A stretch of DNA of 64,000 nt from positions 3,658,001 through 3,722,000 of the forward strand of contig CM073194.1 in assembly GCA_037042915.1 (NCBI GenBank). The letters run 5' to 3'. Both the position numbers and the translations under genes were made by a program. Below, piece by piece: positions 1 through 64,000 of the stretch. The notes under the pieces are model-generated. The model saw nothing but the letters and a program-made list of their open reading frames with translations. It was not told where the DNA came from and did not search any database. Within the stretch, counting starts at the first letter, position 1, and each line of letters begins with the position of its first letter. Origin of the DNA: Auricularia sp. M13. Taxonomy: Eukaryota; Basidiomycota; Agaricomycetes; Auriculariales; Auriculariaceae.

Positions 1-3000
1 TGGTCATCACCGCCGACATCGAAGGGGTCCCCATCGAGACAATCATCGACACAGGGTCGACTATCTGCTGCATGAGTGATCGCGTATGGAGGAAGATTGG
101 CTCACCCGTGTACTCGGAAAAGTCAACCAACATGCGCGACGCGAATGGCAACGTAGCCGGCACCTTGGGCGCGATTGTCGACCAAGAAGTCATCATCGGA
201 GGACTCAAGTTCTTCATCACCATACACGTCGTCCCGAACGCGCCATTCAGTCTCATTCTCGGAACACCCTTCTGCGCAATCGCCTCGATCGAAATCTCGT
301 ACCGCCCTTCGTCCGAAATGGTGCTCAAAATCACCGACCGAATACGGACAAGACCGTGCTTATTCCCGGATCCGCCAAGCCCGCCGCGCGCTGTCGCGTT
401 CGCGCGCACTGTAGACTCGCCTAAGGATTTTTGATGCGGAGAGAACGCGCCTCTCCGTGCCGCAATATACAACCCCTGTTCTTCTATGATCGTCTTGTGG
501 GCGTTTCGCAAGATGTTCGCGAAAGGTTCAAGGACCCTGTCATCCTTGCGATGTTTGGGTTCACGCTGCTAATGTCGCTTCCCAAAGAGTTAGTTCCCGC
601 TTGGGTTCGCGCTCTTGTTCTCGGGATTGCGGCAGGACACGCGGGTACCTTGATTCTTCAGCAGCCGGAGACAGCTGCGAGGATAGAAGAAGTTGTGGAG
701 GACAAAAACCCTCGGCGGCGTCGACGGTCGCGCAGAGAGGTCGCAAGAGAGGTAAAGCAAATGTACTAACCACCCCGACCAATGATGACCCCTCTGAGGG
801 AGGGGATGGTGTACAAGAAGCTTATCCCGACGAGCGACTTCTCGAGAACCGACTCCGGTGTCTCTACGGCTTTGGATTCACGGAACAAAACGGCAACGGA
901 AACGGGACGGCCCAAACAATGCTCATAGAGGATCTGCCTAACCCGGAAACGGAAGGCAAATCGGACGATCAGCCTCAAGATCAGCAACACGCGATTACGA
1001 TAACATCCACGACCATTCCGATTGAGGTCTACACGCTCGATTCGGACAATCGGTTTGCGCAGCCAAGACCATACGTCTTTCTCCTCAATGAAGATGGCAC
1101 CCGGGGTCGTCCCGCGAACGGAAGAAGACACGTGGGAACACGACGAAGACTTCGCTATGACGGTAACACTGACGATCGGCGACGACGCGCACTTCGCAAT
1201 GCCTCCACGACCAGTCAAAACGGTACCGCCGCTACGATTGTCACGTGGCGCGCAGCTTTCGGCACCCGCAAGCCATTCCCATGGGCATCAGCGAACTCGA
1301 GTTTCCGTCACGCAAACCGGCTGGCATTGACACTGGCATCTTCGCGACTGTCTTTAACGTGATGGAACGGAGACAGCCGAAGGGCGAAGACAAACAGCGA
1401 CCGGGAACGCGGCAGGACTCGGACGGAGGCCCTACAAGTCGCGTTACTCAAGGTACACCCGCAGAACGCTCCGATGCCAGAAGAATACCGGATAGTACGA
1501 CGACGACCGTCTGATCCGCTGATGACCTTGCCAGTAATCGGCGCCAAACCCGCGGATTTCGTGCCCACGGCATATATGACGACGGAACGAATGGCCGGCT
1601 TCAAGATTGAGGACTCTGCGCATTTGTGGGACGAGGAAAAGAAGCTGTTCAAAGCTATCGTCGCTGCCAATGAAACCGCGTTTGCATGGACGGAGGCGGA
1701 ACGAGGTCGCTTTCGATCAGACTACTTCCCGCCTGTCAAACTCGCCGTGCTTCCGCATGTGCCATGGACCAAACGTCATGTGCCGATACCACCCTCTATT
1801 CGCGACAGTCTCATCGAGCTGTTAAAGGAGAAGATCAAAGCCGGCGTATATGAAGAGTGCAACTCCTCGTATCGCAACAGTTGGTTCTGCGTCGTGAAGA
1901 AAGACGGCAAGAGTCTTCGCATAGTGCATGATTTGCAGCCGCTTAACGAGCATACCATTCGGGATGCGGGTCTCATTCCCCAGCCTGATGAGTTCTCGGA
2001 AGAGTGCGCGGGATTTACGCTATTGTCGGTACTCGACCTATTCTCATCTTACGACCAGCAACTGATTGATGAGGCTTACCGTGACCTGACGGCGTTTCAA
2101 ACACCTGTCGGGGTACTACGGAATGTTGGATTGCCAATGGGGTACACGAATTCAGTTCCCATTCAGCAAGCAAACGTAACCTTCATCCTGCTCGACGAGA
2201 TTCCGCGATTCGCGAACTGCTTTATCGACGCGTTGTCGGGAAAGGCTCGCGGTCGTATTACAAAAACGACGACGGGACGTACCAGACGCATCCGGACAAC
2301 CGGGAATACGGCGTTACGTATGGGAACACGCGATGACGCTAAACCGGATCCTTCATCGTTTGAAGAAGGCGGGTGCTTCCGTTTCGGGAAAGAAGGCAAT
2401 CATTGCACAGCCTGAGGCAGTCATTGTGGGGTATCGTTGCAACTTCGAAGGGAGACATCCTGAGAAGGGAAACGTCAAGAAGATACTCGACTGGCCGACG
2501 CCGCAGAATGTGACACATGTGCGCGCTTTTCTTGGGACGTGTGGCGTATCGAAACTCTGGATCAAAGACTTCGCGCGTGAGGCTCGGCCGCTGTACCAGC
2601 TCACCAAGAAGGACGCAGAGTTCGAGTGGACTCCCGAGTGCGAGGCAGCGATGCAGCGGCTCAAGAAGTTGGTCACGGAAGCCCCAGGACTCAAGCCGAT
2701 TGACTACGCGTCATACAACGATGTCATACTCGCAGTCGACTCGTCCGTCATTGGTGTTGGCTACATTCTGCTACAACTAGGCGACGACAAGAAGCGGTAC
2801 CCATCGCGGTATGGATCCATCACGTGGAACGATCGCGAAAGTCGCTATTCGCAGGCGAAACTCGAGCTACATGGGCTGTTTCGATCATTAAGGGCTGTGC
2901 GCGCATACATTTATGGCGTACACTCCTTGGTGGTAGAAGTCGACGCGAAGTACATCAAGGGAATGCTCAACAACCCGGACATGCAGCCCAACGCGACTAT

Positions 3001-4991
3001 CAACCGTTGGATTGCGGGCGTTTTGTTGTTCAACCCGAGAATAGTGCATGTTCCTGCGACGAAACACACGGGAGCGGACGGACTTTCACGAAGACCGGCA
3101 GCACCTGAAGACGAGGACGAGCCCGACGATGCAGACGAGTGGTTGGACAAGGCTTTGGGATTTGCGATAGAACTCGAAAACGCGCGAAGACCCGTCTTCG
3201 ATCACGTGTTTGAGAGCACTCCGCGACTCGCAAAGGCCTTGGGAATTCAGCTCAACGTGCCCCAGCGGCCACGTCATCAACAGGAAGTCTTCATTTTCGA
3301 CGATACGCGACGCTGCGTAGTGGTGCGAGGACGCAACCATCCAAAGTACCCCGCGGAGAGGAGTCAGACTCCGACAAAAACGCGCGAAAACGACGAAAAT
3401 GAAGATCCTGGCGACGAATCCGTCTCAGGCGATGAGGATGAACAAGAGCATCAAGAAGGACGTCCCGCAAGTCCCGAACGCGAAAAGGAGCAATCGCAAG
3501 AGCCAATGCAAGAGGCGAACGCGGAAACTCGAATTCGGGAAATAGCAACAGAACCCGAAGGAGAAGTCAAGATTCCTAGAGGCGCAAAAGGACGACGACG
3601 CGACAAAGAGCTACCGACCATCTTCAAGTTCCTACAGTCGGGCGACCGCGACCGAATATGCCGCGCGACAAGTTTCACGCATTGGTACGCAAGGCATCTC
3701 AGTATTTCGTACTTGGCGACGTACTCTACCGGCGAAGCGAAGACGGAAGGCACAAGGCAGTGGTATTCGACAACGACAAGCGACTAGAGAAGATGAAGCT
3801 CGCGCACGACGAACTTGGGCACAAGGGATACTTTCCGGTTCGCGCACACGTGCGAGAACGGTATTTCTGGCACGATATGGACACGGACATTCGCTGGTAT
3901 CTACGCACTTGTCATCAGTGCCAGATTCGCCAATTGGGGCACCAGCGGATTCCGCAAACGGTGCCATTCGTACCCGGCCTATTCTTCAAGTGTCACATTG
4001 ACGTGATGCTCATGTCGGTAATGTCCGAAGGCAAGAAGGCGTTGGTGCAGGGCAGATGCGCGACAGCCAGCTTCCCGGAATGGAGAGCTCTCGCGAAAGT
4101 GACTGGCGTCACTCTCGGGCGATTCATTTTCGAAGAGATACTTTGCCGCTGGGGAGTTCTCGCAGAAATCGCTACCGATAACGGCGCGGACGTCGTAAAG
4201 GCAGTCGATTATCTCAGTGAGAAACACGGGATCCGTCATATTCGCATATCGGCGTACAATTCGCGAGCAAATGGCATAGTCGAGCGCAAGCACTTTGATG
4301 TGCGCGAATCACTCATGAAGGCGTGTGGTACCGAACCACAGAAGTGGGCCTCTAAGGCACACTCAGTCTTCTGGGCGGAACGCGTGACGGTAAAGAAGCA
4401 CCTCGGAATGTCACCGTATCGAATGGTACATGGATGCGAGCCCGTGCTCCCTCTCGATTTCGAACAGGCGACCTGGCTTGTCCCGCCAATGCAACCCCCG
4501 ATGACAACGGAGGAGCTTATTGCAACACGGGCGCGTCAGCTGGAGAAACGAGACGAGGACATTGCTGCGATGAGGGAACGAGTGCGGCAGTTCCGCGCAA
4601 AGCGGCTGAGCGTATGCTCAAGAGCTATCACGGACTCAAAGCACCGGGCAACATTGCGCCAGGCACGCTCGTACTGGTCAAGAACTCGAGAATCGAACTA
4701 GAGCACAATCGGAAACCCAAGCCGAGATGGCTAGGGCCGTTTATTGTGCTCAGGAGACATTCGGGAGGATCGTACATTTGTGCGGAACTCGACTCTGCAG
4801 TAATTGTGGATCGAATTGCGGCAGCACGTGTACGCCTCTATCACGCTCGTGCAAATGTGCGTTACAACGTCAAGCAAATCGTGGAGAATACGCCGCAATA
4901 CGTTTGGGAGCGGGCGAACGCGCCGCAACCAGTCGACGACGAAGAAGATGAAACCGAGCTCGACGCCGACCCCGAGACCAACGACAATTAA
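1..4991 (+). mobile_element. Ty3/Gypsy LTR retrotransposon, 5'-truncated by the window edge, broken
   Basis: This is a fossil element of the Ty3/Gypsy family. Its parts in order are: aspartic protease (about 1-430, with the DTGST active-site motif), an extra short hydrophobic-then-basic segment (about 430-770), a linker, reverse transcriptase (about 1,500-2,350), RNase H (about 2,500-3,100), an acidic linker (3,100-3,600), and integrase with an HHCC-type zinc region and DDE core (about 3,700-4,600) followed by a GPY/F-like tail (about 4,640-4,860). Protease-RT-RNase H-integrase is the Ty3 order. Gag and the 5' LTR lie left of the window. A purine-rich stretch at about 5,177-5,196 could be the polypurine tract. 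The element is broken, with several breaks across the pol region. Recognisable domains suggest moderate age; no LTR pair is available for dating. Confidence 0.9.
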
Positions 4992-5260
4992 CGAAGTTCA
5001 TTCATGCCAACACTCTCGGCTCGGCAAAAATATTTATTTTCGACTTTTGTTACACTCAGTAAGTAGTTCCGGAGCCTTTTTGCACTCATTTTTGCGTTTC
5101 AGACTTCAAGTTCACTCTGTACAACAAAGACGAGACAAATTCGATGTGATTGCGGGCGACTTTGGTCGCAAACGAGTACAAAAGGGGCGCGGAGGCCAAT
5201 TCGGCGAGAACGACATACGGGACGCCACATGCGAAACGCGAGAAGCTACCTACGGGACAC
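4992..5260. other. Gene-free stretch after Ty3 pol, possible start of 3' LTR
   Basis: This 270-bp stretch starts with an A/T-rich segment and ends with a purine run near 5,177-5,196 that could serve as a plus-strand primer. An LTR would begin just after such a tract, but the matching 5' LTR is outside the window, so the boundary cannot be fixed. I see no gene here. Confidence 0.4.
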
Positions 5261-6827
5261 TCAAGAAGCCTTGCTCATCGGACGCGAGGGCACCTTCGGG
5301 GTCGCCAAGGGGGCGAGCTCGTCGACGAGCTCTCCTTCGGCATCAGCCTCAGTGCCGGCGGCGACGGCGCGCTCCCGCGCGAGCTTCGCGTGGATTTCCT
5401 TCATTTCTTGCGCGAACCCGGGCAGGGTGGCACGGATCTCCGACAAGTCGAGTTCGAGGGCCTTGAGGCGCGTCGAGTGTTCCGTGAGGAACGCGAAGGG
5501 CATCATGAGAGCGTTGACGAGCTCCTCGTCGCGCTTGAAGAAGTGCTTGAGCAGCAACTCGAAGTCGAGGTAGCCTGTGTTGCGAGCGATGTTCTCCTGA
5601 GACGAGGGCGACACCCTGTACGGCACGAACTTCTCGTCGCGCAGGAACGGCGGCGCGAGGATGTCGGGCTTGAAGTCCGAGTCCGTCTTCGTGCGCTTGC
5701 GGGGAGAAAGCGTGGACGAACCCGCGATCGGCGACGAGTCGCGCTTTCGCTTCTGCAACAAGTGATCAGTGGAATATCGAGGCGCGGGAAAGACGAAGGA
5801 CGAACCGAGGCGCTCTCGACGTACTCGTCACCGTCCTCGGGCTCCGGCGTGGGCGTGTGCTCGGCCTCCTCGTCGCAGAGCGTGAAGCAGACGCGCTTCG
5901 AACCGTGGCTGCGCCAGCAGGCGTAGCAGGCCTTCGTGTCCGCCCACTGGAGGCAGTTGCGCCACTGGAAGTTGGGCGCGACTTGAGAGCGACTTTCCCC
6001 TAAGCCGCGGCACCACTCGCAGAGGAAGGCGGACATGATGGTCGTCGACGTGTGCGGGTAGAACGAGAGCATGAGGAGCTTCTTCTCCTCGGGGAACTGG
6101 CGCAGCGGGGAAGGCATCTCGTCGAGCTCGACGCCGAGGCTACCGTACAGCGAGCGGATCGTAAGCAGCGCGTTGCGGTGCGCAGAGCCGAAATCGAAAG
6201 TGTACGCCCCGAGATCGAGGAGGCGAGTCGCTTGCCGCTTCCAGTGATTGTAGGCGCGAGCGGGACGAGGGCCCTGGTCGTTGTGGCAAGCGCCGGCCGC
6301 GAACTTGTATGCCAGAAAGAGGCGCGCAAGGAAGATAAAGGCGGGGCGGTGCTCCTCGTCGAGCTCCTCGTAGCACTCGGAGGGGATGACGCAGTACGCG
6401 GCCAACATGAAGCAACACACGGGTTCCGAGTCGTCGTCATAGCCAGCGATCTGCGAGACCGTCAGCTTAAACGCGCGCTTCCAATATCGTACCACGTACC
6501 GGGAAGTGGGAGAGAATCTCATGCTCGTTCTTGCCGGTGCGAATGGCCGTGAGGAATAGCACGAACTTGTTGGCGTCAAGGAGAGCGTCACGGCGCGGCT
6601 GGTCGCCGTGGCAGCAGACGAAGGACGAAGGAAGCGAAGAGTCCAACACGGGCGGGTCGTCAGGAGCGTTCCAGTATTCAGCGAGGGCCGCGAGATCCAC
6701 GGGCACGGGCTCCTCCACGGGCGGAGGCGGTGGCTCCACAGCGCGCGCGACGACCACCAGCCTTGGCCTTGGCCTTGCCCTTGCTGTTCTTCGGGGGTCC
6801 CGTCTTACGAGAGCGGCGGCTGGACAT
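5261..6827 (-). CDS. Unknown spliced protein with Cys-rich segment
   Basis: I do not recognise the function. Two introns are clear: 6,451-6,500 (GTACGT...CTCGCAG) and 5,753-5,805 (GTTCGT...TTGCAG). Both splice in frame and give a protein of roughly 480 residues. It has a lysine/arginine-rich start, a central block with hydrophobic helices and a cysteine-rich patch (LCEWCRGLG, ACYACW, VCFTLC) that may bind metal, an acidic linker, an NLS-like KRKRD, and a helical C-terminal part. The basic N-terminus starting at 6,827 is in a different frame from the proline-rich region that follows, with the change near 6,750. This implies one frameshift or a downstream start. The gene lies antisense to, and directly after, the Ty3 pol remnant. 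It could be a host gene or cargo of the mobile element. Real coding is likely because two independent short introns join open frames. Confidence 0.6.
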
Positions 6828-7208
6828 GAGGGAAAACGCAATGAGAGCAATGCGGGACGGGAGCCAACTTATATCCTCAGACAGGGGGTATTCAGTTCTA
6901 GCCCTTCACAAACGACTTAGACGAATTCGGGACGGTCAATACGGTTTGCCGTGCAACGGCAGCCTCAGAACAAGCAGCCTGCGGTCCCGAATGTTCCACG
7001 CAACGAGTACCATTCACCCGAGTCAACTTCAGCAAACTCAACTCGCGACAAACACGTGGCGGTGCAAGAAATCAATGCTATTCCGCGGGAACACTTCCAA
7101 GAACATGTCAACTGTCAAACAACTCGACCCTGAGGCGCCGGCGCGCGTTACTCCGGACGGCCGAACATCGGAACACTGGACCGCCACGCACTCGGATCAG
7201 CAATCAAG
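6828..7208. other. Intergenic stretch between two antisense genes
   Basis: This is about 380 bp with no convincing gene. Several short frames cross it but none has splice signals or composition like its neighbours. It probably holds the promoter of the leftward gene ending at 6,827 and the 3' end of the leftward gene at 7,209-8,201. Confidence 0.4.
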
Positions 7209-8201
7209 TTACGAATACGAAGACGGAACGCACTCAAAAGTCAAGGCCTCGAAAGCGTCAGCATGTTCACCAGTGGCGTACAGGCCGCCGTTAATGCTCT
7301 GACGCGAAAGAACGTCGTGAACGATCTCGGCACGGATGTCTTCAGGGATGAAGCCGTCAGTACGGGAGAAGGTCGCGAAGCGGAACGGGTTCCGTTCATC
7401 AAGCGCCCCATATTCCCAAAGGCTAGCGGTAGCTGTCGGGATTTCGGTGGTGAACGGCTTGATAACGTTGAACATGGCCATGAGACCCGCATACGAGGAA
7501 GGACGAACGGAGCGGAAGTCGCGAGCGGCGTTCGCGTGGATGCGCTCGAGTACCTGATACTGCGTTCCAACGAACTTGGCGTATTCGCGATAGATGCGCG
7601 CGAGTCCGGCGTAATGGGCAAGAATCAGAAGCGTGTTCTGCGCGGGCGTTCAGCCTCTTCAAACGCTATTCCGAATACGGCGACTCACGGAGATGGCGGG
7701 CCAGTGCGAGATGAAGAACCCGACTTCATCGGCGTGCGCTTGGTCAGGAGCGCTCACAAGGCGCCCGAGCTGCGTACCGATATCCTGAGCAACGGTGGCA
7801 TAGAAGTCAAACGCAAGGACAGTAAACTGTCCCGGGTAGACCTTTGCGGGTTCCGGCATCTCGGGAGTCGGGGCGTTTGGATCGAAGTACGTCGAGAGAC
7901 CAGCCAAGGCAGGGTTCCATCCAAGGGCCATTGAGTCTTGAGATGCGAGCGTCTGGATAACTTTGGCGGCCGTTTTGGTGATGCTATCAAGGGCGCGATA
8001 ATTCTCGGACACCGCGCGCGAGATGGCCGCGAGCTGAGCATGTTGCGTGGCGATAGCCTCGTCGATTTCGCGATGACGCTCAACAGCGCGACGGGCGACG
8101 TGGGCGAACGACAGGAACGTCGGGAAGACGTAGACCTGAGAGAGGGAGGTATTGACAAAAGACTGCATGATGAATGCGGGTTGGAGGACACGACTTAGCA
8201 T
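7209..8201 (-). CDS. Unknown spliced helical protein, about 310 residues
   Basis: The function is not recognised. There are two exons separated by one intron at 7,638-7,688 (GTGAGT donor, GGCTGAAC branch-like, CGCGCAG acceptor); splicing removes an in-frame stop and joins open frames. Possible starts are at 8,201 and 8,168. The protein begins with a hydrophobic segment, then a long helical stretch rich in Ala, Arg and Glu (REIDEAIATQHAQLAAISRA), then a Pro-rich turn and a second mixed domain with aromatic residues. No catalytic motif is visible. It lies on the same strand as the unknown gene at 5,261-6,827. The pair sits between the Ty3 pol fragment and a Pol II-like promoter at 9.24 kb, so it may belong to one composite unit. 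Confidence 0.6.
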
Positions 8202-9220
8202 TCCGAGGACCTTTTATGGCGACGCGATTTTGCGGGTCCCTGATGCTTCGCAATTTGATGCACAGGGACGTGCACATTCAAAGTACCCCGCGGATGATCG
8301 GGCAGAAATTGACACGCCGGAAAAATCGCGTCCCTTTCAAGATAAAGGCGACATAGCAAGACACAATACAAACTCGAATACAGTACTACCACACATCCCG
8401 ACAACGACGAAGACCGCAAATCAACAAGAACAGCATCCCGAAATGGAACACGCGACGCACACCGGCAAGACCCGACATCTCTCCAGCATGGACAACTTGG
8501 CGACAACGGCTCGGCGACCACAATCCCTTCTATTGGACCTCAAGCACGACTCCCGGATTTGCCTTTCGAGACTCCCAGAGTATGCGCGAAGGACGAACGA
8601 TCCGTCTCTAAGAGCAGGCGAGCATGTTCCGCGTTCGCCTCCCGAAAGTGTCCCAGCACACGACCGCGTGCTACTCCGGCAAAGACACCACGACCACGAA
8701 GGTGCGCAGTCGCCCTGGCTGCGAAGGAATATTCTCGACGCCGCTGTCTCCGGTTCCAAGGGATCACCAGCAACCGAGAACGATCCTGACTCATTCACCC
8801 AAAAATCGTTATCGGCACCTGCGCATTCGCGAACACGTCACCCGCTGCGATCTCGGACCATATCCAGACCAGGGTCTAGGGCATCCTTCCTCTCTACTGT
8901 CCCTGAGCATGTGCACCCTGAGAAACCGGGGAAATGCGGAACACGAAACCCATACTAGGGGAATCCCGTCATCGTGATCGCAGCGCACTTTCCCACGGTC
9001 TATGGCGTCATCCAAACGGCAGGGCAGGCCGCAGCACACTTGTGGACGATCGGTAGTCTTTCCTCGGAGCAAATTCTGAATCACACGCTCACGGGATCGG
9101 CCTCTCATTGGCTCCCGAGAATGGATTGCGCAACCCGCAGGCGCGCGCAGTCCGCATGTGACAATCGGGAACTCTTCCTATCGCATGGGCATTATCGGTA
9201 CAGTTCGGGACGTGGTCTTG
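8202..9220. other. Gene-poor stretch upstream of the 9.24-kb promoter
   Basis: About 1 kb of mid-GC sequence. Open frames here (for example 8,152-8,958 on +) are low-complexity and have no splice signals or recognisable domains. It may be regulatory or LTR sequence of the element to the left. Confidence 0.35.
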
Positions 9221-9248
9221 ATTGGCTTGGCATTCTCCTGTATAAAAC
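9221..9248 (+). promoter_or_regulatory. ATTGG (inverted CCAAT) plus TATA box
   Basis: ATTGG at 9,221-9,225 is followed by TATAAAAC at 9,241-9,248 and then a pyrimidine-rich leader of several hundred bases. This is a conventional RNA polymerase II core promoter. It could drive the LINE ORF1 at 9,847, or it could be the U3/R promoter of a 3' LTR belonging to the Ty3 element on the left. Confidence 0.5.
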
Positions 9249-9846
9249 GCGATAGGTAGTTAGGTAGTTTTCCCTTAGCACAGCGGCTCACGAGCATCCG
9301 GCTCACCAGTAGTTCAGTATCGCGCACTCCGGCGCCCAGTTCTCGTACTCGCACCCGTCCTCCGTTCTAGTCCGTACGCAATCGAAGTCTCAGTCACCCT
9401 CTGCCATCTCCGTTGGCCTCAAGTCTCGTTTTCCCCTTCCCTCGGTGCGTAGTCGCGACTTCCGTGATTGCACACCATCCTCCCTCCTCTCCTACTACGA
9501 CTTCTCCATCCGAGCCGTGCTACTTCTGTTCGTCGCGTTCGCACGCAGTCATAGACTTCGCCAGTGCAGCGACGAAGAAAAGACGCACTCCCGTCTCACA
9601 ATCCTCCTCTCCCGTGCACCCTCTTCTCGTAGACGACTCCACACGAGTAGTCTTGAGCTCTCCGAATACGAATTCGGGTTCCCCCTCGTCTTTGTGATCC
9701 TCACTCGGGTTTTGATCATACACACTCGAGACCATATCCCCGTTTCACCCCTACCTCTATATCTATTCTCTCGTGTGTTGGGTATACTCCACCCACCCAC
9801 CCTTTTGATCTGCGGCTCCTCCCTACTCCTGGATTCATTGTCTTAG
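9249..9846. other. Pyrimidine-rich leader with no gene
   Basis: Nearly 600 bp of C/T-rich sequence with many TCTC and CCTC runs follows the TATA box. It resembles a 5' untranslated leader or LTR R/U5 region. Open frames in it are compositional. Confidence 0.4.
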
Positions 9847-10605
9847 TCTTCCCTGGCTGTTCAGCGCGCATCGACCGCGCGCTTCACGGAGCGCGTCGAG
9901 GACCTCGCCAACAATCTTGACGACAGTAACCGCGTCCTGCGCGACATCCAGGAGCGCTGCGCTGCGATCGAGTCCGGGGGCGCACGCTACCACCGCGCCA
10001 CGCTTGCCGATTTCCGCGACACGTCGCCGCGCGTCGCGCGCCGTGCCGCCGAGGACCACCGCCGCCGCAGCCTCGACGACGACGACCGCCTCAGTGTCGC
10101 CGCTGACCAGTCGCGCCCCACCAAGCGCATGCGCACTAACAGCGGCGCAGCCGTCCCCACTGCGCACGCCGACAAGGACGGCTTCTATGAGCCCTTCGAC
10201 TTCGGCGAGGACGACTGTGTCACTGCGCGCATGGGCTGCGACCCCAGCAGTCACCGTCTCGCTTGGGGTCGCAAGGAAGTGCCCGCGGACGCCATCTCGC
10301 TCGTTCAGCGCTGGGCCCGCGCGATGGGCGGAGACGGCGGAGACCTCCCGATGCCAGTTACCGCTGCGTGCCCCGCTGGGCTGCAGGACGGCTTCCGCCT
10401 GCTCAAGTGGGCATCGCGCGACGCCTTCGTCGAGTTCTTCACACGCTGGACCCGTCGCAAGGACCCGATTCGCGAGGTCTCTGCTGCCGCCATTCCCGAC
10501 TTCGATACGCCGGAGGATGCTAGCGCGCTCGGCATCCTACCGCCCGCGAAGACACAGGGCTCCCGCGCCGGCGGCCGCGACCAGAGGCGCGGGAAGGGTT
10601 TTTGA
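9847..10605 (+). CDS. LINE ORF1-like protein (coiled coil, basic/acidic tracts)
   Basis: This open frame runs from a stop at 9,844 to TGA at 10,603-10,605. The first ATG in frame is at 10,129, so the true start is unclear; an acceptor-like CTTAG just upstream suggests a spliced or upstream start. The N-terminal part is heptad-like (RVEDLANNLDDSNRVLRDIQ) and could form a coiled coil. An Arg/Asp-rich stretch and an NLS-like PTKRMR follow. The C-terminal half is a compact mixed domain (about 10,200-10,520), and the protein ends in a basic tail. Its position directly before the endonuclease ORF fits LINE ORF1, which usually binds RNA. The frame ends on a slippery heptamer that overlaps ORF2. Confidence 0.6.
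   Translation, partial: SSLAVQRASTARFTERVEDLANNLDDSNRVLRDIQERCAAIESGGARYHRATLADFRDTSPRVARRAAEDHRRRSLDDDDRLSVAADQSRPTKRMRTNSGAAVPTAHADKDGFYEPFDFGEDDCVTARMGCDPSSHRLAWGRKEVPADAISLVQRWARAMGGDGGDLPMPVTAACPAGLQDGFRLLKWASRDAFVEFFTRWTRRKDPIREVSAAAIPDFDTPEDASALGILPPAKTQGSRAGGRDQRRGKGF
10596..10602 (+). promoter_or_regulatory. Candidate -1 ribosomal frameshift site GGGTTTT
   Basis: In the ORF1 frame the codons read AAG GGT TTT TGA, so G GGT TTT (10,596-10,602) is a canonical X XXY YYZ slippery heptamer placed exactly before the ORF1 stop. Slipping back one base at this point enters the open ORF2 frame at TTG (10,602). ORF2 has no ATG near its start, so frameshifting is the simplest way to translate it. 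I did not identify a downstream pseudoknot. Confidence 0.6.
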
Positions 10606-12128
10606 ATTCGACGAGAGCCTCCCAGCATAGTCGTCAGCCTGTTCGCCCCGGTCCTCGTAATCACACTGACCGTAGCCGTTCCTTAAATACAATTTCCCTC
10701 GATTGCGACGGAATTGTTATCAAGAGTGTGAACATTGACGGATCGCTGACTCTCAAGCTGGCCCTCTCGTCTGTCAAGTATCTTATAACATCTTCTCACA
10801 TCCTCCTGCTACAAGAAACTCACCTTCGACAAGGGCAGCACGCCCCGCTGCAAAAGCTGCTCCCCCACGGTTACAGGTTGATATCGGTGCCACGCCCGAC
10901 ACAGAAGAACATGAGGAACCCATGGGGCGGTGTTGCCGCTATTGTACATGAAGACTTAATGGTGCAATGGCGCTCGGACTTGTCTTCTACTGACATTCTC
11001 GTATTAGAGCTCCCGTCGTGCTTTATCATGTGTTACTACCTCTATCCGGCTAACACACGCATTGATCACACGCGCTGGGCACTGACCGACCCGGTGGAGA
11101 AATACCGCGAGACGATTGCAGGCTTACGACTCCTGGGAAAGCCAGTCTACTGTGTAGGGGACGCCAACGGTAGGACAAACTGCGCGACGGCCAGTCCTAC
11201 AGACCCACCCCGCATCTCCCAAGACATTGCAGATCGCAATGCACGCGGGAATACCCTGCTTGATATAGCGGCCGAAAGCAACATGTGCATATTGAACGGT
11301 GCTGTGGGCGTTGACGCTCTGGTTGGCGGTCTCTACACCTCATACCAACCAAACGGGTTTGCAGTCGTCGACTACGCGTTGCTATCGAGGGAATCACTTG
11401 CTCTCGTCTCACATTTCTCCGTTGAACCGCAGCTCACATTCTCGGACCATGCTGTCTTGCATGTCCGACTCAACCTGCCTATACAGCGTCAGACCGCTGT
11501 GCCACAGCGGCAGAGTGCTGTGGAGATGTTTTCGCTACTGGAGAGCGAACCTTATACGGAGGCTGATCGTCTACTACAGGATGTCATGGATTCGACAATG
11601 ACCTGGGAAATGGCGATGAATGACCTGTATGGGCCGCTGCGGACTGACGACACTCAGCCGGTGCAGGTATGGACCGCTTATAGCTGCAAACATCCTGGTC
11701 GGCCCTCAGCATCTGCGGGAGCTGGGTGCTTCTGGGGGCATGGGAATACAAGGAACGAATCCCTGCGCGTGCCAGGCGAGGTTCAGACCAGCAACCGCGC
11801 CGCCTTATTTGCTATCCTCGCCGCTCTTGACGCCGCGGACCCGCACCGCAAACTGGTTCTCTTCTCGTCCTCTCAGTATGCTATCCGTAGCATTGGAGAA
11901 TGGGCGCCTGCACGTCAAGAGCTTGGTTGGACGTGCACTAACGGTGATCTACTGCACAAAATCCACCTAGTCATACGTCGCCGATCGGCCGCTCTCCATC
12001 TGACGTTGATCTCAGAAAAGGACATTGGGAACGGTCATTTTATCGAAGCAATCAAGCTTGCCAAGTCTGGCAGAACACTGCCCCACAGTCAGGAAGATTA
12101 TTCGCTGCGCACTCAATCAGGTATATAA
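10602..12128 (+). CDS. LINE ORF2 fragment: AP-type endonuclease plus RNase H-like domain, no RT
   Basis: This is a 508-codon open frame. Residues about 40-290 form an endonuclease/exonuclease/phosphatase (EEP) domain of the LINE type: LLLQETH with the metal-binding Glu, YCVGDANGR, VVDYALLS, and the C-terminal SDHAVLHVRL with catalytic Asp-His. Residues about 345-490 have the shape of an RNase H domain (GAGCFWG, VPGEVQTSNRAALFAILAAL, LVLFSSSQYAI, then GNGHFIEAIKLAK). The expected catalytic carboxylates are replaced: TDGS-type is TAYS, the Glu position is Ala, and SDS-type is SSS. No reverse transcriptase lies between or after them before the stop. Either RT was lost, or this family places RNase H before RT and the 3' half is missing. 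The ORF is followed directly by a CCCAAGTCCC minisatellite. Confidence 0.8.
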   Translation: MNSTRASQHSRQPVRPGPRNHTDRSRSLNTISLDCDGIVIKSVNIDGSLTLKLALSSVKYLITSSHILLLQETHLRQGQHAPLQKLLPHGYRLISVPRPTQKNMRNPWGGVAAIVHEDLMVQWRSDLSSTDILVLELPSCFIMCYYLYPANTRIDHTRWALTDPVEKYRETIAGLRLLGKPVYCVGDANGRTNCATASPTDPPRISQDIADRNARGNTLLDIAAESNMCILNGAVGVDALVGGLYTSYQPNGFAVVDYALLSRESLALVSHFSVEPQLTFSDHAVLHVRLNLPIQRQTAVPQRQSAVEMFSLLESEPYTEADRLLQDVMDSTMTWEMAMNDLYGPLRTDDTQPVQVWTAYSCKHPGRPSASAGAGCFWGHGNTRNESLRVPGEVQTSNRAALFAILAALDAADPHRKLVLFSSSQYAIRSIGEWAPARQELGWTCTNGDLLHKIHLVIRRRSAALHLTLISEKDIGNGHFIEAIKLAKSGRTLPHSQEDYSLRTQSGI

Positions 12129-12139
12129 GCACTCCTGTA

Positions 12140-12315
12140 TCCGGTATAATGGTCCCAGGTTCCATATATCACATACTCGGGTCCCAAGTCCCAATTTCAA
12201 TATTACACAGTACCCCTCATATCCCGGTCCCAAATATCCAGTCCCAAGTCCCAAGTTTCCCGGGTCCCAAGAACCCAGTCCCAAGTCCCGACTTTCTCTG
12301 ATCCCAACTTACACT
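12140..12315. repeat. Degenerate GGGTCCCAAGTCCC minisatellite
   Basis: Units related to GGTCCCAAGTCCC recur irregularly through this stretch, mixed with A/T-rich interruptions. The same motif in the opposite orientation forms the larger array at 47,275-47,610. Both arrays abut LINE sequence. Confidence 0.8.
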
Positions 12316-13465
12316 TAGTATTATATTTCATCACTAATTCCTTTTTTCTAATTAAGACTGCTCTCAAGAATGCTCTCAATTACAGGCAATTTCATTCAAA
12401 GACTCCTACAATGTCAAGCTCAAGCTGCAGTCACTCAATTCCGAACGACAATTACAATGATTCAGCGCCCAGGGACAGACCTTGGTCGTCGACGGCATTC
12501 CAGAACGCTTCGCAATTACCGTGTTGCTGCCCTCCTCCTTCCATGGCGCCGATCCGTACTCCCTGTTCACTGAAATAAACCCCTTGTTGAGGGACATGCG
12601 CTCTCGAAACGTCGCGTTTACGGAGACTTCGCCTCGATTCGGAGTTGAGTGGAGATCGAGTCAATACTGCCGCCGAAACCTGCCTGTCCCCCCAGAGCTT
12701 TTCAATATCCAGACCGACCCTCTCGTCACCGACGTACCCCGCGCCGCAGAGCTGAAGCTGGCACTTACATGTGCATAGCCGACGTCCAGGAGCACGTCAC
12801 CTCCACGACCTCGCCGCTGACTCCGTGCATCGCGCCAATGCTACGGAGGAGCGCGTCCGCGAACTAGTCGCGTACACCTGAGCGACGCGCTGCCGTCGCC
12901 AAGGAGCGCGTCCGTCACCGCCTTGCAGCCGCTGAGCGTCGCGCCACAGTCGCCGAGGCGCTGCCGCGATGCAAGCTTCTTGTCAGCGGCGAGAACCGTG
13001 TTGCTGAGGTCGAGGAACGCGTCATCGACCCCGAAAACCGTGCCGTGGCCGTCCATGAACGCTTTTTCCTTGGATCTGAGAGCGCGCAGCTGTCCTCCTC
13101 CTTCTCGTTGTTCGTCTGTCTTCGGTTTCATCCACACTCCGCACGTCCATCATCGAGATCTTCTCCCCCCCCCCCCCCCCCAAATTCGTCGGCCTGCAGA
13201 ACATATACATCTGCACCAAGCATTCCTCTATCAGCTGTCACACCGAATTTGACCCTATCGCGCTATGTTCTTGAGAAATAAAGCGCACCCATTTTGACAC
13301 GGCCTAATTGTCATCGAAAGAGCCAGCCCCACGATTGACCATGAAGTTGCGGACCAAGCTTGCTGCGTCCAGAGAATAAATAACCAACGCCTTCTAAAGG
13401 TATCCCCGCCAGACCTAGACGCGTCCCTACAGCATGCCATATCGGCAGGCGCCTCTCCCTCAGAC
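12316..13465. other. Gene-poor, low-complexity stretch with a 17-C run
   Basis: No gene is supported. A frame at 12,482-12,778 (+) encodes a plausible but unrecognised 98-residue fragment. From 12,850 to 13,080 the DNA has GCCGTCGCCGAGGAGCGCGTCC-type periodicity like that of the 13.5-kb ORF. A homopolymer of 17 C residues lies at 13,165-13,181, and AATAAA-like sequence at 13,275. Confidence 0.5.
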
Positions 13466-14923
13466 ATGTACCCCACTGCTGAGGAACTCGTCCCCGTCGA
13501 GCTACATGCTCTTGCCGTCGAACAGTGCGCCATTGCCCTCCAGTCCCGTGCTGTAGAGTCAGAGCAGCGCGGTCTGGAGGCAGACCGCCGCGGCCTTACG
13601 CTGGAACGGCGCGCTCTTGCCGTCAAGCAGAGTGTCATTGCTCTCAAGCTCCGCGCTTTGGCACTCGAATACCGCGCTCTGGCCGCTCAGGAGCACGCCC
13701 TGGCCGTCGAGCAACACGCCCTGGCCGTCGAGCAGCGCGCTGCGGCGACAGACGGCGAGCAACGCATCGCCGTAAACGCGAACCAAAGCGTCGCCGCAGA
13801 TGACTACCTCGCCGCTGAAGAATGCGCCGCCGAGGCACCGGTCGCCGCCGTCGACGAAAGCGTTGCGGGCGTTCATGCGGACGCCATTGCCGCTGAATTT
13901 CAACCCGACAAACGAGCCGTCGATGCGGATGGCGGGGCCGATGCCGCCAAGGCGTGCCGTCTGGCAATCGTGCAACTCGCAATGGCCAACGTTTCACCCG
14001 CGCTCGTGGTTCAGCTTCCCGTCTCCGCCATGTTAAATGTCGGCGTCGGTCATTTCCACAGTCTTCATCTCGACGCGGCTCATTCGATCAGAATACAACT
14101 CGGTTGCAACGAACGCGCCGGCACTGCAGAGCATTGCGTTACTGCAGTCCACAATGGCGATGGCGCCAACCAAACCTGCGGCAACACCGCATCTTTGGAA
14201 CCGGCCGCGTCTGTCCATGTATGCGTCCTCGCCACCGAAAAATGTGCCGCCGCCGCCGCCGCCGAAAAATGCGCCATCGTCGCACAAGTCCGCGCCAGGA
14301 ACAGTGTCGTCGATCGTGATGCACCTGCTGTCGCCGCTCCTGCTGACGACCAGTTGGCCGGCATTCGCATTGTTCCTGCTCATTGCCTTGCTCATTTTCT
14401 GACTGCCGACCACCTGCTGTCTGATATCCACAACCGCTTCTCTGCCCTCCCATCACGCGATCCCAGGCTCGTACCCGATGCAAAGGCTGATCCTCGGCTT
14501 GACTTCCCGCACGCCGTCCACGCGTCAGTCGGGGTGGAGATAGAGACGGGTAATTCGCAGAACTCGACTCCATGCTTCAACCTGTACCCCGTCCAAGGGC
14601 TGGGCCTCGATGCACTGGGTACAGACTTCCGCGTCCCCGCCGCTATCGTATGCTCAGTCTCTTGTCGCATGTCTATCTGTTCTCTGACGTACCGCAGCGT
14701 ATACTGCCCTTTCACCCCGTCGCCGGCTTCTCGCTCGCCAAACAAAACTCACCCACGGAGACACCACTCGCTGACCGCGCCGCGCCCGCCGACGATGCCC
14801 TGCTTGCAGCGACCGTGGTTGACGTCCGTGACATCCCTACGCAAGATCTCGCGGCAGTTACAGATAATGTCCCCGTCGTCCCTGGTGGAGTGCCCATCAT
14901 CGCCGTCCTGCAGAGTGTTGTAG
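13466..14923 (+). CDS. Long ORF with heptad repeats (ALAVEQR type), unknown
   Basis: This is a 485-codon open frame starting at ATG 13,466. Residues about 12-95 consist of about twelve imperfect seven-residue repeats such as HALAVEQ, RALAVKQ and RALALEY. They are encoded by 21-bp DNA repeats (GCCGTCGAGCA...), and this part could form a helical rod. The rest is Ala/Val/Asp-rich without recognisable motifs. DNA of the same flavour recurs at 12.85-13.08, 14.8-15.0 and 18.7-18.97 kb, so the ORF may be one arm of a decayed repeat family rather than a functional gene. No introns were needed to keep the frame open. The function is unknown and coding status is uncertain. Confidence 0.35.
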   Translation: MYPTAEELVPVELHALAVEQCAIALQSRAVESEQRGLEADRRGLTLERRALAVKQSVIALKLRALALEYRALAAQEHALAVEQHALAVEQRAAATDGEQRIAVNANQSVAADDYLAAEECAAEAPVAAVDESVAGVHADAIAAEFQPDKRAVDADGGADAAKACRLAIVQLAMANVSPALVVQLPVSAMLNVGVGHFHSLHLDAAHSIRIQLGCNERAGTAEHCVTAVHNGDGANQTCGNTASLEPAASVHVCVLATEKCAAAAAAEKCAIVAQVRARNSVVDRDAPAVAAPADDQLAGIRIVPAHCLAHFLTADHLLSDIHNRFSALPSRDPRLVPDAKADPRLDFPHAVHASVGVEIETGNSQNSTPCFNLYPVQGLGLDALGTDFRVPAAIVCSVSCRMSICSLTYRSVYCPFTPSPASRSPNKTHPRRHHSLTAPRPPTMPCLQRPWLTSVTSLRKISRQLQIMSPSSLVECPSSPSCRVL

Positions 14924-15324
14924 CCGTCCTTGAGCGTGCCGTAGATGTTGTGCATCGTGTCGTCGGTCTTGTAGAACGACTCACTGCTCTTGCCACCTCT
15001 TTCACTTCTACCATTCACACAAAGTGAGGTAGTGTATTATGTTTCGTGTCTTGCTCCTCTGCATTCTTGCTAAACTTCCTGCTTGAACCTCGAAATAAAA
15101 CACACCGTTTTTGCTTTCACAATGTACGATCATCGAAGTTTCGTGCTTAACAGAGTCGCTGTCTCATCAGCGACGGCGAGAACAACCATGAAAAGATACT
15201 GCTACTTACTCTGTCAACAGCCTCTTCGTGATGAAGCCTAACCTGTGATGCACGCAGAACGTATTCCTGAGGTTGTGTCGTTTTTCATTCTGCATCACAC
15301 GCGCCCTGCTGGTCCTGCTCGACT
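14924..15324. other. Intergenic stretch
   Basis: About 400 bp. The left 100 bp continue Val/Val-Leu-rich repeats in another frame (to 15,027); the rest shows AATAAA-like sites (for example 15,093) and no gene. Confidence 0.4.
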
Positions 15325-16611
15325 TCACGTCGGGCTGACGGTGACGTTGAGCTTCGCAGCGCCGGCGGATGGCTGGCCAGTGGCAGGGTCGAGCATCGGC
15401 ACGGACGCCACGCCGCTCCCCGCATCCATGGGCGCCGTGCCCGTCACGTGCGTCCCGTCAGCGTCGGCATGCAGCCACAGCGCGCCGGGTAGCGGGCCCG
15501 GGGCAACATGCTCTCCCGCGCCGAGGTCGTAGCTGACCTCCGCGCCGGGTCGCACCACGAGCGGCCTGAGCTCCGTCGCGGCCATAGCGAGCCCGGGGAC
15601 GTTGACGGGCACGTCCGCGCGCACAGTCTGTCCGCCCAGCGAGACCGTAGCGTGCACCGTGACGGGCGGGCCGGCGTACCCCACCAGCGGCGCGGCGACG
15701 AGCGCGAGCGTCGTGGCGTTGAAGCTGAGCCAGTCGACGCCCGTCTGGACGGTATACTTCGCGTCATTGTCGTCCTCCTCCTTGAGCGGCTCGCCGTCGA
15801 GAATCACGCCGGCAAACAGGGGCGCGCCGAGGTCGACGGGCTGCGCGTCCCACGCGAGCTCGTGCGCCGCAACGGCCTGCGCGAACGAGTCGTGCACGGC
15901 CTGGTACCCGCTGGCGTCGCCGCCGTACAGCACGACGTCGAAGACGGTCGGGGCGGGCATGTTGGGCGCGACGCCGACGAAGGTCATCGTATAGCGGTCA
16001 TACGTCATCCACCCGGGAAGCGGGTCGCCGTTCGCCAGTCTTGCAGCATAGAACATGTCGTCGCCGCCGGGAAACACGAATGTATCGCCGTCCCAGCCAA
16101 TGGAGAAGCTCCAGCCGGGCGGCACACGCAGGCCGCACTCGAATCCACGGGTGAGCGAGGCTAACGCGGAGCCGGGCGAGAGCAGGAAGACGGAGGCGAG
16201 CGGCGGCGCGTGCGGGCGCAGCTGGCCCGCGATGGGCCGCGCGACGACCGGCAGGTCCAGCGACGACACGTACAGCACCAGCGTATCCTTCGCCTTGCCG
16301 TCGTCTGCAACGAGGGTGATAGGGGCCAGCGGGCCCTCGGGGATGTCGGCGGCAGCAGGCACAACGCTGCTGAACGTCAGCGTGCCCGCGTCGAAGTCCA
16401 TCCAGTCAGGGAGCTCGCGCGCGACGAGCTTGGAGAGCGCGGGGAGGAAGGTGTCGTTGCGCAGGGCCCACGAGTACGACACCCTCGTGCGCGCGATGTG
16501 AAGCCCGTCGCACACGGGCCAAACGCCTTGCGCACAATGTCCGTGTATGTGCGCAGTGTCGAGTCCGAACGGATGAGCCGTGCACGAATTTTTGCTCTGG
16601 ATCGCAACCAA
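15325..16611 (-). pseudogene. Axl2-like cadherin-domain (CADG) protein fragment
   Basis: A 428-codon frame encodes repeated dystroglycan-type cadherin-like (CADG) modules. Each has the signature of a short phrase such as LPDWMDFDAGTLTFSS, LPGWMTYDRYTMTFVG or VDWLSFNATTLALVA followed by beta-strand-rich sequence. At least three modules are visible (roughly residues 60-135, 150-255 and 270-345), with part of a fourth. Fungal proteins of this build (Axl2/axial bud-site type) are cell-surface proteins with a signal peptide and a transmembrane SKG6-like segment. Here both are missing: the frame starts inside the first module with an atypical N-terminus, and ends in LNVTVSPT with no membrane span. 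It therefore looks like a partial copy, or one still missing exons. The flanks are low-complexity. Confidence 0.65.
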
Positions 16612-16796
16612 CCACGTCAGTTTCGAGCTTCAAGCTGCGAGTTCCCCGAGCGACCACGGTGAGGCACGTGTAGCTTGTGAGCCTGCGATAGAAGGGACGG
16701 CGGGGTGCTGAGCAGGTACACGAACAGGCGCCGGGAGGTGTTCGCTCGTGCGCCTCTGCGTCTCTGCGCCTCTGTTGACAGCGCCCGTACGCGTCA

Positions 16797-17750
16797 GTGT
16801 GTGCAGGGGCGATGGCGATGACGCGAAAAGAGCGGCGGGCGGAGTTGGGAAGAGGAAGAGCATCGGGCAATTGGTTGCTGTCATTCTTGACAGCAACTCG
16901 GCCGGCTCCTGCTGCTCTCGGCATGACCAGCAGCAACGAGATATCGACCTATCATATAGCCGCTGGTGACGCGCACATCGCATCGTCGTTGGATCGTGCG
17001 ACACAGGACGCACACGGCGTCCATGGCTTCGGCGCTGGCTTTGACGCGTCCGACAACGGAAAACTGGGCGCCGCGGGGCACGGCCTAGCTCTGCGCGCGA
17101 CCGACGATTCGCGCCGTGCTGATATCGCGCTGAGGCTCAACGGACGGCTCTCTGAAGCGGCCGGCGCGCTCCAAGCAGGTTGCGGTCTCCATGGCTTCGG
17201 CGTGGGCTTCGGCCCGTCCCACGACGCTCTGCGCGACGACCCGCAGAGCAACGACGGCGCTCCGCCGTCCGCTGCCACGTCGCAGAGCAGCGCCATCTGC
17301 GGTGGCACGCCTGGCACCCCATCCTTCAACGAGTTCGACACGCAACAGCTCAGCACGGACGAAGGCGCGCCCGACGACGCTCAGCACGAAGACCCGCAGA
17401 GCGTCGACTTGGCGCCGCTGTCACCCTTCGCATCGCAGACCTGCCCCGTCGCTCAGGATGCAGCGTGGGTCACCGTATCGTCTGCTGTTGAACTCCAGGG
17501 ACAGGCACCAGCGGCGCCGCTTCAGGCGTCTGACGCTCAGCGCGACCATATGCCTATAGCTGCTATTGCAGCCCAGCAGTCCCACGCAGACAGTGATTTC
17601 GAGCATTACCGTCTTCAGGACGGTAACGCCTTGAATGCCCTCGACTTCGTCGCTCTGCCTATGGACGAAGACAGCATGTCTGTGGCCGATGGCGATGGTG
17701 CCGGTTTGCCTGCTGTCGACAACTATCAGGTCAGTCAGCATTCCTGTTAG
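16797..17750 (+). CDS. Hypothetical protein with imperfect internal repeats
   Basis: This is a 317-codon open frame from ATG 16,797. Two internal segments resemble each other: VHGFGAGFDASDN near residues 75-90 and LHGFGVGFGPSHD near 132-145. The DDPQS / EDPQS phrase also recurs. The C-terminal half is acidic and alanine-rich. No domain is recognised. The repeated phrases are mirrored in DNA repeats, so this may be a low-complexity gene remnant. It is adjacent to the divergent Axl2-like fragment; the roughly 190 bp between them would have to hold both promoters. Confidence 0.35.
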   Translation: MCAGAMAMTRKERRAELGRGRASGNWLLSFLTATRPAPAALGMTSSNEISTYHIAAGDAHIASSLDRATQDAHGVHGFGAGFDASDNGKLGAAGHGLALRATDDSRRADIALRLNGRLSEAAGALQAGCGLHGFGVGFGPSHDALRDDPQSNDGAPPSAATSQSSAICGGTPGTPSFNEFDTQQLSTDEGAPDDAQHEDPQSVDLAPLSPFASQTCPVAQDAAWVTVSSAVELQGQAPAAPLQASDAQRDHMPIAAIAAQQSHADSDFEHYRLQDGNALNALDFVALPMDEDSMSVADGDGAGLPAVDNYQVSQHSC

Positions 17751-17861
17751 TGTTGATTGTACTCACGTAGGTAACGCCGTCCAGAGCGCCGTCCACCATA
17801 TACACAGACGTCGTATTATAACATTGACTTCCGGCCTTGGACACCTTGAGGTGCGTGTCGG

Positions 17862-18191
17862 GTGCTCGCCTGCTATTCGGCTCATGTGCCAATTAACCAG
17901 GCAATTGGAGTTGTATTGTCTTTCTTTTCCGAGACGATAGGACCACGGCGAGTCGCTCGCCCGCCCTATTGCATGGCGAGTGTACTCGCCCTCGCCTGCC
18001 TTCCGGTCATCTTCGTGCTCACTATGTGCCTCATCTTCCGATACCCCGACCTCGCAGAATCGATCAAGATGGTCGCAACCGCAGCGTCCGCTCTTGCGTA
18101 CACGTTGTCCGTTGTGTTTGCATACGCCTGCGTAAAGTCGCGCCGCCGTCGCCGCCGCATTCGCGCCAGGAACGTCAGAAACTTTTCTTGA
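17862..18191 (+). CDS. Small two-helix membrane ORF
   Basis: A 109-codon frame whose second half starts at an internal Met (about 17,973). It encodes two hydrophobic segments (LALACLPVIFVLTMCLIF and VATAASALAYTLSVVFAYA) and ends in an Arg-rich tail (RRRRRRIRARN). That layout fits a small membrane protein with a cytosolic basic tail. There is no homologue that I can name. The downstream low-complexity region has related hydrophobic ORFs (for example near 14,323-14,402), so it may be part of the local repeat family. Confidence 0.35.
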   Translation: MLACYSAHVPINQAIGVVLSFFSETIGPRRVARPPYCMASVLALACLPVIFVLTMCLIFRYPDLAESIKMVATAASALAYTLSVVFAYACVKSRRRRRRIRARNVRNFS

Positions 18192-19657
18192 TGTTCCCCG
18201 TCTTTCTTGACCCCATGCTCGATGGGCTGCTCTGAACTGTCTTGCTTTTACTCGCAGCTGTCTTGTACTCATTATTCAGCGCTTTCTCGATGAAACGAAT
18301 ACTGAGAATGCCGATAGAAAAAATAACACCACTCAACTTGCGTCGTTATTGGCATCCATTTAGTATTGCACTGCTGATTACAGTGGATGGTATTCAGACT
18401 ACACCCGCCAAACAGCGTCAGCCACGCCGAGGTGATGAAACCAAATGCTACTCACCGCGACCAGTGATGACGAGCAGTTGGCGGCAGCGAGGAGTGGAAC
18501 AGTCGACAGAGGAGACAGTTTGGTCGGGTTGCAGTTGCGTGCTGTCGTGTGGGATGCCGGCACGAGCGTGCTATTCGTCATAGCAGAGCACGAGACAGCA
18601 TCGCGCGACGTCCTGCTGCGTCGCCCGCGCCCGAGCGGAAAGCCGGCGCGCATCGTTGGCCCACAGCGCGAGCGTTAGCTGGAGGCGGTCGCTCTCTGCT
18701 ACAATACCCAGCGTCGCGCTGCCATCGCCGAGGAGGGCGCCCGCGACCGCCTCGGTGCCGCTGAGCGCCGGCGCTGCTGCCGCCGAGCAACCACTCAGCG
18801 ACCACGTCACCGACGCTGAAACAGCCGCAGACGGTGTCAGTCCTAGCGAGCAGCCTGCCGCCAACATCGGGAGCGTCTCACCATCGCCGCAAAGCTCGTA
18901 GTGCATCTGGGATTGATACGCTCGCCGTTGTTGCCGAACACGTCCTTGTCGCCGCACAGGACTGCGTCGCCGCGGTTCAGCTGCACGTGGACGAGCATCG
19001 CCGTCCTGCCAGTGATAACTTGCTTTGCGAATGAGGCAGGACACTGAGCAGCGGGCCGTCCCACCACCCAATTCTCTTGTCATGTTCATGTGTGTCGACG
19101 TGTCCGATTGTCCTTGCTGCTCAGTTGAATGGCTTGCCGTCTTCGCCGTCTTGTAACCAACTCATCGACTTGCAAAACGCTCATTCACGAACAGTGCGGA
19201 CCAGCGCGACGCCCTGTTCTGCACACACGAATCACGTTGACCCGCACTGCCCGGAAACCAGCGTCTTGCAGGTCCACAGACAATTCGACTCTCGAGTCTC
19301 ACTGTCGGGCGGTCTGAGCCACGCGCAACTTCAGTTACAACTGAGCATACCTTCCCCACGATTCGCCGATTCCTCCACCGCTCCTTGATTCATTGACCGT
19401 TGATAGGTCATCGACTAAGAGTCTGCCAGTTAGCCAACACCTTTCCCTGGTTTTATGAAATACTTACCATATTGAAGGAAGCGTCTGCCAAAGCATTCTA
19501 TTCCCTCGGCACATCATGATGCGCTGGGGCTCATAGAGTGAATGTCAATACTACACTCCCCGCACCTACCAATTCGAGATGCGCTTGAATGTTATTATAC
19601 ATGTTCAGTCTTATGAACTACAATAATCAGTTGCACTTGTCATACACAATACACATA
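18192..19657. other. Gene-poor low-complexity stretch
   Basis: About 1.45 kb. The segment 18,718-18,970 repeats the GCCGAGGAG.GCGCCCGCGACCGCCT theme of 12.85 kb. Open frames are short and compositional on both strands, and no gene is supported. The right end is A/T-rich and probably includes the 3' untranslated region of the leftward gene ending at 19,658. Confidence 0.45.
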
Positions 19658-20688
19658 TTACTGTTCTGAGTCGTCTAGTGCGAAGGGCGGCGGAGGTCTT
19701 TTGCAGGGCAATGGCGCCATGCGCCCGCGGTGGTCGTAAAAGGTTTGCTGGTAGCAAACCCAGGCGCTGCGCTCGAGCTCTCGGAACTCGTCTGATTCCA
19801 GCGCGGGCGCGTCGTTGTCGGCGTCCCAGTGATCTTTCCAAGGCCCGAGCATTTCGCTCGCCCGAGGCCAGTACCTCATGAGCTCTGCGAAGGACCGCAA
19901 CGCGAGCAAGCGCTCACGCGCATTGCTCGAGCACAGCCAAGTTTCGCGAGTCGGCTTGACCATCTCGATCCCGCCTGCCCAGCAGTCCTTCACCAACCCA
20001 TAGTACTCGAGGGTCGACACGGCCTGGAGCTCGGGGATGTTGCTGTACCAGCGACGCATGCTCATGGCGAGGTCGAGCATGTCGTAGCGGAACTCAAGCT
20101 CGGCGAGCTCCCAGACGATGTAGCTCACCCAGTTGAGCGGTAGCGATTCTTCTGAATCCCACGGCGGCGGCGGCAACTCGTGGCCGTCGAAGGTGCACTT
20201 GTCCTTCAACTTTTCGAGCAGTGGCCTCAGCGAGAGCAGCCGCTCGGCTTTCTCGACATCGACAGCGTCCTGCCCTGCCGTTATCGTCGCGTGAGCGACG
20301 TCGAGTCCGAGACGCTTGACTATCGGCCGCGACTCCCTGTTGGGCATGACGCCCTTGATGATTTCTCGCCATTGCTTCGTTTCGAATCCCTCGTCTTCGT
20401 CGATCGGGTCGCTGGCGATCTTCGCGAGATAGTATGGCCGGATTTGAAGCCACCTGAACAGGCCCTGGAAGACGTTGCGCTTGCTGGTCTTCTGCTGGAC
20501 GCTGCGGTTCGACCACGCGTTCGCGAAATAGTCCAGCGTGGGCATCTTGTGAATCGTCTTCGCGCCCTTGTGAAGCTGCGGCACAGGATTCGTGCAGCCC
20601 GCGAGTCGGGCTTCGCGCTGCCTGCTCTTGTCGACATACTGTGCCGCCTCTGTCCCAACCTGGAGCGTGCTCGGCCACCAGTCCGGGA
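19658..20688 (-). pseudogene. 3' part of an unknown Agaricomycete gene, separated by a transposon
   Basis: This is the C-terminal portion (about 340 codons) of a leftward gene whose 5' part lies at 27,163-31,436. The 6,474-bp palindromic element sits in the coding exon. Codons before it end ...QYDLPD (27,163-27,170) and codons after it begin with the duplicated 8 bp and continue DWWPSTLQVG in the same frame. The protein is a globular, Trp- and Leu-rich domain (for example WVSYIVWELAELEFRYDML) of a type I recall as multi-copy hypothetical proteins in Agaricomycetes; no function is known to me. The frame runs open from the insertion to the stop at 19,658. Confidence 0.75.
20681..20688. repeat. 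8-bp target site duplication, left copy
   Basis: GTCCGGGA at 20,681-20,688 is repeated exactly at 27,163-27,170, on the other side of the palindromic element. This is a perfect direct duplication expected from transposition. Confidence 0.95.
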
Positions 20689-22580
20689 CACCTCAGGTAG
20701 CTGCAACCGGGTGGCGTTAACCCTATTTTACCCCCCCGGAAAATAGGGTAGCGCCAGGCCCGCGCCCGCGCCCGCGCCTGTTGCGGGTGGGTCGGTGGGA
20801 CTGCAGGTGGTGGTGCGGGTTTCTTTGCGGCTGCCTGTATGCTAGTGCGGTTCGCTCTGCGGGTCCTGGAATGCTGCTGCGGGTTGCTCTGCGGGTGTGT
20901 GAATGCTGCTGCGGTCCGCGCTGCAGGTGTGCAGGTGCTGGTGCGGGCTGCATTGCGGGTGCGCTGGTGGTGCTGCGGTTGGCATTGCGGTCCGTGCTGC
21001 GGGTGCGCAGGTGCTGCTGCGGTCCGCATTGCAGGCCCACGGATGCTGCCACGGGTTGGCCTGCGGGTGTGCGGGTGCTGCCGCGGTTTGCAATGCGGTC
21101 CGCGCGGCGGGTGCGACGGTGCTGGTGCGGTTCCCATTGCGGTCCGCGCTGCGGGTGCGCGTGCGCAGGTGCTGCTGCGGGTCGCATTGCGGGTGCGCTG
21201 GTGGCGCTGCGGATTGCATTGCGGTCCGCTCTACAGGTGCACAGGTACCCCCGCAGGTACTGGTGCGCATTTCATTGCGGGTGCGCTGGTGACGCTGCGG
21301 GTGGCATTGCGGTCCACGCTGCGGGTGCGCTGCCGTCCGGCACATTCCGGTACTGCCCGGAATGGTGCCGCCGCCTCCGCCACCACCGGAAACGGCCGGA
21401 AATCGCCGACTGACGTCGCCGCCGCCGCCGCTGCGGTCGGAAATCGCCGGAACCGTCGCCACCGCCGCCACCGGTCGTCACCGGCGCTTATTTATGAAAA
21501 AAAAACTTTTTTACCCCAAAACACAAAATGTTCCAATTGATGTCCTTCATGTTATTATACATATAAAAGTCTTGCTAACTATAATACACAGGAATTGAAT
21601 TCTGAATGGATTAAAGCTAAATGCAGCTGCATTCACTTCTGCAGCAACCGCACCTGCAGCCGCACCTGCAATCCGCGCCTGCGCTTGCGCCTGCAGCACA
21701 TGCGGTCGCACCTGCAGGGATATCTCAAAAGAGAACAGACTTGAGACCTTTGTGACGAATTACTAAGCATAGAGCAAAGTGTGCATTAACAGAGTGACCC
21801 AGAATCTTCCAGTTGGCCAAGTTTCAAAAAGCCCGGACCCTTGTAGCATGCTCTAACTTGCTCCATGTGCTGGATGTAGCCGCAGCCGCAGCCGCAACCG
21901 CACCCGCGCCCGTGCCTGCACCCGCACCCGCAGCTGCGACTTGCAATCCGCCCGGTTACCGCACACAGGCATCCAATTGTAAGCTTCAGATACACCACAG
22001 ATCAATGAGGAATGACCATTGGAGACATGTGCCAAGTTTTCAGCGTTTCCGGAGCTTTGTGGAATATTCTGCTGCACTCTGTGCTGTTGGTGGAAGAATA
22101 CTTCCGAACCTCGGACATCGGACTTTGCCGCAGTGCAAGCCGTCCAATGATTCACATGCTATACATCGCATCCGCAATACCATCAGCCTGTATACTGTCC
22201 AAGTAGAACTGCGGTGGCTGATGGTTACAAGCACCTGCACCGGCGCCTGCGCCTGCACCGCGCCTGCAACCGCGCCCCAACGGCACCTGCAAGCATTCAC
22301 TACTATGATTCTATTTTTCATCATCCATGGACCCGCACCCGCACCCGCACCCGCACCCACGCCCGCGCCTGCAACCGCGCCCGCGCCTGCAACCACACCT
22401 GTAAGCATTTACTACTAAGCATTTACTACTAAAATTTAGTTTTTCATCATCCATGAACCCGCACCAGTACCCGCACCCGCAACCGCAACCTCACCCGCAC
22501 CCGCACCCGCAATCACATCTGCAGACGCAAACACAGCTGTACACTCACAGAATCGCATACCCTACATGGGAACACCAGCA
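20689..22580 (+). repeat. Left outer inverted arm
   Basis: Inverted copy of 25,271-27,162. From the tip inward: terminal motif, a mini-hairpin (CCCTATTTT...AAAATAGGG at about 20,727-20,754), a GC minisatellite zone to about 21,480, an A-rich spacer, a unique zone (21,720-22,230), and a second CACCCGCAC minisatellite to about 22,550. Confidence 0.93.
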
Positions 22581-25270
22581 GTGCAGTGGAACACACCTTG
22601 TGAGCCGCCAGGCTCAACGGTTAGTTACAAATCACAAATTTGAGAAATCACTGGAGAATCTACATTAGAACTCAAACACAAGCTGCCCTGTAAGCAAAAG
22701 CGACACAGGCACAAGTCTCAAAATCAGACAATGAACATCACAATTTACGATTAAATGCGAAGCATGTACATCAGAATAATTAAAGTCAACCCAGTTGCAA
22801 TTACAGGCCGTAGTGAAATGCGTAGTGAAATGCGGCTCAATCCGCATTAGAAATTGCAAGTGCAATGGATTACAAACAGCCTTACACACGGCGGTTAAAT
22901 CCGGCTTGAACCGCATTAGAAGTTGCAAGATTAGCGCATTAGACCAGACATCACTAATGCTCATTATAACACAAGTGTAATAGCTTTGAGACAGCATTAC
23001 AACTCACGCCTGAAGTGCATTAGCACTTGCACTCAAAGCAACATCACAAATGCGCATTAGTACAAAAATGTAATGGATGAGAGACATCATTACAAATTGC
23101 ACCTGAATCGCATTGGCAGTTGCATTGGAACTGACCTAGTGACGTGCATTAGCTCACAGATGTAATGGATTAGAAATGGGATTACAACTTCCTCAGTAAT
23201 CGCATTAGAAGACAAGTGTAATTAGATTACAACCGTCATTAGAACTCGCAGTGTACTGCGCATTAGGCCAGAAATGTAGTACATGCCATATGTGAGAAAC
23301 ACTCAGGCGTGGTCATGGATGATTCCATGCTCTTATGTAGCTGATCTCAGACTGTGAGCAAGTTTTGGTGCCTTGGGATGCAGTGGGGGGTAAGGTTTGT
23401 TTGCCTCAACTAAGGGAAATGGGTAGAACACTACCCCATGAAGCCATGCTTCAACCATTAAGCTTCAATGGTGAAAGTTGCTTGTATTGGACCTATTTAG
23501 CTTATCCCACTCAAGAATGGTTAATAGGGTGTACTGGCGAGGCTCGGTGCAAATGCCCCTTTTTGATGGGGAAAGAACATTGCACCCAGAGAGACCCCTC
23601 AACCCGTATCTTTCGCAAACCTGCACGTACAATCTGGGGTATGAATAAAGACTTGAGGCGCTTGGTGCCTTGACGAATGTCTCGCAACACTTTCTCAGTG
23701 CAACTACTTGCATTTTCGCCCCCATGAGCTCACAGACTTCGCTCCTCGCCCTCTATTCTCAGTCTAACGCTTTCAGGGTAGTGTATAGTGGTCACAAAAA
23801 ACGCTCAGGAAGTTTGAAGCTGAACGGAGCATGGGTGGTTGAGATATGACCTGCGCATGTCTGGACACTGAGTTGCAGCCAGTTTCACCAAGAACTGCAC
23901 ATGCAACCTACCCCACCTTTTGGAAACATGCCTCTCTCACCCAAGAAGATGCTCAGAGTTTCATATAAAATGGATCGGAGCACTTGTGGATGTGGGAGAT
24001 GCATGTTACCGAGAGGGGGGTAGGTTCATGTGCAATTCTTGGTGAAACTGGCTGCAACTCAGTGTCCAGACATGAACAGGTCATATCTCAACCACCCATG
24101 CTCCGTCCCACTTCAAACTTCCTGAGCCTTTTGTGTGACCACTATACACTACCCTGAAAGTGTTAGACTGAGAATAGAGGGCGAGGAGCGAAGTCTGTGA
24201 GCTCATGGGGGCGAAAATGCGAGCAGTTGCACTGAGAAAGGATTAACTCATATAGTGCAAGGCACAGCACAGCACAGTACTCGCATTATGTATCATATAG
24301 TGTATGCGAGAGTTCAAGAGAGTTGGGCGACAGTGTATCTCTGGGTGCAATGTCCTTTCTCCATCAAAAATGCGCATTTGCACCCAGCCCCCCCACCTCA
24401 CTGGTTTAACATAACCCAAGCTGGACAGGCTAGAGAGGCATAATACGAGTAATTTTCATCATTGAAGCTTCATGGTATATGCAGTTATTGAAGGGGAATG
24501 GCTGATCCTCCTCTCTCAGTTGAGGCAAGCAAAACTCACTTCCCCCAGCATCTGGAATCATGAACACTCGTCAGGAGGATGGGATTGATATAATGAACAC
24601 ATGGCAGGATGCAGAAGCCAAACCATGAGTTCCACATGTATCTCATGTATTACATTTTCGGCCAAATGCGCAATACACCGCGAGTTCTAATGGCATTTCT
24701 AATCAGTTACACTTACTACTTCTAATGCGATTACGCCACCAATCCTAATCCATTACATTTGCTGCTAATCGGCATCACTGAGTGTTCCTAATGTATTTTA
24801 CTAATCCAATCTCGGTGCGACTTCTAAAGCTAGCTCTGTTCAATTACTCCGGCGACTGTACACATTAGTGATGTTGGTACTAATGGCGACTTTGCGTATT
24901 AGTGATGTTTGTTCTAATACGACTACTAATGTGATTTGGATGCGAGGTCTAATGTCTTCTCTGATCCATTATAGTGATGTCCTAATGTGCAGTAGTGATG
25001 CAGCTTCTAATCGGACTGCCGTTGTGGTTAAGGCGCAAGTTCTAATGGTGTCACTGGTTATTGAACTTGTGTTCTAATGCATCTTACTCCTAATGCAGTA
25101 CTTGTAAGTTCTATTTCGGTTTAAGCCGGAATTGACCGCAGCTTGTAATGCTCTTTCTGGCGCATCTAACTTGTGTTTCCTGACACATTTGTGAGCCGTG
25201 GTTCACTGCGACTTCGAATGTTGTTCCAATGAATTATCTTTTGGAATGCCGATTCACTTTATTATGCGCT
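22581..25270. repeat. Diverged inner palindrome of the foldback element
   Basis: The inner arms match in inverted orientation at lower identity. A clear stretch is 23,690-23,935 against about 23,990-24,240, and flanking blocks such as 23,380-23,640 pair with 24,290-24,560. Outer parts (22,800-23,280 and 24,680-25,100) are arrays of degenerate units containing GCATTAG or CTAATGC and TGTAATGGATTA. No gene is supported. Confidence 0.85.
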
Positions 25271-27162
25271 CTGCTGATGTTCCCATGTAGGGTATGCGAT
25301 TCTGTGAGTGTACAGCTGTGTTTGCGTCTGCAGATGTGATTGCGGGTGCGGGTGCGGGTGAGGTTGCGGTTGCGGGTGCGGGTACTGGTGCGGGTTCATG
25401 GATGATGAAAAACTAAATTTTAGTAGTAAATGCTTAGTAGTAAATGCTTACAGGTGTGGTTGCAGGCGCGGGCGCGGTTGCAGGCGCGGGCGTGGGTGCG
25501 GGTGCGGGTGCGGGTGCGGGTCCATGGATGATGAAAAATAGAATCATAGTAGTGAATGCTTGCAGGTGCCGTTGCGGGCGCGGTTGCAGGCGCGGGTGCA
25601 GGCGCAGGCGCCGGTGCGGGTGCTTGTAACCATCAGCCACCGCAGTTCTACTTGGACAGTATACAGGCTGATGGTATTGCGGATGCGATGTATAGCATGT
25701 GAATCATTGGACGGCTTGCACTGCGGCAAAGTCCGATGTCCGAGGTTCGGAAGTATTCTTCCACCAACAGCACAGAGTGCAGCAGAATATTCCACAAAGC
25801 TCCGGAAACGCTGAAAACTTGGCACATGTCTCCAATGGTCATTCCTCATTGATCTGTGGTGTATCTGAAGCTTACAATTGGATGCCTGTGTGCGGTAACC
25901 GGGCGGATTGCAAGTCGCAGCTGCGGGTGCGGGTGCAGGCACGGGCGCGGGTGCGGTTGCGGCTGCGGCTGCGGCTACATCCAGCACATGGAGCAAGTTA
26001 GAGCATGCTACAAGGGTCCGGGCTTTTTGAAACTTGGCCAACTGGAAGATTCTGGGTCACTCTGTTAATGCACACTTTGCTCTATGCTTAGTAATTCGTC
26101 ACAAAGGTCTCAAGTCTGTTCTCTTTTGAGATATCCCTGCAGGTGCGACCGCATGTGCTGCAGGCGCAAGCGCAGGCGCGGTTGCAGGTGCGGCTGCAGG
26201 TGCGGTTGCTGCAGAAGTGAATGCAGCTGCATTTAGCTTTAATCCATTCAGAATTCAATTCCTGTGTATTATAGTTAGCAAGACTTTTATATGTATAATA
26301 ACATGAAGGACATCAATTGGAACATTTTGTGTTTTGGGGTAAAAAAGTTTTTTTTTCATAAATAAGCGCCGGTGACGACCGGTGGCGGCGGTGGCGACGG
26401 TTCCGGCGATTTCCGACCGCAGCGGCGGCGGCGGCGACGTCAGTCGGCGATTTCCGGCCGTTTCCGGTGGTGGCGGAGGCGGCGGCACCATTCCGGGCAG
26501 TACCGAATGTGCCGGACGGCAGCGCACCGCAGCGTGGACCGCAATGCCACCCGCAGCGTCACCAGCGCACCCGCAATGAAATGCGCACCAGTACCTGCGG
26601 GGTACCTGTGCACCTGTAGAGCGGACCGCAATGCAATCCGCAGCGCCACCAGCGCACCCGCAATGCGACCGCAGCAGCAGCACCGCGCGACGCACCCGCA
26701 GCGCGGACCGCAATGGGAACCGCACCAGCACCGTCGCACCCGCCGCGCGGACCGCATTGCAAACCGCGGCAGCACCCGCACACCCGCAGGCCAACCCGTG
26801 GCAGCATCCGTGGGCCTGCAATGCGGACCGCAGCAGCACCTGCGCACCCGCAGCACGGACCGCAATGCCAACCGCAGCACCACCAGCGCACCCGCAATGC
26901 AGCCCGCACCAGCACCTGCACACCTGCAGCGCGGACCGCAGCAGCATTCACACACCCGCAGAGCAACCCGCAGCAGCATTCCAGGACCCGCAGAGCGAAC
27001 CGCACTAGCATACAGGCAGCCGCAAAGAAACCCGCACCACCACCTGCAGTCCCACCGACCCACCCGCAACAGGCGCGGGCGCGGGCGCGGGCCTGGCGCT
27101 ACCCTATTTTCCGGGGGGGTAAAATAGGGTTAACGCCACCCGGTTGCAGCTACCTGAGGTGG
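25271..27162 (-). repeat. Right outer inverted arm
   Basis: Reverse-complement partner of 20,689-22,580. Small differences from the left arm are visible around 26,505-26,535 and 26,660-26,690, mostly in G/C runs. The terminal mini-hairpin is at about 27,097-27,124. Confidence 0.93.
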
Positions 27163-27170
27163 TCCGGGAG
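27163..27170. repeat. 8-bp target site duplication, right copy
   Basis: GTCCGGGA, identical to 20,681-20,688. It lies within a coding exon of the leftward gene. Confidence 0.95.
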
Positions 27171-28071
27171 ATCATACTGCGCCTCCCACCGCGTGGTCAT
27201 GCGAATCAAGAGTCCCTTGAGCTGCGCGCCCTCGGGCATCGATTTGAGGGTCTTGTGCAGCATCGTGTTCCGCTGCGCATTTCGCTTTTGGCGCAGGAGC
27301 GTCCGCCGCGGTAGGAGGATCTTCTCTTACGGTTAGCATGAATCCCAAAGTATTTCTCCATTTTGCATACCTTTCCGTTTTTGCAGCAAGCTGCCCAACC
27401 TCATCACACCGCCCTCCACCACCGCCGGTTGCGAGCTGTCCAACCTCATCACACCGCTGTCCGACCCTGCTGGCTGGTCCGCTCCTGCTCTCACTATATG
27501 CGGGTGCGCCGTCTCGTCCTCCTCGTAGTCGGGCAGGTCGGCGCCGTCGTCGAACGCGGTGCTGTACATCCGCTGCTGTACTCGCGGGACTTCCGCTGGC
27601 TGGGAGATCGCCTGTTGAGATATCGGCGTTGTCGACGTAGTCGCGCCCCTCAAGTCTGGCGTCTCGTCCTCGGCCACAGTCGCAGGCGAATGATTTTCCG
27701 CGGTCGCCGTCTGTGTCACGCCTTCTTGCGCACTCGCGAGCGGCGCAATTACCGCCTCGACCGTCTCCGAGGCGCCTTGCTGCTGCTGGGTGGAAACATT
27801 ACTTGAGTGGGGCTTGAGCAACCAGCGCGGTGGTCGCCTTTGCTTTTGCGACTGAGCCAGCTTCCTCATGGTCTGCTCGCGCAGCAAGGCTTCATAATCG
27901 GAATCGTCCTCCTCCGGTTCAAGACGCGCGTCGTCCGCCTGCACCCAGCCATCATCCGATGCGCCATCCGCGTCGACGTGACGCGACGTGGATGATGTAG
28001 AGCGCGCCGGAGAGCTCGCGCCAGTGTTCTTGGGTGGCGATCGGGTCGCCGGTTCGTGGACGACCTCTCTG

Positions 28072-28412
28072 CCAACCTGAGCAGCACCTGCAGGCTGCCA
28101 CGCTTCATGCTGGAACCCGATGTCCGACTTCGTCGACGTCAAACGCAGACGGGCGCCATCGTCGACGGCTTGACCTTGCTCGCCTTGAAACCTGCGCATT
28201 GTTTAACTCCAGTGATAATTTTCTTTGTATAATCGCGCGTACCCTGCCTCAGCACCACCTGGACGCTGCCGTGCTTCATGCTGGAACGCGACGTCCGACT
28301 CGTCGATGTCAAACGCAGACGGGGCGCCATTGTCGCCGGCTTGACCTTCCTCGCCTTGAAACCTGTGTATTGTCAACTCCAGTGATAATTTTCCTTGCAT
28401 AATCTCACGTAC
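28072..28412 (-). repeat. Tandem duplication of an exon together with its intron
   Basis: Two adjacent units of about 170 bp each contain a 50-51-nt intron (GTACGTGAG.. and GTACGCGCG.., both ending ..RCRCAG) plus a 120-nt exon. The first exon is 28,243-28,362. The second copy starts at 28,191 and runs into a longer exon. Being 120 nt, the extra exon keeps the reading frame. In the second copy two compensating one-base indels shift about ten codons (APSAFDIDE becomes ARLRLTSTK) before the frame is restored. Confidence 0.85.
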
Positions 28413-30499
28413 CCTGCCTGTTGTTCCTGATGCACAGCTGCCATCGCCGCCTCGTGCTTCTCCTTCTCCTCCTGCTGCTTCCGCGTCGCTGCTTGCGACG
28501 CGGAATCGTGCCCTTTGCACGGCGCATCCTCGAAGACTATCTCGTCCAACTCGGGGACCAAGCCATATGACAGAACCGGCACCCCGTCTTGACGATGTAA
28601 CCGAGTTCCGTGCTTGGTCGAATTGTACTTTTCGACCCACCACACGGGTACGCCGTACCGGGCGAACGTTACAGCGTCATCCTGGTTTTCGACGAAGACG
28701 CCCGGGAATCCCTCCGATTGAAGTATCGGGTCATCCGGGCGACTTCGCCCCTCGTCGGCTCAAGTTGACGATGCTTGTCATACATGCTGAGGTCGCGCAT
28801 CCTGTAGAGGGCCTTGAGGTATTCGATGTAGCCTCTAACCGAGGATACCGCGCTGAAAGGCGCCGAGCGCGCAGCGCAGGACCCACTCCGTCCCAGACTC
28901 GGACATCACGTACGCCATGGCGGACGCGGTATGTTCCCTGTCGATGCTGCCGGAGTATTTCTCCCACTGCCTCCAGAAGGGTTCATGTGACCCGGCCATA
29001 TCCCTCGCCTCGTCCCAGGCGAGGTGCGTGCGCGTGGCTTCCTGACGAACCGCTGCCCGTACACTGTCTCGAAACCTCCAAAGTCCCTCTGCCGCCGCAA
29101 CCGTGTGCCTTTCCTTGTCGAACCTCATCCAGGCGATGTCTTGATCTGGACTTTCGGCCGTCTTGAAAAACCAAGTGTCGTTTCGCTCGAACAGGTGTCT
29201 TTCGTCGCGCTTCCAGGGCCGCAGCATCGGGATGAAAGCCATATACGGCCTCATGCGCTCCGACGCACAGTGTTGCGGGAGCCACTGGCGCTCATGGATT
29301 CCATAGCGGGCGTCTGCCCGCAGTTTTTTCTCTGGGTCGGTCGGCGGCGGCGGCATAATCACGCGGTTGGAGTAGACGACCCATGTCGGGTCGTCTATGG
29401 ACGGCCAGTAGTACTGGTATGGCGTCCATGTCGATTTCGCGTCCTCCGTCTCCCCCCAGGCTAACGCCAGTTCTGAGGGCGGCGAAGGTGCGCGCGGTAT
29501 CGCTGGCGGTTTCCTCGCCTCCCAGAGCTCCCACGCCGCGCCGACGAGATGTTGCAATGTGGGATCTCTCTGCACGGCGTCGATAGTCGGGATCATGCCC
29601 TGGTATTTCTTCGGGACAATCAGCTGAAACGAGGGATCGCCAAAGACCCGGCCGCCCTCCATGTATTGCCGCCAAGTCATCGTCGTGCCCACGACGAAGC
29701 CCTTCGTGCCGTGGTACTTGTTGATGCTGTGAAATACACCGTCAGATCTGTTTGACAGGTACCGTTGAGCGGCTCACTCATAGCCCGCCAGGTCTTCAAT
29801 GGTCAAGTCTTCTGGCCGTTTGACGGGCTCCCTACGTACATTCAGGACATTAGAATATACATTTTCAGCAGTGCTTACTCTTCCGTTCGCGACTCGTCCT
29901 CGCTGGCTCGTCCAAGCCGCTCCCTGCGCTGATGTCAGCTGTGTTAATTGGCGAGTTGACAGACACGCACCGCTCATCGTTCCCGTGCCTCAGCTCGGGC
30001 GCCGTGCGAGCTCCGTCGCCGCTGCCGCCCTCGCTGCCACAGCATGAGTCTCGGTCATCGTGTCAGCGTCATTGATGTTCCTTACCCTCGAGACCGAGCG
30101 GCGCCTTCCCGTCGCTCCATCTCCACGCGCTCCCGCTCCTCCCTCTGTCGCTCGAGCTTCTCTCTCTCGCTCTGCTCCCTCCTCGTCCTCCACGCCTCCA
30201 TTTCCGCTTGGTTCATCCGCCGTTTCTTCCACTTTGGCATCGCGCTTCGCGGAATTCAGTCTGTATCGGGCAGTGAGCATCAATGAGGATGACTGGTCTC
30301 ATTCGAGAGCCAGCTGTACTCACATCCGTAGTATGAGCTGATCTGGGCTGCGACGCCGCCGATGCGACTTGAGCTTTGTCTAACAAATGTCTGCGCTTGG
30401 TACTCACGGTGACACACCTCGTCTGCGGCAGGCGGCGGGTGTTTTGGTTCGCTGTGAAATATAATCAGCTTCGAAGAGGATGGCCTTGAGCGCAGACAA

Positions 30500-31345
30500 G
30501 TATGGCCTCTGCATGGACGCGCGACTTGCGGTCGCCCATCGCGAGTGAAGCACTCGCCGCAGAGCAGGCCGTACACCCGATCGCCAACGTCTGGCCTGGG
30601 CCCCGAGCTTCGCTCTGCGGCGAGGTACATCTCGTCTACGACCGAGGCATGCATGATGACAGTGAACAAAAATCTACTCACGATTCTCGTGGGGGTGCTC
30701 GATGTCGACAGGGACGGCAGTGCTCTGTCGAATTTCATTAGCATCGAAGACCATGACATTGAGCCCAGGCGAGTTTTGCGTCTGCATCGACGCGCGACTT
30801 GCGATCTCCCACCGCGAGTAGGGCACTCGCCGCAGAGCAGACCGTACACCCGATCGCCAACGTCTGGCCTGGGCCCCGAGCTTCGCTCTGCGGCGAGGTA
30901 CATCTTGTCTACGACCGAGGCATGCAGGACGACAGTGAACAACAATCTACTCACGTTTCTCGTGGGCGTGCTCGATGTCGACAGGGACGGCAGTGCTCTG
31001 CAAAATTTTATTAGCTTCGATGACAATGGTGTCGAGCCCAAGCGAGAATAGTGACTGCGTCGACGCGCGACTTGCTGCAGAGCCTGCCGCGTGACCTGAT
31101 CGCCTAGGTAGGGCGTGGGTCTCGCAACCTGCACTGCAGCAAGTCTCGAGTGTCATGCAGCCACAGAAACTGAGTGGCGGATAATATCTCCAGCAGCGAG
31201 TGAAGCGCTCGCCGCAGAGCAGGCCGTACACCCGATCGCCAACGTCTGGCCTGGGCCCCAAGCCTTGCTCTACGGCGAGCGACATCTCGTGTGCCACCCA
31301 GGCAAGCAGAATGACAGCGAAGAAAATCGTACTCACAGTTCGCGT
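30500..31345 (-). repeat. Tandem exon/intron repeats, about 272-bp period
   Basis: Three copies of a unit share CCGATCGCCAACGTCTGG (near 30,580, 30,852 and 31,229) and an intron-like segment that on the minus strand starts GTGAGTA and ends ..GAG before ATGTACCTCG or ATGTCGCTCG. Spacing of the first two copies is 272 bp; the third is separated by an extra 110 bp. The intron-like 51-nt segment also reads open, so spliced and unspliced transcripts would both keep a frame. Confidence 0.8.
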
Positions 31346-31452
31346 CGCGGTGCGCAATGTGGACTGGCAGGGGAGCACCCACGTGTGTGCGCGCGAAGTT
31401 GGGTAGATGTATTACCTGCGCTGCGACTACGGCCACACCTAACGTCTAGGGT

Positions 31453-32471
31453 GACCGGCGCAGAGCAAGGCGGGGAGGGGGTGGGCTTGCGGGGGTGCTG
31501 ATGGCGTTGGACGCCGTGAGCGGTGGTGGTCGGGAAGATATCGGCCAAAGCCGAAACTGCCCAGTCAGACGGACTTGGGCGAAAATCCGCCCAAGTCCAG
31601 CGCCGAAATGCTTCCGGACCTGCCTCCTGGCATTGTTCACGGTGTCCTTTCATGACACCTGCCTTCCCAGTTCCTATTAGACAATTTTGCTGTCAAAATG
31701 AGGTTAAAATCCACCGTCCAAGACATCGCAGTCTGATTATTCTCACCCTGAGCTTCGGGCACCAGCTATCAGTTCTAATACCTCCGTGAATGAGCTCCTG
31801 CACTGATTATTGTAATTCTCTGCCCATAAAATCTGCCTTCAAATCTCTGCGGCGTCTATACCACGACACTTAACACTGTGCCCACTGTACCCGCGGATCA
31901 CGTGAGCTGTTGCCGCGCCGACGCGTCCTGGGCAAATCTGCGCTTTCGCTGCTGGCTGGCCGTAAGGCTTCACATGAGCCCGCACTGCCCGTCGCCGTGC
32001 TTCCAAGGCGTCAAAACGCCTTATCCGACACACAAGTACAACCTACACGAAACAGATTTCGTGCAGGCGTCCCAACGCGCAGTTCGGGCTGATGTGCCGC
32101 AAAACGTCCAGCCCACAGCGAGGAGCTGCAGTCACGCGCGGAAATAGAAGTGCCGCTGCGTGCGGTAGACACTGCAGCATTGGCTCGCCGGGTGTGGAAA
32201 GCGGCATGCTGGTAGCAGGTTGACCGTGACAGGAACGCACCAACTCCGCGTTCCTCGCACCAAATCGGGCTATGATCTAATCTAGATCGCCGGATTGCTT
32301 CCGCGCCACATTCGCCGCTCCTCGCGGTGACCGCACTGCGAGTGCGTGTGCAGAGTCTGAGCGCACATAAACGCCTCAGCTGGGCACACTGCTCGCAATC
32401 CAGCCTTTGGCGCGACCCGCTGTGCCAAATTCCTGTTTCCACTGCCTGTTTCTCTCCTTCGTATACGCAAA
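31453..32471. other. Upstream region of the TET/JBP-like gene
   Basis: About 1 kb without a supported gene. It begins with a G-rich segment next to the inverted repeat. Frames here are short, and the right part may contain the promoter of the dioxygenase gene. Confidence 0.4.
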
Positions 32472-34359
32472 ATGTCGACCCCGAGCAGCCCTCTTGGTAA
32501 TGCCAACCGCCTACACCCACGTTGAGTGTCCCGCTAATGCACACAACTTAGCTCCGGATGACGACGTTGTCAACATCGACGTTCTGCCCTGGATGCTGTC
32601 TCCCACGGTGGGAACCGATCCGGTTTCGCTTCTCGCGACACCTGCAATAGAGGATCGCTCCATCGCCGATGCAGCAGTTTCCGCGGGCCTGGCTGGCGAG
32701 GATGTTGCATCAGACACTTCGGAGTCCCGCTGGCTGCAAAGCTCGCTGCGTCTCGGCGCGATTCCGTCTCATCAGAGGATATCCCGCTGTCCGTTCAAGT
32801 CGCTGAACGCCGCCGTGCTGCCGGAGACAATAGTTCAGGGCGTGCCAGCAGGCCGTCTGACGCAGCACTCGACGCTAACATGGCACCGCCGCGTAGGGAC
32901 ATCGCACAGCTCATCCCAGATCTTGGACTCCTCGGGTGAGCTGTTTCCCTTGCCCCTGGATGCAGTCTCACGGGTTTCACCTCATGCAGCCTTTCTCAGC
33001 AGCGATCCGCATCTCTGCCGCGCCCTCTCACCGAGTGTCTCGCTGCTGCTCCTGTTCCGTAGGCATCTCACACTCCCGCCCAGCGCGATTTGTTCACGCC
33101 TTCATCCCCCATAGAATTACGCCGACTTCTCAACAGCGCAAGGCGGCGAAGAAGATGTGGAGGTCATGGTGCAAGGAGAACCGCAAGTGCACCGAGCTGG
33201 CGATAAAGAACAGCAGTGAGCGTCTCCAGGATGTGCATTTTGCCTCTGGTCACCGACGGTCGTCGCACAGAGGAGATGAAAGGAGTTCGGCTCGCCTCAT
33301 TCGCAGACGAGCAGCAGGAGACCTGGACCAACCAGAAAATACCTCACGACGGTGCACCGGTCAGGTGCACCGGTGCAGAGCCATTCGTACTGCGCGACGA
33401 AGATGGTGTTGCTCTTGCGTGGGTATTCCCGCAATTCCTCAAAGAGAAAGCTCACGTCAGTGTCGCCTCCGAATTCTCTGTCCAAACTGCTAATGAAGAG
33501 ACCTCAGGAGATTCTCTTCAAAGATCTCATGCAATTCGGCGCGGAAGTCGAGGTTTCGCCTGACAAAGGCGGCGCCGATGGCAATACGCGCAATAAGCGC
33601 AGCGCATACAATCGACGCAATGCGAAGGGAGAGCTGTCAGGGTGTTTCCAGCTTGTCAACATATGGAGCGCTATCGGTCATCCGGTCAGTGACTTTGCTG
33701 AGGCCCTAGAATTCTGTGGTCTCACGCACCTCATTCGGCACGTTAGGACGGGCAAGCTGGTCCTTCCACCGATGTCGTCGGCGGACGCGTGAAGGACTTC
33801 AACGCTGCCATGAAGCTCATGGATCAGTTGCGCGTCGTGTCGCAGCGCATCGATAACCTCATTAAATGCGTCGACCCGAAACAACATGAGCTCATGATGG
33901 CGGCGCGGGATCAGCTGAGAGCACAATTCCCAGCATACAAGATCCTATCTCAGCTGGACCCAACGTTTTTCCACGGACGCTCTCTCATTTATAATCGCGA
34001 GACCGCACTGCACACCGACCGCCGAGACAAGAAATTTGCCTGGACGCCGGTGCTCACTCTCGGCAATTACACGACCGGTTTCTTCAAGGTGCTCAACCGC
34101 GAGATCGAGTACCTTCCGGGACGCTGATTCTGCGCGCGGTGCCGTTTTCCCTCACGAAGTCACGTACAAGGGCGGACAGCGCGTCTGCATCGCGCATTTT
34201 ACGCACGAGAGCATCGTTAACCGCACGACGATCGGCGCTCTTCCTCTGATGACCATCAGCGAGGTGTCTCAGCGGCTGCAAGAATATGCGATGATGCGAG
34301 CACACACGAGTCTGCCAAAGGGTAACCGGCAGGCACGTTGGCAGTCCAATGTAGGCTAG
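32472..34359 (+). CDS. TET/JBP-like 2-oxoglutarate/Fe(II) dioxygenase
   Basis: TET/JBP enzymes oxidise 5-methylcytosine or thymine in DNA. The C-terminal part shows a double-stranded beta-helix: FFHGRSLIYNRETALHTDRR with the HxD iron ligands (His 34,011, Asp 34,017), the distal His in VFPHEV (34,153), and the 2-oxoglutarate-binding Arg in GQRV (34,180), ending in FTHES. This order and spacing match fungal TET/JBP proteins. The start ATG at 32,472 is followed by an intron (about 32,493-32,550, GTAATG...AACTTAG). The N-terminal third is disordered and Ser/Ala-rich, then a Lys/Arg helix (KKMWRSWCKENRK) and a middle domain (33,290-33,790). Frame breaks occur near 32,720 and around 34,128-34,140, the latter inside the catalytic core, so this copy may be inactive unless these are sequencing errors. 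Further short introns are likely (for example 33,213-33,267). Confidence 0.75.
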
Positions 34360-34536
34360 TTCTGTGGATATTCTTCTGTCATCATGAATATATGTTCACT
34401 TTGGCAAAGTTCCCACGGAATGCATACCTCGGTGATTGTACAATGAAGGAACACAAGCAGATCTGTATTTTTGTGGGCATAAGGCGGTTTTTTTTTTTTT
34501 TTACGCAGCAGCGAGGCGAATTCAAGGGTATAACCA

Positions 34537-36248
34537 TCAGGATTCGAACGGATTAATCTTCCTCTTCTTCACGGACTTCGTTCCATCTCCACCGGTCGAC
34601 GCAGGCCTTTTCGCGGACTCCTTCGACGGCGACGGGAGCTCAACCGATGCCGGCGCGCGCTTGGTCGACGACCCTGCGCTCTTGCTCGAAGAGCCGGTAC
34701 CCGGTGTTTTCTTGATGGCGGCAGTAGCGACGGGCGTCGAATTGGTCTTGTGAGTCGTCTTGCTCTTTATTGCGGCGCCAGCGAGCGGCGTGGCGTTCGC
34801 CTTGGTCGCCGTGGTCTTGGTCGGCGTAGCCTTGGCATCCGCGGGTTTGACGGCGCGAGAACGTTTGGCAGTGGCGAGAGTCAGTTGCTTTAGAGCACCC
34901 GACTTCGCCCCGGTCGCTTTGGCGGATTTCGAGGGGAGCGGCGGCGTCGGCTCGACGAAGATGACCTCGTAGTCGGACTCGGCGGCTTCGTTGAGCTTGC
35001 CCACCGGGACGTCGTCGTCACTGTTCGTCAGGTCGATAACGACCGACGTCTCACGCTCCTGCTTCGTCTCGACCTTCGGCGCGCAAGGGGGCCGCGCACG
35101 AGCGCGCGCAGGGCCGCGACCCGTATCTCCGCGTGTGCGCGTGGCGAGCGGCGGACCTTGCGGATGGTTCTTGTGCGTGACTCGCAACTTGACCTTGCCC
35201 GCGACGATGGGAACGGAATCATGCGCGGGCAGGTCCGTGAAGGGCTTCCAGCCCGCGACGCCGTGCGAGCCCTCCAGTGCCATCGTGTCGCGATTGTCGT
35301 CTAGGTACTTGGCTGTCTTCTCGTCGAGCTCCCAATAATATAGCTTGTCGAAAACGACCTTAGCGACGAACATGTCATGGACACCGTCCTATGTATGCGT
35401 TAGAAAGATCAAACCGTGCGCGCGCGACCGGCACGCACCAAAAATTCGACGATGACGGGGACATCACGAGAATTGATCTCAATGTCGAGGTCGGATGTGT
35501 CCCCGGGTTCGCTACTAGAGCTCGAGAAGAAGTCGTCGTCGTCGTCGTCGTCGTCGTCGTCCTTGCTGCCGTCCGAAGACTTCTTGCCCGCGGACTTGCC
35601 ACGAGCCGGCGGAGCGTCGTCGTCGCTCGCCGCGCCGTCCCCAGGCTGGGAACCGTCGGTGTCTGCATCGCTGCCCGTGGCGTCTCCATCGTCACCAGGG
35701 CGAGACGAAGTCAGCTTGGCCTTGCCAGACTTGGACGGCGAACTGCCGACGTCGGAAAGAGCGCGCAGCGCGTGCGGCACCCAAGAGTCGAACCAGCATT
35801 CGGCCGTCTTAAAGGACGCGAAACAGGTCGACAGGTGGGTCTTGCGCGGGCCAGCCAGGGAGTTTTCCATCTCCCTGATGTCTTGTTTGCAGGCGGCGGC
35901 ACACTGGGCGAAGTTATGCAACGTGGACCGGGAGCGCATATAACGACGTACCCCGAACCAAAATTTTCCCGGGTCGGCAGTGCCAGGTGTACGCCATAGG
36001 TTGCCGGGGCCAGACGCGCCGCAGACGGGGCATTGCAGTTCGGTGAGCTTGGGTTCTTTGGCCAGAGCGAGCGACTGAACGGGATGGTCGCGCGAGCAGA
36101 GCAGCTTGGCCGCAGCGCGCGTTGCGGCCGCGCGCGCCTTGCGGTGCGGCGGCGGCGGCACTGACGGAGAGGTCAAGCGATGCCGAGCGGCGCTGGCCTT
36201 GCTTTTGACGTCGTCGCGCTGCCTGCGTTTGCGGCTGTAGGTGCGCAT
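34537..36248 (-). CDS. Unknown acidic, probably nuclear protein with Cys motif
   Basis: Two exons are joined across an intron at 35,390-35,438 (GTGCGT donor, TTTCTAAC branch, ACATAG acceptor), giving about 555 residues. The N-terminus is Lys/Arg-rich (NLS-like RKRRQRDD), followed by a compact segment with ELQCPVCGASGPGNLWRT and three more Cys, a possible zinc site. A long Asp/Ser-rich acidic tract (about ten consecutive Asp) follows. Exon 2 has a short mixed domain (VVFDKLYYWELDEKTAKYL) and a Lys/Ala/Thr-rich tail with a SUMO-interaction-like VVIDLTNSDDD. The function is unknown. It is transcribed divergently from the gene at 36,641 across about 390 bp and lies in the same inverted-repeat block as the dioxygenase. 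Confidence 0.7.
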
Positions 36249-36640
36249 CTGGTGAGGTGGGTGGCCGAGGGGACTCCGTGCTCACAGAGAGCTGCCTTAT
36301 GTGAGAATGCGCTCACTACAAAGCAATTGCCGACGAACCGTGACTGAATTTTTTGGCCAAGTCGATTTGATCTCCCAGCGCGGAAATTTCCCAGGCCTCG
36401 GTCAGGGCAGCACATGCCGCGCCGCGGGATCGTTGGTGTCATGATGGATCCGAGAGAACCCTGCGAAAAATAAATAATTAGCATGATACCGTGAGAAGCC
36501 GACGGTGTCACAGACGACGAGTGCTTGCTGGGCTGAGTCCCAGATATCATTTGGCGGACTTGAACTCGTGCAACTCGTTCGACTTTCCCCCCGCATAACA
36601 CCCCAACAGCTCCTTACGCTTTGTTGCCTCGACGCTCGCC

Positions 36641-38653
36641 ATGCCGCCCCACACTCGCCGACAAACCACGTCGCGACGCCGAAGCCTGCGCTCGGGTCCT
36701 GGCTCGCCCGTCAAGGTCGCGAAGGCGCGGGCTGGTGCGCCTTCCAAGGCGTCTGCCACGTCTAGCAAGAAGGAGCCGGTGTGCAAGACCTGCTCAGGCG
36801 GTGGGCGCAAAGTGCACCACCACTGGACGCATTGCCCTGTGGGTGCCTTCTCCGCCATTATCTAACGGGCAACGACTGATATATGGGTCGCAGGCCAGGA
36901 CGCTGAGCGGTTCCGGCGGCGCGAGCTCTGCGCCGCCGGCCAAGCTCAACAAAAAGGCCACACGGGCGAAGGAGACGGATTCTCGCCAGGCGGCCATGCT
37001 GGCAGAAGTACAGAGCGCCAGCGCCCTGCTCGAGGCGGGCGCGGAGTCCGACGCCATGTCACTGGACTCAAAGTCCGAAGCCAGCGACAGGTCCTCACTG
37101 GTGCTCGTTCATCGTACCACGTCCATCTCGCTTGGTCCGGGCCCCTCCTCAGACGTCGCCGCCGATGTCGAGATGCAAGACGGGGAGGAGGACTGGGCCG
37201 GAATCACTGGGTATGATGATTACAGGACCGACGGTGATGATGGCGAAGACGAGGACAACGACGACGACACCGCCGCCGAAGCCATGAGCGAGGACGACGG
37301 CGACGATGACGACGCTGACACCGAGAGCGAGGCCGACGCCGACGCCGAGAGCGCGAGCCAGGACCAGGCCAGCGAGGATACGCAGGTGGATGAAGAGGCG
37401 GACGCCGACAGTGACGACGACGCTGACAGCGACGGCGCGAGCGGCGACGAGTCGAGCGAGCACGTCGTGGACGTCGACGGTACTGAAGACGAGTCCAGTG
37501 TAGACGCGGAGCCGGACCAGGACGGCGAGGACGGCTCGACCGAGGACGGGGACGCGGATGAACCGACCGACAACGACGACGACGCAGACAGCGACGAGGG
37601 CGCCGATGCCGACGCCACTGCTGACACCGGGATGGCGGGCGAGGAGCTCACGGACGACGAACCGACCGTCGAGTATTTCAACCAGGCGGCACACGTTGGC
37701 ATAATCGACAGCGACGACGATATGGACTCGGAAACCCGACTCGTCAAGCTCCACCAGCAGATCGCCAACGAGCCAGACAAGACGCGTCAGAAGGTCGCGT
37801 TGGAGTTGGCGAATCCCTCGGCGGAGAAGGTCAGCGAGCAGCAGTCGTTGTTGGCCACCTGCAAGAAGGGCGATGCCGCTGCCGCGAAGGCTGCTCCGAA
37901 TGGCGACCCCGACCCCGTCGCCGCCGCCGCCGCGGCCAAGACCGCCGCGGCCAAGACCGCCGCCGCCAAGACCGCCGCCGCCAAGACCGCTGTTCTTCGC
38001 GAGCTCCTGAGCAAGACGGTCGACCAGCGAGTGGAGCTCGAAAAGGAGAAAGGTAAGGCCTCCACCGTCATCGCCAATGGCTGGAAAGGCAGTTCCGCTG
38101 CGGGCGAGATCATCAGTCAGTCTTGTTCATTCTTCGTTCTGGCTCGCTGTACTTACCATTCTTTGTGTGGTCAGCATACAAACGAAACTACCCGGGCAGG
38201 TGGGCTCGCGTGCAAGCTGTCCACAAGACCGTCAAACACGATTTCAAGCCAATGGTGAACTCGGTCGTCCAGAAGGTACGTTCGATCTCGGAAGTGGTGA
38301 CTGGCAGTCGCTCACGAAGTTCATCATAGGCCGAGTATCTGGCCGACTGCTTCGGCGCGTCGGTTATGATCATCGCGATGCCCAAGGAAGGGCTCGGGCA
38401 TGCATACACGTGGCACAGCGACCGCGTCGAGGTCGACGCGCCCACTCTGCCGCAGGCGATTCGGGACGTGTGGTTCCGCGAGATGAGCGGGGCGCGCCAG
38501 CAGCAGGCTGCTGAGATGGCAGTCGCCCTCGATGATCTCCGTAAGGAGAGGGAGAAGGCCGAGGACGCCCTCAGGGCGGCGAGCCTCGAGAACGAGAAGC
38601 TGAAGTCCCAAGTCGTGAAGATGCGCCTCAGGGCACGCCGCCTCCGCCGGTAA
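36641..38653 (+). CDS. Unknown acidic protein with zinc-knuckle-like N-terminus
   Basis: There are four exons with introns 36,839-36,893, 38,116-38,174 and 38,276-38,329, all GT...AG and all joining open frames. The start ATG 36,641 gives a basic N-terminus with CKTCSGGGRKVHHHWTHCP, which resembles a CxxC...H...C zinc knuckle. Exon 2 is dominated by an Asp/Glu-rich tract (about 37,200-37,700) and an AAAKT repeat encoded by GCCGCCAAGACC units (37,920-37,990). The C-terminal exons carry a small mixed domain (TYKRNYPGRWARVQ) and end in a coiled coil (about 38,510-38,650). The function is unknown. Pairing with the divergent acidic gene and the dioxygenase hints at a shared role in chromatin or transposition. 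Confidence 0.7.
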
Positions 38654-39967
38654 AGTGTATGCAGCGGTTGTGCAGTAGATACCCAATTGTTGCCAATGCC
38701 AATGTTCATTTTCGGAACGTGCTTGAGACTGGTTATCGGGATAAGTGCCAACGTCAGTCGAATATGGAAAAGAACGCCAATCAGCATGATTGTGCAGTGT
38801 GATGGCAGCTTAAACTACTGACCGAAGCTCGGGCGGTTGCGTATTCAAGGGGAACTGATATCAGGCTGGACTTGTCGCTGGTGTCTGTACAGGACGTCAG
38901 CGAAGTGCCAGGGCTGCAGTTTGAAGGGCATATACCCGGTAGCAGGGCAGCTACACTTTGGACGAAAATTATTTCATATTGGCGCTTGCAGATCTCGAGA
39001 TTCCAGATTGCAGATTTCTGACGGGATAATTTTTGAAACCGCTCCAGTGGTCGCAGCAGCAGGGATGATACAGGTACATATCAGATTTCATCATGCCGGA
39101 AATGCACATGGTCAGGGCGGAGTCGAGTCCATGGTTGAGGGGACGGGAACAGCTATCTCTAGGCGAAATGTAGGTCCATGTGGGAAAGCTAGAATTGAGG
39201 AGAACGGTCTGGAGAGGAGGGGAACATGAACTCGCGAAGGGAGTGACGTCCGGCGGCACAAGGAACCATGTGAGGATCGATCGCGCTGGCAGACGCCCAT
39301 GGTGGAGTCGCGACTAGAAGATGCTCAGTAATCTGGCAACCGCTGATGCGCGGGCACCGGGATTGCGTCTCCAACGAGAGCTGGCGACTCGGCCGAGCAT
39401 GGCGGTGCCTTGCTCGGCTGGAACGATGGCGCAGCATGATTCATATGTAAAGCGTGATGCTCGCGTCAGCGAACCACACCGAATCGTCTCGGGTGGTCAC
39501 CGACGCGAGCGGGGATGGGGGCGCGCGATGGACAAGTCGATTCGGACTCCGCACGGTAAGGTCCGCATCTTCTCCATCTGCGTACACTACACCGCGCTCA
39601 CGCGCGCACCCCACCCCCCCCCTCCCCGCGCACCGTCTCGACGAGCCAACCCTAGACGTTAGGTGTTGTGCCTGTTGAGTCGGCTGCGTTCGAAAGTCCT
39701 GGCGTTGTGGCCTGGTCAGTACGACTGTGCACACGTGAAGTTGCGCCCGTCTGGGACAATGTGCGTGTCACGCCCACAAAAAATTCACGATAATTCTCAT
39801 GTCTGACCCGACGATTTTTGTGGTTGTTTCGGCAGCCGCTGGGACGGACGGAGGCGGTGTTCACCAACCAGAAGCGTGATTAGAGGAATGTACGCTGCAA
39901 GTTAAGTCGCTTGTTTCACCTCGAGAATCGGCATGATTCTGAATTTATTCGTTGAGGTGGGCAGCCT
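38654..39967. other. Gene-poor stretch containing the right inverted repeat
   Basis: About 1.3 kb without a supported gene. It includes a C-run (39,610-39,625) and the inverted repeat at 39,649-39,666. The last 300 bp, with TTGTGGTTGTTTCGGCAG, probably hold the promoter of the transposase gene. Confidence 0.45.
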
Positions 39968-42900
39968 ATGTCACCAGTGTTCTTGGAGCCGCCTTTGCGG
40001 CGTGGACGGGGACCGGCTCGCAAGACTGCCCAATCCCCAGACGCTGCTAGTCAGCCCACCTTACCCTCCCCCCCGGTCTCAGGTTCGAAATCGACCAGTA
40101 CATACCCATTGTCATCATCTGTCTGTAAAAGTCCCAGTCGTCGCAAACCGAAAGCTTTTAACAGTACCATAAAAGACTTGTATCCGGTTTATCGTCATGC
40201 CGTCGAACAGCGCAGTCTGGGATTTTTCCAGATAGACCCCAGGACGTGGGTCGCACAACTGTGTGACGGGGACAATCTCGAGGCAATAGATGGCGTGAAC
40301 GGATGGACAGTAATCGAAGTCGAGGTGACTGCGTCACACAAGTCAACCTACACCTGCAGTCCGTGCCCGGATTTCGCAGAGCAAGGGCGCTGCGTGCATA
40401 CCCATCTACTCGAGGACGTGAACAAATTTCCGTTGCTGCCCTTCTCGCAGTACGGTAAGTCTGAAGAGCTCAGAGTCAAATTCGCGTATGCTAACGATCA
40501 CTCGAGACAACCCCGAATCCGTCCTTTTTCAAAGGAACAAGGCGGCTAAAGATCCGCACGCGCTTTCAATGTTTCTATGCAGCTCGCGCACGAGGGGCAA
40601 AGCAGTCGTATCGCACTATGGACGACAGGCCGATGGGGGAGAGTGGGTGTGTCGCAAACACGGCCGTGCCTGCGAGCACATCTCCGCGGCACGGAGAAAC
40701 GCTGTTTTCCTCCGCATTATCGCAGGCGAAGCGGCAGCGGACGAGCACGATTGCGAAACCGAGGGATGTCACGGCGACAGAGAGACTATAGGGAAGGACG
40801 GACAAGGTAAGGACGGTAGCAGGATTCATTGTTTAGGAAGTTGCTAAAGAAGTCGCAGCTGAGACGGCGAGCGAATCCGAAATTAACCGCAGCGTGTCGT
40901 ACAAGCCAGTCGCCCCTCCGGAGTGGGCGCGTCTGGCACGGGACGATCTCACGTCATTCCCGTTGGTCGATCCCATACCTACGCGCTTTAGGATCGACAC
41001 CGAGGCACGCTGTGCATGTGGCGGTGCTGCGTTGGCGCTCGCCCCGGTTCGTGACATCAAATGCATCCTCTACACCTCCTGTCGCGCGTACGAAGCCAGG
41101 ATCGAGGTGCGGCGCTGCTCGTCGTGCCGCAAGAACTGCGGGCCTGATCTCCGAGACCTGGGGATCTTCAACTTCAACAACGCACACCTCTACAGTCACG
41201 AGCTACTCAACTCGTTCACGAGCAGCATGTCAAGCTATGAGGCGCCGTTCCACGCGTTTCACAAGCACACGGACAATACCTACATTGAGCACCGCAGCCC
41301 GGAGCCGTTCGTGTCCGACACGACGCTTCGCAAAGTCTGGTTCTCATTGCTCAGAATCCAGCAACTGGTGAACAGTTTCGCGTGCTCGAAATGCGGCGAA
41401 AGTCCTCAAGTTGTTATTTTCGACGGAGTCACTGCGGGATTTGACGCAAAACAAAAAACGGCGTCTCTGAGGCCACCCACGACGACTGGAGACACAGTCA
41501 GGACCAACGTCGTCCCGCCGTCAGAGAAGTTGACGCTCGTGACGGGTGCTCTGCGAACGCGCGCGCAGAATGCAGTGCGATGGAGGAAGAAGGTCGGCGC
41601 GGGGAACAAGAGTCCCTTGCCGGCTCAAGGACGCGGCGGCCAGGAAGCGGTCTTCGACAGTATGATAGTCGATGAGGATGTGGACCAGACCGCGGCACAG
41701 CGGCGCGCGCAAAGGCGTCGCGAAGATCTCGACGAGAAGGACGACACAATGAAGAAGAGCCTCCCCGGAATCGTCAAAGAGCTGAAGAAAGTCAACACGG
41801 GGCTCGGCACGCTATTCGAGACGCATGTACGATCGACGTGGAGAGAAGCGACAGAGCCGCGAACGAAGTTATACCTCGAGCTGCTCGAACAGGTAACGCA
41901 GATGGTTGATATTCGGCTGAAAACATGCTGACGTCGCCGTAGCTGCTCGCATATGAGCCAGTGATTCAGTTCGCGCCGCGCGAGTCATGGGAATCTCTGG
42001 ATCTCGTCGGGAAATCTGGACACGAAAAATCCGCCGAAGCTCTGCTGCGTACAGTCCCCGCTTTCGGACGCGTTCTTCGAGGGGAAATTCAAGTTGACGG
42101 CGCGGTATCGGAACCCCTCAGAGACGTTGCACGGTTTGTCGTAGATCGCGCAACAAGGAGCCTGGCGAGTCTGTCGAGCAACGATCCGGAATCGGCGGCG
42201 ATTAAACCAACCGAGGAAGACTGGCGCGAGGTACGCGGTCGTGCGGAGTATAATTAAAGATAATGTCTCATCGGCACACAAAGACAGGAACGTTCTACGG
42301 GCGCCCACGCATTCGCGACCGACCCACGTACCCGCATCTCCCGACGGACAAGAAGACGGAACGCGCCACCGTCAGCGACGCCGGCGGCGCAGTGGGCTGC
42401 TCGAAGTACTACGAAGAGTACGTCAAGAAAGGCATAACCGGTGGTCTTATGGCCGTCTGGTGTACGCATAGTATATGCCTTGGCTTTCACGTCATCCCTC
42501 ATGGCGAGGGTCGCAACGACGTCTTCTCCGCGCTGTTCACGCACTGGAAGAAAGCGCCAAAATACGTGATATACGACTTCGCGTGCGCGCTCGCACCTTA
42601 CTGCATGCTGCGCGAGGCCGAGTTCTTCAAGGATACGATATTCCTCATCGACGAGTTTCACAAGGAGGGGCACTCACGGTGCTCACCGGCGTGCTTCATC
42701 AATAATTACAAGCACTTCAACTCGAACCTCAAAGAAATAAACACCAGCGCGGCGGAGTGCGGCAACTCAGGTCTGCGAAAAATACGGAAGACGCTATCGT
42801 ACTTGTCTCAAGGCCACGCTATTCTTTTCGGCTATGTATTCCTGGCGATCTGGAACAGGCGACGCGAACTGTCCGCTCTGAGGAAAGAAACGAAAAAGAT

Positions 42901-42979
42901 GCGGCGCGGGAGGAAGACGCGCGAGCAACTTGGCCTCGTCGTGCGCGACGAAGTGCAGCAGAAGAAGCGGCGCAGATGA
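39968..42979 (+). CDS. KDZ-type transposase with SWIM-like and CxC zinc motifs
   Basis: Six exons can be followed. Introns lie near 40,454-40,506, 40,806-40,837, 41,892-41,942 and 42,231-42,285, giving roughly 900 residues. The N-terminal part has a SWIM-like zinc motif (CSPCPDFAEQGRCVH) and a second Cys/His group (CRKHGRACEH). The middle carries CxC-type clusters (CACGG, RRCSSCRKNCG, FACSKCGES) as described for cysteine clusters associated with KDZ transposases. The C-terminal core has YDFACAL (Asp near 42,575), FHKEGHSRCSPACF, and AECGNSGL (Glu near 42,755), matching the YD-C, H-x2-H-x2-C and E-NS signatures of the Kyakuja-Dileera-Zisupton family. It ends in a Lys/Arg-rich tail. No clear disabling change was seen, so it may be intact. 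Terminal repeats of its own were not found. Confidence 0.72.
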
Positions 42980-43530
42980 TGAACTCGTACGCAACAGATG
43001 GAGTGGAAACGGAGGTATGGTCCTACTGGGAAGCTTGTTGTCGCGACTGACAACGAGCAGAACAACAAACGAAGAAAAGCGGAAGGGAGAATGAACGATT
43101 ACAACGCGGACGCGACAGATGTATTCGAGAAGGCGAAGACGGTAATACATTTTATTCCGCAACAAACATGTCGATGGAGAAAAAAGTACAAGACACCGAT
43201 GCGTTACAACCAGACCCGGCAAGGCCTGCGTTGCCTTTCTGCCGCGAGGCGACGTGATGATCGGCAACGCAAACGAAGCCAGAGTAAGGTCTGGTATGTC
43301 AGTTCATAGGGTCCGTACAAGGAGTTAACAACAAAACGAAGGTCGAGGCATTATACGCCGCTGTAAGTGAATGTCGCGGGACATGGGCATCAAGCAAGGC
43401 GAACTGAGAAGGAAGGACCCTCCAGCCGCGTGCGTGACGCAATGCGCGGTAGGAAGAAGGGCGCACAGCTGAGCGCCAGCGTTCATCGACAAATCGCTGA
43501 GAACGACAAGCAATGAAAGGCCGGACGACA
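42980..43530. other. Stretch between transposase and SMC1 fragment
   Basis: About 550 bp, with A-rich segments that could be transposase 3' UTR. There are no conserved frames. A donor/acceptor pair (GTATGG near 43,013, CGAGCAG near 43,060) might add a short extra exon to the transposase. Confidence 0.35.
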
Positions 43531-45470
43531 AGCATACGGCGAGGGAGACGCCCAGAAGGTGTGGGTGCTCGCTGTTCTGGTCGATTCGCAGGACAAGGAA
43601 TGGACGTTCCAGCGCACGTAAGTCCTGGTTCTAAATATTAATACCGTGTCTATGATTCTGATTATTATATCATTTTTGGTACAGTGTCTGATTGAACGGC
43701 TCGAGGGAATACAAGCTCAACGGCCGCGTCGTGAACTACAACGCCTACAACGCCTACAACGCGGCGCAGCACTGGAGGGCGAAAACATCCTCGTCAAAGC
43801 GAAGAACTTCCTCGATCCAAGGCGACATCGAAGCGATCGCCTCTCAATCACACAAGGACCTCTCGCGGCTCATCGAGCAGTTATCCGGCTCGCTCGAGCT
43901 GGCGGGCGAGTACGAGCGCGAAGGTCGCGCAGCAGCGCGCGACGGAGAACGCGACGTTCAACTTCACCAAGCGGCGCGGCATCGCGGGCGAGATCCGCCA
44001 GGTCGGCGAGTAGAAGCAGGAGGCGGACCGCGTTGAGCGCTTGGTTAACGAGCGCGAGCACGCCGTGCTGCAGCGCTTGCTGTGGAAGCGGTACCATATC
44101 GAGGAGCGCATCGAGGACAACTCGCGCGCGATCAAGAGCCAGAGTAAGGCGCTCGACGAGCTCAGGAAGGAGCAGGCGCTGAACGCCGCCGCTGCGGAGG
44201 CGGCGCGGGTCGAGTATGTCAAGGCGCGCAGTGAGGTTATCTCCAAAGAGCAGGGTATCAAGAAGCAGAAGAACTTGGAGAAGAAGGCAAGTCTCTCTGT
44301 CTCTTCCAATATTGTTCACCTTTCTGATGTGGTAATTGCGCAGAAACCAGACCTGCTGGACATCGAGACGCAGCTGGCGCACGCGCGGCGCAAGAAGGAG
44401 AACGCAGAGAAGGTAGCCAAGGCGTTCGAGGCCGACATCGCCAAGGCGGAGGAACGCATCAAGCTCGCCCGAGGAGCAGTGCAGGGCGTCGCAGCACAAT
44501 GTCTCGCTGTCGCCCCAGGTGCTGGAGGAATACCGCGCTCTCAAGTCGCAGGCGCAGCTCACAGCCGTCTCTGAGCGGCAGCAGCTCAAGTCGCTGCAGC
44601 GAGACGAGAAGACGTCTGCACGCGTGCTTGCTGCTGACGAGGCCAAGCTCGCCGAGTTTGAGGCGACGCGCGAAAGGCTCGAGGCTGAGGACGACAAGGA
44701 GAAGGCGCGCAAGGACGAGCTCGAGGCCAAGATGGCCACCCTGAACGAGGACCTGGCAAAAGCGCGCTCCGAGCTGGAGAAAATCATGGCCGAGCGGCAG
44801 AGAATCAAGAACGTCCTTGTCATCCCACCCGCTCTCCCACTTCGCGCGATTCTAATCATTCTCCACCACCCTCACAACCTATAGCCAGCAGGAGAACGAG
44901 GTGAACGAGAAGCTCTCGGAAATCCACAACAAGCCGCTGCAGGCTGGCGTCGACGGGCGCGAGTCCGAGCGCGAGGCGCGGCTGAACGACACGCTGTCGT
45001 CCCTGCAGCGTGTCTTCCCCGGCGTGCGCGGCCGCGTCGTCGACCTGTGCAAGCCGACGGAGCGCAAGTACGAGACGGCCGTCGGCGTCATCCTCGGCCG
45101 CAACCTCGACGCCGGCGTCGTCGAGACGGAGAAGACGGCCATCGAGTTCATCGAGGTGCGCCTCTTTTTCTTTTGCTTTTTGTGGACGTATGGGTTTTCT
45201 GGCTGACGCTCCCGCGCGCTGCCGATAGTATATGCGCATGCAACGCGCGGGCCAGGCGACGTTCATCCCGCCCGACACGATCCAGGTCAAGCCCATCAAC
45301 GACAAGTTCCGCTCGTTCGCGCGCGGCGCAAGGCTCGCCGTCGAAGTCATCCAGTTCGACCCCCGCCGTCGGCGCGCGATGCACCATGCGTGCGGCAATG
45401 CGCTCGTTTGCGATACCATGGACGTTGCGCGGTATGTCTGCTGGGAGAAGGGGCAGGAAGTTAAAGCGAG
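43531..45470 (+). pseudogene. Cohesin SMC1 fragment, decayed
   Basis: This is a partial copy of the cohesin ATPase SMC1. The left part matches the N-terminal head after the Walker A region (KVWVLAVLVDSQDKEWTFQR, then REYKLNGRVVNYNAYN and GDIEAIASQSHKDLSRLIEQ). The first coiled coil (44,040-44,810) and the hinge (LQRVFPGVRGRVVDLCKP, then FIPPDTIQVKPINDKFRSFA and HACGNALVCDTMDVARYVC) follow. It ends right after the hinge at CWEKGQEVK, so the second coiled coil, C-loop and Walker B are missing, as are the first 90 or so residues. Introns remain (for example 43,619-43,683). Several frameshifts (near 43,765, 43,810 and 43,925) and an in-frame TAG (about 44,010) show it is non-functional. It is a duplicated or captured gene piece. 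Confidence 0.88.
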
Positions 45471-45479
45471 TACCTGTGG

Positions 45480-46085
45480 ATGGCGTCGCCCGATGACGAC
45501 GGGATGCGCGACGGCCGCAGGAGCCGTGAAAGAGCCAAGTCCCGAGGTCGTGGCGGCTCCGGCGCGTGCACCTGCGAACAGATGGAGAAGGATGCACTGC
45601 GCCCGAAGCCCGTCAGCGGGTTTGGGTTCGACAACGGTGCAGGCAGCGGTGCGCGCGTCAGGCCGGACGTCGGCTCTGTGCTGTCAGTCTGCGGCGCCAA
45701 CGGAGCGCTATCCTTTCGCACTCTCAAGGCCTCGATATCGAGCAGCAACATGTACATCGGTGGCTCATCGGCGTTGTCAGCTGCAGACTCGCAGGTCGGT
45801 GACCGCCTTGCGCGCAAGCAGTCAGCAGCATACGCCCCGCACGGGTCGCACAGCACGCCGTCCTGCGCCTCCCAAGCAGGGGTGGTCGCGCCGCTCGCTG
45901 TCGCGGACACGCCAGACCTGCTGTTGTACCCAGCTGTGGCCACACGGAAAGCTGAGCAATACGGTCTGAAGGCGCGCATGAAGACCTGGACGGCTACGCG
46001 GGTGCATGACAAGCCAGCTCGTCGCTGCGGGATTACAATCAGCGTCACAGATAATTGCAAGGGGTCGATGGTAAGCTGCAGCTGC
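45480..46085 (+). CDS. Possible N-terminal exon of the kinase gene
   Basis: A 203-codon open frame starting MASPDDDGMRDGRRSRERAK. It is Ser/Ala-rich with an RS-like basic start and no recognised domain. It ends just upstream of a segment (QQSMSEVATVKDWGSSQYD) that leads into the kinase domain, so it could be its disordered N-terminus joined through an intron near 46,070. It could also be unrelated filler after the SMC1 fragment. Confidence 0.35.
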
Positions 46086-47233
46086 GATTGAACGGCGCGA
46101 GATAAAACTGAAACAGTTGCAGCAGAGTATGTCCGAGGTCGCGACCGTCAAGGATTGGGGTTCCTCGCAGTACGACACATACAACCCGGCGGCGCTCGTG
46201 CTGGGGCTCTACGAGCTGACAGATTAGTACGTCTCGGTCTGTCCTCTGCGCGTGCCCAGTGTCCTGAGCCGTTGCAGCATCGGGGGCGCTTACGGTCAGG
46301 TCTATAGCGCAAAGCGCGCGAGACGGACGAGTTTGCGCACTGAAGATATCGAAGACTGTATTGGGTGCAGAAGACCGTCGGCTGCGCCGCGAGCTCCTTC
46401 AAGAGGCAATGATTCTGGCGCTCTTCTGCCATGCCAAAATCGCGACCTTCGAGGAGGTATTCGAGCGGCGAGGGCATGTCTGTCTGGCCATGGAGTATGT
46501 TCCGGGTGGAGATCTGTGGGCGTTTGTGACGTCCAGAGGACAGCTCGGTGAGTAGGATGATGGACTTCGAGATACGATAGAACAATACTAAATGTCAGAG
46601 TTGCCAGATGAGCCCAGAGCGCAACGCGCGGCACGCGATCTTTGCTCTGCGCTCGCGCATGTCCACGCGCACAGCGTCGTTCATCGCGATGTCAAGCCGC
46701 AGAACGTGGTCGTGTCGTCTGCCACATATTTCGAACTCAAGCTTGTGGATTTTGGAGTGGCTGCAGTCTCAACGTCAGATGGCAGGGTTTCGGTGAGCGC
46801 GCGCAGAATGCGGGCGGAAACGCTGGAAGTATTGAGTGATAACCACAGGGTATGGCGGGAACGCCAGCGTATCGCGCGCCTGAGGTTGGGCATTTGGAGG
46901 GATATACTGTCGCTGTGGATATGTGGAGTTTGGGCATGACTATCTTTGACTGGTGAGTGGATGGGATCAGGTATACATGGTGTTGAGAGCTGACGACGCG
47001 GCATAGTCTGATGGGAGAGACGCTGTCACTTGCGTTTGCCGGGGCGCAAAGACCGGACTGGACGGCACTGCGGACTCGGGGATGTAGCGAGGGAGGTGAG
47101 TTGTGAGGCAAACGCGATGCGCCATTGTCTGAATTGAACAGCGCAGGATTGGTTAAGGAAATTGCTCAGGAGGGATGCGGCAGAGAGATTGACCGCAGAG
47201 GAAGCACAGCTGCAAGATTGGTTGTGCAAATGA
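46086..47233 (+). CDS. Protein kinase (Ser/Thr) domain gene
   Basis: Exons encode a nearly complete protein kinase catalytic domain. A glycine loop (IGGAYGQVYSAKR) is followed by VCALKIS with the catalytic Lys, an alpha-C region (RRLRRELLQEAMIL), a hinge (CLAMEYVPGGDLWAFV), the catalytic loop VVHRDVKPQNVVV, LVDFGVA (the DFG motif) and GTPAYRAPEV, then VDMWSLGMTIFDC. The gene ends AEEAQLQDWLCK at stop 47,231. Introns are plausible at 46,206-46,275, 46,549-46,597, 46,790-46,848, 46,952-47,006 and 47,095-47,146. One frame change between the glycine loop and VCALKIS (about 46,310) is either a frameshift or a mis-read. Overall it resembles CAMK/Chk-like fungal kinases. All key residues are present, so function is possible if that one change is resolved. 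Confidence 0.7.
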
Positions 47234-47274
47234 GAGCTGCTGCGGCATGTATTTCTTGAATGTACATAAAGGCA

Positions 47275-47610
47275 CTTGGGGTTGTCCCAGATGAATCCGG
47301 GACTTGGGACCAGGGAATGCGGGACCGGTTGAGATTTGGGACTTCGGTCCCAGATATCCCGGTGACCGTTGAGACCCAGGACTCGGTCCCGGATTTGGGA
47401 CTTATCGACTTTGGGACCAGATCCCGAAGTCGGGACTCGGTGGGGAGTTTGGCACCGAGTCTAAACCTGGGACTTGGTCCCGACTTGGGACTCTGGTGCT
47501 AAATTCCTCGGGGCCGGGTCCCAACTTTGGGACTTGGTGCTGGAGTTGAGAGCGGGTCTCAGAGAAATCTGGGACTTGGGACCCAAGTCTAGTAGTATAG
47601 ATAGTTGGGA
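47275..47610. repeat. GGGACTTGGGAC minisatellite
   Basis: Irregular tandem units such as GGGACTTGGGACC, GGGACTTCGGTCCC and GGGACTCGGT fill this stretch. The motif is the reverse complement of that at 12,140-12,315. Many units are partly self-complementary (GGGAC...GTCCC). It ends about 35 bp before the LINE sequence. Confidence 0.88.
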
Positions 47611-47644
47611 CCAATATACCAGATAAAAGAAGCTTGAGATAGCC

Positions 47645-50271
47645 CCACTCAATGGGACGCCCGAGCGCACATGGACTCTACGCGATCTCTCCCCGGCCTT
47701 AAAGTTACTATGTCCCTCCCCCGCACACCCGCACCGCAGACCGCGAAGCCCGATCGAATGTTTGCAGAAGATGCTGACATGCATAAGGAGCCATGGTTCC
47801 AACTACGGAACGGAACATGGACTCAGGACCCGTCAAGATGGGCTGAGCGTCGGCGCAGCCAGCATCGCGATCGTGCTCTGTTCGCCGAGCAGCGTCGACG
47901 GAACCTTGAGCGGCTGGTTAATACCAAGACCTCGTTTGAGTTCTGGGACCTCATCATGGAATGGACACGCGCAGGTCCGATCCGCGGCAATATGGATACT
48001 GATCTCCTCACAGAGGCATTTGCAACAGCGTCTTCATGGATCTGATGTACCTCCGGAACACTTCAACACGGACTATCGGGATCGCATCACTGCTCTAATC
48101 GATTCCGTTCCGAGAAGGACACATGATCCCTCACCAGACGGTGTGTTTTCGCGCGCTGTCTCGCCCAAAGAAAGTCGCGCATGGCGAAGCTGCGCATTCT
48201 CCAACATCTCCGGACTGCTACCGGGGTCGACAGGAAGACGTATGCGGACATAATGACGATTCCCAATGCCAGGATTGCCACTCTGCTCACATTCTTACTC
48301 AAGAACCGTTGCATACCTCGCATATGGCTTCTGACACTGTTGGTCGCTGTGCCAAAGGCCAACGGTCCGTACGATAACCCAGAGAACTACCGGATGATTG
48401 CCCTAGAGTGCTGCTTTCTCAAGCTCATGACTCTTATTCTGGATGCTCGCATCCGGGAGTACGCTGACGCCCACAACATTCTGCCGGACTCCCAGAACGG
48501 ATTCCGCCCATCATACCGCACTGAGAACAATGCCTTTGTGCTTCGCGCTGCCATTGATCGTGCACGCCAACAGAAGAAACCTCTCTATGTTGCATTTGTG
48601 GACCTGCGAAACGCTTTCCCCTCCGTGGATCAGGGATTGCTATGGATGAAAATGCTAGGCGCTGGGATTTGCGGCCCTGTATTTGATTGGCTTCGCACCC
48701 TTTATGACGACATGCGCTACCGCCTGAGACACGGTGGGCGTTTGTCGGCAGAGATGACAGCAGAACTTGGTATTCTTATGGGGGATCCCAGCTCCCCGCT
48801 CGCATTCCTGCTGTTCGTGTCTGATTTCCGCACTCAATACCATGCGGATGATGTTCAGCTAATGGAGAGTATTATTGCTCACCTCGAACAGGCGGATGAT
48901 ATGGCACTGCTTTCAACGTCGGCGGACGGCCTGCAGTCCAAACTGGATACACTTGCCAAGTGGGCGTCGCTTAATCAAATGCAGATCAACACGAAGAAGA
49001 CTCAAATCATGATCTTCCGCCCAAACGTGCGCTCGTTCAAGCCTCCTGACGTTCCTTTTCATATTTATGGTGAACCCCTCACCGTAACGGACAGTTACTC
49101 CTACGTGGGAATATGGTTCTCTACTACATCTGGTAATCTGTGGGACAAACATTTCACTGAATATGAGAGGAAGGCTCGTGCGGCGGCTAACATGTCTTTC
49201 TTTGTTGAAGCCCATACCGGTCCTTTGCCCCCAGAGCAAGGACGCACTCTATACAGTGCCCAAATTGATCCTCACTTGACTTGGGGCTGTACTGTGACGG
49301 GAAATAGTACTCAGGGTAAACTGAGACTCTTACAGGATGTACAGCACCACTTCTTGCGTCGCTTGCTGCGCCTACAATCACGCTCACAGATCTGCATTCT
49401 GTTTAGCGAAACTGGACTTTGGCCTATTAAGTATCGACGCCTACAGTTTCAACTCCGATACTTAGAGTATGCGCTTGGCTTGCCTACAAACCACCTTGTC
49501 TCTAGAGCAGTACGCGACTCTGTTCAACTGGCAATCGAGCACAAACAGGGTTGGTTCCACGAACTCGTCAAGTCTCTAGATGCTTGTGGCGTTACTCTTC
49601 CCACCGATGTGAATCTCCACGACATGCCTGATCTATTCTCGTCGCTGAAGGAATCTATGATAGCAGAGATTCAGAGCGAAATTACTCGTTCTCCAAAGCT
49701 GGAGCTATTGCATGACCGCCTCACTTACAACTTGGACGGCACAACGAGCAAGGCGGTCATGCTTTTCAGACCTTATCTGAGACTGCAGAATGGGGCTTCG
49801 AGACGTGCCCTCACCAGGCTGTTAGTCTCAGATCATGGCCTCTCCGTCGAGATACTGCGCCGTGAGACAAGATCGCGCGAGTATGAGATTCCAACGGCGA
49901 TGCGGCGCTGCCGGCTCTGCCTATTCAGGATTGAGGAGCCGCTGCACATTCTATTTGAGTGCAATGCTTCGCGTGAGCTGAGACAGGCTCGTGCCCGCTT
50001 CTGGTCTTTATGCTATCCAGTATGCGCCAGCTTATCTCTACAAGCTGCGCGTATACGGAAGCATAGGCCAGCACCGGCATGTCCCCTGATCTCTGTTGAG
50101 AGCCTGAAGGCTCTCCCAACGCGCGAACGCTTGTGGGCACTCACTTCGAATGAGCAGCTAGCTTTTGTGTTAGGCAACTTTGCATTGAATGTCTTCGAGA
50201 TCTTGGAGCGCGAGAAGAGATTCATCCCAACGGAGATGGCGGTGAGAATTTTCTTAGACGGTGAAAACTAG
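47645..50271 (+). mobile_element. LINE (non-LTR retrotransposon) reverse transcriptase region
   Basis: The part from 48,181 to 50,271 is one open frame of about 696 codons. RT motifs are: WLLTLLVAVPKANGPYDNPENYR (as motif 0-2 region), QNGFRPSYRTENNAF, FVDLRNAFPSVD (motif A Asp), ILMGDPSSPLAFLLF (motif B), QADDMALLS (motif C, where most LINEs have YADD or FADD), and TKKTQIMIFRP. The C-terminus has a CRLC...H...C knuckle (RCRLCLFRIEEPLHILFEC near 49,915). The N-terminal 170 codons (47,671-48,180) are split across two frames, with changes near 48,030 and 48,170, so the 5' half is damaged. There is no endonuclease in this copy. No RNase H is seen after RT. It is flanked by the GGGACTT minisatellite on the left. 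Truncation of the 5' part is typical of LINEs. Confidence 0.88.
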
Positions 50272-51549
50272 ATCGTGGGCCACAATATGGGCGAGAGGAG
50301 ACGAAAGCTGCACTCGGCGGGGTGGGCTGTAATCTACCGCGCCTAAACGGTGGTTCACGGGGTGGGTGGGTCGGTCCGGAGCATAGCACGTCTCGTTTCG
50401 TGCTCTGCCTCCGAAGCGGGGGAGTGTCTAAGTGGGCCCATATAACCCTGTACTTCCTTCCTTCCTTCCTTCCCGTCAGGCCGCGCTGCAGATCGCACCA
50501 ATACCTTCGGTATGTACGCTGCTACTGTTCCTTTTTTGTCCGTGTCTAATTCTGCTTAGTATCCCGTCGCTCTCCGTTGTCGCCCATTGGTCCATTCAGT
50601 CGGTACGTCTCGTTGGCAATATCTCGTCCACCGTCGCATTATTGATTTTCCCTAGGTGTACAGTACGCGATGAAAATTCTGCAATGCCATGCCGAGCATT
50701 GTCGTGGTAAGCCGTCGACTGGGTTCGCCGACCTGTACACGCTGCGCACACTGTGTATCATATGACGTCGCCCACGTTGGCGCTATCTTGCCTACTTGCT
50801 CTGCGTGAATATATTAGTTTCCTCATCCATTCGCTCCGTCGAGATCAACCGAAGCATTGCAACCCATGAGACCGCAAGAGCAGCTGCCGCTTCACGCCTG
50901 AGCTGAGCGCAATTTGAGGACCACTCAGTGCAGAAGCAAGAGTTATGGCGCCGTATAATGCAGGCATACGAAGGTGTGGTGCGAAAATGACCGCACCAGA
51001 GCGGTTGCTGACTGCTCCAAACAGGGGGGCATAGAACTTGGGCACGCCCCGCTCTGGTGCGTCGAGCGCGGTCATACGCGGAGCGACGTTTTCCTGATTT
51101 GAACCTGTGCTGTCTTAACTGAATTGAAGATACAATGACTAGTAGAAGCAATCGTGTCGTATATATTCACGAGTATGAAGTAGAGTTCTCAACCTTTAAG
51201 CAATGTTCGTCTTCAGCAGAGACGTTACCAGAGGTACTACCAGGTGGGAGTCTCGCTGGGTAGTCAGACATGTGCTCAAGTGCATATCGAATTCTTGTCG
51301 AAGTTCTTTCGTAGTAAAGGCGACCATGCTTTCGAAATATATGGCTATGTACTGGCCCCTTGAGAGGAACAATACAGTATTTGGCCTCCGTACCCCTTGC
51401 CCGTTGGGCGCTCGGAGGACGCGTCCGGTAGCAGCCGGTCCAGTTTTCCGCTTTGCCAGTGCTTTGGTAGATGCGCGTCGCGTCTCCATGACCGCCGCCG
51501 TCACATTCGCCGCCTGTGGTCGTATATCCCCGTCGTCCGCCAGCGTCGC
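50272..51549. other. LINE 3' flank and upstream region of the PPR gene
   Basis: About 1.28 kb with no supported gene. It includes CTTC microsatellite repeats (about 50,455-50,475) and low-complexity C/T-rich stretches. The right part probably contains the promoter of the PPR-type gene; a short frame at 51,203-51,832 on the minus strand is an antisense shadow. Confidence 0.5.
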
Positions 51550-54134
51550 ATGTGGTGCGCGCGCCGCCTCTCGCCCTGGACTCTGCGGCCCCAGCTTAAA
51601 ATTGCTGTCCCTGCACGCACGAACGCCAGCCACGCGCCCAGCACGCGTCCGACGGCGCCATTCTCTTCCCGGGCCGTATCTGACGATGCAGATGAGCCTG
51701 GGGCCATGTTCGAGACGTGGACCGACGCGTATGACCGCTGGGGCTCGCTTTCGATTTCTCGCGAGCAGGAGCGCGCCCGGGATCCCGGCTACGAAATCAA
51801 CCTGCCATGCACGATCATCCGGTCGCTCATAGCTAGCGGCCTGTACAAACGGGCGAACATGATACGCAAGGAATACGCGGAGCGGAACGTCCCTATCGTG
51901 AAGCACCAAGTCTACGCGCAGGCCGCCCTCGCCGCACTGAAAGCCCGCGAACACGACGATTTTCTGGAATGGTTCGAGCTGGTTCCCGACCGCGCTCTTG
52001 TACCTGGAGGACGCTCGTTCGACAAGCTATTCAATGTCATGACCAGTGGGGCGCAGACCAACATTTCGACTATAATCAAGTGGTCGCTGGTTGCCGCAGA
52101 GAAAGGCTATCTGCGCGACATATACCACTTTGTCGTGCCCTACGTGTTGCACGGTGCCTGGCCTTGCTACAGTCTGGCAATGGTTGCTGGTATATTGGAA
52201 AACGCGCGCATCTACGCGGAACGACACTCGCACGACCCAACCGTCAATGCTACTTATGACTCGTCGGATGTGATCAGCATCGCGTTGCTGGCTGCTGCTG
52301 CAGATGGCCGGAAGTATCTTGGAACCATGCTCGTCGAGCTCTCGTTGTCCTTAAAGGTCTCTCCCTCGGACTACAGCTTGGCCATGTATATGAGGGACTT
52401 GCGCGTTGCTCACGAGAAGAATATGCTCCACCACATGAGGCGGTTGCTCAACAAGCACGTGCAGCTTATAGGCAAGACGGCCGCCGAGATTGAGCTGATC
52501 GATGTCCGTCGCACACCCAGCATCTCCACAGGGCCGATGTACTACGCTCTGGAGCTACCGTATGTTCTGCGGATCATCAAATCGACCATACTCACGGACG
52601 GACCACCTACGGCGACAGCCATCGCACATTTCATTGCACGCTACACGCAGCTCGGCCGGCGCCGCGTCATCTTCATGTTGCGCCGCAAGGTGCTCAGCGC
52701 GCAGAGGGCCGGCGTGCTGTCCCTTTGGTTCACGGCGGAGATGAAGTTCTGGCTCATGTACGGCCGCTACGACCGTGTCGTCTTGTCGTACACCACCTAC
52801 TTTACGCGCGCCGGCATTCCGCGAGGCATGATGGATCAATTCGTCGACATTGCCCGCCAGGGGCCTCCACCGCGTGCTGGAAAGCTCGCCGTTGCTCGCC
52901 TAGACGACCTGCGGCCGATGCCTGTCCCGTATAGGACGACCCCGTCGTCCCACGCGCATGCTATTCTATGGAGCGCGTTTGCGCATCTCGCGCCGACGCT
53001 GGACGCACTGGAGGAGACGTACCAGGGACTCCTTGCCGTGGTCGACCACTTCGTCGAGTCGCGTGATGAGCTTAAAGACGCGCTTGACAATCCCGGGCGC
53101 GTCGCGATCGACATGGGTCGGGATCCGGAGCAGCCAGAGGCCGACGAGATGCAGGACGATGAGGGCGGCACGCCGTCCGTCGCATTCCACTTGCGCCAGG
53201 CCGGCCACCAACTCGCCAAGATGCCCCTCCCCGGCACCAAGCAGGGCAAGGCTGCGTGGCGCTCGCTCCCGCCAGTCATGATGCCCGACGCCTCCGTCTT
53301 CTCGCCCTTCATCAACAGCTTCGCGTCGCTCAGCGGCCCGCAGCGCGCGATGCAGGTCCTCCGCGACATGCACGAGCGCGACATCGCGCCGGGCCTGCAG
53401 ACGTGGTACTACATCCAGCGCGCGTTTGTCCGTGCGAACGACCTGCGCGGGGCGCTGCGCGTGCTGGAGACCGTCGAGAGCTTCGGCCCGCCCAACTGGG
53501 AGGAGTTCGAACTCGTCAAAACGCGCGTCCGTACCCGGTTCGGTGCGCTGCCGTCCTCATCCGCCGCCCATGAGCAGCACGTCGCGACGTATCACTTCTA
53601 CAGCGTGATTCTTCGAAAGCTCGTTCTGCGGCAGCGGTTCGCTGAGGCTCAACAATTCTTGGATCGTATGGAGGCGCTCGGGTATAAGCCCGGCTTCCAT
53701 CCGAAATTCGACAGATATGTTGCATACTTCAAGGAACAGCAGGCCGAGCGCCGTGCCCGTAAGCCTGCATCCACATTCTCCGTTATGGACCTGACTAACG
53801 TTTGGTGCAGACGCCGACGCTGACGCCACGGGAACCCTAGTCTTGGTGCGCATGGCTCAGGACCCCACATTTCGTTATTCTCATCGTTGTCCAGAAACCG
53901 ACCGCTGACTCAACAGGCGGTTCCTACGATGCATCCGAGCCACGCTGGAACCCTGCGATGTTCAGCTCGTCTTCTCAAGCGCAGAGTGCTTCTTCCGATG
54001 TGGGACCAGCTGCGCTGTCGGACACCGATGTTGCCGGCGAAACTGACGTTAACGACGTCGACTTGGAGCACGATGTCGACTTGGACGACGACTTGGGCGA
54101 CATGGACGAGGCCGATGCCATGGAAGACAGATAA
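51550..54134 (+). CDS. Mitochondrial PPR-type (pentatricopeptide-like) protein
   Basis: A long exon from ATG 51,550 begins with a presequence-like stretch (MWCARRLSPWTLRPQLKIAV, Arg-rich, no acidic residues), which suggests mitochondrial import. The start at 51,550 is preferred over the upstream in-frame ATG at 51,397 because the presequence begins there. The body is alpha-helical with PPR-like helix pairs, for example SGPQRAMQVLRDMHERDIAP followed by LQTWYYIQRAFVRANDL, RGALRVLETVESFG, and RFAEAQQFLDRMEALGYKPG. Two 3' introns, 53,757-53,809 (GTAAGC...TGCAG) and about 53,844-53,917, add an acidic C-terminal tail ending EDR at stop 54,134. Fungal PPR proteins act in organellar RNA maturation or translation; the exact target is unknown. 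Its codon use is like that of neighbouring housekeeping genes. Confidence 0.8.
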
Positions 54135-54621
54135 CCGCGCACGGTATCTTTCATACTCTCGCAGGCCCACCGCACATGACGTGCAGGCCGTGCATTGCAG
54201 GCCGGGCAGTCGCCATCGCGGCGCGCGAGCTCGGCCGAGCTTCACATCCTGTCAGGGCCGCGCCAGTCGCCGTCACGTCCAATGCGCAGGTTGAGGCCAT
54301 CGTCGCTACAGTCTGGCGCCACATCCCGCCCGCGCGAACAGCACAAAATTTCCTGCACTCGCTGCACGCACTGTACCATACAACATTTAGAAGGGACGTA
54401 TCTTATGTATTACTTAACTTACGCTTGCTCTTTGCTATGATTTTATCAGGATGCACTCTTTCACGCAGAACCCTCGCCCACTCTAACTTTCTGCTAGGGT
54501 CATCGACTCAAGCGCACGACATTCACAAGTAAGCTCTATACATCGTGACCGATGACTCGGCACAAGCTGCAGGCAGGTTGCAAGTCTAGGTCTATTGCTC
54601 TTGCGGGCCTACAGTAGAGGA
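54135..54621. other. Intergenic stretch between convergent genes
   Basis: About 490 bp between two genes that end toward each other. The left part includes the 3' UTR of the PPR gene. No gene or repeat is supported. Confidence 0.5.
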
Positions 54622-56728
54622 TCAGCGAGTCCATGGAGCGCCGTTCTGCATGCTCCCAAGCTCAGCAGCGAGTAGTTGTAAGGCCTGACCAGACATCAGT
54701 TTAGCAACAGCGGATGGGTGGCGACATACTAGGAACCTGCCCAGGAACCGGGCATGCCCAAAGTCTCCCGCAGCATACCAGAAAGCCTTGTGGCCCGACG
54801 GCCTGAAGATGCCCTGTATCTCGCCCTGGGCATCTAGGCCCCAGACGTCGGTGGTCTGCTTGACGAGTTCCTCGCCGAATATTTCGCGCACGGCGTGGCG
54901 AATGTTCTCAAAGCCGGTCCTGCCAACGTGGTCAGCCATCGCTCGGGAGGGCAAGACAGTGACGAACGCCATGACAAGGACGTCGGCCGGCAACGCGGAG
55001 CCGTCGGTGAAGACGACAGTGCCCGCCTCAAGCCGCGCGACCTCGACGCCGTGCTTGACCTTGATGCGGCCAGCGATGATCTGCGGGATCGCGCCCTGGT
55101 CCTCGATGAAGCCGCCGGCGCGCCCGACGAGGAGCTCGTACAGCGGGACATCGCTTGTCTTGAAGCCCGCCGCCGCGAGCCCGTCGAGCATGGCGCGGTC
55201 CATGTCTTGCGCGTGCGCGAAGCCGCCGTTGCGGAGCATGCCTATGATGGCTGGGTGCGGGACGGAGTTGCTCATGAGGTCGTGTTGCTCAACCGCAAGG
55301 TCCGTCACGTCCGGGTAGACAGGGCCAAATATGAAAGCTTCCACCGCTGGCATGGACATGACGGTGCTGTCCTGTAGCATAAGCAAGTCCTTCCTGGGAC
55401 GAGATGCTCACTCACGTCTCGGACCGCTGAACAATGGTGACCTGGCGGGAAGACGTCAGCATTCCAGGATAACACCAACCATACGGCAGCAAACCTCTGC
55501 AGCGCCGTTTCTCACTGAATCAAGCGCGATATCGGCGCCAGAGTTGCACTGTGCATCGTAGAGGTCAGTGTGCGGCTGGTGAGCAAGTTTTGCGAAGACA
55601 TACTGCGCCGACCACGACAACCTTTTTGCCCTTCCATGGCAAGGCGGTCGAGTGCTCCGAGCTGTGCAGCACGGTCCCTTGAAACTTCTCCAGACCTGGA
55701 AGATTCGGTACTCGAGGAATCCTCGCGACGCCAGTAGCCATCACGACATGCCGTGGGTGCAAGACCTGCACTTGGCCATGGCGTCTGACATGGACGGTCC
55801 ACACGCGCTTGTCTTCATCGTATGTCGGCTGCGGGTCGGACAGCAGCTCCGTCGACTCCCAAATCAGAAGGTCCTGCGCCTCTGCGTAGCTGCGCATGAA
55901 GGCCGCCACCTTGCTCTTGGGCAGATACTTGGGCCATGTATCCGGCCAGTGATGGTAGGGAACTTCAGGCGTCGTCAGCGTGTTTCCAAGCACGGAAAGA
56001 CAGCGCCACGAACATGAGTTCATCTGGATCGGAGTGTGCAGGTTGAGCAGGCTGTACCGGTCGCCCCAGCTGTCGCCGACTTTCTTGCGGTCGATTACCA
56101 GAGCCTTGACGCCCATTTGCTTGAGGCGCGCGGCGAGCATGAGTCCTGATTGGCCAGCGCCCACTGTCCAAGAGGTCAACTCGGCGTTTGGAGGATGAGT
56201 TGGTAAGCAGGACTTGCCTACGAGAACAGCTAGGTCCTGTTCTATGGACGCGCAGGATGCCGCCCAAGCATCGTCCCAGGTTTGCTCGGCATTGGAAACT
56301 TTTGCGCGGCCGACGTCCTCTTCGTGACCCACAAAGTTGTGTAGAGCGAGAAGGACAGTCCACGCTCGCCAATTGCCGTCAGACTGTTGCGCCAGCCGCG
56401 CACATCCTCGACCTGTGGCGTCCACGCGCGACAAGAACTTGCTGTTCTTCGCGGCGGCGATGTTGAAGTGGAAGAGGATCACAATAGAGCCCCCCGTGTC
56501 CCGGGCAACGTCGAGCTTAAAGTCATGCAGCCCAGCCGCATTGGCGATGTAACTGCGAATCTCTTCGTGTCCGTGGAGCGTGCGGAAGTCAGACGACAGA
56601 GTAAGAAGGTCGCGAAGCCAGCAGTCGTTGGAAGCGAAGACGGCGAGCAAGTCAGTTTCCTTGCCAGAACATAGCTCTTCGAACCTGGTCAACCAGGCTG
56701 CGGCTTTCTGGGCCGTGTCGGACGTCAT
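54622..56728 (-). CDS. Flavin-dependent monooxygenase with NTF2-like N-terminus
   Basis: There are four exons with introns 55,549-55,603, 55,442-55,494 and 55,367-55,415, all in frame, giving about 590 residues. Residues 1-150 resemble an NTF2/SnoaL-like fold. The catalytic part has a FAD Rossmann motif (VGAGQSGLMLAARLKQMG), the FMO-type FxGxxxH motif (FQGTVLHSSEH), a second nucleotide-binding motif across the first intron (VVVVGACNSGADIA), and a C-terminal SGHKAFWYAAGDFGHARFLG region. The family oxidises small molecules at N, S or carbonyl carbon using NAD(P)H and O2; the closest kin are fungal FAD/NAD(P)-binding FMO-like and YUC-like proteins. The substrate is unknown. The start at 56,728 is the first ATG before a presumed promoter shared with the divergent polymerase gene. 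Confidence 0.88.
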
Positions 56729-57525
56729 GGAAGCAGTTGGGAGGGGAAGGGATATGCGAGTTCACGACCCTCCGGTACAGCTCCGGCCCTACAGTGATAT
56801 AGCCAGCCGTGGTACTGTGGCCGCCCGCATAGTAAGATCCAAGGAAAACAGTCGAGCGCTCCGAGTGACCGTGTTGTACGAAGGTAAATCGGCAGATCGT
56901 GTGAAGCGGGCTCCCGGATGTGGCAAGACGAGAAGATGCGCAGGTTCAAAGTGCGCCCAGCAGGCAGCGTATTCTTATTTATTTCGCAGCTAAGGCGCCC
57001 GAATGTCAGTGTCCCATGAAAGGCCTCCAGCAGGTGATGGTATAATGACACCACGCTGTATTTTGATAAATTCGAGACCGTCTGCAAGTTGCTGACCAGG
57101 AGAATGCCTTCGCGAAAAGACTGCGCTGTTCTGAGATGCTTTGCCTGGCAGAAGGGATTATTTGAGCCCTCTGTACCATTTCCGAGCTGCTCGAGTGCTC
57201 AGATCGCTCAGATTTCGCGCGCCAGCGGCTGCAGTGTTTTTGCAGCCCAAGAGAAGATAGGGGCTCGGCTCCGCGCAAGCGCCCGTAACAACGCGATTGC
57301 GGGCACTTGCACGAGTCAGCGTCGCCAGGGACCACGCGCACGAATCGTCCGGCAGCGCCGCGACCTGGCAACTCCTCGGAGCGCCCAAGCCCTGCCAGTG
57401 CCGGTCCATCGTGGTTCAAGTTGCGTGAACTGATCCGGCGGTAACCGAATCGTGTCTTTCCTCCGCTCCATTCAGTTCGCGGTCCTAGCTCGACGCGCGC
57501 AGTATATAGCTCGCTCCCTCCAAGC
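56729..57525. other. Divergent promoter region
   Basis: About 800 bp between a leftward and a rightward gene. A TATATA lies at 57,503-57,508, very close to the polymerase ATG at 57,526. No gene in the interval is supported; long frames are compositional. Confidence 0.5.
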
Positions 57526-60500
57526 ATGGCGACGCGCGAGGACCGGATATACGCGCGCTTCCTCATTGAAGAACGCGAAAGATTCAGCGAAGAAGCCCTC
57601 GCCATCGACGAGGAAGAGATGCAGGCTTACATTGAGGAAACCTCGAAACGCAAGGCAGCGTGCGTGTTTCAGTCCACTCCCTGGGCATATGTCCCGTGTG
57701 CTGACGAAATCTTTTGATACGTGCTCTGTCTCACCGTTGACGCATGCTTGTGGCGTGTAGAATGATGCAGGAGGCAAGGGGTATGAAGAGACGCAAGATT
57801 GACGCTGTCCCCGACTCCGCAGTTGGTTCAACGTCCTCTACTACAAGCTCCTCTATCCCTGCAGCCGGTCTCGCTCATTCCGAACCTATGGATGAAGATC
57901 CAACGCCCAAGAACCCCGTGGTGCGGAGTTCGCCACGAGTCAAGAAACTATCCGTTCCACCACCCCTCGAGGCCCAGTCTTTATTCGCTCCTGGTGTCTG
58001 TATCAAGTCTCCAAAGCCTGTGAAAGTCGTGCCGACGAAGAAGCGCAAATACGACGATGTTGAAGAGTCTTCTGCCCCGTCTACCTCTGCTGTCCTTGAC
58101 TCGTCTTCCTCCGTTGCTGCAGCACCCTCTTCCTCTCGTGCTCCTGCTGGTTCTGCTGTCCCATCTACCTCCACCAAGACCAAGAGTTCTGCTACTCGCA
58201 CAGGAGCACCTCCAAAACTTAGCCCTGCTGTTGCTGTTCCCAGAGCGCCTACTGCCGCCGAAAAACCTGTGCCAGGTCCCTCGAAGAACAAGCCATCGGG
58301 TGCTGAGCCCTCCTCGTCAAAAGCGCCCGTCCCTTCCACATCCGAGTCACCCGCCAATCCAAAGGGCAAATCCCGTGCCATGGTGACTATCCCCAAGAAG
58401 CCTGCTGTCCCCCTCAAGAAAGCGCCGACACGGTCGGAAATCGCGAAAGCGCGCCGCGAGCGCGAGGCTAAAGAGAAGGCCCAGCAGGAGCGCGAGCGAC
58501 ACATGAACCACGAGCAGTACATTGCGTACCTCCCGGAGAAGTTCGCCAAGCGCAAGCGCCAGACGGTCCTCGAGGGCGTCGTCGTATTCTATGTGCACAG
58601 AGAGAGCTCGTATGCTGCGAGCAAGATGACCCGCGACCGATACGATATTGTAAGTCCAAACTCCCTCAAACTGGTCATTCCAGGGCTCAAGATGATGACT
58701 CGAAAATAGGTCTACGATCTCGGGGCGGACCTCGTCCCGACGTGGGATCCCGAGCGCGTGACGCATATCATCGTTTCCACGGAGAAGCTCGAGCGGAGGT
58801 GCATGGAAATGTGCGGGAAGGTCAAGAAGTTGACCGACATTCCGCTACACATCAAGTCGCTCACTTGGCTGTGGGTCGCGGACTGCAAGCTGAACGGCCA
58901 GGTCGGCAAACTTCCTTCACACCGTTATATCTCACTGCTGACCCGGACCCTCGTACCGTGCAGAAACCCCCACGCGAGCACGAAATCTTGCGCGAAGCAT
59001 TCCCCGAGCGGGTCGTTATCCCGCGCAAACCTGGCGTGGTCCGGAATCGCCCATCGCGGGCGGAGGCCAACCGCCTTGCAGAGTGAGCTTTCCAAATGTC
59101 CCGCCACAGCGTACAGGATATTAACCTAAGTTGCCAGGCAAAAGAGGAGAGAGAAGGACGAGAACGCCGATACTACGGACAGCTCGGACGACGAGCCCGA
59201 CCCCCCTCATCGCGACTCCGACAACGAAGACCAGCCTGTTGCAGGGCCCAGTGGGGACGGAACCCATACGCATGAGACTGCGGCCCAGCCGTCAGACCCG
59301 CTGGCAGAGTTTTACGAGCAGGCACGATACGAGGCTGAAGACGCAGTGAGTGCCATTTACGCCCTTTCCCGGTGCAGGAAAGGAGTCACTCACCGCTGTC
59401 GACTTGGCAGCCTTCCGGCGACGAAGAGCCTGAGACAACACCTGACGAGAACGAACCCAACCCAGATGCCATTGTCGCTTTCGGTGCGCTACCTGCCGAG
59501 AAAGGCAAGAAGGTCCTGAAGGTAAATATCCTCCATCTCTGCTCGAAGAGGGGTGTTGACTCAGCCGCGTGTGACAGGGTTTCCAATGCGACCAGGTCGG
59601 CGGGCATATCAGGAATGCGGACTCGCCGAACGAGGATATCATCCGTGTGCTGCAGGAGTTGTTGCAAGTGCACGAATCGCGCGGGCAGCCTGAGGATCAC
59701 TGGCGCGTCATTTCGTACCGCAAAGGTCAGTCCTCCGAGCCTTCTTCCGCATAAAACTGTCAAGCACCGTTGGCTCAACATTCGGCTCTAGCAATTTCGG
59801 CACTACGGCGGTATCCCACGCGCATCAAGTCCGCGGAGGAGGCGGAGCGGCTGCACGGCGTTGGGAAGAAGACAGCCGACAAGGTAAGCACATACCTGCG
59901 CCTGCGTTCCCGTCGTCCAGTCCTCACTTTCGACTTAGATCATGGAGATTCTGGGCACAGGGAACCTCGAGCGGCTCAAGACAGAGAGGAGCCACGGGCA
60001 CGACGTCGTGGCGCTCTTCCGGGGCATCTATTCCGTCGGCTCGAAGATTGCGTGGGACTGGTACGCCAAAGGCCTCAGGACGCTCGACGATGTGCGCGAG
60101 AGGAAGGGCGGGATCCGGTTGAGCGCTGCGCAGGAGATTGGGCTACGGTATTACGATGGTGCGTTGAGTTGCAGCCTTGAGATGACCGCTGATGATGGTT
60201 GCGCAGACCTGAACGAGCGCATGCCGCGGGCTGAGGCGGGCGAGATATTTGGGATGATTAAGCAACGAGGTTCGTACCACCGACAATACATATCTGCGGG
60301 TGGCTAACGCCTCTTGATTCAGTGCTCGACATCGACCCGAACTTGACGCTTGAAATTATGGGTTCATACCGCCGGTGCGTTTTCCCTCCACGACCTCATG
60401 AAGCTGTGCCATATCTGACATTCGAGTAGCCGCAAAGAGACGTGTGGAGACATCGACATCCTAATCACTCGCGACCCGTCTGACGGAAAGACGCACGCAG

Positions 60501-61141
60501 GCGTCCTCCGCAAGTTGCTGCGCGTGTTGCACGCCGATGGAATCCTCACTGAGGATCTCAGCATGCCGCACAACCTGACCGCGCTGGAGGCGAAGTACAT
60601 GGGCGTTTGTCGGCGCGATGCTACCAGCAAGCGCAGGAGGATTGATATCCTCACCATCCCGTTCGAGCAATGGGGTGGCGCGCTGCTTTATTTCACGGTG
60701 AGTTTGGCAGGTTGCCAATCGAGGAACAAGCTGATTTCTGACTTTGCTCTTCAGGGTGATGATATCGTGAGTTCCCACTCGGCCTGAAACCAATTTGAAC
60801 TGAGAGGGCTCACTGGGACATTGCAGTTCAATCGTTCCATGAGACTCAAGGCGAACAAGATGGGCATGTCGCTTAATCAGCGCGGACTGTATCGCAACGT
60901 CATACGTGACCCTAGCAAGTGGAACAACAAGTTGGACAGTGGTACGCGACGCGGTCTTCTCGTTGTTATCCATTCCCTCGAGGCTGAATGATCCTCCAGG
61001 AGAGCTCTTCGCATCAAGAACAGAGAAGGAGATATTCGATGCTCTGGGTGGGTTTCGTTGGCTATTACAAATTATATGCAATTGATAATTTATTGTGTAG
61101 GTGTGCCGTGGCAGGAGCCCTGGGAGCGCGTCAGAGGGTAG
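57526..61141 (+). CDS. POL4: DNA polymerase lambda/Pol4-like (family X)
   Basis: This gene has about ten or more exons. Exon 1 (57,526-57,695) is joined across intron 57,696-57,760 (GTGTGC...GTGTAG) to a Ser/Pro-rich linker. A BRCT domain follows (about 58,530-58,900; VLEGVVVFYVHRES, VTHIIVS, SLTWLWVADCKLNG). Then come an acidic linker, the 8-kDa/HhH region (LHGVGKKTADK at about 59,850), the fingers (LRTLDDVRE, IGLRYYD), and the palm with the family X signature MGSYRR and CGDIDILITRDP (Asp pair near 60,450) plus the third Asp in RRRIDILTIPF (about 60,635). The C-terminus is VPWQEPWERVRG. All three catalytic aspartates are present. Pol lambda/Pol4 fills gaps in non-homologous end joining and base excision repair in the nucleus. 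The gene shares an upstream region with the divergent monooxygenase. Confidence 0.9.
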
Positions 61142-61415
61142 GGGGATAAGGTACTCGGTTTATTCAATTCATTTTGTCTTTTCGGGGTTATGGTAGGACA
61201 CTGGGACGATATGTACGATCTACAACTCGTTTACGATCGCATTGTTTGTACCGAAATCCAAGTTCATTCCGTTCAGGTCGTCAGGGTTCGAGTCGCAAGT
61301 CCTCGGACTTGCCGCGCTGATCCGGATCCCTTGTCCTTCGCCCGCCACCTGCGCCTCAACAACCGCACGGCCCAGGTGCCACACTCACCTTTTACTGCGC
61401 TCTGTAACCCGCGCA
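61142..61415. other. Short intergenic region
   Basis: About 270 bp between two co-oriented genes, holding the 3' UTR of the polymerase gene and the promoter of the RNA-binding protein gene. It includes AATTGATAA-like A/T-rich stretches and no gene. Confidence 0.5.
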
Positions 61416-62338
61416 ATGCTCTCGAACGCGCGCAAGCGGCCGTCAGCGTCCGCCGCACAGAAGCAGCATCTTGTCGGCTCGCGGTCGTCGAATGTAGCGC
61501 CGGCCTGGCGCTCTTCTGCAAAAGACCAGCTATCGTCTAGGCGGCGCTCAGACTCGTACCAGCCCCATCACCGCCCAGAGCCTGGCCCGAGCGCTTCGCC
61601 GGCAGAGGACGGCGGCAAGCGCAAGGTTATTCCAGAAGGTGGCTCGAAGATACTCGTGAGCAACTTGCCCGAGGACGTGGGCGAGACGGACCTTTATGTG
61701 CGCCAGCCCGGCTTGCTCTGAATCTGTGTCATGTTCTAATCAGTATCCTAGGATCTGTTCAAGAGCACCGTCGGCCCTGTCAAGACGCTCTTCATTGTGT
61801 ACAATGCTACAGGCCACCACCGCGGCTGCGCTATTGTACACTTTTACCATGCAGAGCACGCCCCCAAGGCTAGGAATCTGTGAGCTAGTTATTGTTGCTG
61901 CGTTTGGCCAATCTTTACTGACTCAACGCAGATACCATGGCAAGGTTATCGACGGTAGAAACGTGCTGCGTGTTCAGCTCATCACAGAACCGTCGACACA
62001 CACTCCTCTGCTCAACCGAATACACGGCGCTCCAGCGGACGCAGGCCCATCGTCTGGACCTGTAGCCTCGCCTGTTCCTACTGCCCCGCGCGCCAAGCCT
62101 CTGTCTCTGTTGTGCGTACTCTGACTTAATTTGTTGTCTGAAAACGCTGACATGGCTTGGGCCTATGTGCTTCAGAGAGCGTCTTCCTCCTGCCGTACGG
62201 CCTAAGCCACAGCAGCCCGCGCAGCCGCATGCCGGTGTGCAGGGCAAGCGCAAGAAGGGCCCGAAGAGGTTGCAAAAGAAGACCCTCGAGGAGCTCGACG
62301 CAGAGATGGAAGAGTGGCGGGCAGCGGCGCAGCCGTGA
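61416..62338 (+). CDS. ALY/REF-type mRNA export adaptor (RRM protein)
   Basis: There are four exons with introns 61,698-61,751, 61,880-61,931 and 62,112-62,175, all GT...AG and in frame, giving about 230 residues. The N-terminus is basic and Ser-rich, then a single RRM: RNP2-like KILVSNLPEDV, a DLFKSTVGPVKTLFIVYNATG linker, RNP1-like RGCAIVHF, and KVIDGRNVLRVQL. The C-terminus has the KKGPKRLQKKTLEELDAEM motif, which in ALY/REF, Yra1 and Mlo3 contacts the helicase UAP56/Sub2. Such proteins couple transcription to mRNA export. The start at 61,416 precedes the N-terminal box; an upstream frame (61,242) is untranslated sequence. It lies 275 bp behind the polymerase gene on the same strand. Confidence 0.88.
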
Positions 62339-62788
62339 CCATATCGTTCGTGCGTGTACATATTCCGTCCCTTTCGCGCTCTCGTCTCTGGCTCTGGCTC
62401 CTGCTTTCGCTTTGTTCTTACGCTCGCTCTAATTCGTTTTGTGTGGCCATCCTATGACAACTTCATGCTGCCGACTCTGTCCACCACCGCTTTCGTGGTG
62501 TTCGTTTTTCGCCCACTGGTTCGCACTTCTGGACGACAACTTGCTTTATTGTGCTCTATTGTCTCATGGCAATGCGCCAAGAGGTGTATTGTGTGTGTTG
62601 GTGCTTTTCCGGCCTGCAACTTTGCTCGCGCGCTCATCCGTGTCCTGTTGCCTTCCACCGAAGGGATTCTCGCCTGGATCACATGACAAAGAAAATGATA
62701 TTCTACGGACGACAAGTTGGACATATACGAGCAGCATACAAAGGCTTACAGCGGCATAAAGTCGTGATCTAAAGGCTACAAAGCGACG
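62339..62788. other. Intergenic stretch between convergent genes
   Basis: About 450 bp between the RRM gene and the leftward membrane-protein gene. Contains a CTCTGGCTCTGGCTCC-type microsatellite near 62,385 and no gene. Confidence 0.5.
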
Positions 62789-64000
62789 TTCAGCAGGCCT
62801 GGCCCGCGTTCTCCCCTCGCGCGCGCACGGGCGCCTCCTCCGTCGCGGTCTGCAGCAGCGCGGCAAACGCCCAGACGAGACCAACGAACCAGGCAGCGTA
62901 GCGCACTGCGCCCTCGGCGGCGTCGTGCCCGGCGTTGGCAGCCCAGGACACCAGCGCGAGGTCCTCCTCCTTCCTGGCGTGCATCCAGTTCGCCACACTC
63001 TTGACAAGGAAGTGCAGGAGCACGAGCATTAACAGCCGGAACGCTGCGGCGTGGGCGTCAGCTCGCCATGTCCAGCATGCCGCATGCGAACCGAACAAAC
63101 GTACCAAAGGTCCATTGCACATCGGCGCGGCCGACGTTGTGCGCGAGCCGGTCGCTCGCGATTTGCACGACGCTGGCGTGGCGCCGGAGGGGCTGCGCGC
63201 GCGGGATCGCCCGCAGCGTCGGCTGAGCGCCCAGTGGGACGGAGCCCAGCGGTGGCGTCGTCGGGGGCGTGAGGGGCGTCTCTGGCACGAGGATCTGAGG
63301 CTCCGCCGCGCGGGTCGGCGTGGGCGTCGTGTCGCGCTCCACGCGGCGCATTGTCACGTTCCTCAGCGCCGAGCCCGAGAAGAAGGGGGACGGCGAGGAG
63401 GAAAGCGGCGGCGAGGGAGCAACCGACCTCGACGGCGATGGCGACAGCGAAGAGAGCGGAGAGAGCGATCCCTCCACTGCAGTCTATTAGAAAATTCCGG
63501 TGAGTGGGCATTGGAAGAACGCACGATGCGGCGTGTAGAAAGGATTCGAGTGGTTCCTCTCAAGGACAGCGTTCCTCACGCCGCCGGAGCCTGCGTTGGA
63601 CCCCCGGGTCAGTGTGGAGTATCAAGCAATGGGAGGGAGGCGGGACTCACTCTGAGAAGTGAACGAGCCCGCGGACGACATGGACAAGGCGGACCTTGTC
63701 GTGGTCCCAGACGCGGCCGACGCTGGGGGAGTTGGGGAGCGAGATCCCACAGACGACGCCTCGTCGTCAGACTCGTCGTCGGACTCCACTTCTGTATCGC
63801 TGCCATCGTTAATGGGGGCGATGACCCTGCGCCCTCTACCACGCTTCGACCGCCTCGGTACGGGCGAATCGACCTCGGGGCTCCCGGTCCCGGTGCCCTG
63901 ATCGATCCCTAATCATACAATAGTCAGTAACATATGAGAATACAGAAACCATGCGACGCACCGCTGGGAGCCTTGTGCGGGCAGAAGCGGAGGCTTTTTT
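62789..64000 (-). CDS. Two-helix membrane protein, 5' end outside the window
   Basis: Exons read leftward from the window edge. Introns are about 63,902-63,961, 63,607-63,658, 63,482-63,529 and 63,037-63,098 (GTACGT...CGCAG). The C-terminal part has two hydrophobic segments: RLLMLVLLHFLVKSVANWM and AAWFVGLVWAFAALL, with a soluble loop between. The rest is Ser/Pro/Thr-rich with an acidic stretch (SDTEVESDDESDDEASS) and a basic KRGRGRR. This layout (disordered, charged N-terminus; paired C-terminal helices) is seen in ER or inner nuclear membrane proteins, but I cannot name the family. The first exons lie beyond position 64,000. Confidence 0.7.

Follow-up and report, generated by a model that had tools for sequence, protein, structure and literature searches.

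A probable non-autonomous foldback-type DNA transposon of 6.5 kb, palindromic over nearly its whole length, in the basidiomycete Auricularia sp. M13

Foldback elements are known in animals and plants (PMC4079207). The element described here, from a fungus, is of the same kind as two of them, the two-TIR copies of Galileo and Tetris. By description, the two-TIR and two-recombinant-TIR copies of Galileo, a Drosophila element of the P superfamily, consist like ours of long repetitive inverted arms and carry no transposase. Galileo arms within a copy are 98–100% alike and have been lengthened by recruiting internal sequence (PMC3573991), and their internal repeats contain further transposase binding sites (PMC3688188). 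The longest pair given for Galileo measures 1,260 and 1,241 bp (95.2% alike), shorter than the 1.89 kb of our element, whose arms reach 3.2 kb when their diverged part is counted; Galileo duplicates 7 bp of target, against 8 bp here (PMC3573991). Tetris of Drosophila virilis is likewise described as a foldback element that apparently codes for nothing; its duplications are of 8–10 bp, and its arms, up to 1,735 bp long, combine an outer and an inner domain with tandem repeats. It departs from our element in its ~220-bp repeats, in a middle domain that varies in composition and size, and in its animal host (PMC4079207).

Tm1, a Mutator/Foldback element of root-knot nematodes in which non-autonomous copies occur alongside transposase-bearing ones, also has composite inverted ends that consist for the most part of short tandem motifs. 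Unlike our element, it makes mostly 9-bp duplications, its TIR pairs are 93.15% alike on average, and the example on a BAC clone is only 1080 bp long, against 6473 bp here (PMC3169594). In Cryptococcus, also a basidiomycete, the elements KDZ1–KDZ3 come with duplications of 8 bp (KDZ1) or 4–8 bp (KDZ2 and KDZ3), but they are about 9–11 kb long, encode their own transposase and have TIRs of only 139–241 bp (PMC12810828). Beside the two-TIR copies of Galileo and beside Tetris, our element is distinguished by its longer arms and by a palindrome spanning nearly the whole of it: it is an unusually large member of a known structural class, and no new kind of system. No title among the literature matches listed names a fungal foldback element, which does not in itself establish absence from print.

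The window, 64,000 nucleotides of contig CM073194.1, contains the element at positions 20689–27161 (6473 bp), with ends read directly and recovered by a scan for duplications flanking inverted termini. A direct repeat of exactly 8 bp, GTCCGGGA, abuts both ends without a mismatch (left copy 20681..20688, right copy 27162..27169), confirming the perfect target duplication that an earlier note on this DNA had described. The palindromic element outlined there is also borne out, with the exception of its right end, 27162, which lay one base too far; as the exact right end is 27161, the symmetry centre shifts from 23925.5 to 23925.0. The termini read CACCTCAGG..., and the outermost bases are CA..TG.

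The scan covered the window for 8-bp direct repeats enclosing 12-bp inverted ends with at most two mismatches and 300–15000 bp between them, words with fewer than three different letters being dropped. It returned 12 pairs: the element itself, ten self-palindromic words within the element's own palindrome, and a single pair outside it (49518–60941, with two mismatches). Aligned half to half without the outermost 8 bp, the element is identical at 2827 of 3422 columns. None of nine overlapping control pieces of 6473 bp, drawn from the stretch between 30000 and 60473, matched itself in inverted orientation at E 1e-3.

The palindrome is layered. In a self-BLAST, 20689–22581 matches 27161–25271 in inverted orientation with 99.26% identity over 1896 columns, in agreement with the near-identical inverted outer arms of 1.89 kb previously noted; the inner 1.54 kb (23196–24734) matches itself inverted with 75.9% identity over 1584 columns. 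The left outer arm (20689..22581, + strand) begins CACCTCAGGTAGCTGCAACC, and the right one (25271..27161, − strand) carries the same motif arrays mirrored. Aligned up to 22588/25266, the two share 1887 identical columns and differ by three substitutions and 16 gap columns, the gaps being short and the overall identity ~99%; one or two of the substitutions, together with several gap columns, sit at the inner edge of the arms, where the similarity gives out.

Immediately inward of 22581/25271, identity drops abruptly: about 170–250 bp of the left half and as much as 70 bp of the right half cannot be aligned convincingly. The middle arms follow (left 22640..23290, + strand; right 24640..25210, − strand), ~70% identical where alignable, their two blocks reaching 68.8% (279 columns) and 71.4% (399 columns) with gaps excluded; about 110 bp of the right middle arm have no counterpart on the left. 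Over the innermost ~226 bp (left 23700..23925, + strand; right 24003..24230, − strand) identity climbs back to 93.8% in 224 aligned columns, and a central loop of about 77 bp (23926..24002) is unpaired. The inner palindrome had been called diverged, which holds for the middle arms and fails for this innermost part. Very long inverted arms form most of the element, its unpaired parts being the loop, the two unalignable zones and the 110 bp found on the right.

With middle arms ~70% alike set between outer arms at ~99% and a core at 93.8%, the palindrome seems, from these alignments, to be old and to have been rejuvenated in one stretch, or perhaps in two. Arm-to-arm conversion would be the simplest account of these layers, though the outer arms may instead be a later addition to the palindrome. 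A stronger form of the latter idea, which we consider unlikely, is that the layers have different origins, a younger element with long TIRs, or two inverted 1.89-kb repeats, having come to surround an older and separate palindromic element. The abrupt change of identity at 22581/25271 and the stretches without convincing alignment just inside it are what such a composite would leave behind. Against it, the midpoints of the inner palindromic matches lie only some 40–90 bp off the axis defined by the outer arms, what the duplication scan picked up inside the element was self-palindromic words only, and by eye the core has no flanking duplication of its own.

Outer arms that differ by three substitutions, and otherwise by short gaps resembling consensus errors in one of two identical copies, also raise the question of an assembly or sequencing chimera, in which only one arm is real and the other is its spurious inverted duplicate. 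We regard this as highly improbable. The same 8-bp word stands directly at both ends beside different flanks, and the middle arms differ by ~30%; as a read folding back on itself would yield neither, the worry is reduced but not removed. Single-base errors inside a real palindrome are possible.

The arms are themselves made of internal repeats, as tandem units and as oriented motif arrays. In the left outer arm, irregular tandem units of 32–108 bp fill 20800..21340 (+ strand), where TGCGG occurs 27 times (500 shuffles: mean 2.6, maximum 8). Further in, at 21640..22530 (+ strand), an array of 22 CCGCA (shuffles: mean 1.8, maximum 7) runs in the opposite orientation. The left middle arm has 13 copies of ATTAG (shuffles: mean 0.85, maximum 5) and the right one 16 of CTAAT (mean 0.83, maximum 4). 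Counted per 250-bp bin, every array has its mirror on the opposite side. The 10- to 19-fold excess over shuffle means measures repetitiveness and is no functional test, since the 500 shuffles retain nothing beyond base composition and the choice of motifs followed inspection. The binding sites within Galileo repeats offer a parallel to these arrays, and only that. Outside the element, to its right, the window contains two tandem duplications, at 28076–28419 and 30467–31075, whose units are 171 and 273 bp long and show 87% matches.

We found no recognisable gene in the parts of the element scanned, in line with its earlier description as gene-free. When the inner part (22588–25265) and the left outer arm were translated in six frames, no Pfam match exceeded a curated cut-off; the left arm stands here for its near-identical mirror, the right one. 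A RIP_P131-like match in the inner part did not reach its cut-off of 27 bits (15.9 bits, E 0.016), and the best match of the left outer arm was low-complexity (E 0.24). Rfam families gave no match up to E 0.1 in 20000–28000. Open frames of 229–262 aa lie within the arms and three more, of 378, 238 and 344 aa, cross an element end; in both sets the arm portions track the repeats.

A frame in the core, 23649–23847, is open for 66 codons from stop to stop on the left and for 53 codons in the mirrored arm. The substitutions between the core arms, 14 in total, fall 9, 3 and 2 by codon phase; the other two aligned blocks (35, 35, 44 and 30, 31, 26) show no clear phase. Judged from the sequence, the frame and its skew may hint that the core is not purely non-coding. 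We do not count it as a gene, because the substitutions are only 14 and the frame belongs to no family that we found.

What argues for transposition is that a perfect 8-bp duplication sits precisely where the palindrome ends, in the one copy observed. The 20-base end, allowing up to three mismatches, occurs in the window at the element's two ends only (in 100 shuffles, never), and exact searches returned no match in viral contigs and none in bacterial and archaeal contigs. Mobility is therefore argued from a single copy; the zeros in these contig collections, being viral, bacterial and archaeal, tell little about the host. Compared as DNA with the rest of the window, the element has an 18-mer as its best match (E 0.017), and none of its 130 frames of at least 30 aa found anything there better than E 0.018 among the matches listed. 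The flanks joined without the element give a frame of 395 aa, 53 codons longer than the neighbouring open frame as it stands, which might suggest a gene interrupted by the insertion. Since 37% of 3000 random joins extend a frame as far or further, no interruption is shown, and the open frame at this reconstructed empty site lends mobility no weight.

Altogether, a palindrome with sharp ends, the 8-bp repeat abutting them, the motif arrays and the lack of a recognisable gene in the parts scanned support best the reading advanced in the earlier note, a non-autonomous foldback-type DNA transposon, here with very long repetitive inverted arms and almost nothing between them; we give it a probability of about 0.8. 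As no recognisable transposase lies within the element, it would have moved in trans. A transposase supplied by another element would recognise the ends, perhaps together with the motif arrays, excise the element and insert it with an 8-bp stagger. The outer 1.89 kb, and perhaps the core, would be re-homogenised by converting one arm from the other, either through intrastrand pairing or during repair after excision; the palindrome we infer to be old, the middle arms being only ~70% alike. A more speculative extension, which we hold to be quite improbable, would make the oriented arrays putative transposase binding sites: the element would then be selected as a super-substrate consisting solely of recognition DNA, its palindrome being renewed by arm-to-arm conversion at each move.

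Which transposase would have acted is a separate matter. The size of the duplication fits both hAT and Zisupton/KDZ, the two sources proposed earlier; it does not assign the element to them, since other superfamilies share it. P-type and some Mutator-like elements can also make 8-bp duplications. We tentatively name KDZ as a possible source, at somewhat less than even odds. The 8-bp duplication agrees with KDZ without being specific to it, and the lack of any KDZ transposase match passing the Pfam cut-off, in scans of the inner part and of the left outer arm, is what a non-autonomous member would show. KDZ1 of Cryptococcus, with its 8 bp, matches our element in this respect, as does Zisupton, for which 8-bp duplications are reported (PMC12810828, PMC12730594). 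The outermost CA..TG agrees with that reported for Kyakuja, where it is not unique, being present in other superfamilies; the two Kyakuja families described in Laccaria have 7-bp duplications and are reported without TIRs (PMC12730594).

The same window includes a likely KDZ transposase gene within 39956–43000, 14–15 kb from the element. It comprises a frame with a CxC4 domain (40837–41931, E 1.6e-37 in Pfam) and a KDZ frame (42254–42979) scoring just under the Pfam cut-off (E 5.9e-5, 23.3 bits against 26.6); an upstream frame, 39956–40549, with several cysteines and histidines has no Pfam match. CxC4 together with KDZ suggests a fungal and most likely basidiomycete host, a weak pointer given that Zisupton is also named in Pezizomycetes (PMC12730594). 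When the ends of a KDZ element were sought around this gene through 7- and 8-bp repeats with inverted ends, the results lay within the range of shuffled controls, and no candidate pair had convincing inverted ends. The first 150 bases of our element share only 9–12-mers with the KDZ region (best E 0.081) and no terminal sequence, a comparison made with the ends of the KDZ gene not fixed.

It is also possible, though short of probable, that an element of this same kind was served by a P-type, Mutator-like or hAT transposase, a reading that overlaps with the preferred one. The gene of an autonomous ancestor would then have been lost as the arms lengthened, as proposed for the two-recombinant-TIR copies of Galileo. 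In favour of this reading, of the 170 Galileo copies from D. mojavensis the two-TIR form accounts for 49 and the two-recombinant-TIR form for 38 (PMC3573991); Mutator was suggested for Tetris by its authors (PMC4079207); and hAT duplications are usually of 8 bp (PMC12730594).

Among 25 frames of the window scanned for Pfam (8 + 10 + 7, a subset of its frames), none matched a P-type, Mutator-like or hAT transposase at E 0.01, which speaks against a source of this type nearby. hAT duplications typically follow the pattern nTnnnnAn. Compared by eye with the typical hAT patterns, both the ends (CACCT...) and the duplication of this single insertion seem to depart from them, GTCCGGGA having T at position 2 and G at position 7. 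The same word agrees at six of eight bases with the P-element target consensus, a likeness noticed after the fact. Retrotransposon frames occur in the window as well. A retrotransposon at 1363–4701, spread over three overlapping frames, has integrase zinc-binding and RNase H domains, plus a reverse transcriptase match that falls short of its cut-off. Two further frames, perhaps pieces of non-LTR elements, encode an endonuclease/exonuclease domain with RNase H (10524–12128) and a reverse transcriptase domain (48127–50271).

Galileo copies have generated chromosomal inversions (PMC2775673). Should the arrays of our element indeed be recognition DNA maintained by selection, any transcripts of it would be giant hairpins and could feed RNA interference. 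Should its transposase prove to be KDZ, a foldback form would be added to the KDZ superfamily. An element of 6.5 kb, with parts of its arms ~99% and others ~70% alike, would be a good case for studying what keeps palindromes of such length in place and renews them.
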